This document shows positions 1 to 64,000 of a DNA stretch of 64,000 nucleotides, in pieces. The translations under genes and the position numbers were made by a program. Where the stretch lies: assembly GCA_001898625.1 (NCBI GenBank), contig MKUP01000033.1, forward strand, positions 62,001 to 126,000, in the 5' to 3' direction. Under the pieces are notes generated by a model, which was not told the DNA's origin, made no database searches, and was given only the letters and a program-made list of their open reading frames with translations. Source of the stretch: Burkholderiales bacterium 67-32 (lineage in GTDB: Bacteria; Pseudomonadota; Gammaproteobacteria; Burkholderiales; Burkholderiaceae_B). How positions within the stretch are numbered: position 1 is the stretch's first letter; each line of letters starts with the position of its first letter.

Positions 1-206
1 AGGCCGTCCGCGCCGCGCTGCGCAAGGCGGACTTCCGGTCGGTGCGCGGCAAGTTCAAGTTCAACCACAACCACATCCCGATCGCCGACATCTATCTGCA
101 GAAGGTGGTGGCGGACGACAGCGGCGCCTACACCCAGACCATGCTCGAGGTCGTGCTGAAGGACTCCGTGGATCCCTATCACGACAAGTGCCCGATGCGG
201 TTCTAG
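1..206 (+). CDS. Branched-chain amino acid-type ABC transporter substrate-binding protein (C-terminal end)
   Basis: Only the last 67 codons are inside the window; the gene begins upstream. The visible end contains a stretch reading HIPIADIYLQKVV and closes with DPYHDKCPMRF, which fits the C-terminus of periplasmic type I (LivJ/LivK-like) binding proteins. The stop is followed after 19 bases by a Liv-type permease gene, so it very probably encodes the solute receptor for that transporter. The ligand cannot be told from this fragment. Position next to a Rieske oxygenase and a MarR regulator suggests an aromatic or other carboxylate rather than leucine, but that is inference. Confidence 0.8.
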   Translation, partial: AVRAALRKADFRSVRGKFKFNHNHIPIADIYLQKVVADDSGAYTQTMLEVVLKDSVDPYHDKCPMRF

Positions 207-225
207 ACGCCTGGATGGAGCTCGC

Positions 226-1146
226 ATGACCCTGTTCCTGGAGCAGACGCTCAACGGCGTCCAACTCGGCCTGCTGCTGTTCCTCATGGCGGCGGGCCTC
301 ACCCTGATCTTCGGCATCATGAATTTCATGAACCTCGCCCACGGCTCGCTGTTCATGGCCGGGGCCTACCTGGCCACCAGCCTGATCGCGTGGACCGGCA
401 GCTTCGCGGCGGGACTCGCGCTGGCGGTGGCCGCGACCACCGTGCTCGGCCTGGCCCTGGAGCAGTCCGTGCTCAAGCCCTTCTTCGGCCGGCATCACCT
501 GGACCAGGTGCTGGCCACGTTCGCCCTCATCCTGATCGCCAACGACGCGGTCCGCATGATCTGGGGCGACAGCGGCCTGACCATCGCCGTCCCCGCCGCG
601 CTGGCCGGCCACGTGACGCTGTTCGGGGAAGTGAGCTACCCGGTCTACCGCTGCTTCATCATCGCGCTCGGCCTGGCCGTCGCGGCCATCCTGTACGCCG
701 TGATCCAGCACACCCGCGTAGGCATGATCGTCCGGGCCGGCGCCTCGGATCGGGAAACCGCCAGCGCCCTGGGCGCCAACGTGCCGCTGCTGTTCGCGGC
801 CGTATTCGGCTTCGGCGCGGCGCTGGCCGGGCTGGCCGGCATCGTGGCGGCACCCATCCTGACCGTGCAGAGCGGCATGGGCGACGACATCCTGATCCTG
901 GCGCTGGTGCTGGTCGTCATCGGTGGCATCGGCTCCATACGCGGGGCCTTCGTCGCCGCGCTGCTGGTCGGGCTGGTCGACAGCCTGGGCCGCTCCTACT
1001 TCCCCGCGCTGCTGCGGGTGTTCCTCGATCCGGCCACGGCTTCGTCGATCTCGTCGGCCCTGTCCGCCATGCTGGTCTACGTGCTGCTGGCGCTAGTCCT
1101 GCTGCTGCGTCCGGGCGGCCTGCTGCCCGTGGGAGGCCGCGCATGA
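226..1146 (+). CDS. Branched-chain amino acid ABC transporter permease, LivH family
   Basis: Inner-membrane permease subunit of a HAAT-family importer. The 306-residue protein is hydrophobic throughout and opens with the LivH-type segment LEQTLNGVQLGLLLFLMAAG, followed by FGIMNFMNLAHGSLFMAGAY, a hallmark of this family. Length is normal for LivH. The ATG at 226 lies 19 bases after the receptor stop, and the stop codon overlaps the next start (ATGA at 1143-1146), so the genes are translationally coupled. It would pair with the LivM-like subunit to form the channel. Family assignment is secure; the substrate is unknown. Confidence 0.92.
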   Translation: MTLFLEQTLNGVQLGLLLFLMAAGLTLIFGIMNFMNLAHGSLFMAGAYLATSLIAWTGSFAAGLALAVAATTVLGLALEQSVLKPFFGRHHLDQVLATFALILIANDAVRMIWGDSGLTIAVPAALAGHVTLFGEVSYPVYRCFIIALGLAVAAILYAVIQHTRVGMIVRAGASDRETASALGANVPLLFAAVFGFGAALAGLAGIVAAPILTVQSGMGDDILILALVLVVIGGIGSIRGAFVAALLVGLVDSLGRSYFPALLRVFLDPATASSISSALSAMLVYVLLALVLLLRPGGLLPVGGRA

Positions 1147-2096
1147 ACATCCGCAAGCCTTCCGCCCGCGCCATCGCCGGCCTGGCGCTGTTCGCCGCCC
1201 TGCTGGCGGCCCCTCTGGCCGCGCAACTCCTGGACAATGCCCACCTGTTGACCGTGGCCACGAGGATGACCGTCATGGCCATCGCCGCCGTGGGCCTGAG
1301 CCTGGTGCTGGGCCTGGGCGGCCTGGTCAGCCTGGGCCACGCCGCCTACCTGGGCGTGGGAGCCTATGCCGTCGGCATCCTCGCCCACCACGGTCATGCG
1401 TCGGGCTGGATGCAACTGGCCGTCGCGATGGCGGCCTGCGCCGGCTTCTCGCTGGTCATCGGCGCGCTGTCGCTGCGCACCCGCGGCGTCTATTTCATCA
1501 TGGTCACGCTGGCCTTCGCGCAAATGCTCTATTTCGTCGGCGTGGGCCTGGCGCCCTACGGCGGCGACGACGGCTTGACCATTTCGTCGCGCAGCGGCTT
1601 CGGACCCTGGCTGCCGCTGGAGAATCCCTACGTGTTCCATGTCGTGTGCGTGGCGCTGCTGGCCGGCGTCGCGGCGGCCATCCATGCCATCGGACGCTCG
1701 CCCTTCGGGCTGGTGCTCATGGCCTCGGCTTCCAACGAGCGCCGGGTCCGGGCCATCGGCTACCAGGTGTACCGCTACCAGTTGGTGGCCTACGTCGTCT
1801 CGGGCATGGTGTGCGGACTGGCCGGTGTGCTGCTCGCCAACCTGAACAACTTCGTCAGCCCGTCGATGATGCATTGGACCCGCTCGGCCGAACTCGTGAT
1901 CATGATGATCCTGGGCGGCACGGCGACCGCGCTGGGGCCGCTGTTCGGCGCCGCGGCGCTGATCGCCCTCGAAGAGTTCCTATCCGGCCAGACGCACTAC
2001 TGGCAGGCGGCGCTGGGCGTGCTGCTGCTGGTCGCCATGCGCCTGGCGCGGGGCGGCATCGATGGCCTGCTGGCCGGAGGCTCCCATGGCCGCTGA
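1143..2096 (+). CDS. Branched-chain amino acid ABC transporter permease, LivM family
   Basis: Second membrane subunit of the importer, 317 residues. The start at 1143 is chosen because it forms the ATGA overlap with the livH-like stop and yields a normal N-terminus (MNIRKPSARAIAGLALF) leading into a membrane segment. The frame is open further upstream, but that part lies inside the previous gene. The LivM signature region VSLGHAAYLGVGAYAVGILA is present near residue 65, and SLRTRGVYFIMVTLAFAQML follows. The end overlaps the next ATPase gene by 11 bases, consistent with one operon. Confidence 0.92.
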   Translation: MNIRKPSARAIAGLALFAALLAAPLAAQLLDNAHLLTVATRMTVMAIAAVGLSLVLGLGGLVSLGHAAYLGVGAYAVGILAHHGHASGWMQLAVAMAACAGFSLVIGALSLRTRGVYFIMVTLAFAQMLYFVGVGLAPYGGDDGLTISSRSGFGPWLPLENPYVFHVVCVALLAGVAAAIHAIGRSPFGLVLMASASNERRVRAIGYQVYRYQLVAYVVSGMVCGLAGVLLANLNNFVSPSMMHWTRSAELVIMMILGGTATALGPLFGAAALIALEEFLSGQTHYWQAALGVLLLVAMRLARGGIDGLLAGGSHGR

Positions 2097-2847
2097 CGTC
2101 CTGCTCCAGACCCAGGGCCTGTGCAAGCGCTACGGTGGGCTGCTGGCCACCGACCACGTCGACCTGGACGTGCGCGCCGGCGAGATCCACGCGCTGATCG
2201 GCCCCAACGGCGCGGGCAAGAGCACGCTCATCGGCCAGTTGTCCGGCGAGATCCGTCCCGACCGCGGCCACATCCATTTCGCCGGCCGGCCCGTCACCGC
2301 GGAGTCGGTGCAGCAGCGCGCGCGCTTGGGCATGGGGCGCTCGTTCCAGATCACCTCCATCTTTCCCGATTTCACCGTCATCGAGAACGTGATGCTGGCG
2401 AGCCAAGTCGGCTCCGGCAGCCGCCGCAGGATGTTCGGCAACGTCCGCGCCGACCCGGCGCTGCGCGAGCGGTCCGCTCTCACGCTGCGCGCGGTCGGGC
2501 TCGACCCTCATGCCGACCGGCGCGCGGCCGACATCAGCCACGGCGCACAGCGGCAGTTGGAACTGGCGATCGCGCTGGGCTCCTCGCCCAGGCTCCTGCT
2601 GCTGGACGAACCCATGGCCGGGCTCGGGCCGGTCGAAAGCCGGCAAATGGTGGACGTGCTGCTCGGCCTGAAAAAGGAAGTGACCATGCTCCTGGTCGAA
2701 CATGACATGGACGCCGTGTTCATGCTGGCGGACCGCATCTCGGTGCTGGTGTATGGCCGCATCATCGCCACCGGCGCGCCGGACGAGATCCGCGCCAACG
2801 CCGACGTGCAACGAGCCTACCTGGGCGAAAGCGGGGGACGGGAATGA
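2086..2847 (+). CDS. ABC transporter ATP-binding protein, LivG family
   Basis: First of two ATPase subunits powering the Liv-type importer, 253 residues. Walker A is GPNGAGKST at about residues 39-47, the signature is ISHGAQRQLE and Walker B is LLLLDEPMAGL. The signature reads SHGAQ rather than LSGGQ, which is common in LivG proteins. The ATG at 2086 gives the usual LivG N-terminus (MAADVLLQTQGLCKRYGG); an in-frame ATG at 2062 would add eight unlikely residues. The stop overlaps the next start (ATGA at 2844-2847). Confidence 0.92.
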   Translation: MAADVLLQTQGLCKRYGGLLATDHVDLDVRAGEIHALIGPNGAGKSTLIGQLSGEIRPDRGHIHFAGRPVTAESVQQRARLGMGRSFQITSIFPDFTVIENVMLASQVGSGSRRRMFGNVRADPALRERSALTLRAVGLDPHADRRAADISHGAQRQLELAIALGSSPRLLLLDEPMAGLGPVESRQMVDVLLGLKKEVTMLLVEHDMDAVFMLADRISVLVYGRIIATGAPDEIRANADVQRAYLGESGGRE

Positions 2848-3548
2848 GCCTGCTGAAGCTGGACGGCGTACAGACGCGCTACGGGCACAGCCAGGTGCTG
2901 TTCGACGTCTCGCTCGACGTGGACGAAGGCGAGGTCGTCGCCCTGCTCGGCCGCAATGGCATGGGCAAGACCACCACGATACGCTCCATCATGTCCCTGA
3001 CACCTGCCTTCCAGGGCGACATCCGGTTCCGCGACCGCGCCCTGCGGGCGATTCCCGCCCATCGGATCGCGCGGCTGGGTATCGGCCTGGTCCCGGAAGG
3101 CCGCCACATCTTTCCCAACCTGAACGTCCGGGAAAACCTGGTGGCGCTGGCCTCCCGCGCGGGCGGCGGCCGGAGCTGGAGCCTGGCGCAGGTCTACGAA
3201 CTGTTCCCGCGCCTGGCCGAACGAGCCGCGAACATGGGCTGGCAGTTGTCCGGCGGCGAACAGCAGATGCTGGCGATCGGCCGCGCGCTGATGACCTCGC
3301 CCCGGCTGCTGGTCCTGGACGAAGCCACGGAAGGCCTGGCCCCGCTGATCCGCGGCGAGATCTGGCGCGTGCTGGACCTGCTCAAGCGGCACGGCCTGGC
3401 CATCCTGGTCATCGACAAGAACCTGGACGACGTGCTGCGCATCGCCGACCGCGTCTTCGTCCTGGAGAAGGGCCGGACCGCATGGCACGGCGCCGCGCCC
3501 GCCTTCCGCGCCGAACGCGACGTGCAGGCCCGCTATCTGGGTATCTGA
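2844..3548 (+). CDS. ABC transporter ATP-binding protein, LivF family
   Basis: Second ATPase subunit, 234 residues, the usual LivF length. Walker A is GRNGMGKTT near residues 36-44, the signature is LSGGEQQMLAIGRAL and Walker B is LLVLDEATEGLAP. The short C-terminal tail after the H-loop region is typical of LivF. It is the last gene of the five-gene transport operon. A TATAAT hexamer at 3554-3559, just after the stop, may belong to a promoter for the following MarR gene. Confidence 0.93.
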   Translation: MSLLKLDGVQTRYGHSQVLFDVSLDVDEGEVVALLGRNGMGKTTTIRSIMSLTPAFQGDIRFRDRALRAIPAHRIARLGIGLVPEGRHIFPNLNVRENLVALASRAGGGRSWSLAQVYELFPRLAERAANMGWQLSGGEQQMLAIGRALMTSPRLLVLDEATEGLAPLIRGEIWRVLDLLKRHGLAILVIDKNLDDVLRIADRVFVLEKGRTAWHGAAPAFRAERDVQARYLGI

Positions 3549-3620
3549 CTCAATATAATCCCGAGGAGGAGCACCACCCCACATTACGGCAACCGCCGGG
3601 CAAGACAGGAAAAGACATCA

Positions 3621-4145
3621 ATGAGCCGAGCGCCACGACGCAGGGAAACCGAGCCCGCCGAGGAATCCCCGTCCGATCTGCACGACCTGCATCGGATGCC
3701 CGGCCACCTGATCCGCCGATGCCACCAGATCGTGGTCGGCCTTTTCCTGGAGGATTGCAAGAAGTTCAAGATCACGCCCCGCCAGTTCGCGATCCTGAAC
3801 GTCCTGTCGTCCCATCCCGGCATCGAGCAGACGACCCTTGCCGGCCTCGTGGCCATGGACCGCAGCACCCTGGGCAGCGTGGTCTATCGCATGGAGAAGG
3901 CCGGTCAGGTGTCCCGCGAGGACGACGAGAGCGACCGCCGCATCAAGCGGATGTTCCTGACGCCCGAAGGCAACCGGCTTTACAAGAGTGTGCTGCCGCT
4001 GGTCTGGGACTCGCAGAACGAGTTCCTCGAACCGCTCAGCAAGCAGGAGCGCGAGTTCCTGATGGCCTTGCTCGACAAGCTGGCCAACGTCCACAACATG
4101 TCCAGCCGCGCCCCGCTGCGCAGCCTGGGCGCGGAGCTGGACTGA
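3621..4145 (+). CDS. MarR family transcriptional regulator
   Basis: DNA-binding regulator of 174 residues. The winged helix covers roughly residues 55-125: recognition-helix region LAGLVAMDRSTLGSVVYRME, then the wing ESDRRIKRMFLTPEG with the D-x-R-x-(x)-LT pattern of MarR proteins. The N-terminus (DLHRMPGHLIRRCHQ) resembles that of the second MarR protein in the window (HRPGFLLRKAHQ), so the two look like paralogues. It sits between the Liv-type transporter and a Rieske oxygenase, all on the plus strand, and probably controls one or both in response to an aromatic ligand. The target is inferred from position only. Confidence 0.9.
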   Translation: MSRAPRRRETEPAEESPSDLHDLHRMPGHLIRRCHQIVVGLFLEDCKKFKITPRQFAILNVLSSHPGIEQTTLAGLVAMDRSTLGSVVYRMEKAGQVSREDDESDRRIKRMFLTPEGNRLYKSVLPLVWDSQNEFLEPLSKQEREFLMALLDKLANVHNMSSRAPLRSLGAELD

Positions 4146-4190
4146 CGGGGACACGGCCTGTCCGGCGCGAGCCGGGCGGCCATATTGTGA

Positions 4191-4213
4191 GTGTACTTAT
4201 TTTATGTGTACTT
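4191..4213 (+). repeat. Direct repeat GTGTACTT upstream of a Rieske oxygenase
   Basis: GTGTACTT occurs at 4191-4198 and again at 4206-4213, a 15-base period, within an AT-rich stretch of an otherwise GC-rich intergenic region. A TTGTGA at 4185-4190 could serve as a -35 box, but no well-spaced -10 is obvious. The location 30-50 bases before the Rieske gene start suggests a regulator binding site, possibly for the MarR protein encoded just upstream. Confidence 0.4.
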
Positions 4214-4243
4214 TCATTTTTGGATGAAGAACGAGGAGGCATC

Positions 4244-5365
4244 ATGGAGACGACCACCCAACCCGCGCCGCGCAAGGAACCGTTCCTGCGCAACTATTGG
4301 TACGTAGCCGCCCTGGCCAACGAGGTGCGGCCGGACGCCATCTTTTCCCGCACCCTGTTGAACGAACCGGTAATCTTCTACCGGCGGGCCGACGGCAGCG
4401 TGGTGGCGCTGGAGGACCGCTGCTGCCACAAGCACTACCCGCTGCACGGCGGCGAACTGGAGGGCGAATCCATACGCTGCGGCTACCACGGCATGAAGTT
4501 CGGACCCGACGGCGTGTGCGTCGAGGTGCCCGGACAGACGACCATTCCCCGCAACTGCCGCGTGCGCAGCTATCCCGTGGTCGAGCGCAACACCTGGATC
4601 TGGATATGGATGGGCGACCCGGCCCTGGCCGATCCCTCCGAGATCACGGATTTCGGCTGGCTGGACTCGTCCACGTGGGCGGGCAGGAGCACGGTGTTCC
4701 ACGTCAAGGCGAGCTATCGACTCATCATCGAGAACCTGCTGGACCTGACCCACCTGTCCTTCGTGCACAAGTCGACCATCGGCAACGCCGCCGTCACCGA
4801 CAAGGCCGACGTGCAGGTCGAGCGCGGCGACAACGAGGTGAAGATCACGCGCTGGATCATGGACGCCCCGCCGCCCCCGGCCTATGCCGCCTGCGGCGGA
4901 TTCACCGGCAACATCGATCGCTGGCAGATCATCCACTACGCCCCGCCCGCGTTCTGCCGCCTGTATACGGGCGCCTGCGCGGCCGGCACCGGTGCCCGCG
5001 CAGGCAACCGCCAGCAGGAGATGGGCTGGCGCAACCTCAACGCCATCACCCCCGAGACGGAGACCACGTCCCACTACTTCTGGGGCCAGGTGCACAACCA
5101 CGACATCGACGATCCGGGCATGACCGAACGCGTGTTCAACGGCGTCCACATCGCGTTCCAGGAAGACCACAAGGTGTTCGAGGAACTCCAGCGCAACCTG
5201 GACCGGGGCGCCCGCGACATCCCGGAAATCAACACCCGCGCCGACGCCGGCGCCCTGGCCGCGATCCGCATCCTGAACCGCCTGCTGAGCGAACAGGACG
5301 CCGGCCACGCCGCCATGGTCCGGCCCAGCGACTACCGCTACGCGCCCCTGACGGATCCGGCGTAG
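4244..5365 (+). CDS. Rieske [2Fe-2S] aromatic oxygenase, VanA-like
   Basis: Oxygenase component of a two-component Rieske monooxygenase/O-demethylase, 373 residues. The Rieske ligands are C60-x-H62 and C79-x2-H82; the mononuclear iron motif is D167-x2-H170-x4-H175 (ENLLDLTHLSFVH). Length and the N-terminus FLRNYWYVAALANEV match the vanillate demethylase/toluate-type family. The ATG at 4244 follows a strong ribosome site (GAGGAGG, 4233-4239). No reductase gene lies next to it, so electrons must come from elsewhere. It is alone downstream of the MarR gene, so the substrate is unassigned; a methoxylated or carboxylated aromatic is a guess from the family. Confidence 0.9.
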   Translation: METTTQPAPRKEPFLRNYWYVAALANEVRPDAIFSRTLLNEPVIFYRRADGSVVALEDRCCHKHYPLHGGELEGESIRCGYHGMKFGPDGVCVEVPGQTTIPRNCRVRSYPVVERNTWIWIWMGDPALADPSEITDFGWLDSSTWAGRSTVFHVKASYRLIIENLLDLTHLSFVHKSTIGNAAVTDKADVQVERGDNEVKITRWIMDAPPPPAYAACGGFTGNIDRWQIIHYAPPAFCRLYTGACAAGTGARAGNRQQEMGWRNLNAITPETETTSHYFWGQVHNHDIDDPGMTERVFNGVHIAFQEDHKVFEELQRNLDRGARDIPEINTRADAGALAAIRILNRLLSEQDAGHAAMVRPSDYRYAPLTDPA

Positions 5366-5422
5366 ACGGAAAAACGGGAAAGCAAGCCCGGCTGGAGCCC
5401 ATGCAACGGAATCGGGCGGCGC

Positions 5423-6403
5423 TTACTCGGCCGTCACGCCGGTCGCCTTGATCACCGCGCCCCATCGAGCGATCTCTTCCTTCATGAAAGCGCTGAACGC
5501 TCCGGGAGTGCCCGGGGCGACCTCAAACTGCATCTCCGCGAGCCTGGTCCTCACCTCGGGCATCTGCAGAATCTTCGTCAGCTCTCCGTGGTAGCGCTGG
5601 ACGACGCTGGACGGCGTTCCGGAACGCACGAGGAATCCGATCCACGCGATGGCTTCGAAATTGTCGAAACCGCTTTCGATCATCGTGGGCACGTCCGGCG
5701 TCGCCGCCACACGCTGCCTCCCCGACGACGCGATCAGCCGGAGCCTGCCGCTCGCGACGTAGGGCAAGGCGTTTCCGGGGACAAGAAAAGCCGCCTTCAC
5801 ATTTCCCGCGACGAGATCCGTAAGCGCCGGCCCGGCGCCTCGATACGGGACATGAGTCATCTGCAAGTCGGCCTGGGTGCGGAACATTTCCATCGTGAGG
5901 TGCGACGCGCCCCCGGTCCCCACCGATGCATACGGAAAGCCTGGATGGGCCTTGACGTAGGCGACGAAATCCTTGACCGAGTACACGGGCAAGGACGGGT
6001 GCACCACGAGATACTGAGACGTCGAAACGCCCATGGTCACCGGAGAGAAATCCCTGACGGGATCGTATGGCAGGTTCTTGAACAAGGTATTGTTCACCAC
6101 CAACGGGGCATTGACGCCGACCAGCAGCAGGGAGCCGTCCTGCGGGCCCTTGGCGACGTGATCGGTGGCGATGTTCCCTCCCGCTCCAGGCCTGCTATCG
6201 ACGATGACGGTCGTGGACAGCGCTTGCGCCAACTTTGGTGCGACGAGACGTGCGAGCACGTCCGCGGTGCCACCCGCCATGGGCACGACCACGTTGATCT
6301 GCCGGGGAGGAAACACCGGCTGGCTATTCGCTGCGAAACTCGCAAGCAGCGCCGCGAAGAGAAACGATGCAACATCGATCTTGCGCGGGAAAACTGAGTT
6401 CAT
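5423..6403 (-). CDS. Bug family tripartite tricarboxylate receptor (TctC-like)
   Basis: Periplasmic solute receptor of 326 residues with an N-terminal signal peptide (hydrophobic run ASFLFAALLASFAA) and the Bug core INVVVPMAGGTADVLARLVA followed by DSRPGAGGNIATDHVA. The start at 6403 is preferred over one 27 bases upstream because GAGGGAG (6413-6419 on this strand) sits nine bases before it. It is the third gene of the leftward operon after a Rieske oxygenase and an aldehyde dehydrogenase (48-base gap), so it may bind that pathway's substrate. No TctA/TctB genes are nearby. Confidence 0.9.
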   Translation of the reverse strand: MNSVFPRKIDVASFLFAALLASFAANSQPVFPPRQINVVVPMAGGTADVLARLVAPKLAQALSTTVIVDSRPGAGGNIATDHVAKGPQDGSLLLVGVNAPLVVNNTLFKNLPYDPVRDFSPVTMGVSTSQYLVVHPSLPVYSVKDFVAYVKAHPGFPYASVGTGGASHLTMEMFRTQADLQMTHVPYRGAGPALTDLVAGNVKAAFLVPGNALPYVASGRLRLIASSGRQRVAATPDVPTMIESGFDNFEAIAWIGFLVRSGTPSSVVQRYHGELTKILQMPEVRTRLAEMQFEVAPGTPGAFSAFMKEEIARWGAVIKATGVTAE

Positions 6404-6451
6404 GACGCGACACTCCCTCGTTCTGGACATGCTCGGTGGATACGGTTCTCT

Positions 6452-7942
6452 TCAGCCCGTGTACGGCTCGTGCTCGAGCGACGTGATGGTCTGGCTGTGC
6501 AAGTACTCCCGGATTCCCTGCAAGCCCGACTTTCGACCCATCCCGCTTTGCTTGACACCGCCATAAGGCGCCCGATGGTTGATCGCGAGAATGCCGTGGC
6601 TGTTGATCCAGACCTGCCCGGTTTCCATCCGCCGCGCAACGTCCATGGCGTCCCCGGCACTCCGGCTCCAGACCGATCCGCCAAGGCCGAAGCAGGTTGC
6701 GTTCGACCTGCTGATCACTTCGTCGACGTCGTCGAATGCGCTGACCGGAATCGCGGGGCAGAACTGCTCTTCCGCCACGAGCCGCGCATCGTCGGTCACA
6801 TCCGTGACCAGTGTGGGCCGCATGAAATAGCCATCGTCGAATACCTCGGCGTCGGCAATGGTTCCCAGCTCGGACACCCGGGCGCCGCGCGCCGCGGCAT
6901 CGTGGACCAGTTCTCTTGCACGCACCAGACCGGCCTTGCTGTGCAGCGGGCCGAGCGTCACGTGCGGCAGCAGTCCATCGCCGACGACCAGCCCGTCTAT
7001 CGCCGCGGAGAATTTATCCAGGAACTCATCCTTGCGAGAACCGTGCACGTAATAACGCTTGATCGCCATGCATATCTGGCCGGACATCATGAATGTCGCC
7101 GTCATCATCCGCGCGATCGCGGCCTGATCGAGCACGGCGTCTTTCAGCAGGATGGCGGGGTCGTTGCCCCCCAGTTCGAGCGTCAGGCCCTTGATGGTCT
7201 GCGCCGCGTTCGACATGATGTGCCGGGCCGCGGGAATGCTGCCGGTGAAACCGATCTTTCCGACATCTGCGTGTGTCGTGAGCGTATCCCCGATCTCGCC
7301 AGGCAGTCCCGTCACGACGTTGATGATGCCTGGCGGCAGGCTGCCTGCGAACCGACGGACGGAATCCGTCAGAGTCAGGGGACAGGATTCCGGCGGTTTC
7401 AGGACCACGCCATTCCCGGCAAGAAGCGCGGCAACGACTTGCGTGAACGCCAGAATGTCCGGCGAGTTCCACGGCACAATCGACACGACCACGCCGTAGG
7501 GCCGGGATGTCACTATCGTTCGGCCCGTTTCGCACTGGACCTGCTGATCGGCGTCGAGTTCGTCGGCGAACGCGAGCGCCACGCGCTGACGCTTCGGCAC
7601 GCTGATGAGCTCGGCGCGCGCCTGGGAGAATGGCTTTCCGTTCTCACGAACGAAGACCTCCGCGCGGACATCCACATCGTCTTCCAGCTTCTTCAATCCT
7701 GCCTCGAGCGCATGCGCCCGCTGCTTGAAGGAAAGGGCTCCCCAGGCGGGTTGTGCCGTCCTGGCCGCCGCAACGGCGGCGTTGACATGATCCGGGGTAC
7801 CGCGGACCACCGTACCGACGACTTCCGAAGGTCTGGCGGGATTGCGAACTTCGAGCCGCTCGGAACCGGCGACCTCTTTTCCTCCGATCAGCAGATTGGC
7901 GACGATCGGTTCGCGGTTGCGGACTGATTGATTAGGCATCAT
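6452..7942 (-). CDS. Aldehyde dehydrogenase family protein
   Basis: NAD(P)-dependent oxidation of an aldehyde to the acid; 496 residues, normal for the ALDH superfamily. Catalytic residues are visible: oxyanion Asn159 in VPWNSP, general base Glu256 in LELGGNDP and nucleophile Cys291 in SGQICMA. The C-terminus contains APYGGVKQSGMGRKSG, typical of benzaldehyde/vanillin-type ALDHs. It starts 15 bases after the Rieske oxygenase stop and is followed by a Bug gene, so it belongs to the same operon. Two adjacent ATGs (7942 and 7939) are possible starts. The natural aldehyde is not known. Confidence 0.9.
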   Translation of the reverse strand: MMPNQSVRNREPIVANLLIGGKEVAGSERLEVRNPARPSEVVGTVVRGTPDHVNAAVAAARTAQPAWGALSFKQRAHALEAGLKKLEDDVDVRAEVFVRENGKPFSQARAELISVPKRQRVALAFADELDADQQVQCETGRTIVTSRPYGVVVSIVPWNSPDILAFTQVVAALLAGNGVVLKPPESCPLTLTDSVRRFAGSLPPGIINVVTGLPGEIGDTLTTHADVGKIGFTGSIPAARHIMSNAAQTIKGLTLELGGNDPAILLKDAVLDQAAIARMMTATFMMSGQICMAIKRYYVHGSRKDEFLDKFSAAIDGLVVGDGLLPHVTLGPLHSKAGLVRARELVHDAAARGARVSELGTIADAEVFDDGYFMRPTLVTDVTDDARLVAEEQFCPAIPVSAFDDVDEVISRSNATCFGLGGSVWSRSAGDAMDVARRMETGQVWINSHGILAINHRAPYGGVKQSGMGRKSGLQGIREYLHSQTITSLEHEPYTG

Positions 7943-7957
7943 GGATTCCCGTGTTGA

Positions 7958-9226
7958 TCAAACGCTGTAGACAGGCTGCTCCAGCGAGGTCAATGCCTCC
8001 CTGGCCCATTCTTCCGCTTTCGTCCCCCGGTCCAGGAGCACCGAGGCCGCACGCACGCGTTGCGACACCGCATCCAGCGCCGGGGGCTCGTTGCCGGCAT
8101 CGAGTTCGCGTGCCGCCCGCGCCAACATCCTGCGCGCCATGACGATCGCCCGGTCTGTCGCGACGAGGTGTTCCTTCGAGTAATTCTGGATCGGACCCAT
8201 GCTTTCCTGCAGCGAGGCGTCCTGCACCGAAAACCCCTCGACCCCGCTGAAAGACATCTTGTTCTTTTGCGCCTGGCGATCGACAAGCCAATCGTTGCCC
8301 GGATTCGCCAACGGGACGAACGTGCCCGGGATGTACTTCACGTGGATGCCCTTGCCCTCTTTCATCGCCAGGAGCTCGCTTTCGGGCAAGGGACGGTCCG
8401 GAAGGAAATTGATGCTCCATGCCCAGCAGCTTTCATCATCGATGGGAATCCACATGTGGGCGCCCAATGCGTGGGGACCGAACGGTGGAATCAGCGTGAA
8501 CCAAGGGAATATCCATTGCGTGATGCGCCAGTAGTGCGAGTCTTCTTCGCCGTTGCGTCGGCCGAAGATGGTCAGGCCGTGCCCGGCTTCCTCGATGTCG
8601 AATACAGCGTTGGTATCGGCCTTGATGTACTTGTTGGCCTCCGCATGCATGTGCATCGGGTCCTGGTCCAACTCGAACCGATGCACCCAGGACGCATGCG
8701 TCGTATCGATGCCGCCTTCCATTGCCTGCAGCCAGCCGCTTTCCTGATAGCGCTTGCTGACGAATCTGTGACTGGCAGGAACCATGCACCATTCCAGCTC
8801 CGGCGGCTGGGGCATCAGATCAGGCGGGCCCATGTACGCCCACAGAACGTCGCCGCGCTCGATACACGGGTAGGACTTGATCTGCATCTTTTCGGCAAGA
8901 TGCGGAACCGAAGGCAGTTCCATGCAGCGTCCGTCGACGCCGAATTTCCAGCCGTGATAAGAGCAGCGGATTCCGCCCTCTTCGTTTCGGCCCAGGAAGA
9001 GCGAAACGCCGCGATGCGCGCAGAACTCGTCGACCAACCCGGCCCTGCCCTGCGTATCGCGAAAGGCGATCAGCTTCTCGCCCAGGATCTTCACCCGCAC
9101 GGGCGGGCAATCAGGCTCCGCGATTTCCGATGCAAGCATCACCGGCACCCAGAATCGGCGCATCAGCTTGCCCATGGGTGTATCGGGGCCCGTGCGAACC
9201 AACAGCTCAGCAGTCACCTTGTCCAT
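7958..9226 (-). CDS. Rieske aromatic ring-hydroxylating oxygenase, phthalate 4,5-dioxygenase type
   Basis: Oxygenase of 422 residues. Rieske ligands are C69-x-H71-R and C88-x2-H91; the iron site is D174-x2-H177-x4-H182 (GGIDTTHASWVH). The N-terminus RTGPDTPMGKLMRRFWVPV is characteristic of the phthalate 4,5-dioxygenase/phenoxybenzoate dioxygenase branch, which works with a flavin-ferredoxin reductase; none is encoded nearby. The start at 9226 is supported by a GAGG ribosome site five bases upstream and by the mapped-looking promoter at 9289-9317, which would place the alternative upstream ATG (9289) before the transcription start. First gene of the leftward operon. Confidence 0.9.
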   Translation of the reverse strand: MDKVTAELLVRTGPDTPMGKLMRRFWVPVMLASEIAEPDCPPVRVKILGEKLIAFRDTQGRAGLVDEFCAHRGVSLFLGRNEEGGIRCSYHGWKFGVDGRCMELPSVPHLAEKMQIKSYPCIERGDVLWAYMGPPDLMPQPPELEWCMVPASHRFVSKRYQESGWLQAMEGGIDTTHASWVHRFELDQDPMHMHAEANKYIKADTNAVFDIEEAGHGLTIFGRRNGEEDSHYWRITQWIFPWFTLIPPFGPHALGAHMWIPIDDESCWAWSINFLPDRPLPESELLAMKEGKGIHVKYIPGTFVPLANPGNDWLVDRQAQKNKMSFSGVEGFSVQDASLQESMGPIQNYSKEHLVATDRAIVMARRMLARAARELDAGNEPPALDAVSQRVRAASVLLDRGTKAEEWAREALTSLEQPVYSV

Positions 9227-9252
9227 GAATTCCTCGAAGAGTGGATTGGGGC

Positions 9253-9268
9253 AGCGGCTTAAGCCGCT
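9253..9268. repeat. 16-base perfect palindrome in the leader of the leftward operon
   Basis: AGCGGCTTAAGCCGCT is a perfect palindrome lying between the operator at 9272-9289 and the Rieske gene start at 9226. It falls in the predicted 5' leader. It could fold as a small hairpin with a TTAA loop or act as another protein site. Confidence 0.5.
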
Positions 9269-9271
9269 TTT

Positions 9272-9289
9272 ATGTATGAACACATACAA
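9272..9289 (-). promoter_or_regulatory. Operator-like site 1 (TTGTATGT-N4-ATACAT)
   Basis: Read on the minus strand the site is TTGTATGT-GTTC-ATACAT, containing the inverted repeat TGTAT-N6-ATACA. It abuts the -10 box of the leftward promoter (9289-9294), so a bound protein would block transcription. The same 18-base pattern recurs at 9427-9444 directly after the -10 of the opposite promoter. The likely binder is the MarR protein encoded at 14832-15347 in the rightward operon. Confidence 0.75.
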
Positions 9290-9317
9290 TAATAGTCATG
9301 ACCAACAATGACGTCAA
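9289..9317 (-). promoter_or_regulatory. Promoter of the leftward Rieske-ALDH-Bug operon
   Basis: On the minus strand TTGACG (9317-9312) and TATTAT (9294-9289) are separated by exactly 17 bases. The expected start of transcription is near 9282, leaving a leader of about 56 bases before the ATG at 9226. Confidence 0.75.
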
Positions 9318-9401
9318 TCGAATGCCCGACGACTTGAACCCACAAAAAACCCAACTATTACGGGAAATTACTCATCAACACGGATTGCTGGAACTTCCCG
9401 A

Positions 9402-9430
9402 TTGACACGATGACAACCCATCCTTATTGT
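9402..9430 (+). promoter_or_regulatory. Promoter of the rightward FAD monooxygenase operon
   Basis: A perfect TTGACA -35 box (9402-9407) and TATTGT -10 box (9425-9430) with a 17-base spacer. Transcription would begin near 9437, about 50 bases before the ATG at 9487. Confidence 0.8.
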
Positions 9431-9444
9431 ATGTATCAATACAT
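9427..9444 (+). promoter_or_regulatory. Operator-like site 2 (TTGTATGT-N4-ATACAT)
   Basis: TTGTATGT-ATCA-ATACAT matches site 1 at every non-spacer position and also contains ATGTAT-CA-ATACAT, a six-base perfect inverted repeat. It overlaps the -10 box and the expected transcription start of the rightward operon, the geometry of a repressor site. Confidence 0.78.
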
Positions 9445-9486
9445 TTATGCGCATGACCGAGTTTTAGGCACCCCTGACAGGAAATC

Positions 9487-10680
9487 ATGACTACGAAGCT
9501 ACGCGTCACCATCATTGGCGCCGGCCTGGGCGGCCTGGTCGCTGCCATCGCCGCCAAACGAGCCGGACTCGAGGTCCGCGGTTTTGAACAGGCAAGAGCG
9601 TTCGGCGAAGTCGGCGCCGGCATCCAGCTTGGGCCGAACGCAGTGAAGGTTCTCAGGGCTCTTGACCTTGAGCACGGCCTGTTCGAGTTCGGCGCCCAGC
9701 CTCGGAACCACGTCGCCCGCAGTTGGAAATCCGGGCGCGAACTGTTTCGCTCGCCGACTCGTGATGCGTGCGTAGAACAATTCGGCTCGCCCTTCTTCCA
9801 GGTTCAACGTTCGGATCTCCACGAACACCTGCGCAGCGCGCTGCCCGACGACACCTTCCTCCTGAACAAGCAGATGACCGGCTTCACCCAGAACCGGGAC
9901 TCGGTCGTGGCCCACTTTCGTGATGGAACCGAGGTCGAATCCGACGTCCTCGTCGGAGCGGACGGAATCCATTCCACCGTCCGGAATGAGCTTCTCGGGG
10001 CGGAAAAGCCACGCTACACGGGGGTCATCTGCTGGCGCGGCCAGGTGGAAGCCTCTCGCTTGCCGCCCGACCTCATTCCTCCGGACTCGCTGAACTGGAT
10101 GGGGCCGGGTGGCTGTGTGGTGCACTACTTCGTGCGACCAGGACGGCTGGTGAATTGGATCGCGCATCGGCAGGTCGATGTCTGGGCCGACGAATCGTGG
10201 TCCAAGCCTGGCGACAAGCAGGAACTGATGGACGCCTTCACCGGCTGGCATCCGTCGCTGCTACGGATGTTCGAAGCCACGGAAACCTGCTTCAAGTGGG
10301 CGCTGCTCGACCGCGATCCGCTGCCGACCTGGACCAAAGACCGGGTCACGCTGCTTGGCGACAGTGCGCATCCCATGCTGCCCTTCTTTGCGCAAGGAGG
10401 CGCGATGGCCATGGAGGACGGCTATGTCCTTGCGCGGGCGCTGGCGAGCGGCGCCGACCCGATCGCGGGCCTGCACGCGTATGAAGCCCTGCGAAAAGAA
10501 AGGTCCACCCGCGTTCAGCTCAGTTCACGCGCTCGCGCCGATTCGATTCAGACGACCTCGCTGCTGGCCCGGGTCAGGCGCGACGTCGGATTCAAGGTCG
10601 ATCAGTGGCTGCGTCCCGCCGGCGCCATCCGCCGCGCCGACTGGATCTACGGCTACGATGCCACGGCGGTGCCCCTATGA
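9487..10680 (+). CDS. FAD-dependent monooxygenase, salicylate/6-hydroxynicotinate hydroxylase-like
   Basis: Group A flavoprotein hydroxylase, 397 residues, NAD(P)H and O2 dependent. The FAD-binding GxGxxG is G11-A-G-L-G-G16, the second motif GADGIHSTVR lies at residues 157-166 and the third motif GDSAHPMLPFFAQGG starts near residue 291. Size and motifs match salicylate hydroxylase, 3-hydroxybenzoate 6-hydroxylase and NicC. It is the first gene after the TTGACA promoter and overlaps the ThDP gene by four bases. It probably hydroxylates, perhaps with decarboxylation, an aromatic or N-heteroaromatic acid; the substrate is inferred from family only. Confidence 0.88.
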   Translation: MTTKLRVTIIGAGLGGLVAAIAAKRAGLEVRGFEQARAFGEVGAGIQLGPNAVKVLRALDLEHGLFEFGAQPRNHVARSWKSGRELFRSPTRDACVEQFGSPFFQVQRSDLHEHLRSALPDDTFLLNKQMTGFTQNRDSVVAHFRDGTEVESDVLVGADGIHSTVRNELLGAEKPRYTGVICWRGQVEASRLPPDLIPPDSLNWMGPGGCVVHYFVRPGRLVNWIAHRQVDVWADESWSKPGDKQELMDAFTGWHPSLLRMFEATETCFKWALLDRDPLPTWTKDRVTLLGDSAHPMLPFFAQGGAMAMEDGYVLARALASGADPIAGLHAYEALRKERSTRVQLSSRARADSIQTTSLLARVRRDVGFKVDQWLRPAGAIRRADWIYGYDATAVPL

Positions 10681-12434
10681 GCCCGCGCGTGTCGCATTCG
10701 AGCGAACTGGTCGAAGTTCCTGAAGGGGACGCGGGCGATGCCATCGTCGCCGCCCTGGCGGCCGGCGGCGTCGACTATGTCTTCTTCACGTCGGGTTCGG
10801 AGATCTGCTTCTATCAGGAGGCAATCGCCAAGGCCGCGGCGACCGGCCGTCCGGCGCCAAAACTGATCGTCATGACACACGAGCACGCCAGCTTGAATGC
10901 GGCGCTCGGATACAGCGCCGTAACGGGAAAACCCTCCGCGACGGCGGCTCATGTGGACGCCGGGACCTTGCATCATGGCGCGGCGATCCACACAACGATG
11001 CATGCGCACCTGCCCATCATCATGACCGCGGGATTCCCCCCAACCAGCGCAACGGGATCCACCCGGGCAGCCAGGAACACCGGCGCGCATCTGTGGCTGC
11101 AGGAAACCTTCGACCAGCATTCGGTCGTCCGCCAGTATGTGAAATGGGATCACCATCTGACCGGGCATGACGATCCCGGCCTCCAGGTCAGCCGCGCGAT
11201 TCAGGTCGCGACGTCCGAACCTTGCGGGCCGGTCTATCTTTCCGTGGCGCCGGAAGTCTCGATGGCGGCGAGGCCGGCGGGCAGATTCCCCAGCGCTCGA
11301 GCGTTGGGGTCGGCAACCCCGCCGGCCCCCGATCCGGATGGAATCGAAGAGATCGTCGCAAGAATCCTTGCGGCGGAGCGGCCCTGTCTGATCGTCTCCG
11401 GCTCGGGACGCAACCCCGCCACCGTCCCGGAGCTGGTGTCGCTGTGCGAACTGCTGGGGCTGCGCGTCGTTCACGGCGCGACGCAAAGCTATCTGAGCTT
11501 CCCGTTGACACACCCGCTGATGCAGGTCGGGTCCGACCTGCGGGACTGCGACGTGATTGTCGTGCTGGAAACCGACGTCCCCTGGATGCCTGGAGGGCAG
11601 GCACCGGACCGTGATGCGTGGGTCGCCGTTCTGGGGCTCGATCCCATCAAGGGAAAGATCCCCACCTACGAATTCACCGCCGACATGCGGCTCACCAGCG
11701 ACTCGTTGCGCGCCATCCGATCCCTTCGGGCGGAGGCGGAAAAAACCATGACACCGCGTGATCACGATCGCGCCGCTCTACGGCGGGATGTCGCCAAACA
11801 AGACTCGAATGCGCAAAGAGAGGCCTTGGCGAAACTCGTGCCTCCGATCGAACCCGGCGGACTCCTCCACCCCTTGCATGTCAGCCAGGCACTGGGAGAC
11901 TTGCTGGGCGGGGACTCGATTGTTTTTGACGACACCCTGCCCCATAACCGGGTCCTCCAGTTTCTTCGCAACGATGCGCCGGGCAGCTTCTTTCACACGC
12001 CGGGCACCAGCGGCGGCTGGGCGACCGGCGCCGCATTCGGGGCCAGCCTGGGCGCCCCCGGAAAAGACGTCGTCGCGATAACGGGCGACGGCTTCTACAT
12101 GTTCTCGACACCGACACCGGCGCTTTGGGCGGGCGTCCGGTACCGAGCGCCGTTCCTGACGGTTGTTTACCAGAACCGAAGCTGGGCGACCGGCACATTG
12201 CGGCTGGCTTCCATGTACCCCGATGGCTACGGACTGAAGGCGGACTGCGATGGCGGCTACTTCGACCCTCCCATGGATTTCGCGCTGGAGGCCCGGTCCG
12301 CAGGCGCCCACGGAGAGAACGTTCGCGAAGCACAGCAACTCAGGCCTGCGCTGGAACGTGGCCTGAAGGCCATCCGCAGCGGCACGCCCGCGGTGATATC
12401 CGTCTGGCTGCCGCGCCACCTGCACGAAGACTAA
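10677..12434 (+). CDS. Thiamine diphosphate-dependent enzyme (acetolactate synthase/decarboxylase superfamily)
   Basis: 585-residue ThDP enzyme with the usual Pyr, central and PP domains. The catalytic glutamate region is VMTHEHASLNAALGYSAVTG; the ThDP/Mg motif begins with GDG at residue 470 and ends with Asn500 (GDG-x27-N, in QNRSW). The ATG at 10677 overlaps the preceding TGA. Members of this branch act as 2-oxo acid decarboxylases, carboligases or C-C lyases, and the activity cannot be chosen from sequence. Placement between a ring hydroxylase and a Bug receptor points to a step in the same degradative route. It is one of three ThDP enzymes in the window; all three differ clearly. Confidence 0.85.
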   Translation: MSPRVSHSSELVEVPEGDAGDAIVAALAAGGVDYVFFTSGSEICFYQEAIAKAAATGRPAPKLIVMTHEHASLNAALGYSAVTGKPSATAAHVDAGTLHHGAAIHTTMHAHLPIIMTAGFPPTSATGSTRAARNTGAHLWLQETFDQHSVVRQYVKWDHHLTGHDDPGLQVSRAIQVATSEPCGPVYLSVAPEVSMAARPAGRFPSARALGSATPPAPDPDGIEEIVARILAAERPCLIVSGSGRNPATVPELVSLCELLGLRVVHGATQSYLSFPLTHPLMQVGSDLRDCDVIVVLETDVPWMPGGQAPDRDAWVAVLGLDPIKGKIPTYEFTADMRLTSDSLRAIRSLRAEAEKTMTPRDHDRAALRRDVAKQDSNAQREALAKLVPPIEPGGLLHPLHVSQALGDLLGGDSIVFDDTLPHNRVLQFLRNDAPGSFFHTPGTSGGWATGAAFGASLGAPGKDVVAITGDGFYMFSTPTPALWAGVRYRAPFLTVVYQNRSWATGTLRLASMYPDGYGLKADCDGGYFDPPMDFALEARSAGAHGENVREAQQLRPALERGLKAIRSGTPAVISVWLPRHLHED

Positions 12435-12458
12435 CCCCAACGAATCAGGACTGACATC

Positions 12459-13433
12459 ATGGACGCTTTTCGTCGGCATTCCCTACGCCTGCTGTTCGCG
12501 CTTGCGGCCGCTTGCAGCCTCCCCGCGGCCGCCCAGACCTTCCCGTCCCAGCCCATCACGATCATTCTTCCGTACTCGCCCGGCGGCGCCGTGGATGCGA
12601 TGGCGCGCCTCCTGGCCACAAAGCTCGGAGAACGACTGCGCGTGCCGGTCGTGGTCAAGAACGTGGCGGGTGCGAGCGGGGCCATAGGCATGGCCGAGGT
12701 CGCCCGAGCCGCCGGTGATGGCTACACGCTGCTGTACGCCCCCAGCACCATCGCGATTCTTCCCGCGTTCTATCACAAGCTGAGCTTCGATCCGGCAAAG
12801 GATCTGGTGCCTGTGAGCCAGTTCCTGGAAGGCACATTGCTGGTCGCGGCGAACCCGGGCACCGGCATCGGGTCGCTGCAGGAACTCATTTCGCGAGCCA
12901 AGGCCAAGCCCGGAAAACTCAACTTTGGATCGTCGGGCGTCGCCGATACTCTACAGTTGGGTATCGAGATGCTGAAGGTGGACACGGGAACGGACATGGT
13001 GGCCGTGCCCTACAAGGGGCAGGGGCCCATGCTTGTCGCGCTCCTGGCCGGAGAGGTGGATGTAGCGGTCGTATCGGTCCAGCTATCGCTGCCCTACATT
13101 CGAAACGGCAAGCTGCGCGCGCTGGCGGTAACCAGCCCGAAACGCTCGCCCGCGCTGCCCGACGTGCCGACCGTGAGCGAAACGGTTCCAGGCTATGAAC
13201 TCGCCAGTTGGCACGGGGTCTTTGCGCCGGCGAGCACGCCTCGGGACCTCGTGCAGCGCCTCCAGCGCGAGATCGAGGAGATCAGCAAGGACCCCGCGGT
13301 CCGGAAAACCGTGGAAGATGCCGGGAACGCAGTGCTGGGAAGCACCTCCGAGGCATTCAGGAAGAAACTCGAGGCTGAGATCGTGAAGTACAAGAATGTG
13401 GTCAAGCAGGCTCAGTTGCCGCTCCAGGATTGA
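12459..13433 (+). CDS. Bug family tripartite tricarboxylate receptor (TctC-like)
   Basis: 324 residues. A signal peptide ending near SLPAAAQ is followed by the Bug core FPSQPITIILPYSPGGAVDAM and KNVAGASGAIGMAEVARAAG. It is the third gene of the rightward operon, 24 bases after the ThDP gene and 24 before the cupin. Together with the receptor at 5423-6403, this regulon carries two Bug proteins, one on each arm, which may bind different compounds of the same pathway. Confidence 0.92.
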   Translation: MDAFRRHSLRLLFALAAACSLPAAAQTFPSQPITIILPYSPGGAVDAMARLLATKLGERLRVPVVVKNVAGASGAIGMAEVARAAGDGYTLLYAPSTIAILPAFYHKLSFDPAKDLVPVSQFLEGTLLVAANPGTGIGSLQELISRAKAKPGKLNFGSSGVADTLQLGIEMLKVDTGTDMVAVPYKGQGPMLVALLAGEVDVAVVSVQLSLPYIRNGKLRALAVTSPKRSPALPDVPTVSETVPGYELASWHGVFAPASTPRDLVQRLQREIEEISKDPAVRKTVEDAGNAVLGSTSEAFRKKLEAEIVKYKNVVKQAQLPLQD

Positions 13434-13457
13434 TCCGGGCCCCACAAGGAGAGCGTC

Positions 13458-13976
13458 ATGAATGAACTCAGGAAAGGGCCGTCGCGGGTGATCGGCCCCG
13501 ACGAGGGCCAATCCTTCTGGCAGCCCGGCCCCCATCACGGCCACATGACCATCAAGGTCGGGCCGGGCGTCGAGAATGATCCCGATCCGGGATTTGCTTT
13601 TGGGACCCAGGTGCTGCCGCCGGGATGCTACGTAAGAGAGCACGGCCACGCGCGAAACACCGAGATTCTCTTCATCTACGAGGGAACGGGAAGCGCGGAG
13701 CTCGACGGCGTGCCGCAACGCATCGGGCCCGGCTCGACGATCCTGCTCGGCAAGTATGTCGGCCACACGATCACCAATGACGGCGAGGTCGATATGAAGT
13801 TCGCCTGGTTTTTCACGCCCCCCGGCCTGGACGACGTCATTCGCGCCGTGGGCATCCCCAAGTCCGAGGGCGACAGCCCGCCGCAAGACTTCGACCGTCC
13901 GGCGAACATGCCGGAAATCCTGAAGGCGGCGGGTTACGCCACCCCCGAAGAGATCGCCGCCGCGGTGCGGGAATGA
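13458..13976 (+). CDS. Cupin-domain protein, possible metal-dependent dioxygenase
   Basis: 172 residues with one cupin fold. Motif 1 is complete (G-x5-H-x-H-x4-E-x6-G, residues in GCYVREHGHARNTEILF), and motif 2 keeps the third histidine and the H-x3-N ending (GHTITN) though the central PxG is lost. Three His plus one Glu can bind Fe or Mn, so an oxygenase or isomerase role is possible. Its size is close to small ring-cleaving cupins such as 3-hydroxyanthranilate dioxygenase, but similarity is not strong enough to say so. It overlaps the next gene by four bases. Confidence 0.8.
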   Translation: MNELRKGPSRVIGPDEGQSFWQPGPHHGHMTIKVGPGVENDPDPGFAFGTQVLPPGCYVREHGHARNTEILFIYEGTGSAELDGVPQRIGPGSTILLGKYVGHTITNDGEVDMKFAWFFTPPGLDDVIRAVGIPKSEGDSPPQDFDRPANMPEILKAAGYATPEEIAAAVRE

Positions 13977-14794
13977 GCGGCGCCGTCTACGGCAACATGA
14001 GCCGCGCGGCCCTGGATGCGGCCTATGACAACCAGGCGGCTCACCCGGACTTCGCGGCGCAAACCGCCATCTGGCGATCCCGGTCCGGCGCGCTGCGTGA
14101 AGCGCTCAATCCCCGGCTGAATTTGCGCTATGGCGATCGCCCGCGAGCGGTGCTCGACTACTACCCAGGCGATACGGCCAGGGGCCCCCTGCTCGTCTTC
14201 GTGCACGGCGGCTACTGGCAGGGCGGCTCCAAGGAGTCCGTGGGCTTTCTGGCGCGGGGTCCGTTGACCGCGGGATTCTCGGTCGCCTTGCTCGAATACA
14301 CCATTGCCCCGCAGGCCAGGATCGGCGACATGGTCGGGGAAATAAGAGAAGCCCTGCACTGGCTGCGCTCGCGGGCTGGGCATCTCGGGTTCGACGAGCA
14401 TCGCATCGTGATGGCCGGACACTCCGCCGGCGCGCATCTGATGTGCAATCTGCTGGGCGAAATACCCGTCGCAGGTGGGCTGGCCATCAGTGGCATCTAC
14501 GATCTCGAGCCGATCCGGCACTCCTACCTCAACGTGCAGCTCGGCCTGAGCGAGGAAGACGTGCGCGACTTCAGCCCGGTACGGATGCCGCGGCCCGCCG
14601 ATATCCCGCTTGTGGTGGCGGTAGGGGCGAACGAATTGAGCGAGCTGGTTCGCCAATCCCGCGACTTCTCCGTGGCCTGGAGCACGCCGCTCCTCGAATT
14701 GCCCGGGCACGGGCATTTCACGATCCTCGAAGAACTGGCCAGCGACGACGGGAGGTTGTGCCGTGCGCTACGCCGTCTGGCGGACCGGGTCTGA
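13973..14794 (+). CDS. Alpha/beta hydrolase, kynurenine formamidase-like
   Basis: 273 residues. The oxyanion motif HGGYW (78-82) is typical of arylformamidases and related esterases; the nucleophile is Ser151 in GHSAG and the catalytic His lies in LPGHGHFTILEE near the C-terminus. It would hydrolyse an amide or ester, for example an N-formyl product released by ring cleavage. Overlap with the cupin gene (ATGA at 13973-13976) suggests consecutive steps. The natural substrate is unknown; tryptophan degradation is unlikely because no other kyn gene is near. Confidence 0.82.
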   Translation: MSGAVYGNMSRAALDAAYDNQAAHPDFAAQTAIWRSRSGALREALNPRLNLRYGDRPRAVLDYYPGDTARGPLLVFVHGGYWQGGSKESVGFLARGPLTAGFSVALLEYTIAPQARIGDMVGEIREALHWLRSRAGHLGFDEHRIVMAGHSAGAHLMCNLLGEIPVAGGLAISGIYDLEPIRHSYLNVQLGLSEEDVRDFSPVRMPRPADIPLVVAVGANELSELVRQSRDFSVAWSTPLLELPGHGHFTILEELASDDGRLCRALRRLADRV

Positions 14795-14831
14795 GCCTAT
14801 AATCTCCGGACAGGAGTAAGCCAGCCCAAGC

Positions 14832-15347
14832 ATGATCCAGTTTCCCGACGATCTTCACGATCTTTCGCATCGCCCCGGTTTCCTTCTCCGCAAGGCGCAC
14901 CAGGTAGCGGTAGCGATCTTTGGCGAGGAGATCGGCAAGCTGTCGTTGACGCCTCCCCAGCACAACGTGCTATCCGCACTGATGGCCAACCCCGGTTGCC
15001 ATCAGACCGAGATCGGGCGAATAGTGGGATACGACCGGGCCACGGTCGGCGCCGTGCTGGCCGGGCTGGAGTCGAAGGGCTTCATAGAACGAGGCGACTC
15101 GGACAAGGATCGTCGCTTGAAGACCCTGACGCTCACCAAGAAGGGGAGATCTCTCCTGGAAGCGTCCAACGCCGCGCTGGATCAAATCAACCAGCGGATC
15201 CTGGAGCCTCTCGCAGAACACGAGCGCCCCATGTTTCTCGCCTTGCTCGCGCGCGTCGCCTTTCCGGCGGGGGCGCCGGCCAGACCGGGTTTGGAAGCCG
15301 CTCCGATGCCTCCCCGGCACGGCAACGGGAAAGCGGCCCGAAATTGA
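14832..15347 (+). CDS. MarR family transcriptional regulator (candidate regulator of the divergent regulon)
   Basis: 171 residues. The winged helix includes QTEIGRIVGYDRATVGAVLAGLESKGFIERG and the wing SDKDRRLKTLTLTKKG. It is the last gene of the rightward operon, 37 bases after the hydrolase, and may also have its own promoter (TATAAT at 14798-14803). MarR proteins bind inverted repeats of the kind found at 9272-9289 and 9427-9444, so this is the best candidate to repress both arms and respond to a pathway aromatic acid. It is paralogous to the MarR protein at 3621-4145. Confidence 0.9.
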   Translation: MIQFPDDLHDLSHRPGFLLRKAHQVAVAIFGEEIGKLSLTPPQHNVLSALMANPGCHQTEIGRIVGYDRATVGAVLAGLESKGFIERGDSDKDRRLKTLTLTKKGRSLLEASNAALDQINQRILEPLAEHERPMFLALLARVAFPAGAPARPGLEAAPMPPRHGNGKAARN

Positions 15348-15441
15348 TATCCGCTGTGGAAAACCACCACAGTTCCGCAGGCAAAGAAATCAGCCCTGAC
15401 AGATGCTCCGTATTAAAGCCATCTTTCATTCCGCAGATCAC

Positions 15442-15459
15442 ATTAAAGCATGCTTTAAT
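15442..15459. promoter_or_regulatory. 18-base perfect palindrome upstream of fic
   Basis: ATTAAAGCATGCTTTAAT is a perfect palindrome 31 bases before the fic start, and a further half-site ATTAAAGC lies at 15412-15419. The region 15348-15489 otherwise contains only a weak hairpin (CTGTGG/CCACAG, 15354-15372). The palindrome may be the operator for the winged-helix domain at the C-terminus of the Fic protein. Confidence 0.65.
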
Positions 15460-15489
15460 TCGGCGTGATGCAATGAAAATGGACTTTAG

Positions 15490-16638
15490 ATGACGCGCAG
15501 CACAGGTACTTACGCCATCTCCACAACGCTAGGCGAAGCTGTGCGGGCGTTCGTGCCTCATCCGCTGCCGCCCACAGACCCTCTGCTGGCGTCGGCATCG
15601 TTTGCCGACCTCAATCGGCAGGCGGAACTCGCGCTTGCCCGGCTGTCGGGCGTATCAGGGCTGGTTCCCTCGGTGGACTGGCTGCTCTACAGCGCAGTGC
15701 GCAAGGAAGCCTTGCTCACTTCGCAGATCGAAGGCACGCAGGCCACCCTGACCGACCTGTTTGACGAAGAAGCGGGCTTCAAGGTCGGTAACACCGACGA
15801 CGTGGCCGAGGTGACCAATTATCTGCGCGCGTTTCGCTTGGTGCAGGAACAACTGCGTGACCCCAAGGGGCTGCCGATCAGCGCCCGCCTGCTGTGCGAA
15901 GCGCACCGGCTGCTACTGGATGGTGTGCGCGGTGCGGGCAAGCAGCCCGGCGAACTGCGACACTCGCAGAACTGGATTGGCGGCACGCGACCGGGCAATG
16001 CGGTGTTCGTGCCGCCGCCACCTGAGCGCGTGTCGGAACTGTTGTCGGATCTGGAGCGGTTCGTCCACGAAGCAACGGGGGAACTGCCGCCGCTGGTCAG
16101 GATCGCGCTGATCCACGCTCAGTTCGAGACGATCCATCCCTTCCTGGACGGCAACGGGCGCATCGGCCGCCTGTTGATCGCGGCGCTGCTGGAGCACTGG
16201 AATTTGCTGGCCGAGCCTTTGATGTACCTCAGCGGCTACCTGAAGCAGCATCAGGCCGAGTATTACCGCCGCCTGTCGGGCATTCGCACCGAGGGTGACT
16301 GGGAGTCCTGGGTGTCGTTCTTTCTGGAAGGCGTGGCGGTCGCCGCAGCGCAGGCCGAGCAGAGCATCATCGCCGTCGCCAGCCTGATCGCCGCCGACCG
16401 CCGCAAGCTGCTGCAATCGCCCAAGGCCAGTCCGGCCAGCTACAGGTTGTTCGAGTTGCTGCCGATGATGCCGCGCTTCAACGTGGAGCGCGTGCGACAG
16501 CAGTTGGATACCACATTCCCGACCGCCAACGCAGCTGTGCAGGTGCTAGAAGCCTTGGGCGTCGTGGTGGAGGTGACTGGGCAGAAGAAGAACCGTAGCT
16601 ACAGTTATGAGGGCTACGTTGAATTGCTCACGCGTTGA
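15490..16638 (+). CDS. Fic domain AMP-transferase with C-terminal winged helix
   Basis: Transfers AMP (or another nucleotide phosphate) from NTP to protein hydroxyls; 382 residues. A Fic N-terminal helical region is followed by the active-site loop H216-PF-LDGNGR-IGR227. The autoinhibitory motif T77-SQI-E81-G82 in the N-terminal helix matches (S/T)xxxE(G/N), so Glu81 should block ATP until displaced (class II Fic). Residues from about 310 on (LLPMMPRFNVERVRQQLDTT onward) look like a winged helix. It stands alone between a MarR gene and acnB, in a region with somewhat different codon use, suggesting later insertion. Target protein unknown. Confidence 0.92.
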   Translation: MTRSTGTYAISTTLGEAVRAFVPHPLPPTDPLLASASFADLNRQAELALARLSGVSGLVPSVDWLLYSAVRKEALLTSQIEGTQATLTDLFDEEAGFKVGNTDDVAEVTNYLRAFRLVQEQLRDPKGLPISARLLCEAHRLLLDGVRGAGKQPGELRHSQNWIGGTRPGNAVFVPPPPERVSELLSDLERFVHEATGELPPLVRIALIHAQFETIHPFLDGNGRIGRLLIAALLEHWNLLAEPLMYLSGYLKQHQAEYYRRLSGIRTEGDWESWVSFFLEGVAVAAAQAEQSIIAVASLIAADRRKLLQSPKASPASYRLFELLPMMPRFNVERVRQQLDTTFPTANAAVQVLEALGVVVEVTGQKKNRSYSYEGYVELLTR

Positions 16639-16740
16639 ACCTCTGAGCTTGCCCCTGTTCACCGGAACTCATATCGGCGACTGCCACCGAGCACCGATTG
16701 TTGGGAGTGCATCTCGGCGGGCTTGGTGAGACGGCCCGAT

Positions 16741-16779
16741 CATGAAAAAACCCTCCGTTTACGGGAGGGTTTTTTCATG
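16741..16779. terminator. Bidirectional terminator between fic and acnB
   Basis: A perfect 16-base stem (CATGAAAAAACCCTCC paired with its complement at 16764-16779) with a seven-base loop. It has A-runs on the left arm and T-runs on the right, so it can act in both directions and serve the convergent fic and acnB genes. Confidence 0.9.
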
Positions 16780-16834
16780 AATGCCTTCAAGATGACAGGA
16801 CAGCCCCGACGGGCCGTCCTTCATCACCTGCCGA

Positions 16835-19420
16835 TCACACGCCGACCGAATCCGCCACATCCTTGAAATCGGGGATCTGGTCGAAGTTCATGTAGCGGTA
16901 GATGGTCTTCTCGTGCTCGGCCAGGACGCCGGTCTCGGCCATGTACTCTTCCTTGGTCGGGATGCGGCCCAGGCGCGAGCAGATGGCGGCCAGTTCGGCG
17001 GAACCCAGGTATACGAACGAGTTCTTGCCGAGGCGGTTCGGGAAGTTGCGGGTGCTGGTCGACATGACCGTCGCGCCTTCGCGGACCTGCGCCTGGTTGC
17101 CCATGCACAGCGAGCAGCCCGGCATTTCCATGCGGGCGCCGGCCGAACCCAGGACGCCGTAGTGGCCTTCCGCGGTCAGTTGCTGCTGGTCCATCTTGGT
17201 GGGCGGAGCGACCCACAGCTTGACCGGGATGTCGCGCTTGCCTTCGAGCAGCTTGGACGCCGCGCGGAAGTGGCCGATGTTGGTCATGCAACTGCCGATG
17301 AACACTTCGTCGATCTTGGCGCCGGCGACGGCAGACAGCGTCTTGACGTCGTCCGGGTCGTTCGGGCAGGCCACCAGGGGCTCGTGCACGTCGGCCAGGT
17401 CGATCTCGATGACGGCGGCGTATTCGGCGTCGGCATCGGGTTGCAGCAGTTCCGGGTTGGCCAGCCAGGCTTCCATCGCCTTGACGCGGCGGCCGATCGA
17501 ACGCTCGTCTTCATAGCCGTTGGCGATCATCCACTTCAGCAGCGTGATGTTGCTGTTGATGTACTCGATGATCGGTTCCTTGTTCAGGCGCACCGTGCAA
17601 CCGGCGGCCGAACGCTCGGCGGAAGCGTCGGACAGTTCGAAGGCCTGTTCCACCTTCAGGTCCGGCAGGCCTTCGATTTCGAGGATGCGGCCCGAGAAGA
17701 TGTTCTTCTTGCCCTGCTTCTCGACGGTCAGCAGGCCTTGCTGGATCGCGTAGTAGGGAATGGCGTTGACCAGGTCGCGCAGCGTGACGCCGGGCTGCAG
17801 CTTGCCCTTGAAGCGGACCAGCACCGATTCGGGCATGTCCAGCGGCATGACGCCGGTGGCGGCGGCGAAGGCGACCAGGCCCGAGCCGGCCGGGAAGCTG
17901 ATGCCGATGGGGAAGCGGGTGTGCGAGTCGCCGCCGGTGCCGACGGTGTCGGGCAGCACCATGCGGTTCAGCCACGAGTGGATGACGCCGTCGCCCGGAC
18001 GCAGCGAGATGCCGCCGCGATTGCTCATGAACTCGGGCAGCGTGTGGTGGGTCTTGACGTCCACGGGCTTGGGATAGGCGGCGGTGTGGCAGAACGACTG
18101 CATCACCAGGTCGGCCGAGAAGCCCAGGCAGGCCAGGTCCTTCAGCTCGTCGCGGGTCATCGGGCCGGTGGTGTCCTGGCTGCCGACCGAGGTCATGCGC
18201 GGTTCGCAGTAGGTGCCCGGGCGGATGCCCTTGCCTTCCGGCATGCCGCAGGCGCGGCCGACCATCTTCTGGGCCAGCGTGTAGCCCTTGCCGGTATCGG
18301 CCGGGTTGTTGGGCAGGCGGAACAGGGTCGAGGGCGGCAGGCCCAGGGTCTCGCGCGCCTTGGCGGTCAGGCCTCGGCCCACGATCAGCGGAATGCGGCC
18401 GCCGGCGCGCACTTCGTCGAACAGCACGTCGGACTTGATCTCGAACTCGGCGATGACTTCGCCGTTCTTGAAGGCCTTGCCTTCATAGGGACGCAGCTCG
18501 ATGACGTCGCCCATTTCCATCTTGGAGACATCCAGCTCGACCGGCAGCGCGCCCGCATCTTCCATGGTGTTGTAGAAGATGGGAGCGATCTTGCTGCCCA
18601 GACAGACGCCGCCGAAGCGCTTGTTCGGCACGAAGGGGATGTCTTCGCCGGTCCACCACAGCACGGAGTTGGTGGCCGACTTGCGCGAGGAACCGGTACC
18701 GACCACGTCGCCGACATAGGCGACCGGGTGGCCCTTTTCCTTCAGGTCATTGATGAGCTTGAGCGGACCGACCTTGCCGGGCTCTTGCGGCTCGATGCCC
18801 GGACGCGGGTTCTTGAGCATGGCCAGCGCGTGCAGCGGGATGTCGGGGCGGCTCCAGGCGTCGGGCGCCGGCGACAGGTCGTCGGTGTTGGTTTCGCCGG
18901 TGACCTTGAACACGGTCAGCGTCAGGCTTTGCGGCACCTCTGGACGGCCGGTGAACCACTCGGCGTCGGCCCAGCTTTGCAGCACGGACTTGGCGTTGGC
19001 ATTGCCCTTGTCGGCCTTTTCCTTCACGTCGTGGAAGGCGTCGAACATCAGCAGGGTCTTCTTCAGGCCTTCCGCGGCGATGGTGCCGACCTGCGCGTCA
19101 TCCAGCAGCTCGATCAGCGCGCTGATGTTGTAGCCGCCCAGCATCGTGCCCAGCAGCTCGGTGGCCTTGGCGCGATCGATCAGCGGGCAGGCTTCCTTGC
19201 CCAGGGCGACGGCGGCCAGGTAGGACGCCTTGACCTTGGCGGCGTCGTCCACGCCGGCCGGCACGCGGTGGGTCAGCAGATCGACCAGGGTCTGCTCTTC
19301 GCCCTTGGGCGGGTTCTTGATCAGCTCGATCAGGTCGGCGGTCTGCTGCGCCGACAGCGGCAGCGGGGGGATGCCAAGCGCGGCCCGCTCGGCAACGTGT
19401 TGACGGTAGGATTCAAGCAT
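16835..19420 (-). CDS. acnB: Bifunctional aconitate hydratase 2 / 2-methylisocitrate dehydratase
   Basis: TCA-cycle enzyme interconverting citrate and isocitrate in the cytoplasm, and hydrating 2-methyl-cis-aconitate. The 861 residues have AcnB domain order: HEAT-like N-terminus, swivel domain with [16 protein letters not shown], then the cluster-binding core. The 4Fe-4S ligands are the Cys in FIGSCMTN and the pair in GCSLCMGN. Length matches E. coli AcnB (865). It is a housekeeping gene set among accessory modules, with its own promoter (19463-19491) and an inverted repeat directly upstream of the -35 box. Confidence 0.97.
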
Positions 19421-19462
19421 TGGAGGTGTCCCGGTGTGAAGGGATTGAGGGCGATCGCCGGG

Positions 19463-19491
19463 ATTGTAGGACTAGCGGCGGCGAGCTGCAA
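19463..19491 (-). promoter_or_regulatory. acnB promoter
   Basis: On the minus strand TTGCAG (19491-19486) and TACAAT (19468-19463) are spaced by 17 bases; transcription would start near 19456, about 36 bases before the acnB ATG. Confidence 0.65.
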
Positions 19492-19492
19492 C

Positions 19493-19515
19493 TGTCTTAT
19501 ATCTTATATAAGACA
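19493..19515. promoter_or_regulatory. Long inverted repeat upstream of acnB (TGTCTTATAT-CTT-ATATAAGACA)
   Basis: Two perfect ten-base arms flank a three-base centre, abutting the acnB -35 box and also lying about 75 bases before the divergent serine hydrolase. The core TCTTATATAAGA type is what GntR/FadR-family regulators commonly bind, so a TCA-cycle regulator encoded elsewhere is likely. Confidence 0.7.
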
Positions 19516-19589
19516 TACGCACCCCCTCCGTACGGTCGAGCCGAGATAGAATCATTTCCCCGATATTCGGCCACGTGAGGGTAATCGAG

Positions 19590-21470
19590 ATGCATTCAAA
19601 GAAACTGAATCTGGATTGCCCCACCGGGGCCCAATCGGCCGGAGCGGCCCCCCCTCTTTCCCCGTCGCGCCGCCACTGGATGCAGTTCGCCGGCGCCGGC
19701 GCCCTGCTCCACGCGCTGCCCGGCTGCGGCGGCGGCGACGATCCCGCGCCCGACGCCGGCCGGCTGTCCGAGGCCATCCAGTGGGGACGCGACGCCATCC
19801 GCCAGGCCGTGCAAAAGAACCAGGCCACCGCGGTCTCGGTCGCGCTGATGACCAGCGAAGGCGTGATCTGGCAGGAAGCCTTCGGCGTCGCGGATCCGCA
19901 GGGCAACGTCGCCGCCACCGTCGACTCCCGCTTCAATATCGGCTCGGTCAGCAAGGTATTGGCCGCGCTGGCCGCCATGGTGCTGTGCGACCGGGGCAAG
20001 CTGACGCTGGACGCGCCGATCGCCCGCTATCTGCCCGGCTTCTCGATGCTGTCCAGCGAGTACGGCCAGATCACGCTGCGCCACCTGCTCAGCCATTCGT
20101 CCGGGCTGCCCGGTACCAATTGGCGCAACATTTTCGCATTCGAGCCTATCGCCGGCTACGCGCAGGACACCGAGGACGGCCTGGCCTACTTCCATCTGAA
20201 GCACCAGCCGGGAGAACTGGCCGTCTATTGCAACGACGGCTTCACGATGGTCGAGAACCTGGTCGCGGCGGTCACGGGCCAGTCGTACGCCGAGTTCGTC
20301 CGGCGCGAGATCCTCGAACCCCTGGGCATGGGCCATTCCGCCTACCCCGTGCAGGCCTTTCCCGAAGGCAGTTTCGTGCATCCGGTCTACGAAGGGCGGC
20401 GCATGGGGCAGGAATTCGTGTCGGCCTACGCCACCGGCGGCCTGGCCTCCACGCCCGGCGACATGATGCGGCTGGCGAAGATGTTCCTGGACCTGGGCAT
20501 GTACCAGGGCAAGCGCCTGGTGTCACAGGCGGCCGTCCAGGAAATGGGCAAAGACCAGACCACGAGCCTGCGCATCAATCCCTGTCCCGAATGGCGCTGG
20601 GGCCTGGGCTGGGACTCGGCGCGGCAGCCCGGCCTGGACAGTGTTGGCATCAAGGCCTGGCAGAAGAACGGCGGCACGAGCTTCTTCTCGACCGAGTTCT
20701 TCGTGCTGCCCGACCAGCGCATGGCCCTGCTGCTCACGGGCGCCGGCACCACCTACGGGCCGCTGCGCATCGCCGAGGGCGTGCTGCTGCGGGCCTTGGC
20801 CACCACGCGCGCGATTCCCGCCGTGCCGGCGGCGCTGGAGGGCATCCCCACGGCGGCGGCGCCGTCCATCGACGCCGCCGGGCTGGCGGGCATCTATGCC
20901 AATTACGAAGGACCGTTCAAGGTACAGGCCGTCAATGCCGGCACGATCGACGTGCTGCACCGGAAGGCCGGCGCCTGGGAGCCGGTCGCCCCGGGCCTGA
21001 CCCTGCGCGCCGACGGCTGGTGGTGGAACGACGCACCGTCCGGGAACAGCTACCGCTGGCTGACGCTGGACGGCAAGCACTATATGATCCAGCGCGTGCC
21101 GGCCGGCTGGGGGCACTACCGGCTGACCCTGTCCGTAGGCCAGCGCCTGGCACCGCTGCCGCCGCTGTCCGCCACCTGGCGAGCGCGCCTGGGCACGCGC
21201 TGGGAACCCACCAACGAATCGCCCGAGTCCGTGGCGCTGGTCCTGGGCGACGGCATCGCCACGCTGAGCGAACTGGCCGAGTTGCCGGGATACGTGACGT
21301 GGAACGATGGCCAGTTGCTGCGGCCCGATGGCGACGACCGTGCCAGAATGACGATACAGGTGCCGGTCAATCACGGACGGGACCTGGTCGAGCTCGAGTT
21401 CTCGACGGTGGACGGCCAGCCGCAGATGCGGTCGGGGTCGTCGCTCTACCGCCTGCTGGCCGAGGACTGA
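19590..21470 (+). CDS. Serine hydrolase, beta-lactamase class C / esterase family, exported
   Basis: 626 residues. Catalytic S119-x-x-K122 (GSVSK) and Y213-C-N215 identify the penicillin-binding-like serine hydrolase fold over residues 60-400; the 230-residue C-terminal part is a separate domain without recognised motif. The N-terminus has a twin arginine (SRRHWMQFAG) and a possible lipobox (LPGC46), so it is exported and perhaps lipid-anchored. The ATG at 19590 is preferred because GAGGG precedes it by eight bases; a GTG at 19575 is possible. It heads a plus-strand group with a porin and a Bug receptor. Likely an esterase, amidase or lactamase acting on imported material. Confidence 0.85.
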   Translation: MHSKKLNLDCPTGAQSAGAAPPLSPSRRHWMQFAGAGALLHALPGCGGGDDPAPDAGRLSEAIQWGRDAIRQAVQKNQATAVSVALMTSEGVIWQEAFGVADPQGNVAATVDSRFNIGSVSKVLAALAAMVLCDRGKLTLDAPIARYLPGFSMLSSEYGQITLRHLLSHSSGLPGTNWRNIFAFEPIAGYAQDTEDGLAYFHLKHQPGELAVYCNDGFTMVENLVAAVTGQSYAEFVRREILEPLGMGHSAYPVQAFPEGSFVHPVYEGRRMGQEFVSAYATGGLASTPGDMMRLAKMFLDLGMYQGKRLVSQAAVQEMGKDQTTSLRINPCPEWRWGLGWDSARQPGLDSVGIKAWQKNGGTSFFSTEFFVLPDQRMALLLTGAGTTYGPLRIAEGVLLRALATTRAIPAVPAALEGIPTAAAPSIDAAGLAGIYANYEGPFKVQAVNAGTIDVLHRKAGAWEPVAPGLTLRADGWWWNDAPSGNSYRWLTLDGKHYMIQRVPAGWGHYRLTLSVGQRLAPLPPLSATWRARLGTRWEPTNESPESVALVLGDGIATLSELAELPGYVTWNDGQLLRPDGDDRARMTIQVPVNHGRDLVELEFSTVDGQPQMRSGSSLYRLLAED

Positions 21471-21488
21471 TCCGCGACTCCGCCGCGC

Positions 21489-21518
21489 ATCGATAAGGAA
21501 TTCCAATTCCTTATCGAT
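21489..21518. repeat. 30-base inverted repeat (ATCGATAAGGAATT arms)
   Basis: Two perfect 14-base arms separated by CC lie 18 bases after the hydrolase stop and 76 before the porin start. There is no T-run on either side, so it is more likely an operator or RNA processing hairpin than a terminator. Confidence 0.7.
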
Positions 21519-21594
21519 ACCTCAAGATATTTCAATAGTCGGCAACCCTCTTCGCCCAGACAATCCCGCCGAGCCTCCAATCGACGGGATTCTT

Positions 21595-22668
21595 ATGAAG
21601 ATACGTGGGAAAGCAAGAGCGGTTCATCTGCTGCCGGCCATTTTCGTCTGCCATGCGGCCGCCGCGCAGGTCACGCTATACGGCGTGGTCGATACCGGCA
21701 TCATCCAGGACAAGACCGAGGGCAGCCGCGCGCGCTGGGGGCTGGACAACGGCCTGTACATCCCGTCGCGCTTCGGCCTGCGGGGCGTCGAGCGCCTGAC
21801 CCCGGACATGACGGCATTTTTCGTCCTGGAGAACGGCTTTGCGCCCGACACGGGGCAGGCGACCAACAACGGCCGCCTGTTCGGACGCAACGCCTATGTC
21901 GGCCTGCGTTCGGCCGAGTGGGGGGAAATCAGGCTGGGCAGGTCGCTGAACCTGACACAGCTCTGGACGCCGGCTGTCGTCAGCCCCTTCGGACTGGGCA
22001 TGGGGCGCAACAGCGCGGGCACGACCCTGGCCTTCGACGATGACGCGTTCGGTAACGGCCGCGTCGACAATTCCGTCTATTACCTGTCCCCCATGGCGCG
22101 TGGCCTGCAATGGGGCATGGGCTACAGTTTCAACATCGGCACGGCCTTGCCGGGCGCCCCCGCGACGACCGAGGTCGCGGGCGCCGGCGCGAATTCGCGC
22201 ATGGTCGATGCCGGCCTGCGGTATGTCCAGGGCCCATGGACCGCGATCCTGTCGTACATGCGCACACAGGTGGCCAATGGTGGCAGCCGGCCGTCGTCAT
22301 TGACGGCAGTGGCCAGCTATGACTTCGGCGCGTTCAGGCTGCACGCCGGCTATGGCCGGCTGCGCGATGCAGTGACCGAACCTTCGGGCAGGGTCATACC
22401 GAATCCCGGCTGGCTGACGCCCCAGCGCAAGGACGACCAGGCCTACACACTCGGAATGACGCTGCCGGCCGGCAACGGCAAGTGGATGGCCTCGTATCAA
22501 CGCACCACGTCGTCCAGAATCGTCTCGTACGGCCTGGGTTATTACCACGGCCTGAGCAAGCGCACCGGCGTCTATGCCTTCGTCAACGGCGGCAAGGGCC
22601 GGGACTTCATCCATGACAGCAACGTCTCGCGGCGCCAGTTCGCCGTGGGTGTCTCCCACAGCTTCTAG
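21595..22668 (+). CDS. Outer-membrane porin, Gram-negative trimeric type
   Basis: 357 residues. A signal peptide ending AAA is followed by the classic mature start QVTLYGVVDTGI, then SRFGLRGVERLTPDMTAFFVLENGF and repeated amphipathic beta strands, ending in FAVGVSHSF with the C-terminal Phe required for BAM insertion. This is the Bordetella/Burkholderia-type 16-strand porin family. Placed between an exported serine hydrolase and a Bug receptor, it may admit that group's substrate across the outer membrane. Confidence 0.93.
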   Translation: MKIRGKARAVHLLPAIFVCHAAAAQVTLYGVVDTGIIQDKTEGSRARWGLDNGLYIPSRFGLRGVERLTPDMTAFFVLENGFAPDTGQATNNGRLFGRNAYVGLRSAEWGEIRLGRSLNLTQLWTPAVVSPFGLGMGRNSAGTTLAFDDDAFGNGRVDNSVYYLSPMARGLQWGMGYSFNIGTALPGAPATTEVAGAGANSRMVDAGLRYVQGPWTAILSYMRTQVANGGSRPSSLTAVASYDFGAFRLHAGYGRLRDAVTEPSGRVIPNPGWLTPQRKDDQAYTLGMTLPAGNGKWMASYQRTTSSRIVSYGLGYYHGLSKRTGVYAFVNGGKGRDFIHDSNVSRRQFAVGVSHSF

Positions 22669-22692
22669 AACGCCTAGCCTCTCTCCGCCGCC

Positions 22693-23679
22693 ATGACTAC
22701 ACGTCCACTTTTCTTCCTCCCGCCCCTGGCCGCTGCCACCACCCTTTTCGCGCTGGCATGGAGCGTCGGCGCGCAGGCCGCCTGGCCCGAAAAACCGATA
22801 CGCATCGTGATTCCCTACGCGGCCGGGGGGTCTGCCGACAACGCCTTGCGGAAAATGGCCCCCTTGCTGCAGGGCCGCCTCGGCCAGCCCATCGTCATCG
22901 AGAACCGCGCGGGCGCCGCGGGCAACATCGGCGCCCATGAAGTCGCCCGCGCCGCCGCCGACGGCTATACCCTGCTGCTGGGCGCCACGAACAACTTCGC
23001 CATCAACCAGTTCGTCTACGCGAACATGGGCTTCGACCCCCGGCAGGCATTCGCGCCCATCACGCGGGTCCTGGACGTGCCGTCGGTGCTGTTCACGAAT
23101 TCCGCCGTGCCGGCGTCCACCTACGCGGAATTCGCCCGATACGCGGCCAGCCACCGCGGCGATCTGAACTATGGCTCGCCCGGCCTGGGGACCGCACCGC
23201 ACCTGTCCGGATTCGCCTTGTCCGAAAGCCTGGGCGCCGACATGAGGCACATCGCCTACAAGGGCGCCCCACCGGCCATGATGGGACTCGTGGCCAACGA
23301 TATCCAGATGTTCCTGGGCAGCTACAGCGCGATGAGCGCGCAACTGGCGGCGGGCAGGGTACGCGCGCTGGCCGTGATGGCGAATGCGCGCCTGCCGGCG
23401 CTGCCGGAGGTTCCGACATCCCGCGAAGCTGGCGTGCCGGACGTCGTACTCAGCAACTGGTGGGGGCTGGCCGCCCCGGCGGGAACCCCGGCTCCGGTCA
23501 TCGAGCGCCTTGCCTCGGAATTCCGGACGGCGCTGTCGGATCCCGGCGTCAAATCCTACTTCGACGCCCAGGGTTTCATCGCCGGCGGCAACACGCCCGC
23601 GGCATTCGCCGGCCAGATCGAAAGCGAGGCGCGGATCTGGCGGGACATCGTCGCACGGTCGAAGACGAAACTGGATTGA
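22693..23679 (+). CDS. Bug family tripartite tricarboxylate receptor (TctC-like)
   Basis: 328 residues: signal peptide to WSVGAQAA, then WPEKPIRIVIPYAAGGSADN and ENRAGAAGNIGAHEVARAA. It begins 24 bases after the porin stop, giving a porin-receptor pair that could form an outer membrane to periplasm uptake route. A strong hairpin follows the stop. Confidence 0.92.
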   Translation: MTTRPLFFLPPLAAATTLFALAWSVGAQAAWPEKPIRIVIPYAAGGSADNALRKMAPLLQGRLGQPIVIENRAGAAGNIGAHEVARAAADGYTLLLGATNNFAINQFVYANMGFDPRQAFAPITRVLDVPSVLFTNSAVPASTYAEFARYAASHRGDLNYGSPGLGTAPHLSGFALSESLGADMRHIAYKGAPPAMMGLVANDIQMFLGSYSAMSAQLAAGRVRALAVMANARLPALPEVPTSREAGVPDVVLSNWWGLAAPAGTPAPVIERLASEFRTALSDPGVKSYFDAQGFIAGGNTPAAFAGQIESEARIWRDIVARSKTKLD

Positions 23680-23680
23680 T

Positions 23681-23719
23681 GCGGTGGGGGATACGCACCA
23701 GGCGCGTCTCCCCCACCGC
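23681..23719. terminator. Hairpin between convergent Bug and hypothetical genes
   Basis: GCGGTGGGGGA (23681-23691) pairs perfectly with 23709-23719, and after one mismatch ACGC/GCGT (23693-23696, 23704-23707) extends the stem, leaving a seven-base loop. No T-run follows, but its position between two convergent stops supports a terminator. Confidence 0.6.
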
Positions 23720-23724
23720 CAGCG

Positions 23725-24417
23725 CTAGCGGTCCCAGCAGCACAACTCGTGGTACAGGCCGGTCCAGCGCGGCTGGAATTCCGCAGGAGCCGGCATCTCG
23801 TCCACGCCCACGGGCCGCCAGTCGATACTGCATGGCGGCTCTCCCGCGGCGGGGGCGACGCTGCGCTCCAGGACGACCAGCCATTCCCCGGCAGCGGCCT
23901 GGACGTTCTCGCAGTCATCGGGCCGGAGCACCTGCATGCCCGCCACGGACTCGCGTTCGAACGCCCCCTGCAGGCACGCATCGACCCAGCGCACCGCATC
24001 CAGCGGCGCCGTCGCCCCCAGGCGCAGGCAATGGATCTCGTGCACGGCATCGCGCTTGCCACCTACGGCAAGCGGCAAGGTTCTGCGGGCATGCCGCACA
24101 TACTCCGAACGCTGGACCACGCGGGCTCCCTGTTTGCCCCAGCCGTTCTCCCGGACGACCGAGGCGTCCTTGCGCTGCCGGCTGTCTGAGAACTCCAGGA
24201 ACTCCGCCTCCGAAGGGAATTCGTACAGGCACAGGTATTCCGGCGCCTGGCCAGACGGGGACGACGATCGGCGGTACAACACCGCGCGCCGCAGCGCGGG
24301 ATAGCGCAGCAGCATGTTCACGTGGTCGCAATACCACCGGAAGAAGCCGGCATGGTCGCCTCCCGGTGTGATGCTGCCCACGAGCTTGATATAGGTCTGC
24401 ATGGAATCGGTCGCCAT
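23725..24417 (-). CDS. Uncharacterised protein, possibly EthD/dimeric alpha-beta barrel-like
   Basis: 230 residues, not recognised with confidence. The N-terminal half (YIKLVGSITPGGDHAGFFRW then CLYEFPSEAEFLEF) has the strand-helix-strand pattern of EthD-like ferredoxin folds, and the second half could be a diverged repeat (EIHCLRLGATAPLDAVRWVD). No signal peptide or membrane segment. It starts three bases after the stop of the metallo-beta-lactamase-fold gene, so it is co-transcribed with it. EthD-like proteins often accompany degradation pathways as small-molecule isomerases or decarboxylases. An alternative start lies 15 bases inside. Confidence 0.55.
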   Translation of the reverse strand: MATDSMQTYIKLVGSITPGGDHAGFFRWYCDHVNMLLRYPALRRAVLYRRSSSPSGQAPEYLCLYEFPSEAEFLEFSDSRQRKDASVVRENGWGKQGARVVQRSEYVRHARRTLPLAVGGKRDAVHEIHCLRLGATAPLDAVRWVDACLQGAFERESVAGMQVLRPDDCENVQAAAGEWLVVLERSVAPAAGEPPCSIDWRPVGVDEMPAPAEFQPRWTGLYHELCCWDR

Positions 24418-24420
24418 CGG

Positions 24421-25314
24421 TCAAAGGTCTATGCGCATCAGGTCCCGGGCCAGCCGTAGCGGACCGCGGTAGTGCCGCCTGATGTCGGCCGCCACCTCGT
24501 CCAGCAAGTGGGGACCGACCAGTTCCGCGGGCAGATGCATGGCGGCGGCCTTCTTCAGGACGGCGCTCGAGGTGTCGAAGCTGCCGAAATGAGTGGCGAC
24601 GAGGCTGCGCGCCCCTGCCCTGGCCGCCAGCTCGCCCAGCTCCGACGGACTGGTATGGCCGTAGTGCCCCATGCCCTGGCTGGCGCGGTGCGCGAGTATG
24701 GTCTCCGGAAAGGTGCACTCATGGATCAGCAGGTCGGCGCCGCGCGCCAGCTCTTCCATGGCCGCGCACGGCTGCGTGTCTCCGCTGAACGCGACCACCT
24801 TGCCTTCGGCTTCGATGCGCACGCCGAAGCATTCGCAAATGTGGTGGGGCAGATGTTCGACATGCGCCGCAATGATGCGCAGTTCGTCGTCTTCGTGCAC
24901 GATGCCCGGCGCGATCTCGATCACGTCCGGCCTGACCGCATCGATGTTGTTCCTTCGAGCCTGCAAGGACGACCGCGCCTGGAAATCAGCGTCGAAGGCG
25001 CCATCCTCGAACAGATGCCGCACAAAGCGCCTTGTCCCCCTGGGACCCAGGACCCGCGGACGGCCCTGGCGATTGAGCAGCCATCCCGAGATCACGAAAT
25101 TCGGAAAGTCGCTGATGTGATCGTGATGCAGGTGGGTCAGGAAAACCAGTCCGACCTCGGCCGGATTCACGTTGGCGCGGACCATCTGGCGTGTGGCCCC
25201 CTCCCCGCAGTCGAACAGATAGTGCCGGCCGGACTCCAGGGACAGCAGGATGGCGGTCTGGCCGCGCTCCGGGTCGGGCAACGCTGCGCCCGTCCCCAGC
25301 ATGGTGATTTTCAT
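24421..25314 (-). CDS. Metallo-beta-lactamase-fold hydrolase, RNase Z/arylsulfatase-like
   Basis: 297 residues. The zinc-binding motif H61-L-H63-H-D65-H66 is intact, followed by a metal-ligand His in HVEHLPHH, the Asp in FSGDTQP and a late His in ATHFGSFD. The N-terminal MLGTGAALPDPERGQTA is typical of the RNase Z-like/arylsulfatase branch. The exosite of true tRNase Z is not obvious and the gene sits next to a LysR gene in a catabolic region, so a small ester, lactone or sulfate-ester substrate is more likely than tRNA. It leads a two-gene leftward operon. Confidence 0.85.
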   Translation of the reverse strand: MKITMLGTGAALPDPERGQTAILLSLESGRHYLFDCGEGATRQMVRANVNPAEVGLVFLTHLHHDHISDFPNFVISGWLLNRQGRPRVLGPRGTRRFVRHLFEDGAFDADFQARSSLQARRNNIDAVRPDVIEIAPGIVHEDDELRIIAAHVEHLPHHICECFGVRIEAEGKVVAFSGDTQPCAAMEELARGADLLIHECTFPETILAHRASQGMGHYGHTSPSELGELAARAGARSLVATHFGSFDTSSAVLKKAAAMHLPAELVGPHLLDEVAADIRRHYRGPLRLARDLMRIDL

Positions 25315-25421
25315 GGTGGGTCGAATCTTCTTTATGCGACCCAGGGCATGGTAGGTAGTTGAGGGATGCCAAACAAATGAAATATCATGATCCTCAGATA
25401 ACAGCCTGGAATCCCGGAAGC

Positions 25422-26360
25422 ATGTCCACGCCGCTCAACAGACGCCTGCACGCCAAGCTCCGGACCCGGCACATGGAATTGCTCGACGTGCTGGGCGAAA
25501 CCAGCAACATCCACCAGGCCGCTCCCCGGCTGAACCTGAGCCAGCCCGCCGTCAGCAAACTCCTGCAGGAAATCGAGGATCTGTACGGGGCGCGCCTTTT
25601 CGAGCGCCAGCCGCGCGGCCTGCGCGCCACGCCCGTCGGCGAGACCGTCATCCGGTGGGCCCGGCTGTGTCTGCGCAATATCGACGACTCCCTGGCCGAA
25701 GCACAGATGGTGGCCGCGGGAGCAACCGGCCGCGTCCGGGTCGGCATTCTGACGGTGGCGATACCGACACTGCTCGACGAAGCCCTCAAGGCCGTCCGAA
25801 CTCAAGCGAGCGGACTGGTGATCACCGTGACGGAAGGCGGCAACGACCAGATGCTGCCCGCGCTCGCCCGCAATGAACTCGACCTGGTACTGGGCCGGCT
25901 GACCTCCGACCTGGCGGACTCGTCCTTCGCCGCCGAACGGCTCTACGACGAATCGGTCAGCCTGGTGGTGCGCAACGACCACCCGCTGGCCGGCAAACGC
26001 CGCCTTCGCCTGACGGATCTGAACGGAGCGGACTGGATCCTGCAACCGGAACTGCTTCCCATGCGCCGGGAACTGGAAGCGCTGCTGGCCGATGCCGGGA
26101 TCGCCAAGCCCCAGCCCCGGTTGGAAACCACATCCGTCCTGCTGATCAGCCTGACCCTCCAGCAGACGGATCTGGTCGCGGTGATGCCCACGAGCGTCGC
26201 CAGGCTCTACGAAAGCCAGGGGCTGCTGCGCGTGCTCAAGCTGGAACTGCCCATAGCCCTGCCTCCGATCGGACTGGTCATGCAGGCAGGAACCGTACGT
26301 TCGCCCGCCGTCCAACGCTTCATAGACATCGTCCGCCAGACCGCGGCAAGGCTGGATTGA
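25422..26360 (+). CDS. LysR family transcriptional regulator
   Basis: 312 residues with an N-terminal helix-turn-helix (TSNIHQAAPRLNLSQPAVSK) and a periplasmic-binding-like effector domain. The start at 25422 (MSTPLNRRLHAKL) fits relatives; an ATG at 25377 preceded by GAGGG is a real alternative. It faces the metallo-beta-lactamase-fold gene across about 110 bases, the usual position for its regulator. GGGTCG...CGACCC (25318-25342) in that gap is a weak candidate site. The stop is followed without any gap by a second LysR gene. Confidence 0.9.
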   Translation: MSTPLNRRLHAKLRTRHMELLDVLGETSNIHQAAPRLNLSQPAVSKLLQEIEDLYGARLFERQPRGLRATPVGETVIRWARLCLRNIDDSLAEAQMVAAGATGRVRVGILTVAIPTLLDEALKAVRTQASGLVITVTEGGNDQMLPALARNELDLVLGRLTSDLADSSFAAERLYDESVSLVVRNDHPLAGKRRLRLTDLNGADWILQPELLPMRRELEALLADAGIAKPQPRLETTSVLLISLTLQQTDLVAVMPTSVARLYESQGLLRVLKLELPIALPPIGLVMQAGTVRSPAVQRFIDIVRQTAARLD

Positions 26361-27290
26361 ATGGAACTGCGCCAACTCCGCTATTTCGTCCGCGTCGTCG
26401 AACTGGGCAGCATGGGCCGCGCCGCGCGCGAACTGGGGCTGGTGCCCTCCGCCCTGAGCCAGCAGATCAGCCGCCTGGAGGGCGAGCTTGCCACGCGCCT
26501 CCTGCAGCGCACCGCCACCGGCGTCATCCCCACCGACGCGGGGCTGGCGTTCTGGCGGCAGGCGCAGATGGCGCTGCGGCACGCCGACCAGGCCGTGGTC
26601 GCGGCGCGCGAGGCCCGGCTGTCGGGCGCGGTCAGCATAGGCTTCGCGCCGTCGACGGCTTCGCTGCTGGCCCGCCCCTTCATCGCCGCCATGCATGACC
26701 GCTACCCCGACGTGCGGCTGCATCTGGTGGAAAGCCTGTCCGGCCATCTGGCCGGCATGCTGAACGCCCGCCTGCTGGATCTGGCCGTGCTGTTCCAGAC
26801 CGACAGCGGCCGGCACTGGAGCGTCCTGCCGCTGCTGGACGAAAAGCTGTTCGTGGTGGCCCGGCCCGATCTCGTGTCCGACCGCCAGCCCCGCCAGCCG
26901 ATGACCGTGGCCGAGGCCGCGCGGCTGCCGCTGGCGATGCCCAGCAAGACGCATGGGCTGCGCATCCTGGTCGATGCCGCGTTCGACCGCGCGGGCGTCG
27001 AACCGGACATCGCGCTGGAAATCGACGGCCTGACCACGCTGATGGACACCGTGATCGACACCCCTATCGCCACCATCCAGCCCGGCGTCGCCGCCGGCGG
27101 GATGCACGAGGGGCGCCTGTGCCTGTATCCGCTGGACGATCCCTACCTGTTCCGGCGCAACGTCGTGACCAGCGTCTCGGACGACGAACTGTCCCCCGCG
27201 GCGCTGGCCGCGCGGGTGGTCCTGGCGGACCTGATGCGTACGCTGGTGCGCGACGGCCATTGGCCGGGAGCCACCATTCACGAATCGTGA
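26361..27290 (+). CDS. tcuR: LysR family regulator, probable TcuR (tricarballylate)
   Basis: 309 residues. N-terminal helix-turn-helix GSMGRAARELGLVPSALSQQ within MELRQLRYFVRVVELGS, followed by an effector domain. The ATG directly follows the previous TGA with no spacer. It sits immediately upstream of tcuA and tcuB, as tcuR does in characterised tricarballylate loci, and a T-N11-A palindrome overlaps its last codons. The name rests on context; a general LysR role cannot be excluded. Confidence 0.75.
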   Translation: MELRQLRYFVRVVELGSMGRAARELGLVPSALSQQISRLEGELATRLLQRTATGVIPTDAGLAFWRQAQMALRHADQAVVAAREARLSGAVSIGFAPSTASLLARPFIAAMHDRYPDVRLHLVESLSGHLAGMLNARLLDLAVLFQTDSGRHWSVLPLLDEKLFVVARPDLVSDRQPRQPMTVAEAARLPLAMPSKTHGLRILVDAAFDRAGVEPDIALEIDGLTTLMDTVIDTPIATIQPGVAAGGMHEGRLCLYPLDDPYLFRRNVVTSVSDDELSPAALAARVVLADLMRTLVRDGHWPGATIHES

Positions 27291-27292
27291 AT
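27276..27292. promoter_or_regulatory. LysR-type site upstream of tcuA (ATTCACGA-A-TCGTGAAT)
   Basis: A perfect inverted repeat with eight-base arms and one central base; inside it TCACGAATCGTGA fits the LysR T-N11-A consensus. It overlaps the end of the tcuR-like gene. If TACAGT at 27337-27342 is the tcuA -10 box, the site is centred at about -65, the normal LysR recognition position. A second inverted repeat, CAGTGA-TTCC-TCACTG, lies at 27339-27354. Confidence 0.65.
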
Positions 27293-27367
27293 ACCCATTG
27301 CCCGCGCGCCGCCTAGCCCGGCCGGGCCGCTGCGCCTACAGTGATTCCTCACTGATAGGAAAGCGGA

Positions 27368-28786
27368 ATGATAGATGTCCTGGTCATCGGCGGCGGCAAC
27401 GCCGCCTTGTGCGCGGCCCTGATGGCCCGCGAGGCGGGCGCCAGCGTCATGCTGCTGGAAGCCGCGCCCAAGGAATGGCGCGGCGGCAACTCGCAGCACA
27501 CGCGCAACCTGCGTTGCATGCACGACGCCCCGGAGGACGTGCTGGTCGACAGCTACCCGGAAGAGGAGTTCTGGCAGGACCTGCTCAAAGTCACCGGCGG
27601 CATCACCGATGAAAAGCTGGCGCGCCTGGTCATCCGGGCCTCGTCCAACTGCCGCGACTGGATGCGCAAGCATGGCGTGAACTTCCAGCCCGCGCTGTCC
27701 GGAACCCTGCACATCGCCCGCACCAACGCCTTCTTCATGGGCGGCGGACGGGCGCTGGTCAACGCCTACTATCGCAGCGCCGAGAACCTGGGCGTGCAGA
27801 TCCGCTACGGCACGCCGGTGCATGCGCTGGAACTGGACGGCGACCGCTTCGTGGCGGCGCTGGCCGGCAACGAACGCATACCGGCCCGGGCCTGCGTCAT
27901 GGCGGCCGGAGGCTTCGAGTCCAACCTGCAATGGATGCGCGAGGCCTGGGGCCAGAACGAACGGGGCGAATGGCCAGCGGACAATTTCCTGGTGCGCGGC
28001 ACCCGCTACAACCAGGGCGCCCTGTTGAAATCCATGATCGACGCCGGGGCCGACATGATCGGCGATCCCACGCAATCCCACTGCGTCGCCATCGACGCGC
28101 GCTCGCCGTTGTACGACGGCGGCATCTGCACCCGCCTGGACTGCGTGTCGCTGGGCATCGTCGTCAATCGCGACGCCCAGCGCTTCTACGACGAAGGCGA
28201 GGACTTCTGGCCCAAGCGCTATGCGATCTGGGGCCGCCTGGTCGCCTTCCAGCCGGACCAGATCGCCTATTCCATCATCGACGCCAAGGCGGTCGGACGC
28301 TTCATGCCGCCGGTGTTCACCGGCATCCGGGCCGACAGCCTGCCCGAGCTCGCGCGACTGACCGGGCTGGACGAAACCCGCCTGATGCAGACCGTGAGGG
28401 AATTCAACGCGGCCTGCCGGGGCGAGCACTTCGACCACACCATCATGGACGACTGCCGCACCGAGGGCATCTCGCCCGTCAAGACACACTGGGCCCGGCC
28501 GCTGGATACGCCGCCCTACTTCGCCTATCCGCTGCGGCCGGGCATCACCTTCACCTACCTGGGCACCCGGGTCGACGAGAACGCCGCCGTGCACTTCGGC
28601 GGGCAACCCAGTCCGAACCTGTTCTGCGCCGGCGAAATGATGGCCGGCAACGTGCTGGGCAAGGGCTATACGGCCGGCGTCGGCATGTCCATCGGCACGG
28701 CCTTCGGCCGCATCGCCGGCACCCGCGCCGCCGAGGCCGCGCGGTCCCCCCGTACTCACGGAGCATCCGATCTTGAAGCAGCTTGA
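27368..28786 (+). CDS. tcuA: FAD-dependent tricarballylate dehydrogenase
   Basis: Oxidises tricarballylate to cis-aconitate, which AcnB can use. 472 residues, matching Salmonella TcuA in size. The N-terminus [20 protein letters not shown] carries the FAD dinucleotide-binding motif of the fumarate reductase/succinate dehydrogenase flavoprotein family; [20 protein letters not shown] near the end is the C-terminal flavin segment. The start follows AGGAAAGCGGA. It overlaps tcuB by 14 bases; TcuB reoxidises the bound flavin. Confidence 0.92.
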
Positions 28787-29990
28787 GGACCTCGCGCACG
28801 ACGCGCAAACCCTGGCGGCCGGCGTACAGGCCGTGCCGGTCCAATGGCGGACCCAGGCCGCCGCGCAAGGCGGCGCCTGTTCGACAACTCTGACCGCCGA
28901 CGAAAGCGAAGCGGCCCGGGTCCTGCAGATATGCAATGCCTGCCGCTATTGCGAGGGCTTCTGCGCGACGTTCCCGGCCATGATGCGCAGACTGGAATTC
29001 GGCAAGGCCGACGTGCACTACCTGGCCAACCTGTGCCACAACTGCGGCGCCTGCCTGCACGCCTGCCAATACGCGCCGCCGAACGAATTCGGCGTCAACG
29101 TGCCCCAGGCGATGGCCAAGGTACGCGTGCAGACCTATGGCGACTACGCCTGGCCCGGTGTGCTGGGGCGCCTGTACCGGCACAACGGCGTCACGCTGGC
29201 CCTGGCGACGGCGTTCGCGCTGGCGCTGTTCCTGGTGCTGGCCGCCGGCATGAACGGCGGCATCTGGCACGAACCGCTGGCCGGCAACTTCTACGCCATC
29301 TTCCCGCACAACCTGCTGGTGGCGCTGTTCGGCACGGTGTTCGTGCTCGCCATCGTCGCGTTGGGGGTGGGCGTGACGCGCTTCTGGCGCAACGTGTCCC
29401 CGGGTTCGCCCACCGGTCCGGCCGTGGCCGAGGCCGCGCACGACGCGCTGCGCCTGAAGTACCTGGACGGCGGACACGGCAAGGGCTGCAACGAAGAGAA
29501 CGACGCGTTCACGCTGGCGCGGCGCCGGTTCCACCACTTCACCTTCTACGGCTTCATGCTGTGCTTCGCCGCCACCTGCGTGGCCACGCTCTACCACTAC
29601 GCGCTGGGGCTGCACGCGCCGTATGCGTGGACCAGCCTGCCCGTGCTGCTGGGCACCGCGGGCGGCATCGGCCTCTTGATCGGGCCGGCCGGCCTGCTGT
29701 GGCTGAACCTGCGCCGCCACCCGGAGCACGGCGATCCCGACCAGCGTCCCATGGACCGCGGCTTCATCTGCCTGCTGTTCCTGACCAGCCTGACCGGCCT
29801 CGCGCTGCTGGCCGTGCGCGAGACCAGCGCCATGGGCCTGCTGCTGGCCGTGCACCTGGGCGTGGTGATGGCCCTGTTCCTGACCCTGCCCTACGGCAAG
29901 TTCGCGCACGGCATCTATCGATGCGCCGCGCTGCTGAAGTGGAGCATCGAACGGCGCCAGCCGAGCAGCACGCGGCTGACGCCGGATTGA
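28773..29990 (+). CDS. tcuB: Tricarballylate utilization protein TcuB, Fe-S membrane electron carrier
   Basis: 405 residues. Two cysteine clusters, [11 protein letters not shown] and [11 protein letters not shown], bind 4Fe-4S centres; the rest contains about six hydrophobic segments with histidines suited to haem. It passes electrons from TcuA to the quinone pool. A TTG start at 28773 is chosen because it gives the full N-terminus and has GGAG nine bases upstream; no ATG is available before the first Fe-S motif. The usual transporter gene tcuC is absent from the window. Confidence 0.9.
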
Positions 29991-30005
29991 GCCCGCCGCG
30001 CGGCT

Positions 30006-31664
30006 TCAGCCTCGCGCCAGCGGCGGCCCCGCGAACGGCTTGGCGAACGGCCCGATGGCGCGCATGTCGAACTCCACCAGCACGGCCGGCGCATCGCGAC
30101 CGGCCGCATCGCGCAATACGCGCTCCAGGCCGTCCAGGTCGCGCACCGCGATGTAGTCCATGCCGACCGATTGCGCCAGGGCGCCCAGCTCGAAGCCGTG
30201 CAGGTCGCAGTAGTAGCGGCGTCCGCCGTAGTCCGCGTCCTGGAGATTGCGCAGGATGCCGTAGCCGCCGTCGTTCATCACCAACATGACGATGCCGGTC
30301 CGCTCCTGGACAGCGGTGGCCAGCTCGCCCAGGTTCAGCATGAACCCACCGTCCCCGGCCAGCAGCCAGGTCTTGCGGTCCGGCCGGCCGGTGGCCGCGC
30401 CGATGGCCATGGCCAGCCCCTGGCCTATCCCGCCGCCCACGGCATGGATGCCCTGCCCCGGCGCGAAGACCTGCATCAGGCGATTGCCCCAAGTGCTGTT
30501 GGAAATGGTGACGTCGCGCACCCAGCCGAAGTCGCGGCCGCACACGGCCTGCAGCGCGTCGGCGATGCGGTCGTAGGGCGCGATGGCGCCGCGCATCGTG
30601 GCCTGGGCGCGCTGCCTGGCGCGCGCGGCCTCGTCCGCCAGGCCGGCATCCGCCCGCATGCGGCCCGCGAGCCGGTCGGCCAGCCTGGCCAGCGTCAGGC
30701 GCGCATCGCCCCGCACGAACAAGGCGGTCGGATAGGCGCGCTGCTCGGCCAGCGGATCGGTATCGATCTGGATCAGCCTGCGCGGCAGTTGCAGCGTGTG
30801 GGTCAGCGTTTCCGGCACGCGCAGCCGCGAGCCCACGACCAGCATCGCGTCGCAGCTCTGGTAGAAAGCCTCGATCGCGGGCTGGCCGTTGAACGCGCCC
30901 AGCGTGCGCGGGTCATCCTCGGGCACCGCGCCCTTGCCCTGCAAGGTGGTCACGGCCACGAAGCCCAGGTCCAGCAGGCGGGCGATCTCGGCGCGGGCAT
31001 GGCGGGCGCCGCCGCCTATCCACAGGACCGGCCGCCTGGCCTCCGCCAGCAGGTCGGCCATCCGGTCCACGGCCGCGTCGTCGGGCTCGGCCGGCGCCAG
31101 GAAAGGCGGCGCCGGCGGCGGCTGCACGTCGACCAGCGCACCCTGCAGGTCGATGGGAATCTCCACGCTGACCGGCCCCGTGGGCGCGGTCAGCGCCAGC
31201 CGCACCGCCTCCTGGATCGTAGCCAGGGCCGTCTCGGCCGACCATACGCGCAGCGCCGCCTTGGAGACCGCCTGCAGCATGCCGAGCTGGTCCTTGGCCT
31301 CGTGGACATAGGAGCGGCCCCGGTCCAGGTAGGGCAGCGCGACCTGCCCGGTGATGTGCAGCAGCGGCGTGCCCGCGGTCCAGGCCTCGACCAGCGCGCC
31401 GGCCGCATTGCCGGCGCCCGTGCCCGTGCTGGTGAAGGCCACGCCCAGCGCGCCCGTGGCGCGCGCGCAGGCGTCGGCCATGCCCACCGCGCCGGCTTCG
31501 CCGCGCGCGCCTATGTAGCGGATCCGCCCGTCGCGCCCCAGCGCATCGAGCAGCGGCATGTTGTGGATGGACAGGACACCGTAGGCCTGCCGTACGCCCA
31601 GCTCGTGCAGATACTGGACCAGGGCGTCGCCCACGGTGTGCCGGTTGGAAATCGATGCGTTCAT
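30006..31664 (-). CDS. Thiamine diphosphate-binding enzyme, 2-oxo acid decarboxylase-like
   Basis: 552 residues. The N-terminus GVRQAYGVLSIHNMPLLDAL and catalytic Glu in GARGEAGAVGMADACARA define the Pyr domain; the ThDP motif is LAGDGGFMLN with NDGGYG closing it. VLSIHNM resembles 5-guanidino-2-oxopentanoate decarboxylase-type proteins, but that alone does not fix the substrate. The ATG at 31664 overlaps the sulfatase stop (ATGA). Third gene of the leftward Bug-sulfatase-ThDP operon; it runs convergently to tcuB with only 15 bases between. Confidence 0.87.
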   Translation of the reverse strand: MNASISNRHTVGDALVQYLHELGVRQAYGVLSIHNMPLLDALGRDGRIRYIGARGEAGAVGMADACARATGALGVAFTSTGTGAGNAAGALVEAWTAGTPLLHITGQVALPYLDRGRSYVHEAKDQLGMLQAVSKAALRVWSAETALATIQEAVRLALTAPTGPVSVEIPIDLQGALVDVQPPPAPPFLAPAEPDDAAVDRMADLLAEARRPVLWIGGGARHARAEIARLLDLGFVAVTTLQGKGAVPEDDPRTLGAFNGQPAIEAFYQSCDAMLVVGSRLRVPETLTHTLQLPRRLIQIDTDPLAEQRAYPTALFVRGDARLTLARLADRLAGRMRADAGLADEAARARQRAQATMRGAIAPYDRIADALQAVCGRDFGWVRDVTISNSTWGNRLMQVFAPGQGIHAVGGGIGQGLAMAIGAATGRPDRKTWLLAGDGGFMLNLGELATAVQERTGIVMLVMNDGGYGILRNLQDADYGGRRYYCDLHGFELGALAQSVGMDYIAVRDLDGLERVLRDAAGRDAPAVLVEFDMRAIGPFAKPFAGPPLARG

Positions 31665-33112
31665 GAATGCAGGCCTTCGGTGGCGGATTGAGGAACAGGC
31701 GTGGCGCCGCGATGCCCGGTGCCGAGCGCGGCTTCGCGGCCGCCGGCCTGGCGGACCAGTTCGTCCTGGTCGCGCTTGGCGAGCCGGTCGATCTCTTCGG
31801 GATAGAGGCGCTCGCACAGCGCGGTGCGCATGGCATGCACGGTGGCGGCCATTTCGGGCCGGGCGGCGAGATCCGTGCGTTCGCGCGGATCGGCCACGAT
31901 GTCGAACAGCTCGGGGCCGTAGTCCACGTAGTGGTGGTACTTGTAGCGCCCGCGCACGAGGTAGTAGGCGGCACTGGGCGATCCGACGCCGTGGTATTCG
32001 CCCAGGACGACGCGATCGGACTCGTCCGCTCCCACGGCCAGGTCCCGCAGCGAACGGCCGGGCAGCCCCGCAGCGGCCGGCGGCAGGCCCATCGCCTGGA
32101 GCACGGTGGGATACACGTCCACCAGGCTGGCATCGGTGCGGCACCGGTGTCCGGCCGGCACGCCGGGGCCGGCCAGCACAAGGGGAATGCCGGAAGCCTC
32201 GCGATACAGCGTGCCCTTGTTCCACAGGTCGCGGGCGCCCAGGTTGTCGCCATGGTCCGACGCGTAGATCACCGTGGTCCGCACCGACAGCCCGGTCGCC
32301 TCCAGCGTGTCGAGCACCGCACCCATCTGCTCGTCCATGAACTCGACCAGCGCGAAGTAGGCCGCCACCGCCAGCCGGACGCGCTCGGGCCCTTCCAGCG
32401 CCGCCGCGTGGTCGATGTAGGCCAGCGACCGCCTGACCCAGGGATGGCGCGCGGCGGCCGGCTCCGGCAGGCAGCCGTCGAACAGCGGATCCTCCAGCAC
32501 CCGGCGCAGGTAGCGCTCCGGCACGACCAGCGGAAAATGCGGCGCGACCATGCCCACGAACAGGGCCCATGGCGCGGAATCGGCCGCATGCGTGCGCAGC
32601 CATTCGCTGGCCGTGGCGCCGACCGTGCGATCGTATTCGTTGTAGTGGGACTCGCCCGCGCCCAGGGACTTGAACATGCCCGAAGGCATGGAGCCTGCCG
32701 GCAGCGGGTTGCGCACCGAGCCCCAGACCTGGCCGACGCCACCGGGAATGTGCATGGGCAGCCACTGGCGCCGGAAACCGGTGGGGTCCTCGGCGCGGCG
32801 GAAATGCAACTTGCCGATGGACTCGGCCACCAATCCGGCCTCGGACACCTCCTGCATCCAGGAGCGCGCGCGGCCGTCGTAGGCGATGGCATTGTCCCAA
32901 TAGCGGTGGTCGTGCACGTACCGCCCCGTCGCCAGGCTGGCCCGCGCGGGCACGCACAGCGGGCTGGGCGTCCAGGCGCGCTCGAACACCGTGCCCCGGC
33001 GCGCCAGCCGATCCAGGTTGGGGGTGCGCACGCAGGGATGGCCGGCGAACCCCGCTATCCAGGGATTGTGCTCGTCGGACAACAGCACCAGGACGTTGGT
33101 CCGTTCCGCCAT
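31661..33112 (-). CDS. Sulfatase (arylsulfatase family)
   Basis: Hydrolyses sulfate esters, or phosphate/phosphonate esters in some members. 483 residues. The formylglycine site is C53-V-P-A-R57 followed by ASLATGRY, so Cys53 should be converted to formylglycine. An alkaline-phosphatase-type metal site is present (SDEHN near the N-terminus and ASDHGD later). No signal peptide, so it probably acts in the cytoplasm on imported compounds. The start at 33112 lies four bases from the Bug stop. No sulfatase-maturing enzyme is encoded here. Confidence 0.9.
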   Translation of the reverse strand: MAERTNVLVLLSDEHNPWIAGFAGHPCVRTPNLDRLARRGTVFERAWTPSPLCVPARASLATGRYVHDHRYWDNAIAYDGRARSWMQEVSEAGLVAESIGKLHFRRAEDPTGFRRQWLPMHIPGGVGQVWGSVRNPLPAGSMPSGMFKSLGAGESHYNEYDRTVGATASEWLRTHAADSAPWALFVGMVAPHFPLVVPERYLRRVLEDPLFDGCLPEPAAARHPWVRRSLAYIDHAAALEGPERVRLAVAAYFALVEFMDEQMGAVLDTLEATGLSVRTTVIYASDHGDNLGARDLWNKGTLYREASGIPLVLAGPGVPAGHRCRTDASLVDVYPTVLQAMGLPPAAAGLPGRSLRDLAVGADESDRVVLGEYHGVGSPSAAYYLVRGRYKYHHYVDYGPELFDIVADPRERTDLAARPEMAATVHAMRTALCERLYPEEIDRLAKRDQDELVRQAGGREAALGTGHRGATPVPQSATEGLHS

Positions 33113-33116
33113 GGCG

Positions 33117-34079
33117 TCATTTCTCCAGCGAGAAGCCGGTGCGCTTGACCACCGCGGCCCACTTGGCGTCCATCGCGCGCATGGAGGCATCGAGCTCCTG
33201 GCTGGACAAGGACAGCGGATCGAGCGACATGCGCTCCAGCCCTTCCCGGTAGACCGGCGCCTGGCAAGCCTTGACCAGAGCCTGGGTCAGGGCCTGCCGG
33301 ACCGGGGCGGGCACCCCGGCCTGCGTGTACGCGCCATAGAACAGGTCGCTGGCCAGATCGGGGAATCCGGATTCCGCCACCGTGGGGACGTCGGGCATGA
33401 AAGGGCTGCGCCGCGTGCCGGTCATCATCAGCACCCGGGCCTTGCCTGACTTGTAGGGCGTGACCAGGTTGGGCAGCGCGGAAATCACGGCAGGCAGGTG
33501 GCCGCCGGAGATGTCGTTCAAGGCCTGTGCCCCGCCCCGGTAGGGCACGTGGATCAGCGGCACGCCCGACAGTCGTTCGATCTCGGTGCCGATGAAATGC
33601 GGTTCGGTGCCCGCGCCGGGCGTGCCGTAGGACGCCTCGCCCGGGTGGGCCTTGGCCCAGGCCAGGAAATCGGCCATGGTCCGCGCCGGCGCGGCGGCGC
33701 CGACCGCGAAACCGAACTGGTAGCCGCACAGCGTGGTCAGGCCGGCAACGTCGCTCATCTTGTAGCCCAGGCCCGCGTTGACGTGCGGCGCGATCGTGAA
33801 CACGCCGGGCGGGGTGATCAGCACGGCACCGCCGTCGGCGGGCGATCGCAGCAGGGCTTCGACGCCTATCTGCCCGGCGGCGCCGGCGTGGTTCTCGACG
33901 ATGGCCAGATAGCCGGCGCCGCGCAGTTGGTCGCCGGCCATGCGCGCGGCCACGTCGACCGCGCCGCCGGCAGGCCCCGCCACCAGCAGCCGGAGCCGCG
34001 TGACCGGTTGACTGTGTGCCGCGCGGCAAGTCATCATGGATGCCGCTGCAGCACTGAGGAAGTGGCGCCGGGTGAGCAT
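33117..34079 (-). CDS. Bug family tripartite tricarboxylate receptor (TctC-like), Tat-like signal
   Basis: 320 residues. The signal MLTRRHFLSAAAASMM contains RRxFL, suggesting Tat export rather than Sec, unlike the other receptors here. Core motifs are LRLLVAGPAGGAVDVAARMA and ENHAGAAGQIGVEALL. The start at 34079 has GGAG six bases upstream; an ATG 27 bases earlier lacks one. First gene of the operon with a sulfatase and a ThDP enzyme, facing a LysR gene, so it may bind an organosulfate or its product. Confidence 0.9.
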   Translation of the reverse strand: MLTRRHFLSAAAASMMTCRAAHSQPVTRLRLLVAGPAGGAVDVAARMAGDQLRGAGYLAIVENHAGAAGQIGVEALLRSPADGGAVLITPPGVFTIAPHVNAGLGYKMSDVAGLTTLCGYQFGFAVGAAAPARTMADFLAWAKAHPGEASYGTPGAGTEPHFIGTEIERLSGVPLIHVPYRGGAQALNDISGGHLPAVISALPNLVTPYKSGKARVLMMTGTRRSPFMPDVPTVAESGFPDLASDLFYGAYTQAGVPAPVRQALTQALVKACQAPVYREGLERMSLDPLSLSSQELDASMRAMDAKWAAVVKRTGFSLEK

Positions 34080-34172
34080 CGTCGTCTCCAAAGCGGGATG
34101 GAGCACTCATTCTAGGGACCCCTCCGCCGCCCGGATAATGAAAAGCGCAGTGCCGCCCATAACCCGCGGTTT

Positions 34173-35093
34173 ATGCCCATGAGCGACCTCATCCGCCGAC
34201 TCACACTGCGTCACCTGCGCCTGCTCGTCATGCTGGGCGAACTCGGCAGCGTCACCCGCACGGCCCAGTTGCTGCACATCACCCAACCGGCCGTCTCCAA
34301 GGCCATCCGCGACCTGCGCGACATCCTGCAGGACCCGCTGTTCGAGCCCACGCCCGACGGGCTGGCATGGACGCCGGCCGGCAAGGCCGCCCTGCAGCGG
34401 GCGCGCGCGATCCTGCGCAACGTGGAAGACCTGGAACGCGACACCGCCCTGCGCGGCCGCGCCGGCGATGCGCCGCTGGGCCTGGGCCTGACCCGCATCG
34501 CCGAAGCGGTGGTGGCGACGGCCCTGCCCTATGCACTGGCCGAACGCGGCGTGCGCGTCAGCCTGCGCCACGGCACGCGCGAACAGATGCACAGCGAACT
34601 CGCGGCCAAGTCCATCCACGTGGCGTTCGGGCGCTGCGACGCGGGATTCCGCCTGCCCGACTTCGAATACCACCCGCTGTACACCGAGAGCTATGCGGTC
34701 GTGTGCGGCCGCCATCATCCCCTGGCGGGCACGACGGCCAGCCTGGAACAACTGTCGGGTCAGGCCTGGGTGCTGCCGCCACCGGGCACCTTCGCCCACC
34801 ATCTGGTGGAACAGGCTTTCCTGGCCGAGAACCTGACCCCGCCCGCGCCCGGCATCGTCTCGACGCTGGGGCCGGGCGACGTCCGGCTGGTGGAGACCCA
34901 GTCGGTGCTGGCGCTGGCGCCGCGCAGCGAGGCCCGGCGGCTGGTGGAAGCCGGCACGGTGTCCTGCGTGGAAGGGCTGGCGCTGCCGCCGCAGCAGATA
35001 GGCGCCATCCTGCTGCGCGCGGGCGAGCGGCACCCGGCCTGCGAACTCGCCATCCAGATGCTGCGCGCCGGCCCCGGCGCCCGGGAACCCTAG
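34173..35093 (+). CDS. LysR family transcriptional regulator
   Basis: 306 residues. Helix-turn-helix [20 protein letters not shown] and an effector domain; the N-terminus [17 protein letters not shown] resembles GbpR-like LysR proteins. Divergent from the Bug-sulfatase-ThDP operon, its likely target. ATG at 34173 or 34179; an imperfect palindrome ATAACCCGCGGTTTAT (34159-34174) overlaps the first. Its stop overlaps the stop of the convergent aldehyde dehydrogenase by three bases (CTAG at 35090-35093). Confidence 0.9.
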
Positions 35094-36517
35094 ACCTGGG
35101 TGATGAACTTGGTCACCAGATAGCCGTCGAAGGTCTCGGTGCCGCCCTCGGTTCCCACCCCGCTGTCCTTGATCCCGCCGAAGGGGATTTCCGCCGGCCC
35201 CATGCCGAAATGGTTGATGTTCACCATGCCGGCCTCCAGTCCGTCGGCCACGCGCGTAGCCGTCTTCAGCGACTCGGTGAAGACGTACGAGGCCAGGCCG
35301 AACGGTAGCGCGTTGGCGCGCCGCAAGGCCTCGTCCTCGGTGTCGAAGGGCACCACCGGCGCCACGGGGCCGAAGGGTTCCTCCTGCATGATGCGCGCAT
35401 CGTCGGCCAGATCCGTCAGCACCGTCGGGGCGAAGAAGAAGCCCTGCCCGTCACGCCGCGCGCCGCCGGTCACGATGCGGCCGCCCCGGCCCACCGCGTC
35501 CTCGACCAACGCCGCCATGGCGGCCACGCGACGGGGATTGGCCAACGGTCCCATCTGCGTCCCCGCTTCCAGGCCGTCGCCCAGCCGGATCTCGGCCATG
35601 GCCTGCGCGAAGGCCTCCAGAAAGCGCGGATAGGCCGCCCGCTGGACGTAGAAACGCGTCGGCGACACGCACACCTGGCCAGCATTGCGCAGCTTGAAGC
35701 GCGCCAGCATCGCGGCCGCCCGGTCGATGTCGGCATCGGCGAACACCAGGACCGGGGAATGGCCGCCCAGCTCCATCGTCATCCGCTTCATGTGGGCGCC
35801 CGCCAGCGCGGCCAGTTGCTTGCCCACCGGCACCGACCCGGTGAAGGAAATCTTGCGCACGGCCGGCGCGGTGATCAGATGGCGGGAAATCGCCGCGGGG
35901 TCGCCCCAGACGATGTTGAACACGCCCGGCGGAAAGCCGGCATCGTGGAACAGCTCGGCGATCGCGACCACCGCGCTGGGCGATTCCTCGGGTCCCTTCA
36001 GGATCAGCGTGCAGCCGGCCGCCAACGCGGCGGCCACCTTGCGGATGGCCTGCGCGAACGGGAAATTCCACGGCGAGAAAGCCGCGCACACGCCTATCGG
36101 CTCGCGCACCACGAACTGCCGCACGTCCGGCTGGCGCGGGGGGATCACTCGGCCGTAGATGCGCCGGCATTCTTCCGCGTGCCACTCCACGTGCTCGGCG
36201 CAGGACTCGACCTCGACCAGGGCCTCAGCCAGCGGCTTGCCTTCGTCCAGCGTGATGTCGCGCGCGATCCGGGGGGCTCGTTCACGAACCAGCGCCGCCA
36301 CCCGCCGCAGCAGGTCGGACCGGGCCAGCGGAGAGGTGCGCCGCCAACCGGGAAAGGCGCGCTCGGCGGCGGCGATGGCACGGTCGAGCTCGGCCGCGCC
36401 CACGTGCGGCAGACGGCCGATGACCTGGCCGGTGGCCGGGTTGACCACGTCGCCGCCGGAGCCGCCGGCGCCCTCGAAGAATTCGCCGTCGATGTAGAAA
36501 GCCAGCTTGCGGTACAT
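35090..36517 (-). CDS. Aldehyde dehydrogenase, succinate-semialdehyde dehydrogenase-like
   Basis: 475 residues. Asn151 in SPWNFP, Glu249 in MELGGHSP and Cys283 in GQVCVSP are the catalytic residues. The N-terminus and [17 protein letters not shown] near the end resemble the GabD/NAD(P)-SSADH branch. The start at 36517 is supported by AGGAG eight bases upstream; the upstream ATG at 36547 overlaps the Bug stop and is less likely. Last gene of the eleven-gene operon, probably oxidising an aldehyde made by its ThDP enzyme or by ring cleavage. Confidence 0.92.
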
Positions 36518-36543
36518 GGCTGCGCTCCTGGTTCCAAGTTCGG

Positions 36544-37521
36544 TCATTGCGCCGTCACACCCAATTTCTTGATCAGCGGTCCGTACACGGCGGCGTCCCG
36601 CTCCATCTCGGCGCGGGTCTGCTCGGGGGCCGGTACGCGGATCTCCACGCCGCGCTTGCCATAGTTGCCGCGCAGCGCCGCATCGTCCATCGCCATGCGG
36701 ATCTCCTTGTTGATATGCGCGGCCAGGGCATCGGACATGGTTCCCGGCGCGAACACCGAGAACACCGTCGACGGAATGGACCCGGGCTTGCCCCCGGCCT
36801 CGGCCAGCGTCGGCACCTCGGGCATGAAGCCGCTGCGCTTGTCCGCCCCGCTCACCAGCACCTTGATCTTGCCGCTCTGCACCTGCTGGCTCATCACCAG
36901 GCCGCCCGCCATCAAGGCGTCGACCTCGCCGCCCAGCAGCGCGGTCAGCGCGGGCGCCACGCCCTTGAAGGGCACGTAGGTGAAGTCCACGCCCTCGGAG
37001 GCCGCCAGCATGGCCATGCCCAGGTGGGTCACGTGGCCGTTGCCGCCGGTGCCGACGTTGATGCCACCGCGTCCGGCGCGCGCCTTCTCCATGAGGCCCT
37101 TGTAGTCGTTCACGCCCAGGCTGCTGCGCACGGCCACGTACAGGTCGATATGGCCGACGTCCGCCACGGGCTTGAGTTCCTTGCGCCAGTCGTAGGGCAG
37201 ATTGGCGTACAGGAAGGGATTGGCGACCAGCGCCAGCCGGTCGACCATCAGGAGCGCCGAGCCATCGCCCGCCGACTTCGCCACGTTGCCCGCGCCGATG
37301 ATGGCATTGGCGCCGGGCTTGTTCTCCACCACGAAGACCTTGCCGGTGCGCTTGGCCAACTGGTTGCCCAGGTCGCGGGCCAGCACGTCGGGTTCGGTGC
37401 CCGGAGGATAGGGAACGACGATGCGGACCTGCTCGGGCCCCCAGGGCGTTTCGGCCCGGACCGGCAGGCACAGCGTGCAGGCCAGCGCAAGAAAGACGCA
37501 AAGAGACTTCAGACTTGCCAT
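36544..37521 (-). CDS. Bug family tripartite tricarboxylate receptor (TctC-like)
   Basis: 325 residues. Signal peptide [19 protein letters not shown], then [20 protein letters not shown] and [19 protein letters not shown]. The PPGTEPD and GANAIIG variants are shared with the receptor at 47539-48546 (PPGSAPD, GANAIVG), so these two are closer to each other than to the rest. Tenth gene of the large operon, 55 bases after the sulfatase-like gene. Confidence 0.92.
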
Positions 37522-37576
37522 GGTGCTCTCCGATGACGACGGGGCCGGACACTCCGGTCCCCAAGAGGAAGCGGGC

Positions 37577-39172
37577 CTACCAGCGCCCGATGACGATGTT
37601 CATCATGCGTTCGTGCGCATGCGTGCGGGCGGCGACCTGCTCGAAGGTCTCGGTGCAGCGGCGCTGGCGGCGCCAGTTCCAGTCGCACAGCGCCTCGCCC
37701 ATGCGGCGCAGGACCGGCGCGGCCCAGACCTCTTCGGCCAGATCGCGCAATTCGCCGGGGTCTTCCCGCAGGTCGAACAACTGCGGGCGCAAGCCTTGCC
37801 AGTACAGGAACTTGTAGCGGCCGTCGGCGAGCATCATGCCGTTGCACTCGGTCACGCCGCGATCCAGGAACAACCGCGCCTCGCGATAGGCGTAGTCCAG
37901 GAAACCGACGGCAAACTCGCGCAGGGGCTCGCCCGCCTGTCCGCGCACCCAGGGCAGCAACGACCGCCCCTCGACGCGATGCGCGGGCACGTCCAGACCC
38001 AGCGCGTCCAGGATGGTGGGCACGACGTCCACGCATTCGGCCGTCTCAGCCACCGAACGGCCACGTTGTGCATCCGCAGCGGACGACGGGTCGTAGACGA
38101 TCAGCGGCACGCGCACCGCCCCTTCGAAGAAGTACTCCTTCTCTCCCAGCCAGTGGTCGCCTTGCAGGTCGCCATGGTCGGAACAGAAGACGATCAGCGT
38201 GTCGCGCAGACGCCCTGCCTGCTCCAGGTGATCGAGCAGGCGGCCGACGTGGTCGTCGATCTGCTTGACCAGTCCCATGTAGACGGGCCGCACGGCGCGC
38301 CAGACCTCGTCCTGCGCGAACGACAGGGATTCCTCGTGGCGCTGGTAGGCGCCGTGCACCGGGTGGGGCCGCTCGCGCTCGGCCTGACCGCGCACCGGGG
38401 CGGCGGCATCCTGCGCCGAGTACATGTCGTGGTAAGGCGCGGGTGCCTTGTAGGGCCAGTGCGGTTTGATATAGGACAGGTGCAACACCCATGGCTGCTC
38501 GCCCTGCCCCGCGATGAAATCGATCGCCCGGTCGGTCAGATAGGCGGTCTCGGAATCCCGCTCGGCCACCCGCGCCGGCAGGCCCGCGTTGCGCAGCAGC
38601 CAGCCCGTGGCGAAGCCGCCGTCCGGGCCCGTGCTGCCGATCACGTCGCGCTCCCAGGGCCGGTCCCGGTCATAGCCATGTTCGATCAGGTAGCGGCGAT
38701 AGCCGCTGCCCGCGTCCATTTCGAAGTGGCCGTCATAGCGTTCCAGCACCTTGAAGCCGCCTTCCATCAGCCGCTCGCCGGCCGCGCCTTCCGCGGACAG
38801 GCCGCGCGCGGCCAGCCCCCGCCGGTCCGGCACGAAATGGGTCTTGCCCAGCAGCCAGCAGTCGCGGCCCGCCTCGGCCAGGTAGTCGCCCAGGCTCCAC
38901 TCGTCCGCCGGCATCGGCACGCGGTTCCAGGTCACGCGATGCGAGCCGGGATAGCGACCGGTGTAGTACGAGGTGCGGGACGGCCCGCACACCGCGGAGC
39001 TGACGTAGGCGCGCTCGAAACGCGCGCCCAGCGCGGCCAGCCGATCGATGTTGGGCGTGCGCAGGGCGCCGCCCCCGCCATAGCAGGACAGGGCATCGGC
39101 CCGCAACTGGTCGCACATGATGAACAGCACGTTGCGCGCCGCGGGGGTGAGGGTATCGTTCGGCGCGTTCAT
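37577..39172 (-). CDS. Sulfatase / phosphonate monoester hydrolase-like enzyme
   Basis: 531 residues. The formylglycine motif is C62-G-P-S-R66 (AVCGPSRTSYYTGRY), the C-x-P-S-R form typical of phosphonate monoester hydrolases and type I sulfatases; metal-ligand regions IMCDQLRADALSCYG and FCSDHGDLQGDHW are intact. Such enzymes are often promiscuous for aryl sulfates, phosphodiesters and phosphonates. No signal peptide. The ATG at 39172 overlaps the flavin hydroxylase stop (ATGA). It probably frees a phenol from an ester in the operon's pathway. It is much diverged from the sulfatase at 31661-33112. Confidence 0.9.
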   Translation of the reverse strand: MNAPNDTLTPAARNVLFIMCDQLRADALSCYGGGGALRTPNIDRLAALGARFERAYVSSAVCGPSRTSYYTGRYPGSHRVTWNRVPMPADEWSLGDYLAEAGRDCWLLGKTHFVPDRRGLAARGLSAEGAAGERLMEGGFKVLERYDGHFEMDAGSGYRRYLIEHGYDRDRPWERDVIGSTGPDGGFATGWLLRNAGLPARVAERDSETAYLTDRAIDFIAGQGEQPWVLHLSYIKPHWPYKAPAPYHDMYSAQDAAAPVRGQAERERPHPVHGAYQRHEESLSFAQDEVWRAVRPVYMGLVKQIDDHVGRLLDHLEQAGRLRDTLIVFCSDHGDLQGDHWLGEKEYFFEGAVRVPLIVYDPSSAADAQRGRSVAETAECVDVVPTILDALGLDVPAHRVEGRSLLPWVRGQAGEPLREFAVGFLDYAYREARLFLDRGVTECNGMMLADGRYKFLYWQGLRPQLFDLREDPGELRDLAEEVWAAPVLRRMGEALCDWNWRRQRRCTETFEQVAARTHAHERMMNIVIGRW

Positions 39173-40824
39173 GCGGCGGCCTCCAGGACGGGCGTGGCGG
39201 ATGCCGGCTCGGCCGGAGCCGGCAGGAACTCGGCGACGAAACGCTCCAGCGCGCCATGCATGTCGGCGTGCCTGCCGGCCGCCGCCACATAGCGGTCGGG
39301 GCGCAGCAGCACCCAATCGGCGCCCGCCGCCGCGAACCAGCGGTGCAGCGCGTTTTCGGTGTCCTCGAGCAGGCTCATGCCGGCGGGCGACGGCGGACGC
39401 ACACCCGGCGCGGGACCGCTGCGGGGCAGCGCGACGGCGGCCAGCCGGCAGTCCATGCGCCCCAGCCCCTCGTCCAGCGCCGCCGGCAGCGGCGCTGTCG
39501 GCGCGCGCACCAGCAGCGCGAAACCCGGGCCGAGCGCATCGTCCAGTTTCTGGAAATCGCCGCCGTCCTTCTCCACCAGCGGCTGGATAAACATCCGGCC
39601 GACCCGCTCGTCGCGCGCCGCCTGGCCGCTGTCCTGCACGACCCCGGCGCGATACCGGGGCATGGGCTTGAACTTCATCTGCAGGACGTAGTCGCGCACC
39701 GCCGGTATGCCGCGGATGGCGCCGAAGAACGCGTCGCGCAGCGCGGCCAGCCAGCGGTTGCGCAGCGACAGCACCGCGCCGAACCGGTCGGCCAGGTCGA
39801 TCATCGCCTTGGCGTGCGCGTGCCGCTCGTCATGGTAGGACTGCAACGCCTCCGGACGCAGGCGGCCGCCGACGATCCACGCGATCTTCCAGGCAAGATT
39901 GCAGGCGTCGCGCAGGCCGGCGTTGAGCCCCTGCCCGATCCAGGGCGGCGTGAGGTGCGCTGCGTCGCCCGCCAGACAGACGCGTCCGGTCACGAAGGAT
40001 CCGGCGATGCGCGAATGATGGGTGTAGACCCGCGCGCGGATCACGTTCAACGCGTCCGGATCCGGCACGTGCGGCGCCAGCAGTTCGCGCACCTTGGCCG
40101 GATCGAGGATCTGGCTTTCGTCCTCGCCGTCGAACAGCATGAACTCCCAGCGGCGCAGGCCATACGGCAGCTTCAGGCAAACATAGGGACGCGCGGGCTC
40201 GCAATGCAGCGCGGTATAGGGCGCGTCCAGGGGATCCCGGTCGCATTCGATCACCACCCATTTGTGGGCGTGGGTCTGGCCGCCGAAGGGCAGCTTGAGC
40301 AGCCCTTCGCGCACGGTGCTGCGGCCGCCGTCGGCGGCCAGCAGGTAGGCGGCGCGTACCTGGCGTTCGGTGCCGTCCGCGCGGCGCAGCGTCGCGGTCA
40401 CGCCGCCTTCGTCCTGCTCCAGCGCCACCAGTTCGACCCCCAGCTCCAGCGCGACGTGCGGGAAGCGCGACAGGCCGGCGCGCAGGGTCTGCTCGCCCAG
40501 CGGCTGCGAGAACAGGTTGCGGCGATACCAGCCGAACTCGCGCGTAGCGGGCAGGATCTCGGCGAAGCATTGCTTGCGCGCGCCATACATGCGCATGGGC
40601 ACGTTCTGGATCATGTCGCGCAGCATCGCCTCGGCCAGGCCGGCGGCCTGGAAGGTACGCATGGCCTCGTCATCCAGGCCCACCGCGCGCGGATACTCCA
40701 GGATCGCCGGGCTGCGATCGACCAACAGCGTGCCGACTCCGTAGGTACCCAGCAGATTGGCCAGCGTCGCGCCCACCGGCCCGGCGCCGACGACCAGCAC
40801 GGGCACGTCGCAAGACTTGTTCAT
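39169..40824 (-). CDS. FAD-dependent aromatic hydroxylase, MhpA-like
   Basis: 551 residues, the size of 3-(3-hydroxyphenyl)propionate hydroxylase. FAD motif VVGAGPVGATLANLLG at residues 11-26, NAD(P)H/FAD motif AADGGRSTVREGL and the third motif CLAGDAAHLTPPWIGQGLNAG are present, plus a C-terminal thioredoxin-like domain. It should hydroxylate a phenol, giving a catechol or hydroquinone. The start at 40824 has GGAG eight bases upstream. Coupled by overlap to the sulfatase-like gene. Confidence 0.9.
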   Translation of the reverse strand: MNKSCDVPVLVVGAGPVGATLANLLGTYGVGTLLVDRSPAILEYPRAVGLDDEAMRTFQAAGLAEAMLRDMIQNVPMRMYGARKQCFAEILPATREFGWYRRNLFSQPLGEQTLRAGLSRFPHVALELGVELVALEQDEGGVTATLRRADGTERQVRAAYLLAADGGRSTVREGLLKLPFGGQTHAHKWVVIECDRDPLDAPYTALHCEPARPYVCLKLPYGLRRWEFMLFDGEDESQILDPAKVRELLAPHVPDPDALNVIRARVYTHHSRIAGSFVTGRVCLAGDAAHLTPPWIGQGLNAGLRDACNLAWKIAWIVGGRLRPEALQSYHDERHAHAKAMIDLADRFGAVLSLRNRWLAALRDAFFGAIRGIPAVRDYVLQMKFKPMPRYRAGVVQDSGQAARDERVGRMFIQPLVEKDGGDFQKLDDALGPGFALLVRAPTAPLPAALDEGLGRMDCRLAAVALPRSGPAPGVRPPSPAGMSLLEDTENALHRWFAAAGADWVLLRPDRYVAAAGRHADMHGALERFVAEFLPAPAEPASATPVLEAAA

Positions 40825-40843
40825 CCCTGTTCTCCGATGCGCC

Positions 40844-41140
40844 TCAGGCCTGCGCGAGGATGCGGCTTTCCTGCCGCACCAGCAGGTGCCGGACCGATTT
40901 GCGGAAGGCGGCGAACTCGGCGTCCGCGGCCAGCACCGCGCGGCGGCTCGCACGTTCGTCCAGCGATTCGTAGGCCCACAGGAAGACGAGCTGGTTGAGC
41001 TCGCCGGTCTCGGACTGGTAGAGGCCGGCCAGGTTGCCGAGGATGCGCGTCTGCAGCGCCCGGGCGGACGGGTTGTAGAGGCGCAGGTATTCCGCGCCGC
41101 CGCCCGGCACCAGCGTATAGGTCCGCATTTCCACCATCAT
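40844..41140 (-). CDS. NIPSNAP family protein
   Basis: 98 residues, a single ferredoxin-like NIPSNAP domain: VEMRTYTLVPGGGAEYLRLY at the start and LVFLWAYESLDERASRRAVL in the middle. These small dimeric proteins recur in bacterial catabolic operons with no settled function. The start at 41140 has GAGGAG nine bases upstream; an earlier ATG at 41149 overlaps that ribosome site. It lies between the hydrolase (13-base gap) and the flavin hydroxylase (19). Confidence 0.82.
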   Translation of the reverse strand: MMVEMRTYTLVPGGGAEYLRLYNPSARALQTRILGNLAGLYQSETGELNQLVFLWAYESLDERASRRAVLAADAEFAAFRKSVRHLLVRQESRILAQA

Positions 41141-41153
41141 GATGTTCATCTCC

Positions 41154-42002
41154 TCAGGGCGCGGGCGCCGCGCCCAGGAATTCGGTGACCGCCCGCGCGA
41201 CCCGCTCGGGCTGGTCGTCGTGGACGTAGTGGCCTGCATCGGGGATCTCCCGCCAGGCGATCGCGGGATTGCGCGCTGCCATGGCCTGGGCGGTCGCCAC
41301 GCTCAGGTAGTCCGACCGGCCGCCGCGCAGGACCAGCGTGGGACAGCGCAGCGCCTGGACCGGCGGCCACAGGTCGACCACCCGTGCCGGGTCCGGATCC
41401 AGGCGGGCGGCCTTGATGCCCGCGTGGTCGTAGCGCCAGCGCAGGCGGCCGCCGTCTGGCTCCAGCATGTGGCGCAGCCGGGCCGCGATGGCCTCGGGGG
41501 TCACGGTCGGCCGGATCTCGCGCATGAAGGCCTCGGCCGCGCCCCAGTCGGCGAAGGACTCGGGCGTGCGGGACAGCTCGGCGCGGATGCGCCGGGCACC
41601 GTCGCTGTCGTCGAAGGCGCCCGGTCCGGCATCCTCGACCACCAGCCTGCGCACCCGGTCCGGGTGGGCGGCGGCGTAGACGATGGCGTTGATGCCGCCC
41701 ATGGAATGCCCGAGCAGGTCGAAGCGGGACAGCCCCAGTTGCTCGACCACCGCCCGCACGTCCTGGACGTAGGCATCGGTGTAGTAGTTGCGCCCCGGGT
41801 CCCAGTCGCTCTGCCCGCGACCGCGATGGTCCAGCGCCAGCACCCGGTAGCCAGGCTGCAACGCGCCGGCCAGTCCCTCGAAGGTGTCGGCGAAGCTGCG
41901 TATGCCATGCAGCATCAGTATCGGCCAGCCGCCGGCATCGCCCCAGTCCGCGACGTGCAGGCTGAGGTCTCCACAGCGGACGGTATGGTCGCGGCGGTCC
42001 AT
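41154..42002 (-). CDS. Alpha/beta hydrolase
   Basis: 282 residues. Nucleophile Ser100 in LLGHSMGG, oxyanion HG at 32-33 (LMLHGIRS) and catalytic His in DAGHYVHDD near residue 264. The fold matches the MhpC/BphD and esterase families; ALDHRGRGQSDW is typical. It could hydrolyse a ring-cleavage product or an ester. It starts one base after the AA_synth gene stop. Confidence 0.88.
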   Translation of the reverse strand: MDRRDHTVRCGDLSLHVADWGDAGGWPILMLHGIRSFADTFEGLAGALQPGYRVLALDHRGRGQSDWDPGRNYYTDAYVQDVRAVVEQLGLSRFDLLGHSMGGINAIVYAAAHPDRVRRLVVEDAGPGAFDDSDGARRIRAELSRTPESFADWGAAEAFMREIRPTVTPEAIAARLRHMLEPDGGRLRWRYDHAGIKAARLDPDPARVVDLWPPVQALRCPTLVLRGGRSDYLSVATAQAMAARNPAIAWREIPDAGHYVHDDQPERVARAVTEFLGAAPAP

Positions 42003-42003
42003 C

Positions 42004-42603
42004 TCAGTTCAACCCGTCGCCGACGATCTCACTGGCCTTCAAGCCACCCAGGCGGGCATGCAGCCGGCCGCGCGTGGCGAAGGCAAAGGCGATCAGCACT
42101 TCGTCGCGGTTGGGCGCATCGTTGAACAGGGCCGACACCGTGTCGTAGTGCGAGCGCACGTACAGCGCGTCCTTGTGCGCCAGCGGAATGTCGATGACCG
42201 TGCCCGGGCCGCCGCGCTTGCCCGTGGACGGCACCCACGACTGGGCGCCGCCCAGCGCGTCGCGCACGGGATTGGCGAACACCGTGGTCAAAAGCGCGTT
42301 GCCATGTTCGTATTCGCCGTCCGCGCCCACCAGGCAGGCCTTGCCGTAGCTCTCGATGGGCGTGCCGGCGGCGGCTTCCTGGATGCGGCGGCCGAACTCC
42401 GCGCCCAGCAGGTTGGAGGGCTCAATAAAGGCGCCCAGGTTGTCCTCGTGGCGGCCGGCGTAGGGGTTGTGCAGCACCGCGCCCACGACGATCTTGCGCA
42501 GCGCGGCGCCATCGGCGGGCATGCCCGATTCGGTGGCCAGCGTGTCCTCGATCTGGAGGTACCACTTGCGGATATGGTAGGGGCCGAAGTTGGGGGATTT
42601 CAT
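42004..42603 (-). CDS. AA_synth (DUF1185-like) family protein
   Basis: 199 residues. HIRKWYLQIEDTLATESGMP at the start and DIPLAHKDALYVRSHYDT near residue 150 match the so-called amino acid synthesis family, whose biochemical activity is not established. Several conserved His, Glu and Asp residues suggest a metal-dependent or acid-base enzyme. The family is common in Burkholderiales catabolic clusters. The start at 42603 fits the conserved N-terminus. Confidence 0.8.
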   Translation of the reverse strand: MKSPNFGPYHIRKWYLQIEDTLATESGMPADGAALRKIVVGAVLHNPYAGRHEDNLGAFIEPSNLLGAEFGRRIQEAAAGTPIESYGKACLVGADGEYEHGNALLTTVFANPVRDALGGAQSWVPSTGKRGGPGTVIDIPLAHKDALYVRSHYDTVSALFNDAPNRDEVLIAFAFATRGRLHARLGGLKASEIVGDGLN

Positions 42604-42629
42604 GATGGGTTCCGTGATTCGATGATGGG

Positions 42630-43112
42630 TCAGAGCGGCTGCAGATCGATGGGATCGCTGGGCGCGTGATACTGGTGCAGGATGCGCTTGCCCTCTTCGT
42701 CGTCGTGCACCGTGTGGCAGAAGAACTCCAGGCGGTGGCCGTCGGGGTCGTGGAAATAGACGCCGTAGCCGACCTTGTGGTCGGTGGTCTTGACCACCTC
42801 GACGCCCTTGCGCAGCAGCATCCCGTACAGGCGGCGCAGCTCGTCGACGTCGCCGTCTATCTCCAGGCCGTAGTGCTGCATGTTGATCTGGCCGCGCGAC
42901 AGCGGCGTGCCGTCCGCGGACTCGGCGCGTATCAGCGCGATGTCGTGATGCTTGACGCCGAACGAGAGAAACACCCACTTCTCGCCGCGCGCGGTCTCGG
43001 TCATGCCCAGCACGTCCTCGTACCAGGGGCCCGACTTGAACGGGTCGGCCACGAACAGGGAAAGATGCGTGCGCGTGATCCGGGGCTTGATGTCCTGTGC
43101 GATGTGCGACAT
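42630..43112 (-). CDS. VOC family protein, possible extradiol dioxygenase
   Basis: 160 residues, one vicinal-oxygen-chelate domain. Metal ligands H16 (RTHLSLFV), H80 (MQHYGLEI) and E129 (GHRLEFFC) reproduce the 2-His-1-Glu set of type I extradiol dioxygenases, and YFHDPDGHRLEF is the usual final strand. With the flavin hydroxylase and alpha/beta hydrolase of the same operon it could form a hydroxylation, ring-cleavage and hydrolysis sequence. The start at 43112 has GAGGAG upstream. A lyase or isomerase role is the alternative. Confidence 0.83.
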   Translation of the reverse strand: MSHIAQDIKPRITRTHLSLFVADPFKSGPWYEDVLGMTETARGEKWVFLSFGVKHHDIALIRAESADGTPLSRGQINMQHYGLEIDGDVDELRRLYGMLLRKGVEVVKTTDHKVGYGVYFHDPDGHRLEFFCHTVHDDEEGKRILHQYHAPSDPIDLQPL

Positions 43113-43123
43113 GGCGGCTCTCC

Positions 43124-44167
43124 TCAGACGATGGATTGGGGATGCGCGTGCACCGGCGCCACGTGGGGCGTCCACGCGACCGAGGTGATCTCGCTGAAAT
43201 CGCGCCAGTCCTTGAACCAGCTTCGCCCGCCGTCCATCGAGCGGAACAGGTGGCCGTACTTGGTGCCGGCCAGCACGAAGCACGGATCGGCCGCGTGCGT
43301 GCCGAAGGCCCAGAAGGTCGAGTTGGGCGCGGTGTGCAGCAGCGCCCGCTCCCAGGTCGCGCCCCGATCGGCCGAGCGGTAGATATGGCTGCGCGTGCCC
43401 GGCGTGCCATCGCCGATGGCCAGCAGCAATGCGCTGCCGTCGGCCAGGGGCTGGGCGGTGCGGGTGTAGTACATGCCGTCGAAGCGCAGGCGCGAGGGTT
43501 CGCCCGCCCAGGTCCGCCCGTCGTCGGTGCTGGCATAGACCGTGTTGACCGACAACACCAGCGTCTTCTTCGGCTGCCCGCCCGCGGGTGCAAGAATGGT
43601 GACGCCGTGGATGTCGGGATTGGCGATGGCGTCATCGCGCGCGCCTTCCTGGTCGACGCGCGTCCAGGTGTCGCCGCGGTCGCCGCTGCGCCAGGCGCCG
43701 CCCTCTTCCACGCCGAACCAGACCTCGCCCGCCACGGCCGGATCCACGCAGATGGCCAGGATGCGGGGCCGGTTCACACCCCGGCAGAACTCCGGGATCT
43801 CCGGTGGCAGCCGGGTCCAGCTCGCGCCGCCGTCCAGCGACCGGAACATGGCCGCGCGCGACGGTGCGCCGGTACCCGCATACATCACGGCGGGATCGCG
43901 TGGATCGATGGCGAAGGCCCAGACCGTCAAGCCGTCCGCGGGCGAATCGACGCGCGAGAAATGCGCGCCGCCGTCGGTGCTCAGGCAGATGCCGCAGTCG
44001 GCGCCGGCGAACACGCGGCTCGGATCGGCCGGATCCACCGCCAGGCAGCGGACCACGCCGTCGAACTCGATGGCTTCCTTCAGACCCAGCCGGTGCCAGC
44101 TCGCGCCGTCGTCGACGCTGCGCAATATGCCCTGTCCAGCCGTTCCCACCAGTAGCGTGCCTTGCAT
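43124..44167 (-). CDS. Seven-Asp-box beta-propeller (BNR/sialidase-like repeat) protein
   Basis: 347 residues built almost wholly from BNR repeats. Asp boxes (S-x-D-x-G-x-x-W/F) occur seven times: SVDDGASW, STDGGAHF, SLDGGASW, SGDRGDTW, STDDGRTW, SADRGATW and SMDGGRSW, at fairly even spacing, implying a seven-bladed propeller. There is no signal peptide, so it is probably cytoplasmic. Sialidase active-site arginines are not evident. Its job in an operon of catabolic enzymes is unknown: a scaffold, a lactonase-like hydrolase or a sensor are possibilities. Confidence 0.85.
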   Translation of the reverse strand: MQGTLLVGTAGQGILRSVDDGASWHRLGLKEAIEFDGVVRCLAVDPADPSRVFAGADCGICLSTDGGAHFSRVDSPADGLTVWAFAIDPRDPAVMYAGTGAPSRAAMFRSLDGGASWTRLPPEIPEFCRGVNRPRILAICVDPAVAGEVWFGVEEGGAWRSGDRGDTWTRVDQEGARDDAIANPDIHGVTILAPAGGQPKKTLVLSVNTVYASTDDGRTWAGEPSRLRFDGMYYTRTAQPLADGSALLLAIGDGTPGTRSHIYRSADRGATWERALLHTAPNSTFWAFGTHAADPCFVLAGTKYGHLFRSMDGGRSWFKDWRDFSEITSVAWTPHVAPVHAHPQSIV

Positions 44168-44181
44168 AGTGCGTCTCCCGC

Positions 44182-44979
44182 TCAAAGGAAAATGCCGCGC
44201 GTGATGCCGCCGTCCACGCCTATCGACTCGCCGGTGATGGCGGCCGCCCGGGGCGAAGCCAGGAACAGGATGGTGTCGGCGATCTCGGCCGGCGTCAGCG
44301 TGCGCCGGATGGGCGTGGCGCGGATGTAGTTGGCCTCGACCTCGTCCACGCTCAGCCCCTGCTTGGCGGCCTCCTTCTCGTACAGCTCGCGGATGTGGGG
44401 CGTGTCGACCACGCCGGGATGGATCACGTTGACCGTGATCCCATGGGGCCCGAGCTGGTCCGACAGGGTCTTGGTCATGTGGCAGACGGCCACGTTGCGC
44501 ATGCCCGAGAGCTGCTTGCTGCCGCGCCCGGTCAGGCCGCCGATGTTGACGATGCGGCCATAGCCGCCGGCCTTCATGTGCCGCGCCGCTTCCTTGGCGC
44601 AGCGCATGTAGCCCACGACCTTGATGTTGATGTCCTGCAGCAGCCCCTCGGGATCGGCCAGCTCGATCTCGCTGCGCACCAGCCCGCCCGGATGGGCCGC
44701 GCCATTGACCAGGATGTCCAGGCGGCCGAAATGCGCGGCCACGCGGTCCATCATCGCCGCCACCTGCGCGGTGTCGGATACGTCGGCCGCCACCGGCAGC
44801 ACGTCCACGCCATGCGCGGCGCGGATCTCGCGCGCGGCCGCATCGAGCTGGGCCTGGTTGCGCGAGACGATCGCCACGTTCACGCCTTCGGCCGCCAGGG
44901 CCTCGGCGGTCGCCCGCCCTATGCCCAGGCTGCCGCCCGTCACGACCGCCGCGCGGCCTTTCAGTTCCAGTTCCATCAT
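44182..44979 (-). CDS. SDR family protein lacking the YxxxK catalytic motif
   Basis: 265 residues with a clear short-chain dehydrogenase fold: cofactor motif TGGSLGIG (14-21), VNGAAHPGG for the NNAG region and GPHGITVNVIHPGVVDTP. The catalytic region reads NIGGLTGRGSKQLSGMRNVA, where the usual Ser is Gly, the Tyr aligns with Ser158 and the Lys with Asn162; no YxxxK is found nearby. Asn118 of the tetrad seems kept. So it either uses another mechanism or binds a ligand without catalysis. Starts at 44979 or 44976. Second gene of the large operon. Confidence 0.88.
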   Translation of the reverse strand: MMELELKGRAAVVTGGSLGIGRATAEALAAEGVNVAIVSRNQAQLDAAAREIRAAHGVDVLPVAADVSDTAQVAAMMDRVAAHFGRLDILVNGAAHPGGLVRSEIELADPEGLLQDINIKVVGYMRCAKEAARHMKAGGYGRIVNIGGLTGRGSKQLSGMRNVAVCHMTKTLSDQLGPHGITVNVIHPGVVDTPHIRELYEKEAAKQGLSVDEVEANYIRATPIRRTLTPAEIADTILFLASPRAAAITGESIGVDGGITRGIFL

Positions 44980-45024
44980 TTCTCCAATGAATCGTTGTCG
45001 GCGCGGCCCCGGGGGCCGGCGGCA

Positions 45025-46569
45025 CTACAGTTGCATTTCGATCAGGGTCGGCCCGGGACGCGCGCAGGCGGCGGTGAAGGCCTCGGCCAATTCCTCGGCC
45101 GTCTCGACCCGGCTGGACGGCACGCCGTAGCCGTCGGCCAGCCGCGTCCAGTCGATGCGCGGCCGGTCCAGACTGGTCAGCGCCTCGGCCTGCGGACCGG
45201 GCTGCTCGCCGCGTGCCAGCTCCTTGCGCAGGATTCCGTACTGGTGATTGGCGGCGATCAGCACGACCACCGGCAGGTTCTCGTGCGCCAGCGACCAGAG
45301 CGTCTGCACCGTGTACTGCGTGCTGCCGTCCGACAGCAGCGCCACCACCCGGCGCCCGGGGCTGGCGATCGCCGCGCCCAGTGCCACCGGCAACCCCTGT
45401 CCGATCGCACCGCCGGTATTGGTCAGCGCGGTGTGGCGGGCCGAGGCCGCCGAAGCGGCATAGAACGGATAGCCGCAGGTGCCGCCCTCGACCGAGACGA
45501 TGGCGTCCTCGGGCAGCAGGCGCGCGACCGTGGCCGAAATCGCGGCGGGGGTCAGCCGGCCCTGCTGCGCCGGCAGGGACGCCGGTGCGGCGGCTTCCCA
45601 GGCGGGCGCATCCAGCATCCCGGCCAGCGCCTCGAGGTAGTCGGCCACCGGCTCGCCCGGCGCCCCCAGCGGCAGCAGCCGGCCGGGCTCCACCATCTGG
45701 CTGGGATGGCCCTCGTAGCCGAAGTAGGTCACGGGCGGCAGCGCGCCGGCCAGCACGACCACGTCCGCTTCGTCCAGCACCGCGCGGGCGGGTTCGGGGA
45801 AATAGGGCAGGCGATCGAAATCGGGCAGGCCGCCGCCGCGCTCGGCACGCGACGGGAAGGTCTCGGCATAGGCCGACGCGCCCAGCGCGGCGCACAGCCG
45901 GGCGGCGGCACGCTGCCCGCGGGCGCCCAGACCGCTGGCCGGCCCCCCGCCTCCCAGCAGGAACAGGACCTTGCGCGCGGACTTCAGCCGCGCGGCGCAC
46001 GCCGCCAGGTCGGGAGCGGGCGCCGGTTCCTCGCGGGCATCGGCACCGGCGACTTCATCGCCGCCGGCCTCGCCCACCTGGAAATCGGCCGGGAAAATGA
46101 CGGTCGCGCCCTGCCCGCCGCGCGCCAGGCTGGCGCGCACGGCGTCCCGCCCGGCCCGCGCGGCGTCCCCCGCGCTGGTTACCCGGTGCACCCAGCCCGA
46201 CACCGGCCGCGCCAGCGACTCGATGTCGGAGGTCAACGGCGCATCGAACGGCAGATGCCAGCTCATGTGGTCGCCGATCAGGTTGACGATGGGCGTATGG
46301 GCGCGCCGGGCGTTGTGCAGGTTGGCGATTCCGTTGGCAAAGCCGGGCCCCAGATGCAGCAGCGTGGCCGCCGGCGCGCCGCGCATGCGGCCGTAGCCGT
46401 CGGCGCCGCCGGTGCAGACGTTCTCCTGCAGGCCCAGCACGCAGCGCATGCCGGGCACGGCATCGAACGCCCGCACGATGTCCAGTTCCGTCGTGCCGGG
46501 ATTGGCGAAACACACCTCCACGCCTTCCACCTGCAAGGCCGCCAGCAAGGCTTGCGCTCCAGTCGTCAT
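45025..46569 (-). CDS. Thiamine diphosphate enzyme, acetolactate synthase large subunit-like (IlvX type)
   Basis: 514 residues. Catalytic Glu in VLGLQENVCTGGADGYGRM; the ThDP motif is LLSDGSTQYTVQTL ending with ANHQYGIL, so the usual GDG is SDG. LLHLGPGFANGIANLHNARR and IGDHMSWHLPFDAPLTSDIE place it with IlvX-like proteins of unknown activity, near benzoylformate decarboxylase. Strong ribosome site AAGGAG upstream. First gene of the eleven-gene operon, facing an IclR gene. Aryl-2-oxo acid decarboxylation would fit the rest of the operon but is inference. Confidence 0.88.
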   Translation of the reverse strand: MTTGAQALLAALQVEGVEVCFANPGTTELDIVRAFDAVPGMRCVLGLQENVCTGGADGYGRMRGAPAATLLHLGPGFANGIANLHNARRAHTPIVNLIGDHMSWHLPFDAPLTSDIESLARPVSGWVHRVTSAGDAARAGRDAVRASLARGGQGATVIFPADFQVGEAGGDEVAGADAREEPAPAPDLAACAARLKSARKVLFLLGGGGPASGLGARGQRAAARLCAALGASAYAETFPSRAERGGGLPDFDRLPYFPEPARAVLDEADVVVLAGALPPVTYFGYEGHPSQMVEPGRLLPLGAPGEPVADYLEALAGMLDAPAWEAAAPASLPAQQGRLTPAAISATVARLLPEDAIVSVEGGTCGYPFYAASAASARHTALTNTGGAIGQGLPVALGAAIASPGRRVVALLSDGSTQYTVQTLWSLAHENLPVVVLIAANHQYGILRKELARGEQPGPQAEALTSLDRPRIDWTRLADGYGVPSSRVETAEELAEAFTAACARPGPTLIEMQL

Positions 46570-46591
46570 GTCGAACTCCTTTTTTTCAGTA

Positions 46592-46608
46592 TTATCGCTA
46601 TTCGATAA
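46592..46608. promoter_or_regulatory. Inverted repeat in the ThDP operon/IclR divergent promoter region
   Basis: TTATCG-CTATT-CGATAA, six-base perfect arms; on the minus strand it covers a GATAAT that could be the -10 box of the large operon. A second repeat, ATTTC-AATA-GAAAT, lies at 46642-46655. The whole 46570-46680 stretch is strikingly AT-rich. Probably binding sites for the IclR protein encoded next door. Confidence 0.6.
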
Positions 46609-46770
46609 AAACGTAAATTCAATAAAAATATTGACCCCAATATTTCAATAGAAATTTGCTTATTTGATAAATGTGTGTATCCACGCCAGACAGAGAAAGG
46701 CCCCGGCTTGCCAAAGCGGCGCCATTGCGGCACCCTGGCGGGCTTCGTTTTCCCCTGCCATCCGCTTCTC

Positions 46771-47520
46771 ATGAACAGCCTTCGCCGCATGCTCGACGTC
46801 CTCGACCTCTTCAGGCCCGACCAGCCTGCCGTCGACGTCGACGTGATCTGCAACCAGCTCGGCTACGCGCCCGCCACGGCCTATCGCTACATCCGGGAAC
46901 TCTGCGCGGTGGGCCTCCTGGTGCGGCTTCCGGGGGGATATGCGCTGGGGCCGCGCGTGATCCAGCTCGATCTGCAGATGCGCGAATACGACCCGATGCT
47001 CAACGAGAGCCGAGACCTGATCGAGGCCCTGGGGGAAGAAACGGGCCTGAACGTGCTGCTGAGCGAGCTGTACGGCAGCACGGTCATCACCGTGCACCAC
47101 CACCCGGGCCGCGACGCCGAGCCGCTGCGTTTCGGCCGCGGCCGCCCCATGGCCCTGCTGCGCAGCGCCACCGCGCGCGTGGTGCTGGCCAGCCTGCCGC
47201 CCCGCCAACTGCGCCGCCTGTATGACGAGCACGCGCAGGAAGCGGACATGCAGCGGCTGGGCGCCAGTTGGAAGGACTTCTCGCGCGCCATGCTGGAGAT
47301 ACGGCGCGCGGGATACTGCCTGTCCGTCGGCGACCTCGACCCGGACAAGGCCGGGATCGCCGCCCCCATCTTCGATGAACGCAAGCGGATACTGGGCAGC
47401 ATCACCGCCGTGGGATCGGTGGACCGCTTCCAGGCGTTCAACGAGGAATACCTGGCCAGGCGCCTGCGCGAGGCCGCCGAGGAAATCACGCGGCGGATCT
47501 CGCAGGGCGCGCAGGCCTGA
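46771..47520 (+). CDS. IclR family transcriptional regulator
   Basis: 249 residues. N-terminal winged helix (VDVICNQLGYAPATAYRYIRELCAVGLL) and C-terminal effector domain with GRGRPMALLRSATARVVLAS and GYCLSVGDLDPDKAGIAAPI. Divergent from the eleven-gene operon, it is its likely regulator. The ATG at 46771 gives the usual N-terminus; a longer frame back to 46675 would run through the AT-rich promoter region. It resembles the IclR protein at 53361-54116. Confidence 0.9.
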   Translation: MNSLRRMLDVLDLFRPDQPAVDVDVICNQLGYAPATAYRYIRELCAVGLLVRLPGGYALGPRVIQLDLQMREYDPMLNESRDLIEALGEETGLNVLLSELYGSTVITVHHHPGRDAEPLRFGRGRPMALLRSATARVVLASLPPRQLRRLYDEHAQEADMQRLGASWKDFSRAMLEIRRAGYCLSVGDLDPDKAGIAAPIFDERKRILGSITAVGSVDRFQAFNEEYLARRLREAAEEITRRISQGAQA

Positions 47521-47538
47521 GGCGCTTCGGGCCGCATC

Positions 47539-48546
47539 TCATTCCAGCCGGATGTTCGCGTCGCGGATCAGCTTGCCCAGCCGCGCCGTCTCGGCCTCGA
47601 CGCCCGCGTTCACCTGCTCGGGCGTGCTGGGCGCGATCACCAGCCCGCGCGCCGCGAAGGTCGAGACGAAGGCCGGATCCGCCTGTGCCCGCGCGACCGC
47701 GGCGTTGATGCCGCGAATCACCTGCGGCGGCGTCCTCGCGGGAGCGAACAGGGTGAAATGGGTGGGGATCAGCAGATCGCCGGGCGCGCCGGCCTCGGCC
47801 AGCGTCGGCACGTCGGGCATCAGCGGGGAACGCTTGGCGTTGCCCACGACCAGCCCGCGCAACCGGCCCGAGCGGATGTGCTCGAGCACGGTCTCCGGCC
47901 CCGTGACCACGCACGGCACGTCGCCGCCCACCACGGCGGCCGCCGCCGGCACCATGCCCTTGTACGGCACGTCGGTGATCTGCACGCCGTAGTGGCGTTC
48001 GATCAGTTCCAGGCTCAGGTGATGCACGCTGCCCTGGCCGCCCGTGGCGACCATCAGCGCTCCCGGGTGCCTGCGGGCGTGGGCGATCATCTCGCTCCAG
48101 GTCTTGAACGGCGCATCGGCACGGCAGACGACGGCCAGATCGACGCTGGCGACGTCGGACACGCCAGTCAGGTCCCGCGCGGCGTACGGCAGCTTGGCAT
48201 AGAGCACCGGATTGACCGACAGCGTCAAGCGGTCGACCAGCAACAAGGTGTTGCCGTTGGCCGCGGCCTTGGCAACCGCGTCGCTGCCGACGATGGCATT
48301 GGCGCCGGGCTTGTTCTCGACCACGACGGTCTTGTCCGCCGCGGCGCTCAGCCGCTCGGCCAGGCCGCGGGCCAGCACGTCCGGGGCGCTGCCCGGCGGA
48401 TAGGGCACGACGATGGAAGCCGTCTGCGCCGGCCATGTCTGGGCTTGTGCGCCGGTCGCGGCAAACAGCAGGACGCCGGCCACGGCAAACACGTGGCGAC
48501 GCAGCGGGGACGAGGAAACGGGTGCTGCCACGAAAACCTGGTTCAT
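47539..48546 (-). CDS. Bug family tripartite tricarboxylate receptor (TctC-like)
   Basis: 335 residues; signal region RRHVFAVAGVLLFAATGAQAQ, then [20 protein letters not shown] and [19 protein letters not shown]. The start at 48546 has AGGAG upstream; a frame 51 bases longer lacks one. It follows the CocE-like hydrolase gene after 70 bases in the operon that begins with an HpaB-like enzyme, and ends 18 bases from the convergent IclR gene. Confidence 0.92.
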   Translation of the reverse strand: MNQVFVAAPVSSSPLRRHVFAVAGVLLFAATGAQAQTWPAQTASIVVPYPPGSAPDVLARGLAERLSAAADKTVVVENKPGANAIVGSDAVAKAAANGNTLLLVDRLTLSVNPVLYAKLPYAARDLTGVSDVASVDLAVVCRADAPFKTWSEMIAHARRHPGALMVATGGQGSVHHLSLELIERHYGVQITDVPYKGMVPAAAAVVGGDVPCVVTGPETVLEHIRSGRLRGLVVGNAKRSPLMPDVPTLAEAGAPGDLLIPTHFTLFAPARTPPQVIRGINAAVARAQADPAFVSTFAARGLVIAPSTPEQVNAGVEAETARLGKLIRDANIRLE

Positions 48547-48616
48547 CCAATTCTCCTGGGATACACGTTGCGGACCATGCCCGCGAATGCGAGGCATGGC
48601 GCGGGGGAACTACGTT

Positions 48617-50413
48617 TCAATCGATGACGGGAAGCTGAAGGTAGGCCGGGTATTTGCCACCGGTGTGAAGGACATGGCGGCCCGCGTTGCTGGGCGCCGT
48701 GACACCTTTCAGCGCGTCGCCGGCCACGGTCAACCGCAGTTCCTGGCCCGCGCGCCACACCATGCCCGTCGGCGCGATGGCGATGTCCAGCGGCACGACC
48801 TGCCCGGCCCGCAGGCGCTCAGGCTTGCGGAAGGCATGGACCGGCATGAAATTCTTGGACCGGCCAGCATCGAGCGCGCGCATCGAGGCCCGCAGCCGGC
48901 CACCCGTTTCCCGGTATCCCTCGGCGGTCTCCAGCACTTTCCCGGCGGCGTCGGTCTTCTGCACCGTGGCGAAGAAATCCCCGTCGTCGGCCCCCGCCAC
49001 CTCGACCCACAGGCGCAGCTTCAGGTATCCGATCAGGCGCGTATCCCGATCGAACCGGTGCACGAACACGGCGGTCCCGGTCTTGGCGTCATAACTCGCC
49101 ACCGAGGCCGTGCCCACCGGCCCGGGCGACAGCGTGCCCTTGGCCGCGTCCAGGTAGACCTTCCGGTATTGCGTGCCGGGCAGCGGCCAGTCGCTCGCGG
49201 GCACGTGCCGTTGATTCCTGCCGCCGGGGTCGAGCACCGTCATCCGGACCCGAGGGGTTCGCTCCCAACCGTTGTCCACCCCTTTCAGATAGCGATCCAG
49301 AAAGCGCCGGTAATCCTCCACGTTCTCCGGCGTGTACTGATCGTTCCACAGCCCCTTCTCGGTGATGCGCAGCCACTTGTCGCGCGACGCCACCCGGTGG
49401 AAGCCATCCAGCTCGGCGGCCGCGATCTCCAGGCCATAGCTGCCGACCAGATACATCGGGATCTCGATCCGGGACATGTCGGCGATCTTGTCCTCCCAGT
49501 AGGCGTTCATGAGCGGATGCCGCTGCGCCGTGACGGACGGCTCCTCGTAGCGATTCGATCCGCGCATGCTCCTGAGCAGGAACGTGTTGAGCCGCGTGTT
49601 CGGGATCCCGCCCTTCATGAGGCGGTCGCGGTACAGGTCCGAGATGTGGACGCCGATCGGGGCGATGGCCACCAGGTGCGGGGGCCGCAGCGCGGCGATC
49701 TGGTACTGGACCATTCCCAGCCATGAGCTGCCGTGCATCGCGACCTTGCCGTTGCTCCAGGGCTGGCCGGCCGCCCACTCGATGGCCTCGTAGCCGTCGG
49801 CCGCGTTCACCTGGCCGAAGGACTGCATGTTCCCTTCCGACATGTCGACCCCGCGCGGATCGACGTTGACCACGGTATAGCCGTGGCAGGACCAGTAGCC
49901 GGGATCCGGCGTCTCGAACGCCGCCAGGCCGGAAATCCAGGCCGGATCCAACATCCCCTTGGGGTAGACCCAGGCGGGATCCTGGGGCACGGATTTCGTG
50001 TACGGCCCCCAGGCCATGATCGTGGGCAGCCTGCCCTGGCCGGCGGGACGGAACACGTCGGCATAGATCTTCACGCCGTCGCGCAGCGTGATGGCGACGT
50101 CCTGGTCCATCTCGATGTCACAGGCCAATGGCAGCGTGGAAGCAAAGAGACGCGTCCCCTTGGCGTAGGTGATCTTCTTCGGATCGAACCCGTGATACTT
50201 CCCATAGCAAAGCCCCGACGCACCCGACGCGGCCGGCTGGCAGAAACCATCGCCGGTCTTCAGCGGCGCGCGCTGCGTGAACGTCACGTCCCACTCCTTG
50301 GGATACGCGACCGGCAGCTCGGGCCCGGCGCTTCCCGGCGCGGCGTGCGCGACGATGGCCGCCGCACCGGCGAGCCCCGCCGCCAGGATCATGAAAGATC
50401 TCTTGAAATGCAT
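48617..50413 (-). CDS. CocE/NonD family hydrolase, exported
   Basis: 598 residues. Signal peptide SFMILAAGLAGAAAIVAHAA; alpha/beta-hydrolase domain with nucleophile Ser230 in MHGSSWLGM and preceding YTVVNVDPRGVDMSEG; C-terminal jelly-roll domain (VPLDIAIAPTGMVWRAGQEL) as in X-Pro dipeptidyl peptidases and cocaine esterase. It should cleave an ester or amide in the periplasm. An extra 100-residue N-terminal region with cysteines (GDGFCQ, SGLCYG) is unusual. Lies between an HpaB-like enzyme and a Bug receptor, so it may prepare a substrate for uptake. Confidence 0.87.
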   Translation of the reverse strand: MHFKRSFMILAAGLAGAAAIVAHAAPGSAGPELPVAYPKEWDVTFTQRAPLKTGDGFCQPAASGASGLCYGKYHGFDPKKITYAKGTRLFASTLPLACDIEMDQDVAITLRDGVKIYADVFRPAGQGRLPTIMAWGPYTKSVPQDPAWVYPKGMLDPAWISGLAAFETPDPGYWSCHGYTVVNVDPRGVDMSEGNMQSFGQVNAADGYEAIEWAAGQPWSNGKVAMHGSSWLGMVQYQIAALRPPHLVAIAPIGVHISDLYRDRLMKGGIPNTRLNTFLLRSMRGSNRYEEPSVTAQRHPLMNAYWEDKIADMSRIEIPMYLVGSYGLEIAAAELDGFHRVASRDKWLRITEKGLWNDQYTPENVEDYRRFLDRYLKGVDNGWERTPRVRMTVLDPGGRNQRHVPASDWPLPGTQYRKVYLDAAKGTLSPGPVGTASVASYDAKTGTAVFVHRFDRDTRLIGYLKLRLWVEVAGADDGDFFATVQKTDAAGKVLETAEGYRETGGRLRASMRALDAGRSKNFMPVHAFRKPERLRAGQVVPLDIAIAPTGMVWRAGQELRLTVAGDALKGVTAPSNAGRHVLHTGGKYPAYLQLPVID

Positions 50414-50459
50414 GTCTGTCCCCTCTTGTTCTGATCTGGTGTTGGCCGGTGGCCGCGAG

Positions 50460-51935
50460 CTATCTGCCGTTCATCCCCGCCGGTTCGCCGGCCAGTTCCA
50501 TCGCGCGATCGACCAGCGCCGTGCAGGCCGAGCGGTTGCCCTCGTGGTAGGAGCTGGCCAGCAGGCGCACCGGGTCTCCCACGTAATAGCGCTCGTATTG
50601 CATCTGGCGGCTGGCGAACGCGTCGCCGCACAGATCCCATGCCAGCTTGAAGATGCGGATGCGATCGACCGAACCGGTGGCCGCGCCCTGGTAGTACTTG
50701 AGCACGTCGTGCGCGACGGGGCTGCCGAAATCGGACTCGGCCGGCATCATCAGCAGGCCGCCCGCGCCTATCTTCTGCAGGTACTCGACCGCGCGCGGAT
50801 AGATCGTGGGCAGGAAGGTGCGGATCGCGTGATAGGGCCGCAGGTTGGGGCGCAAGGTGCCGTTGGGCGCCGCTTGCGCTTCCAGTTCGGCGCGCACGAT
50901 GCAGGACTCGACCATCTCGACCGCGTCCAGGCACTCGCCGATCATGTTCTGCACGTGCAGGTGGATATCGGCATTGATCGCGCGCGCGACGGCGATCATG
51001 GCACCGGTCACCAGCTTCAGCTTGACCAGGCCCCGCACCGACGTCTGCTGCGCCGTGAACTGCCGAACCGCCGTCCCGCCGTACATGCCGTTGGACAGCT
51101 CCACATCCTGGTTGATGAACACCCGGTCCCAGGGCACCAGCACGTCGTCGAACACCAGCAGGGAATCGGGCTCCTCGAAGCGGCTGGCCAGCGGATGCTC
51201 GTAGTGATCCTTGACCAGTCCCTTCTCGAACGGCGGCCGGGCGATCTGGCGCAGGCCCGGCGTCGACAGCGGCAGCGCGAACGCGACCGCGTAGCGTTCG
51301 TCGCCCGGCTTGAGCATGGGCAGGCTGTAGATCAGCACCTCGTCGGCGACCGGCCCCATGGTCGCCAGCATGCGGGCGCCCCGCACGATCAGGCCTTCGT
51401 CGGTTTCGCGGACCACGCCCAGGTGGAGGTCGGACTGGGCCTGCTCGTGCGAGGCCTTGGACCGGTCGTTCTGCGGTGTGATGAGCGCGTGCGTCAGGAA
51501 CAGGTCGTTGTCGCGCACGTGCTCGACGTAGCGCACGAGGTTGTCCTCGTACCGCGCGCCGGCCTTGCGGAAATAGTCCCGGCCGTCGAGGAACGCGGCC
51601 AGCATGGTGTTCATGAAATCGGGCGAGCGGCCCAGCAGCCCGAAAGTCTGTTCGGCCACGGTTTCGAAGGCCGCCCGCCGGACCCGCAGGTCCTGCTGGG
51701 TCTTGGGCACGAGAAAGGCCGTGGCGCAGGACTGCCCGCGGGCATCCGCGGCCGCGGCCAGAACCTTGGCGTGCTGCGGATCCGATTGCAGGTCGTACAG
51801 CCGGGCGACCTGCCTGGCGGTACGGCCGAAGGCCGGATGCCGCGTCACATCCTCGATGCGTTGCCCCTCGACCCAGACCTCCCGAGGATGAGACTGCAAA
51901 TGGTCCAGGTATTCCGATCCGCTGCGCACACCCAT
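50460..51935 (-). CDS. 4-hydroxyphenylacetate 3-monooxygenase HpaB-like oxygenase
   Basis: FADH2-using aromatic monooxygenase of 491 residues. The family pattern is clear: ALITPQNDRSKASHEQAQSD with the substrate and flavin region, LVFDDVLVPWDRVFINQDVE and the acyl-CoA-dehydrogenase-like C-terminus KYYQGAATGSVDRIRIFKLA. It needs reduced flavin from a separate reductase, and one is encoded divergently at 52021-52518. The start at 51935 has AAGGAG upstream. First gene of an operon with a CocE-like hydrolase and a Bug receptor. Ring-hydroxylates a phenol; the exact substrate is unknown. Confidence 0.9.
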   Translation of the reverse strand: MGVRSGSEYLDHLQSHPREVWVEGQRIEDVTRHPAFGRTARQVARLYDLQSDPQHAKVLAAAADARGQSCATAFLVPKTQQDLRVRRAAFETVAEQTFGLLGRSPDFMNTMLAAFLDGRDYFRKAGARYEDNLVRYVEHVRDNDLFLTHALITPQNDRSKASHEQAQSDLHLGVVRETDEGLIVRGARMLATMGPVADEVLIYSLPMLKPGDERYAVAFALPLSTPGLRQIARPPFEKGLVKDHYEHPLASRFEEPDSLLVFDDVLVPWDRVFINQDVELSNGMYGGTAVRQFTAQQTSVRGLVKLKLVTGAMIAVARAINADIHLHVQNMIGECLDAVEMVESCIVRAELEAQAAPNGTLRPNLRPYHAIRTFLPTIYPRAVEYLQKIGAGGLLMMPAESDFGSPVAHDVLKYYQGAATGSVDRIRIFKLAWDLCGDAFASRQMQYERYYVGDPVRLLASSYHEGNRSACTALVDRAMELAGEPAGMNGR

Positions 51936-51956
51936 CGACGCTCTCCTTGAGCCTTG

Positions 51957-51985
51957 TTGATTTGTCCGCATCGTAGGACTAACAT
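51957..51985 (+). promoter_or_regulatory. Promoter of the flavin reductase-GntR genes
   Basis: TTGATT (51957-51962) and TAACAT (51980-51985) with a 17-base spacer. It overlaps the opposing promoter and the palindrome at 51982-51995. Confidence 0.6.
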
Positions 51986-51998
51986 GTTAACATGTCAA
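51970..51998 (-). promoter_or_regulatory. Promoter of the HpaB-like operon
   Basis: On the minus strand TTGACA (51998-51993) and TACGAT (51975-51970) with a 17-base spacer; transcription would start near 51963, leaving a short leader before the ATG at 51935. Confidence 0.75.
51982..51995. promoter_or_regulatory. Operator palindrome ACATGT-TA-ACATGT
   Basis: A perfect 14-base palindrome that overlaps the -10 box of the rightward promoter and the -35 box of the leftward one, so one bound dimer could silence both. The probable binder is the GntR-family protein encoded at 52638-53351. Confidence 0.72.
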
Positions 51999-52020
51999 TA
52001 CGTTCTGAAAGGCCATCGAC

Positions 52021-52518
52021 ATGTTCTCGTCCGAAGCATTCAAGCGCTGCATGGGCAGTTTTCCCACGGGGGTCGCGGTGGTCACCGCCACCGCGGCGGA
52101 CGGCACCCCCGTGGGCGTGACGGTCAGTTCCCTGACCTCCGTCTCCCTGACACCGCCCCTGATCCTGTTCTGCCTGAACAAGCACGCGCTGTCCCGCCAA
52201 GCCTTCTCGGGCAGCAGGCAATTCCGTGTCCATGTGCTAACGCAGGAGCAGGCCGGCATGGCCGTGCGTTTCGCCAAGCGCGGCGTGGCCAAGTTCGCCG
52301 AGCCGGCGGCGCCGCGAGCCGACCGGGAGCCGCCGCGCCTGCCGGATACGCATGCGTCCATGCTTTGCGACACCGCCTGCGAATACGACGCCGGCGACCA
52401 CGTCATCCTGGTCGGGCACGTGGTGGCGGTGGAGTCCGGCGACGATGCCGATCCGCTTGTCTACTATCGTGGCCGCTTCGGCCGTTTCTCCGGCGACGCG
52501 CCCGCCCCGCACGCCTGA
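52021..52518 (+). CDS. Flavin reductase (HpaC-like)
   Basis: 165 residues. FPTGVAVVTATAADGTPVGVTVSSLTSVSL and the later FPxR-type core are those of NAD(P)H:flavin reductases that feed HpaB-type oxygenases. It makes FADH2 for the HpaB-like enzyme encoded on the other strand 86 bases away. First of two plus-strand genes; 119 bases separate it from the GntR gene, with a TATAAT at 52551-52556. Confidence 0.9.
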   Translation: MFSSEAFKRCMGSFPTGVAVVTATAADGTPVGVTVSSLTSVSLTPPLILFCLNKHALSRQAFSGSRQFRVHVLTQEQAGMAVRFAKRGVAKFAEPAAPRADREPPRLPDTHASMLCDTACEYDAGDHVILVGHVVAVESGDDADPLVYYRGRFGRFSGDAPAPHA

Positions 52519-52637
52519 GCAGGCGGCGTCATCCGTCATGACCCCGCGGCTATAATGCCCGCCAGCCGCGTCACAGGAAGGCGCAGCACGGCTCCGGAGC
52601 TTGCAGTGCCGGGCCTACCCACGAATACGAGATACGC

Positions 52638-53351
52638 ATGGAATCCAGGGGCAAGCAACCGCTCGCGAACCAGGCATACGACTACCTGAAGGCCCAGATG
52701 CTCAATGGCGAGCTGCCGGCGGGCGCGCTGGTCGACATCGACGCCGTCCTGGCCGCCATAGGCAGCAGCCGCTTCCCCGTCATGGAAGCGCTCAAGCGCC
52801 TGGAAATCGAGAAGTTCGTCGAGATCACGCCCCAGGTGGGCTGCCGCGTGTCCACGCCATCGCTGTCCGACGTCACCGACTTCCTGGGCCTATTCGCGGT
52901 GATCGAAGGCTATTTCGCCCGGCTGGCCGCGCAGCGGGCACTGCCCGAGGAGATCGACGAACTGCAGTCGATCAACGACCGGATGAGAAAAGCGTTCAAC
53001 CGGGCGTCGTCCGCATCGGGAAGGGACGAGGCCTATCGGCTCGGCAATCGGAAATTCCACCTGATGCTGCACACCATCGCACGCGCGACCAACCTGAACG
53101 AACTGGCTTTTTCGCTGTGGGACCGGGGCGAGTTCCTGATCAGCGCCGGCGTCGGCACGGTCCGCTTCGGCGAACGGGTGGAAGCCGCGCTGGAGGAACA
53201 CGACGAGATCATCGAGGCGCTGACGCAGCGGGACGGCGCGACCGCGGGGCGGCTGGCCGAAGCGCATCTGCTCGCCTTCGTCGCGGAAATCGAGGCCCAC
53301 GCCAGCAAGACCGCGCGCGCCACGCAGGCGGAGCCTTCGGACCGGGCCTGA
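52638..53351 (+). CDS. GntR family transcriptional regulator, FCD type
   Basis: 237 residues. N-terminal winged helix NGELPAGALVDIDAVLAAIGSSRFPVMEALKRLEIEKFVEITPQVGCRV, matching the LPxG...SRxPVxEAL pattern, then a helical FCD effector domain with metal-type Asp/His positions (HLMLHTI, EEHDEIIEAL). Likely controls the HpaB/HpaC-like divergon through the palindrome at 51982-51995. Convergent with the next IclR gene, nine bases apart. Confidence 0.88.
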   Translation: MESRGKQPLANQAYDYLKAQMLNGELPAGALVDIDAVLAAIGSSRFPVMEALKRLEIEKFVEITPQVGCRVSTPSLSDVTDFLGLFAVIEGYFARLAAQRALPEEIDELQSINDRMRKAFNRASSASGRDEAYRLGNRKFHLMLHTIARATNLNELAFSLWDRGEFLISAGVGTVRFGERVEAALEEHDEIIEALTQRDGATAGRLAEAHLLAFVAEIEAHASKTARATQAEPSDRA

Positions 53352-53360
53352 GGCCGGTCC

Positions 53361-54116
53361 TCAGGTCGCCAGTTCGTCGGCGATCCTGCCCGCTGCCTGC
53401 CTGACCAGCTGCACCACGCGCGGCACGTCCACGACGTCGATGCGCGGCATGTCGATCACCACCGACAAGGCGCCCCAGACGGCGCCATCGGCCTTGGGTA
53501 TGGGCGCGGCGATGGCGGCCAGTTGCGGTTCCAGCTCGCCCCGCGACACGTAGCAGCCGGCCCGGCGGATCGCGGCGTAGTACTTGCGGAAGGCCGGCCA
53601 TTCGGTGGGCAGGCCGGCCCGGGCGATGTCCGCCGGATGCGCATCGAACAACTTGCGCAGCTGCGCGGGCGGAAACGACGCCAGGATGACCTTGGGCGCG
53701 CCGCCGCTGAACAGCGGGCGAGGCCGCCCCCTTCCGTAGGACAGCGTCGCGGGCGCCTTGCCCATCTCGCGGTGCGTGTCCAGGATCTGCGAACCGAACC
53801 AGGCCGAGGTCACGCAATCGAAGCTGGTCTTCTCCACCAGTTCGGCCATGTGGGGAATCGCGACCTGCAACAGCGGATCGGCCCGCCGGATGTAATAGTC
53901 CAGCACCACGATGCGCGGGCCCAGCGCATAGCGCGAATCGCCGGCGCGCTGCAGCAGCCCCGCGTCGCCCAGTGTCTTCACGTAGCGATAGCCGGTGGGC
54001 AGGGACACGTCCAGCAGCGACGCGATCTCTTCGGCGGTGCGGGTCAGGTGCTCGTCGTCGAACAGGTCCAGCACCCGCAGCATGCGTTCCAGGCTGGTGG
54101 CGGATTTTTCTTCCAT
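53361..54116 (-). CDS. IclR family transcriptional regulator
   Basis: 251 residues. Winged helix with TAEEIASLLDVSLPTGYRYVKTLGDAGLL, then an effector domain (YGRGRPRPLFSGGAPKVILASFPP; GCYVSRGELEPQLAAIAAPI). It is the last gene of the leftward group VOC-FAD hydroxylase-IclR, five bases after the hydroxylase. Probably acts at the inverted repeat at 56206-56222. Similar in layout to the IclR protein at 46771-47520. Confidence 0.9.
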   Translation of the reverse strand: MEEKSATSLERMLRVLDLFDDEHLTRTAEEIASLLDVSLPTGYRYVKTLGDAGLLQRAGDSRYALGPRIVVLDYYIRRADPLLQVAIPHMAELVEKTSFDCVTSAWFGSQILDTHREMGKAPATLSYGRGRPRPLFSGGAPKVILASFPPAQLRKLFDAHPADIARAGLPTEWPAFRKYYAAIRRAGCYVSRGELEPQLAAIAAPIPKADGAVWGALSVVIDMPRIDVVDVPRVVQLVRQAAGRIADELAT

Positions 54117-54120
54117 GCGG

Positions 54121-55605
54121 TCATCGGGACAGAGCCACCTCGGCCGCCGGCAGGCGGGCCGTGATGCGCTCGAGTTCGTCGGAAGTGCGCGCCACGCCCA
54201 TCAGGTAGCGGTCGGGACGCAGCACGATGGCCCGCGCATCGTGCGCATCGAGCCAGGCCGCTAGTGTACGGCCCGGACGGTCGAGCACCGCCGCGTCCAT
54301 CGTACGCCACCGCTCGCGCGTGGCCTCCCCCACCGCGCCCACCACGCCGGACTCGCCGATGATCGCCATGCGGTTGCCCAGCGCCTCGTCCAACAGCCTG
54401 CCGTCATCCAGGCGCGGTTGCGGAAAAGGCAGCCCGGCGGGCGCGGCCGCATCGCCCTGGAGTCCCGGCCCCAGGGCGGGCGACGGGAACTCGAAGATCT
54501 CCGGTTCGCCGGCCGAGAAGCGCCGGTCGCGTTCGCGGGCCGCGTCGGGATCGGTGGCCTGGATGATGGCCCCCAGGCGCACGGCCAGTTCCACGAAGGC
54601 CCGCACATGCGGCGCGCGCTCGGACTCGTAGGAGTCCAGCAGCGAATCTCCCGCCCGCCCGCGCAGCACCGCCTCGAGCTTCCAGGCCAGGTTGGCGGCG
54701 TCGCGCATGCCCGCGCACATGCCCTGCCCCAGGAACGGCGGCGTCTGGTGCGCGGAATCGCCGGCCAGCAGCATGCGGCCCTTGCGCCAGCCATGGGCCA
54801 GCACGGAGTGGAAGGTATAGACCACGGCACGTTCGAGGTCGGCCTGCTCGGGGGTGACCCAGCGGCTCACGAGCTGCCACAGCGTATCGAGCCGGACCAG
54901 GGCCGCGGTGTCGTCCCCCGGCATGACCATGATCTCCCAGCGCCGGCGGCGTCCGACCACGTTGCAATAGGTCATGGGCCGCGAGGGATCGCAGTACTGC
55001 ACGGTATGCGCCGGCAGGGACGAGCCATCGTCCTTCAGGACCGCGTCGAAGACCAGCCACGGCTGGTGCAGGCCCAAGTCCTCCATCCTGCTGTCCATGG
55101 TCTTGCGGACCAGCGACCGGGCGCCGTCGCAGCCGACGACATAGCGGGCGCGCGCGGTGCCGCCTTCGGCCAGGTCCAGTTCGACCCAGTCGCCCCGTTC
55201 ACGCAAGGCCATCACTTCGCAGCCCAGCCGGACCGCCACGCCGGCGTGGCGGGCAACGCCTTCACGCAGCACGCGCTCCAGTTCGGGCTGGTGGAAGTAG
55301 TAGTTGTTGGCGCATCCGTGCGGCCCGTCGTCGGCCGTGCCGCCCCGGATCAGCAGGGTCCGGCCTTCGGCGTTGACGAAATGCATGCCCTGGCTGCCGG
55401 GCCGCGCCACCTCCAGCACCGCCTCCCGCAGGCCGGCACTCTGGAAGATGCGCATGACCTCGCCGTCGAAATGAATGGCGCGCGGCAAGGGATAGACCTG
55501 GCGTTCCTTGTCCAGCACCAGCACCGACAATCCCGCCTGCCCCAGCAGATTGGCCAGCATGGCCCCCACCGGCCCGTAGCCGACGATCGCCACGTCGGCC
55601 GTCAT
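54121..55605 (-). CDS. FAD-dependent aromatic hydroxylase (MhpA/PheA type)
   Basis: 495 residues. FAD motif VAIVGYGPVGAMLANLLG near residue 6, then CDGARSLVRKTMDSR and GRMLLAGDSAHQTPPFLGQG. The protein is shorter at the C-terminus than the MhpA-like enzyme at 39169-40824. It hydroxylates a phenolic ring with NAD(P)H and O2. The start at 55605 follows family alignment; an ATG at 55623, overlapping the VOC stop, would add six residues. Co-transcribed with the VOC gene. Confidence 0.88.
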   Translation of the reverse strand: MTADVAIVGYGPVGAMLANLLGQAGLSVLVLDKERQVYPLPRAIHFDGEVMRIFQSAGLREAVLEVARPGSQGMHFVNAEGRTLLIRGGTADDGPHGCANNYYFHQPELERVLREGVARHAGVAVRLGCEVMALRERGDWVELDLAEGGTARARYVVGCDGARSLVRKTMDSRMEDLGLHQPWLVFDAVLKDDGSSLPAHTVQYCDPSRPMTYCNVVGRRRRWEIMVMPGDDTAALVRLDTLWQLVSRWVTPEQADLERAVVYTFHSVLAHGWRKGRMLLAGDSAHQTPPFLGQGMCAGMRDAANLAWKLEAVLRGRAGDSLLDSYESERAPHVRAFVELAVRLGAIIQATDPDAARERDRRFSAGEPEIFEFPSPALGPGLQGDAAAPAGLPFPQPRLDDGRLLDEALGNRMAIIGESGVVGAVGEATRERWRTMDAAVLDRPGRTLAAWLDAHDARAIVLRPDRYLMGVARTSDELERITARLPAAEVALSR

Positions 55606-55615
55606 CGATGGACGT

Positions 55616-56191
55616 TCACGCATGCTGGTCGGCTTCCATGCGGCGGGCAACCTCGGCCTGCCATTGGGCACGCGGCTGAAAGCGGGGATAACGGCGGGCG
55701 ATGGCCTCTGCCTTGCGCAGGATCTCCTCGTCGCTGTCGCGAAAATCCACCGGTTCGCGCAGCGGCTGCTCGCAGTACCAGTCGGTGTCCATGAACAGTT
55801 CCAGCCGGTTGCCCTCCGGATCCCGGCAATAGATGGACACCGCGTTGCCGTGCGTTACGGGCTGGATGTCGTCCACGCCGGCCGCGACCAGGCGCTCGTG
55901 GAAACTCCGCAACGTGGACAGGTCGGGGACCCGGAACGAGATCTGGTTCACGACGCTGAACCGCTGGTCCTCGGGACGCCCCGACACCAGAACGATCTGG
56001 TGGTGCTCGGCCGGGTCGCGGCTCAGAAAAATGAGGCGGGTATGGCCCAGGTTGCCGCGGTCCGTCTCGGTGAACCGCAGCACGGTCCGGTAGAACTGCG
56101 CCATCGCATCGATGTCGCGCGCATACAGCCCCAGATGGCTGAAGGCAAGCGCCAGGCCGGCCTCGGGAGCATGAGAGGGTTGCACTGCCAT
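55616..56191 (-). CDS. VOC family protein (extradiol-dioxygenase-like fold, H/Q/E metal site)
   Basis: 191 residues. A VOC domain with H19 (FSHLGLYARD), Q84 (VNQISFRV) and E131 (GNRLELFM) at the metal positions; the middle ligand is Gln where type I extradiol dioxygenases have His. About 50 helical residues follow the domain. A very strong ribosome site (AGGAGG, four bases before ATG). First gene of the leftward group, facing a Bug gene. It may be a glyoxalase-type isomerase or lyase, or a variant dioxygenase. Confidence 0.82.
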   Translation of the reverse strand: MAVQPSHAPEAGLALAFSHLGLYARDIDAMAQFYRTVLRFTETDRGNLGHTRLIFLSRDPAEHHQIVLVSGRPEDQRFSVVNQISFRVPDLSTLRSFHERLVAAGVDDIQPVTHGNAVSIYCRDPEGNRLELFMDTDWYCEQPLREPVDFRDSDEEILRKAEAIARRYPRFQPRAQWQAEVARRMEADQHA

Positions 56192-56205
56192 TTTTCCTCC
56201 TTTCG

Positions 56206-56222
56206 TTCTCTTTTAAAGAGAA
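56206..56222. promoter_or_regulatory. Inverted repeat TTCTCTTT-T-AAAGAGAA at the VOC operon promoter
   Basis: Eight-base perfect arms round one base. It overlaps the TATTCT (56224-56219) that, with ACGACA (56247-56242, 17-base spacer), could form the minus-strand promoter. The half-site TTCTCTT recurs at 56268-56274. Candidate site for the IclR protein at 53361-54116. Confidence 0.62.
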
Positions 56223-56297
56223 TAAAAGTTGATTTTTTGGTTGTCGTGTGTTTTTAATATATACGAATTCTCTTATTTTGATAATAGACTTACAAAA

Positions 56298-56312
56298 ATC
56301 ACGGAACGTGAT
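56298..56312. promoter_or_regulatory. Inverted repeat ATCACG-GAA-CGTGAT before the Bug gene
   Basis: Six-base perfect arms 19 bases upstream of the Bug start, between the AT-rich promoter region and the ribosome site. It could be an operator or a leader hairpin. Confidence 0.4.
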
Positions 56313-56330
56313 GATCCCAGGAGACGATCC

Positions 56331-57305
56331 ATGAATTCGCTGTTACGCCGCATCGGCCTGCCCGCCATCGCTCTGGCGGCCTTCGCTTCGGCCAGCGCCC
56401 AGGCCGAGGACTACCCCGCCCGGGCGGTGCGCATCATCGCCCCTTTCGCCGCCGGCACCGGGCCCGACGCCAATGCCCGCGAGATCGCGGCCGAGCTGAC
56501 CAAGGTCCTGGGGCAGAACGTGTTCGTGGACAACCGGCCGGGGGCCTCGGGCATCATCGGCACCGAGGCGGCCGCACGCGCCACGCCCGACGGCTACACC
56601 CTATACATCGGCACCACCAGTACGCTGTCGGTCGTGCCGCACCTGTACTCCAAACTGCCCTTCGACGCGGCCAAGGACCTCACGCCGGTCAGCCTGCTCG
56701 GCATCTTGAACACCGGCCTGATCGCCACGCCCAAGCTTCCCGCCAACGACGTCCGCGCCCTGCTGGCCCTGATGAAATCCAAGCCCGATGCCGTCAACGT
56801 GGCTACACAGGGACCGGGCAGCTACTCCCACCTGTCGGGCGAATGGTTCGGATTCAGCGCGAACACCCGGCTGAATTTCGTGCCGTACAACAGCAACAGC
56901 CCCTATGCGGACCTGCTGGCGGGCCAGGTGCAATTGATGTTCGACGGGCTTCCGGCCGCGGCGGGCAACATTCGCGCGGGCAAGCTCAAGCTGCTGGCGA
57001 TCACGGGCAAGCAGCGGCATCCCACCTTCCCCGACGTGCCGACCTTCGCCGAATCGGGCATCGCCGATTTCGAGCCCATCGCCTGGCAGGGGCTGCTGGC
57101 GCCGGCCGGGACCCCCAAGGCCATCGTCGACAAGCTGAGCGAGGCCATGCGCAAGGCCGCGCAGTCGCCGGAGCTGGCGGAGAAATGGCGCTCGTATGGC
57201 GGGGAACTGAAGGGGAACACGCCGGCGGAGTTCGCGGCGTTCATCGCGGCCGACCGCGCCAAGTGGGGCGAGGTCGTGCGCAAGGCCAAGGTCAAGCTGG
57301 ATTGA
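56331..57305 (+). CDS. Bug family tripartite tricarboxylate receptor (TctC-like)
   Basis: 324 residues: signal LPAIALAAFASASAQAE, then VRIIAPFAAGTGPDANAREI and DNRPGASGIIGTEAAARAT. ATG at 56331 with CCAGGAG upstream; the frame is open back to 56229 but that is promoter DNA. It is the only gene rightward of the VOC promoter region, and its end overlaps the aldolase stop on the other strand by 14 bases. Confidence 0.92.
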   Translation: MNSLLRRIGLPAIALAAFASASAQAEDYPARAVRIIAPFAAGTGPDANAREIAAELTKVLGQNVFVDNRPGASGIIGTEAAARATPDGYTLYIGTTSTLSVVPHLYSKLPFDAAKDLTPVSLLGILNTGLIATPKLPANDVRALLALMKSKPDAVNVATQGPGSYSHLSGEWFGFSANTRLNFVPYNSNSPYADLLAGQVQLMFDGLPAAAGNIRAGKLKLLAITGKQRHPTFPDVPTFAESGIADFEPIAWQGLLAPAGTPKAIVDKLSEAMRKAAQSPELAEKWRSYGGELKGNTPAEFAAFIAADRAKWGEVVRKAKVKLD

Positions 57306-58065
57306 TCCAGGCAGCGGCCAGGTCGCGGGCGGCCCGCGCCAGCAAGGCGGTATCCACCCCCACGGCGACGAAGCTGGCGCCCTGTTCCAGATGTTGCCGG
57401 ATCGAGGCAGGCTCCGTGGCCAGCGTGCCCACGGCCTTGCCCTGCGCCAGCGCTTCTCGCCTCGCCCGGTCGATGGCCGCGCGCACCTCCGGGTGGCCCG
57501 GCTCCCCCAGCCGCCCCATGGACGCGGCCAGGTCGGCCGGACCGATGAAGATACCGTCGACCCCCTCCACCGCGGCGATCTCGGCGACACGATCGACTCC
57601 CGCCGCGGTCTCGACCTGAGCCAGCACACATATCTGTGCGTTCGCCGCGTGCAGGTAGTCCGTATAGCGGGCCCAGCGCGAGGACCGCGCGATGGAGCTG
57701 CCCACGCCGCGCGTCCCGTGCGGCGGATATCGCGTCGCCGCCACGATCGCGCTCGCCTGGCCGGCGGATTCGACCATGGGAACCAGAAAATTCTGGACGC
57801 CGATTTCCAGGTATTGCTTCAACAGCACGGCATCGCCTTCCGGTACGCGGACGACCGGGGCCGGCGAATAGGCCGCCAATACCTGCAACTGCGCCAGGAC
57901 GGTACGCAGATCGTTGGGACCGTGTTCGCCGTCCAGCAGCAGCCAGTCGAATCCGGCCTGGGCGCAGATCTCGAGGCTGTAGGGATCGCCCATCGCGGCC
58001 CACAGGCCGATCAGCCGCCGGCGGTCGGTCAGCGCACGCTTGAAGGCATTCTCAGGCAGATTCAT
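57292..58065 (-). CDS. HpcH/HpaI family class II aldolase
   Basis: 257 residues. Cleaves 4-hydroxy-2-oxo acids to pyruvate and an aldehyde with a divalent metal. FDWLLLDGEHGPNDLRTVLA, PVVRVPEGD and the later IFIGPADLAASMG match HpaI, including catalytic His in DGEHG and Arg in VVRVP. The start at 58065 has GAGGG upstream. Last gene of the meta-cleavage operon, 13 bases after the hydratase. It is of the HpaI type rather than the BphI/MhpE type normally paired with biphenyl pathways. Confidence 0.92.
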   Translation of the reverse strand: MNLPENAFKRALTDRRRLIGLWAAMGDPYSLEICAQAGFDWLLLDGEHGPNDLRTVLAQLQVLAAYSPAPVVRVPEGDAVLLKQYLEIGVQNFLVPMVESAGQASAIVAATRYPPHGTRGVGSSIARSSRWARYTDYLHAANAQICVLAQVETAAGVDRVAEIAAVEGVDGIFIGPADLAASMGRLGEPGHPEVRAAIDRARREALAQGKAVGTLATEPASIRQHLEQGASFVAVGVDTALLARAARDLAAAWINPA

Positions 58066-58078
58066 GCCGTGGCCCTCG

Positions 58079-58882
58079 TCAAGCGAAGCGGAAGCTGATC
58101 GACCCCAGCCGCCCGTAGTCAGCATGGAAGGTGTCTCCACGCGCACCCGCCACGGGCCGGGTGAAGGATCCCGCCAGGACGATCTCGCCCTCGGCCAGCG
58201 CTTCGTCATGCCGCGCCAATTTGTTGGCCAGCCACGCGATGCCCGTGGCCGGGTGGCCCAGCACGGCGGCGGCGAGCCCCGACTCCTCGATGATTCCGTT
58301 CTTGTGCAGCAAGGCGCCGCACCACCTCAGGTCCACGGCATCCGGCCGTACCGGCCGGCCTCCCAACACCACGCCGGCGCTGGCGGCATTGTCCGAAATG
58401 GTGTCGAAAACCTTGCGCGGACGGCCCGACTCCCTGTCCATCTGTTCGATGCGCGCATCGATGATCTCGAGCGCAGGTACCACGTAGTCCGCGGCGCGCA
58501 GCACGTCGAAAACAGTCACTCCCGGTCCGCGCAGCGGCCGGCCGAGCACGAAGGCCAGCTCGACCTCCACACGCGGCGCGAGAAAGCGGTCATGCGCAAT
58601 GTCATGGCCCGACTCGTGGAACATGTCGTCCAGCAGGGCGCCATAGTCTGGCTCGTCGATCTGGCTGGACTGCTGCATGGCGCGCGAGGTAAGTCCGATC
58701 TTGTGCCCGCGCAGCGTCCGGCCACTCTGCTGCTTCAGGCCCATCCACGCCCGCTGGATGCCATAGCCATCGTCCACAGTCATGTCGGGGTGGCGCAGCG
58801 AAAACTGCCGCACCGGCACGCGGCTGAGTTGAGCCGCCTCCAGCTCCACCGCGAGCCGCAATGATGTATCGGGATCCAGCAC
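58079..58882 (-). CDS. 2-oxo-hepta-3-ene-1,7-dioate / 2-hydroxypenta-2,4-dienoate hydratase (HpaH/MhpD family)
   Basis: 267 residues, matching HpaH. The motif [12 protein letters not shown], acidic metal ligands in [10 protein letters not shown] and EIIDARIE, and [13 protein letters not shown] are conserved. Adds water to the dienoate released by the C-C hydrolase, giving the 4-hydroxy-2-oxo acid for the adjacent aldolase. 50 bases follow the hydrolase stop. Confidence 0.92.
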
Positions 58883-58932
58883 GGGATTTCCTTGTCGAAG
58901 AGTGAATGCGTTTCACGCGAACGGCATGACGG

Positions 58933-59766
58933 TCATGCCAGGAACGACGTGGCCAGTTGGACGAAGGCTTCCTGCCTCTCGATCTGTACCCAATGGCCGC
59001 ATTGGCCGAACATGTGCAGATCGGCGCGCGGACACCGTCTGGCAATGCGAAGGCCGCACTCCACGGGCACACGCTGGTCGTCGCGGCCGTGCAGCACCAG
59101 GACGGGGGCCTCGATCGACGCCAGGTCCGGCTCCGGAATGCCCTTGACCATCCTGACCTCTCCCGGCTGCCCGGGCTCGGGAAACAGCTTGCGGTAGGCA
59201 TCCATCCCCCCCGCCAACAGGCTGACCTCATGGCGCAGCCTCACCATCTCGTCGGTAATCACGGAGGGATCGTGGGGGAACGTGCGCAACAGCTCCGCCA
59301 TGTTCTCCAGTGACGGTTGGTAGTACCAGGACCGCGCCGACGAGGCGCGCTGCTCGAACTCTCCGGCCGGAGTCCCCATGAGCACCATCCGACGGACGCG
59401 ATGCCCATTGCGCAGCGCCACGGCCAGCGCCAGCGCGCCGCCGAACGAATTGCCCACCAGATCGGCCTGCTGCACGCCCATGGCGTCCATGAATCCCAGC
59501 AGATGCTGGACCCACACCTTGATGTTGTACCGCGCACCCGGCTGCCGCTCGGTGAAGCCGAAGCCGACGATATCCGGGACCAGCACCCGGTGCCGGCGCG
59601 CGAACGCGGGCATGACGCCATGCCAGTTTTCCCAGCCGCTGACCCCTGCCCCCGAACCGTGCAGGAAAATGACCGGCGGCCCGTCGCCCGCCTCGTGGTA
59701 GTTCGTGCGCAATCCGTTGGCCTCGACGGTCTTGCCCACGGCCGGGTGTCTCGCGGAAGTCTCCAT
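58933..59766 (-). CDS. Meta-cleavage product hydrolase (MhpC/BphD-like)
   Basis: 277 residues. Ser107 in VGNSFGGALAL, the oxyanion region LHGSGAGVSGWENW, Asp in HGRDDQRVP and His in GQCGHWVQ form the triad; GSGAG and GNSFGG are hallmarks of C-C bond hydrolases. Splits the ring-cleavage product into a dienoate and a carboxylic acid. Ten bases after the dihydrodiol dehydrogenase gene. Confidence 0.92.
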   Translation of the reverse strand: METSARHPAVGKTVEANGLRTNYHEAGDGPPVIFLHGSGAGVSGWENWHGVMPAFARRHRVLVPDIVGFGFTERQPGARYNIKVWVQHLLGFMDAMGVQQADLVGNSFGGALALAVALRNGHRVRRMVLMGTPAGEFEQRASSARSWYYQPSLENMAELLRTFPHDPSVITDEMVRLRHEVSLLAGGMDAYRKLFPEPGQPGEVRMVKGIPEPDLASIEAPVLVLHGRDDQRVPVECGLRIARRCPRADLHMFGQCGHWVQIERQEAFVQLATSFLA

Positions 59767-59776
59767 GCCCGTTTCC

Positions 59777-60610
59777 TCAGATCGAGCGGGCGGCCACGCC
59801 GCCGTCGCTCATGAATATTTCGCCGGTGACCGCGCGCGCGTTGTCGCGGCTGGCCAGCAGCACATAGAGGCCGGCGTGGTCGCGCGGCCTCTGGGCGAAC
59901 GCCAGCGGCACCGCCGCCGACACGCGTTGGTCAAAGGCGCGCGGGTCGGCATCGATCTGGCGGTCACCGTGTCCCAGCGTCTGCGTGCCCCGCAGTCCCG
60001 TCAGCGTGCCGCCCGGCCCGACGCCGTTCACTCTCACCCTGGGTGCCAGCTCCAGGGCCAACTGACGCACCAGGCCGACCACGGCGTGCTTGCCCATGGT
60101 GTAGAGCACGCCTCCGCCCCCCGCATGGAAGCTGGCCACCGAGGCGGTAAAGATCATGCAGCCACCGGCTGCCTCCAGCGCCTCGCGCGCGGCCATGGCC
60201 GCGTACAGATAGCCGCGCAGGTTGACCGCGAACAACTCGTCCATCGTCGCCGCCAGAGCCGAGGCCGTATAGCCTCTCAAGGGCCGGCGAAAATCGAACA
60301 ACCCCGCGTTGCCCACCAGCACGTCCAGCCCGCCGTAGCTCGCCAGCGCGCGTTCGACCGCCCGTTCGTGGACCGCATGGTCGCGCACGTCGCCGATCAC
60401 CGGTTCGACGCGACTCCCGTGCTCCCGGGCCAACTCGTCCAGGCCAGCCCGGTCGGCATCCACGCACACCACGCCCAGCGCGCCTTCTTCCAGGTAGCGT
60501 TCGGCCACCGCGCGGCCGATGCCGCTCGCCGCTCCGGTAATGACCGCGACCTGCCCCGCCAGCCAGCCGCGCGAAGAAAAAGTGCCGCGTTCGGGAGCCC
60601 GTGTATTCAT
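59777..60610 (-). CDS. cis-Dihydrodiol dehydrogenase, SDR family (BphB/HcaB-like)
   Basis: 277 residues. NAD motif VITGAASGIGRA, NAGLFDF, Ser157 and Y170-x3-K174 (LYTMGKHAVVGL) complete the SDR tetrad. GVLYTMGKHAVVGLVRQLAL and TGLRGTQTLG are typical of biphenyl and phenylpropionate dihydrodiol dehydrogenases. It rearomatises the cis-dihydrodiol to a catechol with NAD+. The ATG at 60610 overlaps the beta-subunit stop (ATGA). Confidence 0.92.
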   Translation of the reverse strand: MNTRAPERGTFSSRGWLAGQVAVITGAASGIGRAVAERYLEEGALGVVCVDADRAGLDELAREHGSRVEPVIGDVRDHAVHERAVERALASYGGLDVLVGNAGLFDFRRPLRGYTASALAATMDELFAVNLRGYLYAAMAAREALEAAGGCMIFTASVASFHAGGGGVLYTMGKHAVVGLVRQLALELAPRVRVNGVGPGGTLTGLRGTQTLGHGDRQIDADPRAFDQRVSAAVPLAFAQRPRDHAGLYVLLASRDNARAVTGEIFMSDGGVAARSI

Positions 60611-61179
60611 AGGAAGACGTTCAGGTTCTTGGCCAGCAGGACGGTCTGCGTGATGACGATCTCGCGCGACGCCAGGCGCAGGCCGCCGTCCTCCACACGC
60701 CGCAGCACGTCGTTGCGGCGGCCGGACAACCAGTACTCTTCCGCCTCGCCCCTGCCCCGGCAATTGACGAAGGCGGAGTACACCCGGTATTGGCCGGGCG
60801 CATCGGTCAGTTCGACCTCGATATTCGAGATGATGTGGCAGGAGCGGGTCGGCGGATCCTCGGCCCATGCCGTTGGATCGAGAAAGCGGGTCACCCGCCG
60901 CCGCATGTTCAACAGGTCGTCATCGAAAAATGCCATGCGCCGGGGATCGAGCCTGGGCTTCTTGTCCCGCCGGTGACGCGACTGGATACCGGGCATCCAA
61001 TAATGGATATCCTCGGTCATCAGTCCCAGCCACTCCTGGTAGCGTTCGTCGTCCAGCAGGCGGGCCTCGCGATACAGGAACTGCTCCACTTCGAACACCA
61101 GGTCCCGCGGCGGCAGCATCGGCGGCGGCAACGCGACCGGCTTGCGCAGGATTGGGGTCTCGCCTAAGTTCACGGGCAT
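60607..61179 (-). CDS. Aromatic-ring-hydroxylating dioxygenase, beta subunit
   Basis: 190 residues, NTF2-like cone fold. VEQFLYREARLLDDERYQEWLGLMTEDIHYWMP at the start and YRVYSAFVNCRGRGEAEEYW later are diagnostic of the small subunit. The start at 61179 has AGGAG eight bases upstream; an ATG 27 bases earlier overlaps the alpha gene. Structural partner of the alpha subunit in an (alpha-beta)3 oxygenase. Four bases after the alpha stop. Confidence 0.93.
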   Translation of the reverse strand: MPVNLGETPILRKPVALPPPMLPPRDLVFEVEQFLYREARLLDDERYQEWLGLMTEDIHYWMPGIQSRHRRDKKPRLDPRRMAFFDDDLLNMRRRVTRFLDPTAWAEDPPTRSCHIISNIEVELTDAPGQYRVYSAFVNCRGRGEAEEYWLSGRRNDVLRRVEDGGLRLASREIVITQTVLLAKNLNVFL

Positions 61180-61183
61180 GTGC

Positions 61184-62491
61184 TCAGCTCCTGGATGCGT
61201 GCGCACGCTCGTCGCACATCAGCTTCAGCCACTGGCGGTAGAAGGCTCGCTGGTTCGAATCGTTGTACTTGCGCAGATGCACCGCCCCCTTCAACTCGGG
61301 ATGCTGGATGCTGCTATCCAGGCCCAGCGCGTAGTGCAGCTTCTGGCGCCGGGTCACCACGCCATCGTTGGTCTGCGTCGAGTTCTCCCAGTTGTCGCCA
61401 TCGTCCATCTCCAAGGTTCCCGACGGCGAGAAAGTCCTCATGACCCCCTTCATGTACAGGCTCTTGAGGCTTTCAGGCGCGGACTTGTTGACCAGCACCC
61501 AGGTATGCAGTTCTATTCCCTTCGGTCCCTTGGGATGCCAGGTACGGAAAGTGCTCTGGCCTGGCAGGAAGGACATATGGGGAAACAGGTTGGCCGAGCT
61601 GATGGACCCCACCATGCGCGATCGCAGCTTGCCCAGGCGCGCGGCTACTTTCTCCTCGCGTTCGCGCAGGTAGTCGACGATGTCCTGTTCGCCCAGCACC
61701 ATCGCGTTGCCGACCATGTCGAGACCGAATTGCCAGCCGTGCCCGTTGACGTTGATCTGGTAGCTGTTCTCCTGGTTCGACTTGCCCACGCCCATCCCCA
61801 GCATCGCCATCGCGCCCGAGTTGTGCGTCCAGGCGGCGTGATACGAATCGCCGGCGAAGTTCTCCGCCGGGAACTTCCAGTTACAGGCCATGCGCGACTT
61901 GATGCTGCCTTCCAGGAACTCCGTACCTTCCTCATCGTTGTCCAGCAACACGTCCAGGTACCAGCGATAGTCGCCCAGGTAGTCCTCCAGGCCGGGCGCC
62001 TCCTCGTCGAAGGTCGCGAACACCAGTCCCTTGTAGGATGCGACCCGGGCCCGGTGCAGGCCGAGACCGCCCGGGTCGAAGCCAGGGCAGGTCTGCCGAT
62101 AGACGTCCTCCTGGGGCAGCGCCACCAGCGCGCCGTCCAGCCCGAAAGTCCAGCCGTGATAGTTGCAGGTGAAGCGCCGGCGATTGCCGGCCTCAGCCAG
62201 GCTGATGCGGTTGCCGCGGTGCGTGCAGGAGTTCAGGAAGACGTTGATCGCGCCGTTGCCGTCCCGGGCCACGATCACCCCATCCTCGCCCATGTAGGTG
62301 GTCAGGAAGTCGCCGGGTTCCGCGACCTGGCTCTCGTGCGCCACGAACAGCCAGCAACGGGCAAAGATACGCTCGAGCTCCAGCCGGTAGACGGCCTCGT
62401 CCCAATACACGCGGCGGTCGATCGCGCCATGTTCCAGATCCACCAGCGCGCGGAGTTCGTCCGGACCGGGTTGAAGAACGTCAGTCGTCAT
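61184..62491 (-). CDS. Aromatic-ring-hydroxylating dioxygenase, alpha subunit (Rieske)
   Basis: 435 residues. Rieske ligands C89-x-H91-R and C109-x2-H112; catalytic iron ligands D215-x2-H218-x4-H223 (GDSYHAAWTH). Size and motif context match biphenyl/phenylpropionate-type large subunits that make cis-dihydrodiols. No ferredoxin or ferredoxin reductase is encoded in the visible part of the operon. The start at 62491 overlaps the LigB-like stop by four bases. Confidence 0.93.
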   Translation of the reverse strand: MTTDVLQPGPDELRALVDLEHGAIDRRVYWDEAVYRLELERIFARCWLFVAHESQVAEPGDFLTTYMGEDGVIVARDGNGAINVFLNSCTHRGNRISLAEAGNRRRFTCNYHGWTFGLDGALVALPQEDVYRQTCPGFDPGGLGLHRARVASYKGLVFATFDEEAPGLEDYLGDYRWYLDVLLDNDEEGTEFLEGSIKSRMACNWKFPAENFAGDSYHAAWTHNSGAMAMLGMGVGKSNQENSYQINVNGHGWQFGLDMVGNAMVLGEQDIVDYLREREEKVAARLGKLRSRMVGSISSANLFPHMSFLPGQSTFRTWHPKGPKGIELHTWVLVNKSAPESLKSLYMKGVMRTFSPSGTLEMDDGDNWENSTQTNDGVVTRRQKLHYALGLDSSIQHPELKGAVHLRKYNDSNQRAFYRQWLKLMCDERAHASRS

Positions 62492-63321
62492 GCTGGCTCC
62501 AGGACTTCGGCGAACCCCAGGCCGGTCACCCATTCATCGCCGTGCTCGTAGCACAGCACTCGTCCGGTCCGGCCCGGCAGCGCGCCCATCATGCAAAGAA
62601 AGTTTCTAATCTCGAAGGCGCCGTTGCCACCCTGCTCCAGGATCTCGGCATCGCTCATCTCCAGCAGGTCCCGTGGATCGCCGCGCACCACGCAATCGAG
62701 CACGCGATGGTCGAACGCCTCGTTCACCCGCCCCATCTGCGGCATGCCGACCCAATGGCTGATACCACCGGAACCGATCACCACGACGCGGTCGTCGGTG
62801 TCCCACGCCTCGACCGCCGCGCGCAGGGCACCGCCCAGTTGGTGGGCCCGCCGCAGCGATATCACCGGTTCCACGCCGCTTGCCAGGTAGACCGGTATCA
62901 CGCCGCGCACCGAGGGATTGACGAGCGCACACACGCGCGCCGGCAGGCCGATCGAGTGGTCCACGCGCAGCACCTTGGCCACGGCCCAGTCGTATCCATG
63001 GTCCCGGCCATGGCGCGCGATGTGCTCGGCAAGCGGCGCATGGTTGGGAATCGCGCCCTGGTCGATGCCGGCGAACTTCTCATAGGGTCCGCTGACCTCG
63101 CCTATCCCGATCAGATAGCTCGGCAGGCACCCCGGCCCGAACAGCACGTAGTGGTCGGCGCCGACCACGACCACCGCGGTGGCTTCCAGTTCGCCTATGC
63201 GGCGCGCAATATCGCCATAGGCCGCCATGACCCGGCGCTGGCCTTCCGTCCAGCGCTCTCTGGGCATGTAGAAGATGCCGGGTTCATGCGGCATGACGAA
63301 GCCGCCTACGATGCGTGCCAT
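62488..63321 (-). CDS. Class III extradiol ring-cleavage dioxygenase, LigB-like catalytic subunit
   Basis: 277 residues. Iron ligands H12 (MPHEPG), H57 (GADHYV) and E237 (AFEIRNF) and the catalytic base H189 (GSGGISHW) match LigB H12, H61, E242 and H195. It opens the catechol ring between or next to the hydroxyl carbons using Fe(II). It overlaps the LigA-like gene by 16 bases and the alpha subunit by four. Substrate is a dihydroxylated aromatic acid; gallate/protocatechuate-type or a side-chain catechol. Confidence 0.92.
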   Translation of the reverse strand: MARIVGGFVMPHEPGIFYMPRERWTEGQRRVMAAYGDIARRIGELEATAVVVVGADHYVLFGPGCLPSYLIGIGEVSGPYEKFAGIDQGAIPNHAPLAEHIARHGRDHGYDWAVAKVLRVDHSIGLPARVCALVNPSVRGVIPVYLASGVEPVISLRRAHQLGGALRAAVEAWDTDDRVVVIGSGGISHWVGMPQMGRVNEAFDHRVLDCVVRGDPRDLLEMSDAEILEQGGNGAFEIRNFLCMMGALPGRTGRVLCYEHGDEWVTGLGFAEVLEPA

Positions 63322-63590
63322 GCACCCTCCCCCCGCGGTTCGCGCAGTCTCGCCAGATAGGAGGCCCTCGTCCGCGACGGCGCGTTCATCATCCAGTAGC
63401 CATAGGTCAGCAATGGGCTGACGCCCTCGCGCTGCAATTGCGCCACGTCGAATTCCGCGACCATCCTGACCTCGGCGGGTTCCAGGCGGTAGCGTGCAAG
63501 AAACCCTGCGGCATCTGACGCGAAAGCCTCACGCGCATCGCGGCGCGTTCCCAGGTCGTACAGCACCTGCTCGAGCATGTATCCGCTCAT
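63306..63590 (-). CDS. LigA-like small subunit of an extradiol dioxygenase
   Basis: 94 residues. EQVLYDLGTRRDAREAFASDAAGFLARYRL followed by LLTYGYWMM matches the helical LigA subunit of protocatechuate 4,5-dioxygenase, which caps the LigB active site. Its overlap with the LigB-like gene (16 bases) supports a heterodimer. Translation begins three bases after the Bug stop. Confidence 0.85.
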   Translation of the reverse strand: MSGYMLEQVLYDLGTRRDAREAFASDAAGFLARYRLEPAEVRMVAEFDVAQLQREGVSPLLTYGYWMMNAPSRTRASYLARLREPRGEGAWHAS

Positions 63591-63593
63591 GGC

Positions 63594-64000
63594 CTACTCC
63601 GCTTCCACGCCGGCCGCCCGCACGATGACGCCCCAGCGCTCGTTGTCGCGGCGGATGTAATCGGCGAATCCGGCCGGCGACATCTCGCGCGTGACCGCGC
63701 CTTCCTGCGCCAGCCTGTCGCGCATGCTCTGTTCCTTCATCGCCTTCGCCAGCGCCGCCCCCAGCGTGGCGATGATGTCGGACGATGTTCCCTTGGGCGC
63801 CGACAGCCCGAACCAGGACGTGGCGACCACCTGAGGCAGCCCCTGCTCGGCGAATGAGGGGATGGCGGGCGCCGACGGCGATCGCTGTTCCGATGTCACG
63901 CCATAGGCGCGCAATCGTCCGGCGCTTACATGGGGAAGCGTGCCCGGCATACTGCCGAAGTACAGGTTCACCTGGCCCCCCACCACGTCCTGAATGGCCG
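63594..64000 (-). CDS. Bug family tripartite tricarboxylate receptor (TctC-like), C-terminal part
   Basis: The last 135 codons; the gene continues beyond the right edge. IQDVVGGQVNLYF, SAGRLRAYGVTSEQRSP and PSFAEQGLPQVVATSWFGLSAP are the usual C-terminal Bug landmarks. It is upstream of ligA in the meta-cleavage operon, so the receptor probably serves that pathway. Confidence 0.9.
   Translation of the reverse strand, partial: AIQDVVGGQVNLYFGSMPGTLPHVSAGRLRAYGVTSEQRSPSAPAIPSFAEQGLPQVVATSWFGLSAPKGTSSDIIATLGAALAKAMKEQSMRDRLAQEGAVTREMSPAGFADYIRRDNERWGVIVRAAGVEAE

Follow-up and report, generated by a model that had tools for sequence, protein, structure and literature searches.

The window analysed here, a 64-kb stretch of a Pigmentiphaga-type genome, contains eleven minus-strand genes at positions 35090-46569 that face an IclR regulator gene. 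The features of the locus, with the basis of each assignment in brackets, are as follows.

31661..33169, minus strand: SULF2, a second sulfatase, neighbour (kept in 6/7 relatives)
33117..34106, minus strand: BUG3, a second Bug receptor, neighbour (kept in 6/7 relatives)
34173..35093, plus strand: LysR regulator at the operon's downstream end (same place in 6/7 relatives)
35090..36517, minus strand: ALDH, succinate-semialdehyde-dehydrogenase-like, 475 aa (TIGR01780, Aldedh)
36544..37521, minus strand: Bug/TctC solute receptor, 325 aa (Pfam)
37577..39172, minus strand: SULF, formylglycine-type sulfatase (CGPSR), 531 aa, accessory (Pfam, motif, solved chains)
39169..40824, minus strand: FMO, class A flavin hydroxylase, MhpA-like, 551 aa (Pfam, NCBIfam, motifs)
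40844..41149, minus strand: NIPSNAP family protein, 101 aa (Pfam)
41154..42002, minus strand: ABH, alpha/beta hydrolase with S100/D231/H258, 282 aa (Pfam, solved chains)
42004..42603, minus strand: AA_synth (PF06684, DUF1185), 199 aa (Pfam)
42630..43112, minus strand: VOC, single-domain ring-cleavage-dioxygenase-like protein, 160 aa (residues, alignment)
43124..44167, minus strand: ASPBOX, seven-Asp-box beta-propeller, 347 aa (Pfam, motif count, model)
44182..44979, minus strand: SDR without the Ser-Tyr-Lys triad, probable ene-reductase, 265 aa (Pfam, alignment, nearest solved chains)
45025..46569, minus strand: THDP, ThDP-dependent enzyme, benzoylformate-decarboxylase-like, 514 aa, the operon's first gene (Pfam, NCBIfam, solved chains)
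46592..46608, no strand: TTATCG-N5-CGATAA palindrome, candidate operator in the divergent promoter region (pattern search)
46771..47520, plus strand: IclR regulator (IclR domains from 46771; frame listed from 46675)

A check of frames and positions recovered all eleven genes, and the intergenic gaps along the operon are 45, 14, 11, 26, 1, 4, 19, -4, 55 and 26 bases. Ten of the proteins carry the Pfam domains TPP enzyme N and C, adh_short_C2, BNR/Asp-box with Sortilin-Vps10, Glyoxalase (VOC), AA_synth, Abhydrolase_1, NIPSNAP, FAD_binding_3, Sulfatase and TctC/Bug, and the eleventh (ALDH) carries an Aldedh domain. Frames, domains and gap measurement thus bear out the sequence-only reading of eleven leftward genes, at most 55 bases apart, opposite an IclR gene, and the eleven genes are probably transcribed as one mRNA. 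ALDH has two possible start positions (36517 or 36547), and the IclR gene probably starts at the ATG at 46771 instead of 46675 because the ATGAACAG start is seen in aligned relatives. The palindrome occurs once within the 64 kb and is intact in loci L081-L084 and changed in L085 and L016. A tRNA-Phe prediction inside the THDP gene was taken as a false positive.

To survey the distribution of the cluster, one genome per species was scanned across 84,980 species with the VOC patterns KHHDIALI or QHYGLEI[DE], yielding 80 loci that range from Burkholderiales to Streptomyces. Nine of the 80 were dropped for short flanks, leaving 71 comparable loci with at least 6 kb on either side of the VOC gene. 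THDP, the non-canonical SDR and the Asp-box propeller were each present in 71/71, AA_synth and FMO in 70/71, ABH in 69/71 and the NIPSNAP gene in 53/71. The order THDP-SDR-ASPBOX-VOC-AAsyn-ABH-FMO on one strand was constant in 69 of the 71, so the conservation of this core block exceeds chance. Scattering of the homologous genes in relatives, which the sequence-only reading had named as its refutation, was therefore not what was seen. The co-occurrence that it proposed to look for was observed for the seven-gene core; the sulfatase was found in only 13/71. FMO was not found in loci L159, L163 and G142, nor were AA_synth and ABH in L019/L085. Pairwise distances of the seven core proteins correlate at 0.69-0.97 across 72 loci with shared species descent left in, and on that same footing 0/2000 permutations matched the correlation of the weakest pair. 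A gene order retained by such distant bacteria implies that the substrate is natural and useful and that the reactions follow a set sequence. Within its own class, a VOC match at E 1e-30 or better occurred in 1/369 genomes, namely that of the window. The full core was confirmed in two plasmid records (L161 and L162), and a third, from Burkholderia cenocepacia, has VOC and FMO matches less than 2 kb apart; the annotation of these plasmid records names no pathway. No published description of the gene set was found in the open literature, a scope that takes in few subscription journals and in which a blank result carries little weight; within it the earlier statement that no characterised pathway has this set stands.

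The VOC protein possesses the anticipated 2-His-1-Glu set as H16/H80/E129, together with the second-shell His and Tyr of type I extradiol dioxygenases. H16, H80, E129, H55, H56, H112 and Tyr119 (Y119) were invariant in 81 sequences partly chosen by the scan patterns. As the scan required KHHDIALI or QHYGLEI[DE], selection accounts for part of the conservation at H55, H56 and H80. In L163, a 42% relative outside these patterns, all invariant residues are kept except position 55. A PROSITE-like extradiol signature fits 78/80 VOCs and does not fit the L163 protein. The best profile match is 9u42, which the fold library lists as an Acinetobacter homogentisate 1,2-dioxygenase, and a Foldseek search with a VOC model of moderate confidence placed FosA-type and lactoylglutathione-lyase chains at ranks 1-16 and 9u42 17th. 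The case for homogentisate as the substrate is weakened by two ordinary homogentisate dioxygenases encoded at other places in the genome.

Class A motifs were found in 77, 78 and 77 of 79 FMO sequences. The enzyme scores above the cut-off of NCBIfam NF004831, a model named after MHP hydroxylase, and is 41% identical to a gene annotated mhpA in E. coli records; its counterpart in a Burkholderia pyrrocinia plasmid record is labelled '3-(3-hydroxyphenyl)propionate hydroxylase', a label that may mislead for the operon's flavin enzyme. The nucleophile elbow of ABH is GHS[ML]GG in 77/77 sequences, and GNSxGG, the elbow of meta-cleavage-product C-C hydrolases, in 0/77. The mhp pathway of E. coli (MhpA-F), which degrades 3-(3-hydroxyphenyl)propionate, combines a hydroxylase, a ring-cleavage enzyme, a GNSxGG hydrolase, a hydratase, an aldolase and an acylating aldehyde dehydrogenase, whereas the operon lacks the hydratase, the aldolase and the acetaldehyde dehydrogenase and has the GHSxGG elbow. 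An MhpA-type pathway was set aside because these partner enzymes are lacking and FMO is only 41% identical.

THDP scored 655 bits against NCBIfam NF005760 (cut-off 363), its nearest solved chains are benzoylformate decarboxylases, and its residues E49 and H72 are invariant in 74 aligned sequences. The SDR, rightly described before as non-canonical, retains the cofactor-site residues TGGxxGIG. Aligned with three ordinary SDRs, it has S158 and N162 in the Tyr and Lys columns and a gap in the Ser column, so that the classical triad is absent, and YxxxK occurs anywhere in just 1/78 SDR sequences. Its nearest solved chains are 6jh7, which we take to be AerF of aeruginosin biosynthesis, and 3u49 (BacG/YwfH), both of which by alignment show the same loss of Tyr and Lys. 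The missing triad and this proximity suggest that the operon SDR is an ene-reductase acting on a conjugated C=C. BacG reduces an H2HPP derivative (PMC9147277); it serves natural-product biosynthesis (bacilysin), whereas a catabolic role is proposed for the operon SDR, which would make the operon a likely catabolic case of a triad-less SDR.

DUF1185/AA_synth proteins reportedly had their first structures in 2010, with a role proposed from fold and neighbours only. PMC7913881 describes the AA_synth homologue TgnF as stimulating the oxidation of succinic semialdehyde and places the DUF1185-type HcdD within a hydroxycoumarin operon. Seven Asp boxes were counted in the propeller as expected, one with Phe at its end; its model has a pLDDT of 92.7, and no signal peptide was seen by eye. 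The best model for ALDH is TIGR01780 at 500 bits, below the cut-off of 646, and L161 has a match at 66% identity whose annotation reads NAD-dependent succinate-semialdehyde dehydrogenase; ALDH thus resembles a succinate-semialdehyde dehydrogenase and is a candidate for one.

Flanking genes at other copies offer hints of the substrate. A primary-amine oxidase flanks 13/80 loci, an APC-type permease 25/80, StyD-like aldehyde dehydrogenases of two kinds 7/80 and 23/80, a class III aminotransferase 7/80, an EutR-like regulator 11/80 and a WrbA quinone reductase 7/80, counts that take in weak matches (28-30% for the aminotransferase in two, 34-41% for the regulator in several) and rest on StyD-like, permease, regulator and aminotransferase queries below curated cut-offs. 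A GabD-type enzyme, with a query above its NCBIfam cut-off, occurs in 24/80 flanks. At least one of the oxidase, permease, aminotransferase and first StyD-like (phenylacetaldehyde-dehydrogenase-like) kind was found at 29/80 loci and none of the four at 51/80, the Pigmentiphaga and Achromobacter rows included; copper amine oxidase had no match in the genome of the window. As a weak control in which the taxa differ, one of these four genes was found at 1/16 Burkholderiales loci that lack the full operon.

Gene content, order, co-variation, active-site residues and flanking genes were established by computation; on this basis the operon may, with a chance approaching even, serve to catabolise a phenolic aryl acid, the hydroxyphenylacetates being the likeliest class. 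For this route we infer the substrate, the step order and the roles of AA_synth, the propeller and NIPSNAP. In other hosts, the aryl acid would be made from an arylethylamine by the amine oxidase or the class III aminotransferase plus the phenylacetaldehyde-dehydrogenase-like enzyme, while in Pigmentiphaga the Bug receptor would bind the acid or its sulfate ester and the sulfatase would free the acid. FMO would then hydroxylate the ring and VOC cleave it with dioxygen, following which ABH, AA_synth, the Asp-box propeller and NIPSNAP would process the open-chain product by hydrolysis and isomerisation. The triad-less SDR would reduce a conjugated C=C, THDP would form an aldehyde by decarboxylating a 2-oxo acid, and the SSADH-like ALDH would oxidise the semialdehyde, feeding succinate-type acids into the citric acid cycle. 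The previously suggested hydroxylation, probable ring opening, hydrolysis and 2-oxo-acid and aldehyde steps fit this coherent set, conserved as a block. More tentatively, at decidedly less than even probability, the operon would represent an undescribed ring-cleavage pathway common to Burkholderiales, Actinomycetota and a few others, in which AA_synth, an intracellular propeller, NIPSNAP and the triad-less SDR ene-reductase handle the open-chain product and a ThDP decarboxylase replaces hydratase and aldolase, giving a semialdehyde. In that case AA_synth and the propeller would work as catabolic enzymes, the probable activities being isomerase for one and lactonase or isomerase for the other. 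The gene set brings DUF1185/AA_synth, the Asp-box propeller and NIPSNAP together in one defined pathway, which makes their functions assayable.

The aromatic ester core proposed by the sequence-only reading, with the operon built around aryl sulfate or phosphonate ester cleavage, now seems very improbable. C-x-P-S-R is kept in 15/15 SULF orthologs of at least 55% identity, as in formylglycine sulfatases, a second sulfatase gene adjoins the operon, and a CocE-type hydrolase adjoins it in the window and three relatives; yet SULF is present in only 13/71 comparable loci (and 2/9 short ones). The sulfatase is therefore accessory and the aryl-ester core was set aside; cleavage of an ester seems to be an entry step peculiar to some lineages. 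The adjoining second sulfatase and CocE-type hydrolase speak for some connection to esters within the lineage to which the window belongs. Of the two activities suggested for SULF, its sequence is nearer to the sulfatase, 4upl and 4upi ('sulfatase family protein') scoring 468 and 459 bits vs 249 for the best phosphonate-monoester-hydrolase-type chain. A hydroxymandelate-type route, in which the SDR oxidises a hydroxy acid, THDP is a benzoylformate decarboxylase and ALDH a benzaldehyde dehydrogenase before FMO and VOC open hydroxybenzoate, would suit the nearest solved chains of THDP and its retained E49 and H72, but the SDR lacks the Tyr and Lys required in alcohol dehydrogenases of its family and both ALDH and the second ALDH that many copies carry resemble SSADH, which makes this route quite improbable. 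Equally improbable is a core that would take a heteroaromatic (N-ring) acid to succinic semialdehyde, like the pathways that degrade vitamin B6 or trigonelline. Among solved chains, alpha-(N-acetylaminomethylene)succinic acid hydrolase is the second-best match for ABH, ALDH is SSADH-like and the trigonelline pathway likewise includes a DUF1185 protein (PMC7913881), whereas the eleven genes include no amidase or pyridine-type oxygenase family and VOC has a ring-cleavage-dioxygenase-like residue set.

A pathway for the A ring of polyphenols, comparable to fde (naringenin), ifc (isoflavones) or hcd (7-hydroxycoumarin), in which a fused-ring phenol would be hydroxylated by FMO and then opened by VOC, is unlikely, though less so. 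As far as the accessible parts of the published descriptions go, ifc of Variovorax and Burkholderia and fde of Herbaspirillum share with the operon an FMO, a glyoxalase-type dioxygenase and an alpha/beta hydrolase in related hosts (PMC11069340), and hcd of Pseudomonas mandelii 7HK4 shares a flavin hydroxylase, a type I dioxygenase, a hydrolase and a DUF1185-type gene (PMC7913881). The dioxygenase divergence is not clearly different, IfcB-FdeC identity of 65.8% (PMC11069340) being close to the 67-73% between operon VOCs of Variovorax and Herbaspirillum, but that of the hydroxylases differs, with 36% for IfcA-FdeE (PMC11069340) vs 69-72% between operon FMOs of the same genera. By the same partial descriptions, neither the Rieske partner FdeD nor the ifc cupins are among the eleven genes, hcd has instead an alcohol-dehydrogenase-type reductase, a cupin and an FMN reductase, and a ThDP enzyme and propeller go unmentioned for all three, as does a triad-less SDR for hcd. 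Some flanks of operon copies also point to amines.

The hydroxyphenylacetate-class proposal itself resembles the 4-hydroxyphenylacetate (homoprotocatechuate) meta pathway in its arylacetate entry and succinic semialdehyde dehydrogenase exit, but the usual lower-pathway enzymes, according to the published account a CHMS dehydrogenase, isomerases, a decarboxylase, a hydratase and an aldolase (PMC12718150), are absent among the eleven genes. An HpaB-type hydroxylase (465 bits vs the HpaB-1 cut-off of 480) lies outside the operon, next upstream in the window with a flavin reductase, and this group adjoins the operon in only 3/7 relatives. An HpaI-type aldolase family gene lies elsewhere in the window and a phenylpropionate-type gene set upstream of the operon; since the HpaB-type group and the phenylpropionate-type set do not accompany the operon in every relative, the weighting of the models is unchanged.

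As far as could be searched, the eleven-gene operon is a real, widely kept catabolic gene set that is uncharacterised in the open literature. In the window (G000:C33:62001-126000, part of a 6.66 Mb genome), the eleven leftward genes described by the sequence-only reading were confirmed as one run with gaps of -4 to 55 bases. A palindrome provides a candidate operator:

46592-46608, palindrome TTATCG-N5-CGATAA, candidate operator; sole occurrence of the pattern in 64 kb

Homologous loci L081-L084 have the palindrome unchanged; L085 and L016 carry altered forms of it. Separately, ARAGORN called a tRNA-Phe at 45941-46016 on the same strand within the ThDP enzyme gene, most likely a false positive.

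Occurrence beyond the family was surveyed with a scan from the VOC alignment, covering 84,980 species with one genome each, in which 159 pattern matches gave 135 relatives and the best 80 were kept. The scan tends to pick up sequences near the query, and every hit had to carry one or other of two peptide patterns. Nine of the 80 loci, with less than 6 kb on one side of VOC, were left out, and 71 were compared. Among these 71 loci from the best 80 of 135 relatives, the ThDP enzyme, the triad-less SDR and the Asp-box propeller were present in all 71, AA_synth and the flavin hydroxylase (FMO) in 70 each, the alpha/beta hydrolase (ABH) in 69, NIPSNAP in 53, ALDH at 60% or more in 42, IclR at 48% or more in 25, the Bug receptor at 44% or more in 17 and the sulfatase at 55% or more in 13. 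The search for co-occurrence of the operon's families, suggested by the sequence-only reading, revealed the core (ThDP enzyme-SDR-propeller-VOC-AA_synth-ABH-FMO) in the same order and strand in 69 of the 71 loci (best 80 of 135), the exceptions being L085 and L159. Extra genes are at times inserted in the core, such as a StyD-like ALDH between the ThDP enzyme and SDR genes. Hosts by record title include Achromobacter, Variovorax, Pseudacidovorax, Hydrogenophaga, Herbaspirillum, Burkholderia and Paraburkholderia, as well as Streptomyces, Nonomuraea, Lentzea, Kineosporia, Pseudomaricurvus and Acinetobacter. Pairwise-distance correlations for seven proteins over 72 loci were 0.69-0.97, values that common species descent alone would raise as well, and the value observed for the weakest-correlated pair was reached in 0 of 2000 permutations. 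The ThDP match in the Lentzea indica locus L147 lies in two pieces at about 5.0-6.6 kb, which may reflect a frameshift or sequencing error.

VOC is rare in the class: of 369 genomes drawn evenly from it, only the window's own has the gene. At a threshold of E 1e-150, FMO matched in 8 of the 61 genomes searched; all eight, the window's genome among them, belong to the window's genus. Six of the seven loci from other genomes of the genus carry all eleven genes in order, and ABH and AA_synth are missing from the seventh, L019, whose contig is that of L085. In the family, 47 of 268 genomes had a propeller match at E 1e-20 or better, and 20 places among them were examined. Nine of the 20 (L053-L061) contain the ThDP enzyme, SDR, propeller, VOC, AA_synth, ABH, FMO, sulfatase and Bug receptor without NIPSNAP, with ALDH seen in the examined stretch only of L061. 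In L066, NIPSNAP is present along with two matches to ALDH; the sulfatase is missing, and the contig ends nearby. In four compact modules (L062-L065), the core is reduced to propeller, AA_synth and ABH, and all four have genes for a GST, a Bug receptor and a regulator of GntR type around these three; the GntR-type name was taken from sequence with no family scan, the other module families being partly family-scanned. L067 (extended as L073) lacks FMO and contains the ThDP enzyme, VOC, AA_synth, ALDH and SDR; an ABH and a propeller, each at 48%, lie several kilobases off. The remaining five places (L068-L072) have a distant propeller (34-36%). L072, in the window's own genome (G000:C27, 7333-17250), is a second module with a propeller (36%), a ThDP enzyme (43-44%), NIPSNAP (36%), old-yellow-enzyme-type, carboxymuconolactone-decarboxylase-type and arylmalonate-decarboxylase-like genes, IclR and Bug receptors; no FMO or VOC match was found in it.

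FMO carries class A motifs, scores 730 bits against the NF004831 cut-off of 546 and shares 41% identity with mhpA-annotated E. coli genes. The ThDP enzyme exceeds the NF005760 cut-off, with benzoylformate decarboxylases nearest among solved chains, and the sulfatase has the CGPSR motif with 4upl/4upi nearest. In ABH, S100, D231 and H258 are conserved and the elbow reads GHS[ML]GG in 77/77 sequences; GNSxGG, the elbow motif of meta-cleavage-product hydrolases, occurred in 0/77. The best solved ABH matches were 3bwx and 3kxp, the alpha-(N-acetylaminomethylene)succinic acid hydrolase. The confident propeller model (pLDDT 92.7) matched Asp-box propellers, 3b7f at the top, and its many invariant polar residues across 25 sequences would suit a putative binding or catalytic face.

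For VOC, H16, H80 and E129 together with H55, H56, D57, H112 and Y119 are kept in 81 sequences, a conservation partly built in because H55-D57 and H80 lie within the scan patterns (found unaltered in 75/80 and 48/80 VOCs, respectively). A 42% relative from Novosphingobium, outside the scan patterns, keeps all of these residues except position 55. An extradiol pattern fits 78/80 VOC sequences and does not fit this relative. The best profile match was 9u42, which the fold library lists as a homogentisate 1,2-dioxygenase from Acinetobacter; in the fold search, FosA-type and lactoylglutathione-lyase chains ranked above 9u42, the VOC model being of moderate confidence.

Alignment of the SDR with three ordinary SDRs placed S158 and N162 in the Tyr and Lys columns, and the Ser column fell in a gap. 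Only 1/78 SDR sequences has YxxxK anywhere, while NIGGxTGR occurs in 76/78 and SGMRN in 69/78. The nearest solved chains, 6jh7 and 3u49 (bacilysin enzyme YwfH/BacG), both lack the Tyr and Lys as well when aligned with it. BacG works by conjugate hydride addition. A review (PMC9147277) names BacG as a reductase acting on an H2HPP derivative. Because of the triad loss and the kinship with 6jh7/BacG, a role as ene-reductase is the leading inference for what the SDR may do. The old-yellow-enzyme-type gene of the L072 module is consistent with modules of this kind needing to reduce C=C bonds.

Further aromatic gene sets lie beside the operon, which thus sits in an aromatic catabolic region:

47539-52518, leftward, Bug receptor, CocE/NonD-type hydrolase and HpaB-type (4-hydroxyphenylacetate 3-hydroxylase) gene, upstream of the IclR gene
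within 47539-52518, divergent from the HpaB-type group, flavin reductase
53361-63321, second aromatic set: IclR, second FMO, second VOC, Bug and HpcH/HpaI-type genes
53361-63321, rest of the second set: FAA-hydrolase-type, alpha/beta hydrolase, Rieske oxygenase and LigB-type genes

The HpaB-type hydroxylase scored 465 bits, below the TIGR02309 cut-off of 480, and its group adjoins the operon in 3/7 relatives, two of the three with two CocE copies. The HpaB-type gene tips the balance slightly towards a 4-hydroxyphenyl substrate, and the CocE-type gene slightly towards an ester. The second FMO is 37.5% identical to that of the operon and adjoins or is near the operon in 5/7 relatives; the second VOC is 33.3% identical to its counterpart. 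At 31661-35093, a second sulfatase, Bug receptor and LysR regulator stand beside the operon in 6/7 relatives, and these three were not found in the roughly 3 kb examined past ALDH in L022/L084.

Among the best 80 of 135 loci, the flanks contain primary-amine oxidases (13), APC-type permeases (25), class III aminotransferases (7), StyD-like aldehyde dehydrogenases of two kinds (7 and 23), GabD-type enzymes (24), EutR-like AraC regulators (11) and quinone reductases (7), counts that include weak matches (two aminotransferases at 28-30%, several regulators under 42%). Of these best 80 of 135 loci, 29 have an oxidase, a permease, an aminotransferase or a StyD-like enzyme of the first kind, alone or together, and 51, including those of Pigmentiphaga and Achromobacter, have none of the four. 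As a weak control with taxa not matched, 1/16 Burkholderiales loci without the full operon has one of these four genes. On the Burkholderia pyrrocinia plasmid pBPJTT, the core's annotations begin with acetolactate synthase and end with NAD-dependent succinate-semialdehyde dehydrogenase, and the core is accompanied by an APC permease, an ALDH and a class III aminotransferase in the 28 kb examined. The Novosphingobium locus comprises a StyD-like ALDH, propeller, VOC (42%), AA_synth, ABH, ThDP enzyme, SDR and GabD-like ALDH, with FMO absent within 20 kb. The flanks point to a putative route in which an arylacetaldehyde and arylacetate precede the operon's steps and a semialdehyde follows them. 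Counting against this reading, copper amine oxidase had no match in the window's genome, and the eleven genes include none of the enzymes from the middle of the hydroxyphenylacetate meta pathway given in PMC12718150.

The suggestion that no characterised pathway has this gene set held, no description being found in the open literature searched. The closest known systems are hcd, ifc and fde. It is rather unlikely that the operon is a polyphenol pathway like fde, ifc or hcd. According to PMC11069340 the ifc and fde dioxygenases are 65.8% identical, close to the 67-73% between the operon VOCs of Variovorax and Herbaspirillum, so this measure cannot separate the operon from ifc/fde. The partner genes of ifc and fde differ from those of the operon, fde having a Rieske partner according to PMC8552027, and FMO divergence differs as well: IfcA and FdeE share 36% (PMC11069340), whereas Variovorax and Herbaspirillum operon FMOs share 69-72%. 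The operon is judged to belong to a known class, aromatic ring-cleavage catabolism, with a gene combination, and roles for several of its proteins, that would be new.

AA_synth homologues recur elsewhere: according to PMC7913881, HcdD belongs to a hydroxycoumarin operon, and TgnF is said to stimulate succinic semialdehyde oxidation in trigonelline breakdown, whereas no such stimulation was seen for HcdD. This recurrent tie of AA_synth to semialdehyde-forming catabolism agrees with the operon. In L073, AA_synth directly precedes an SSADH-like ALDH. The window's genome has six more AA_synth paralogs (L002-L007), several of them, as judged by eye with no family scan, among catabolic or transport genes.
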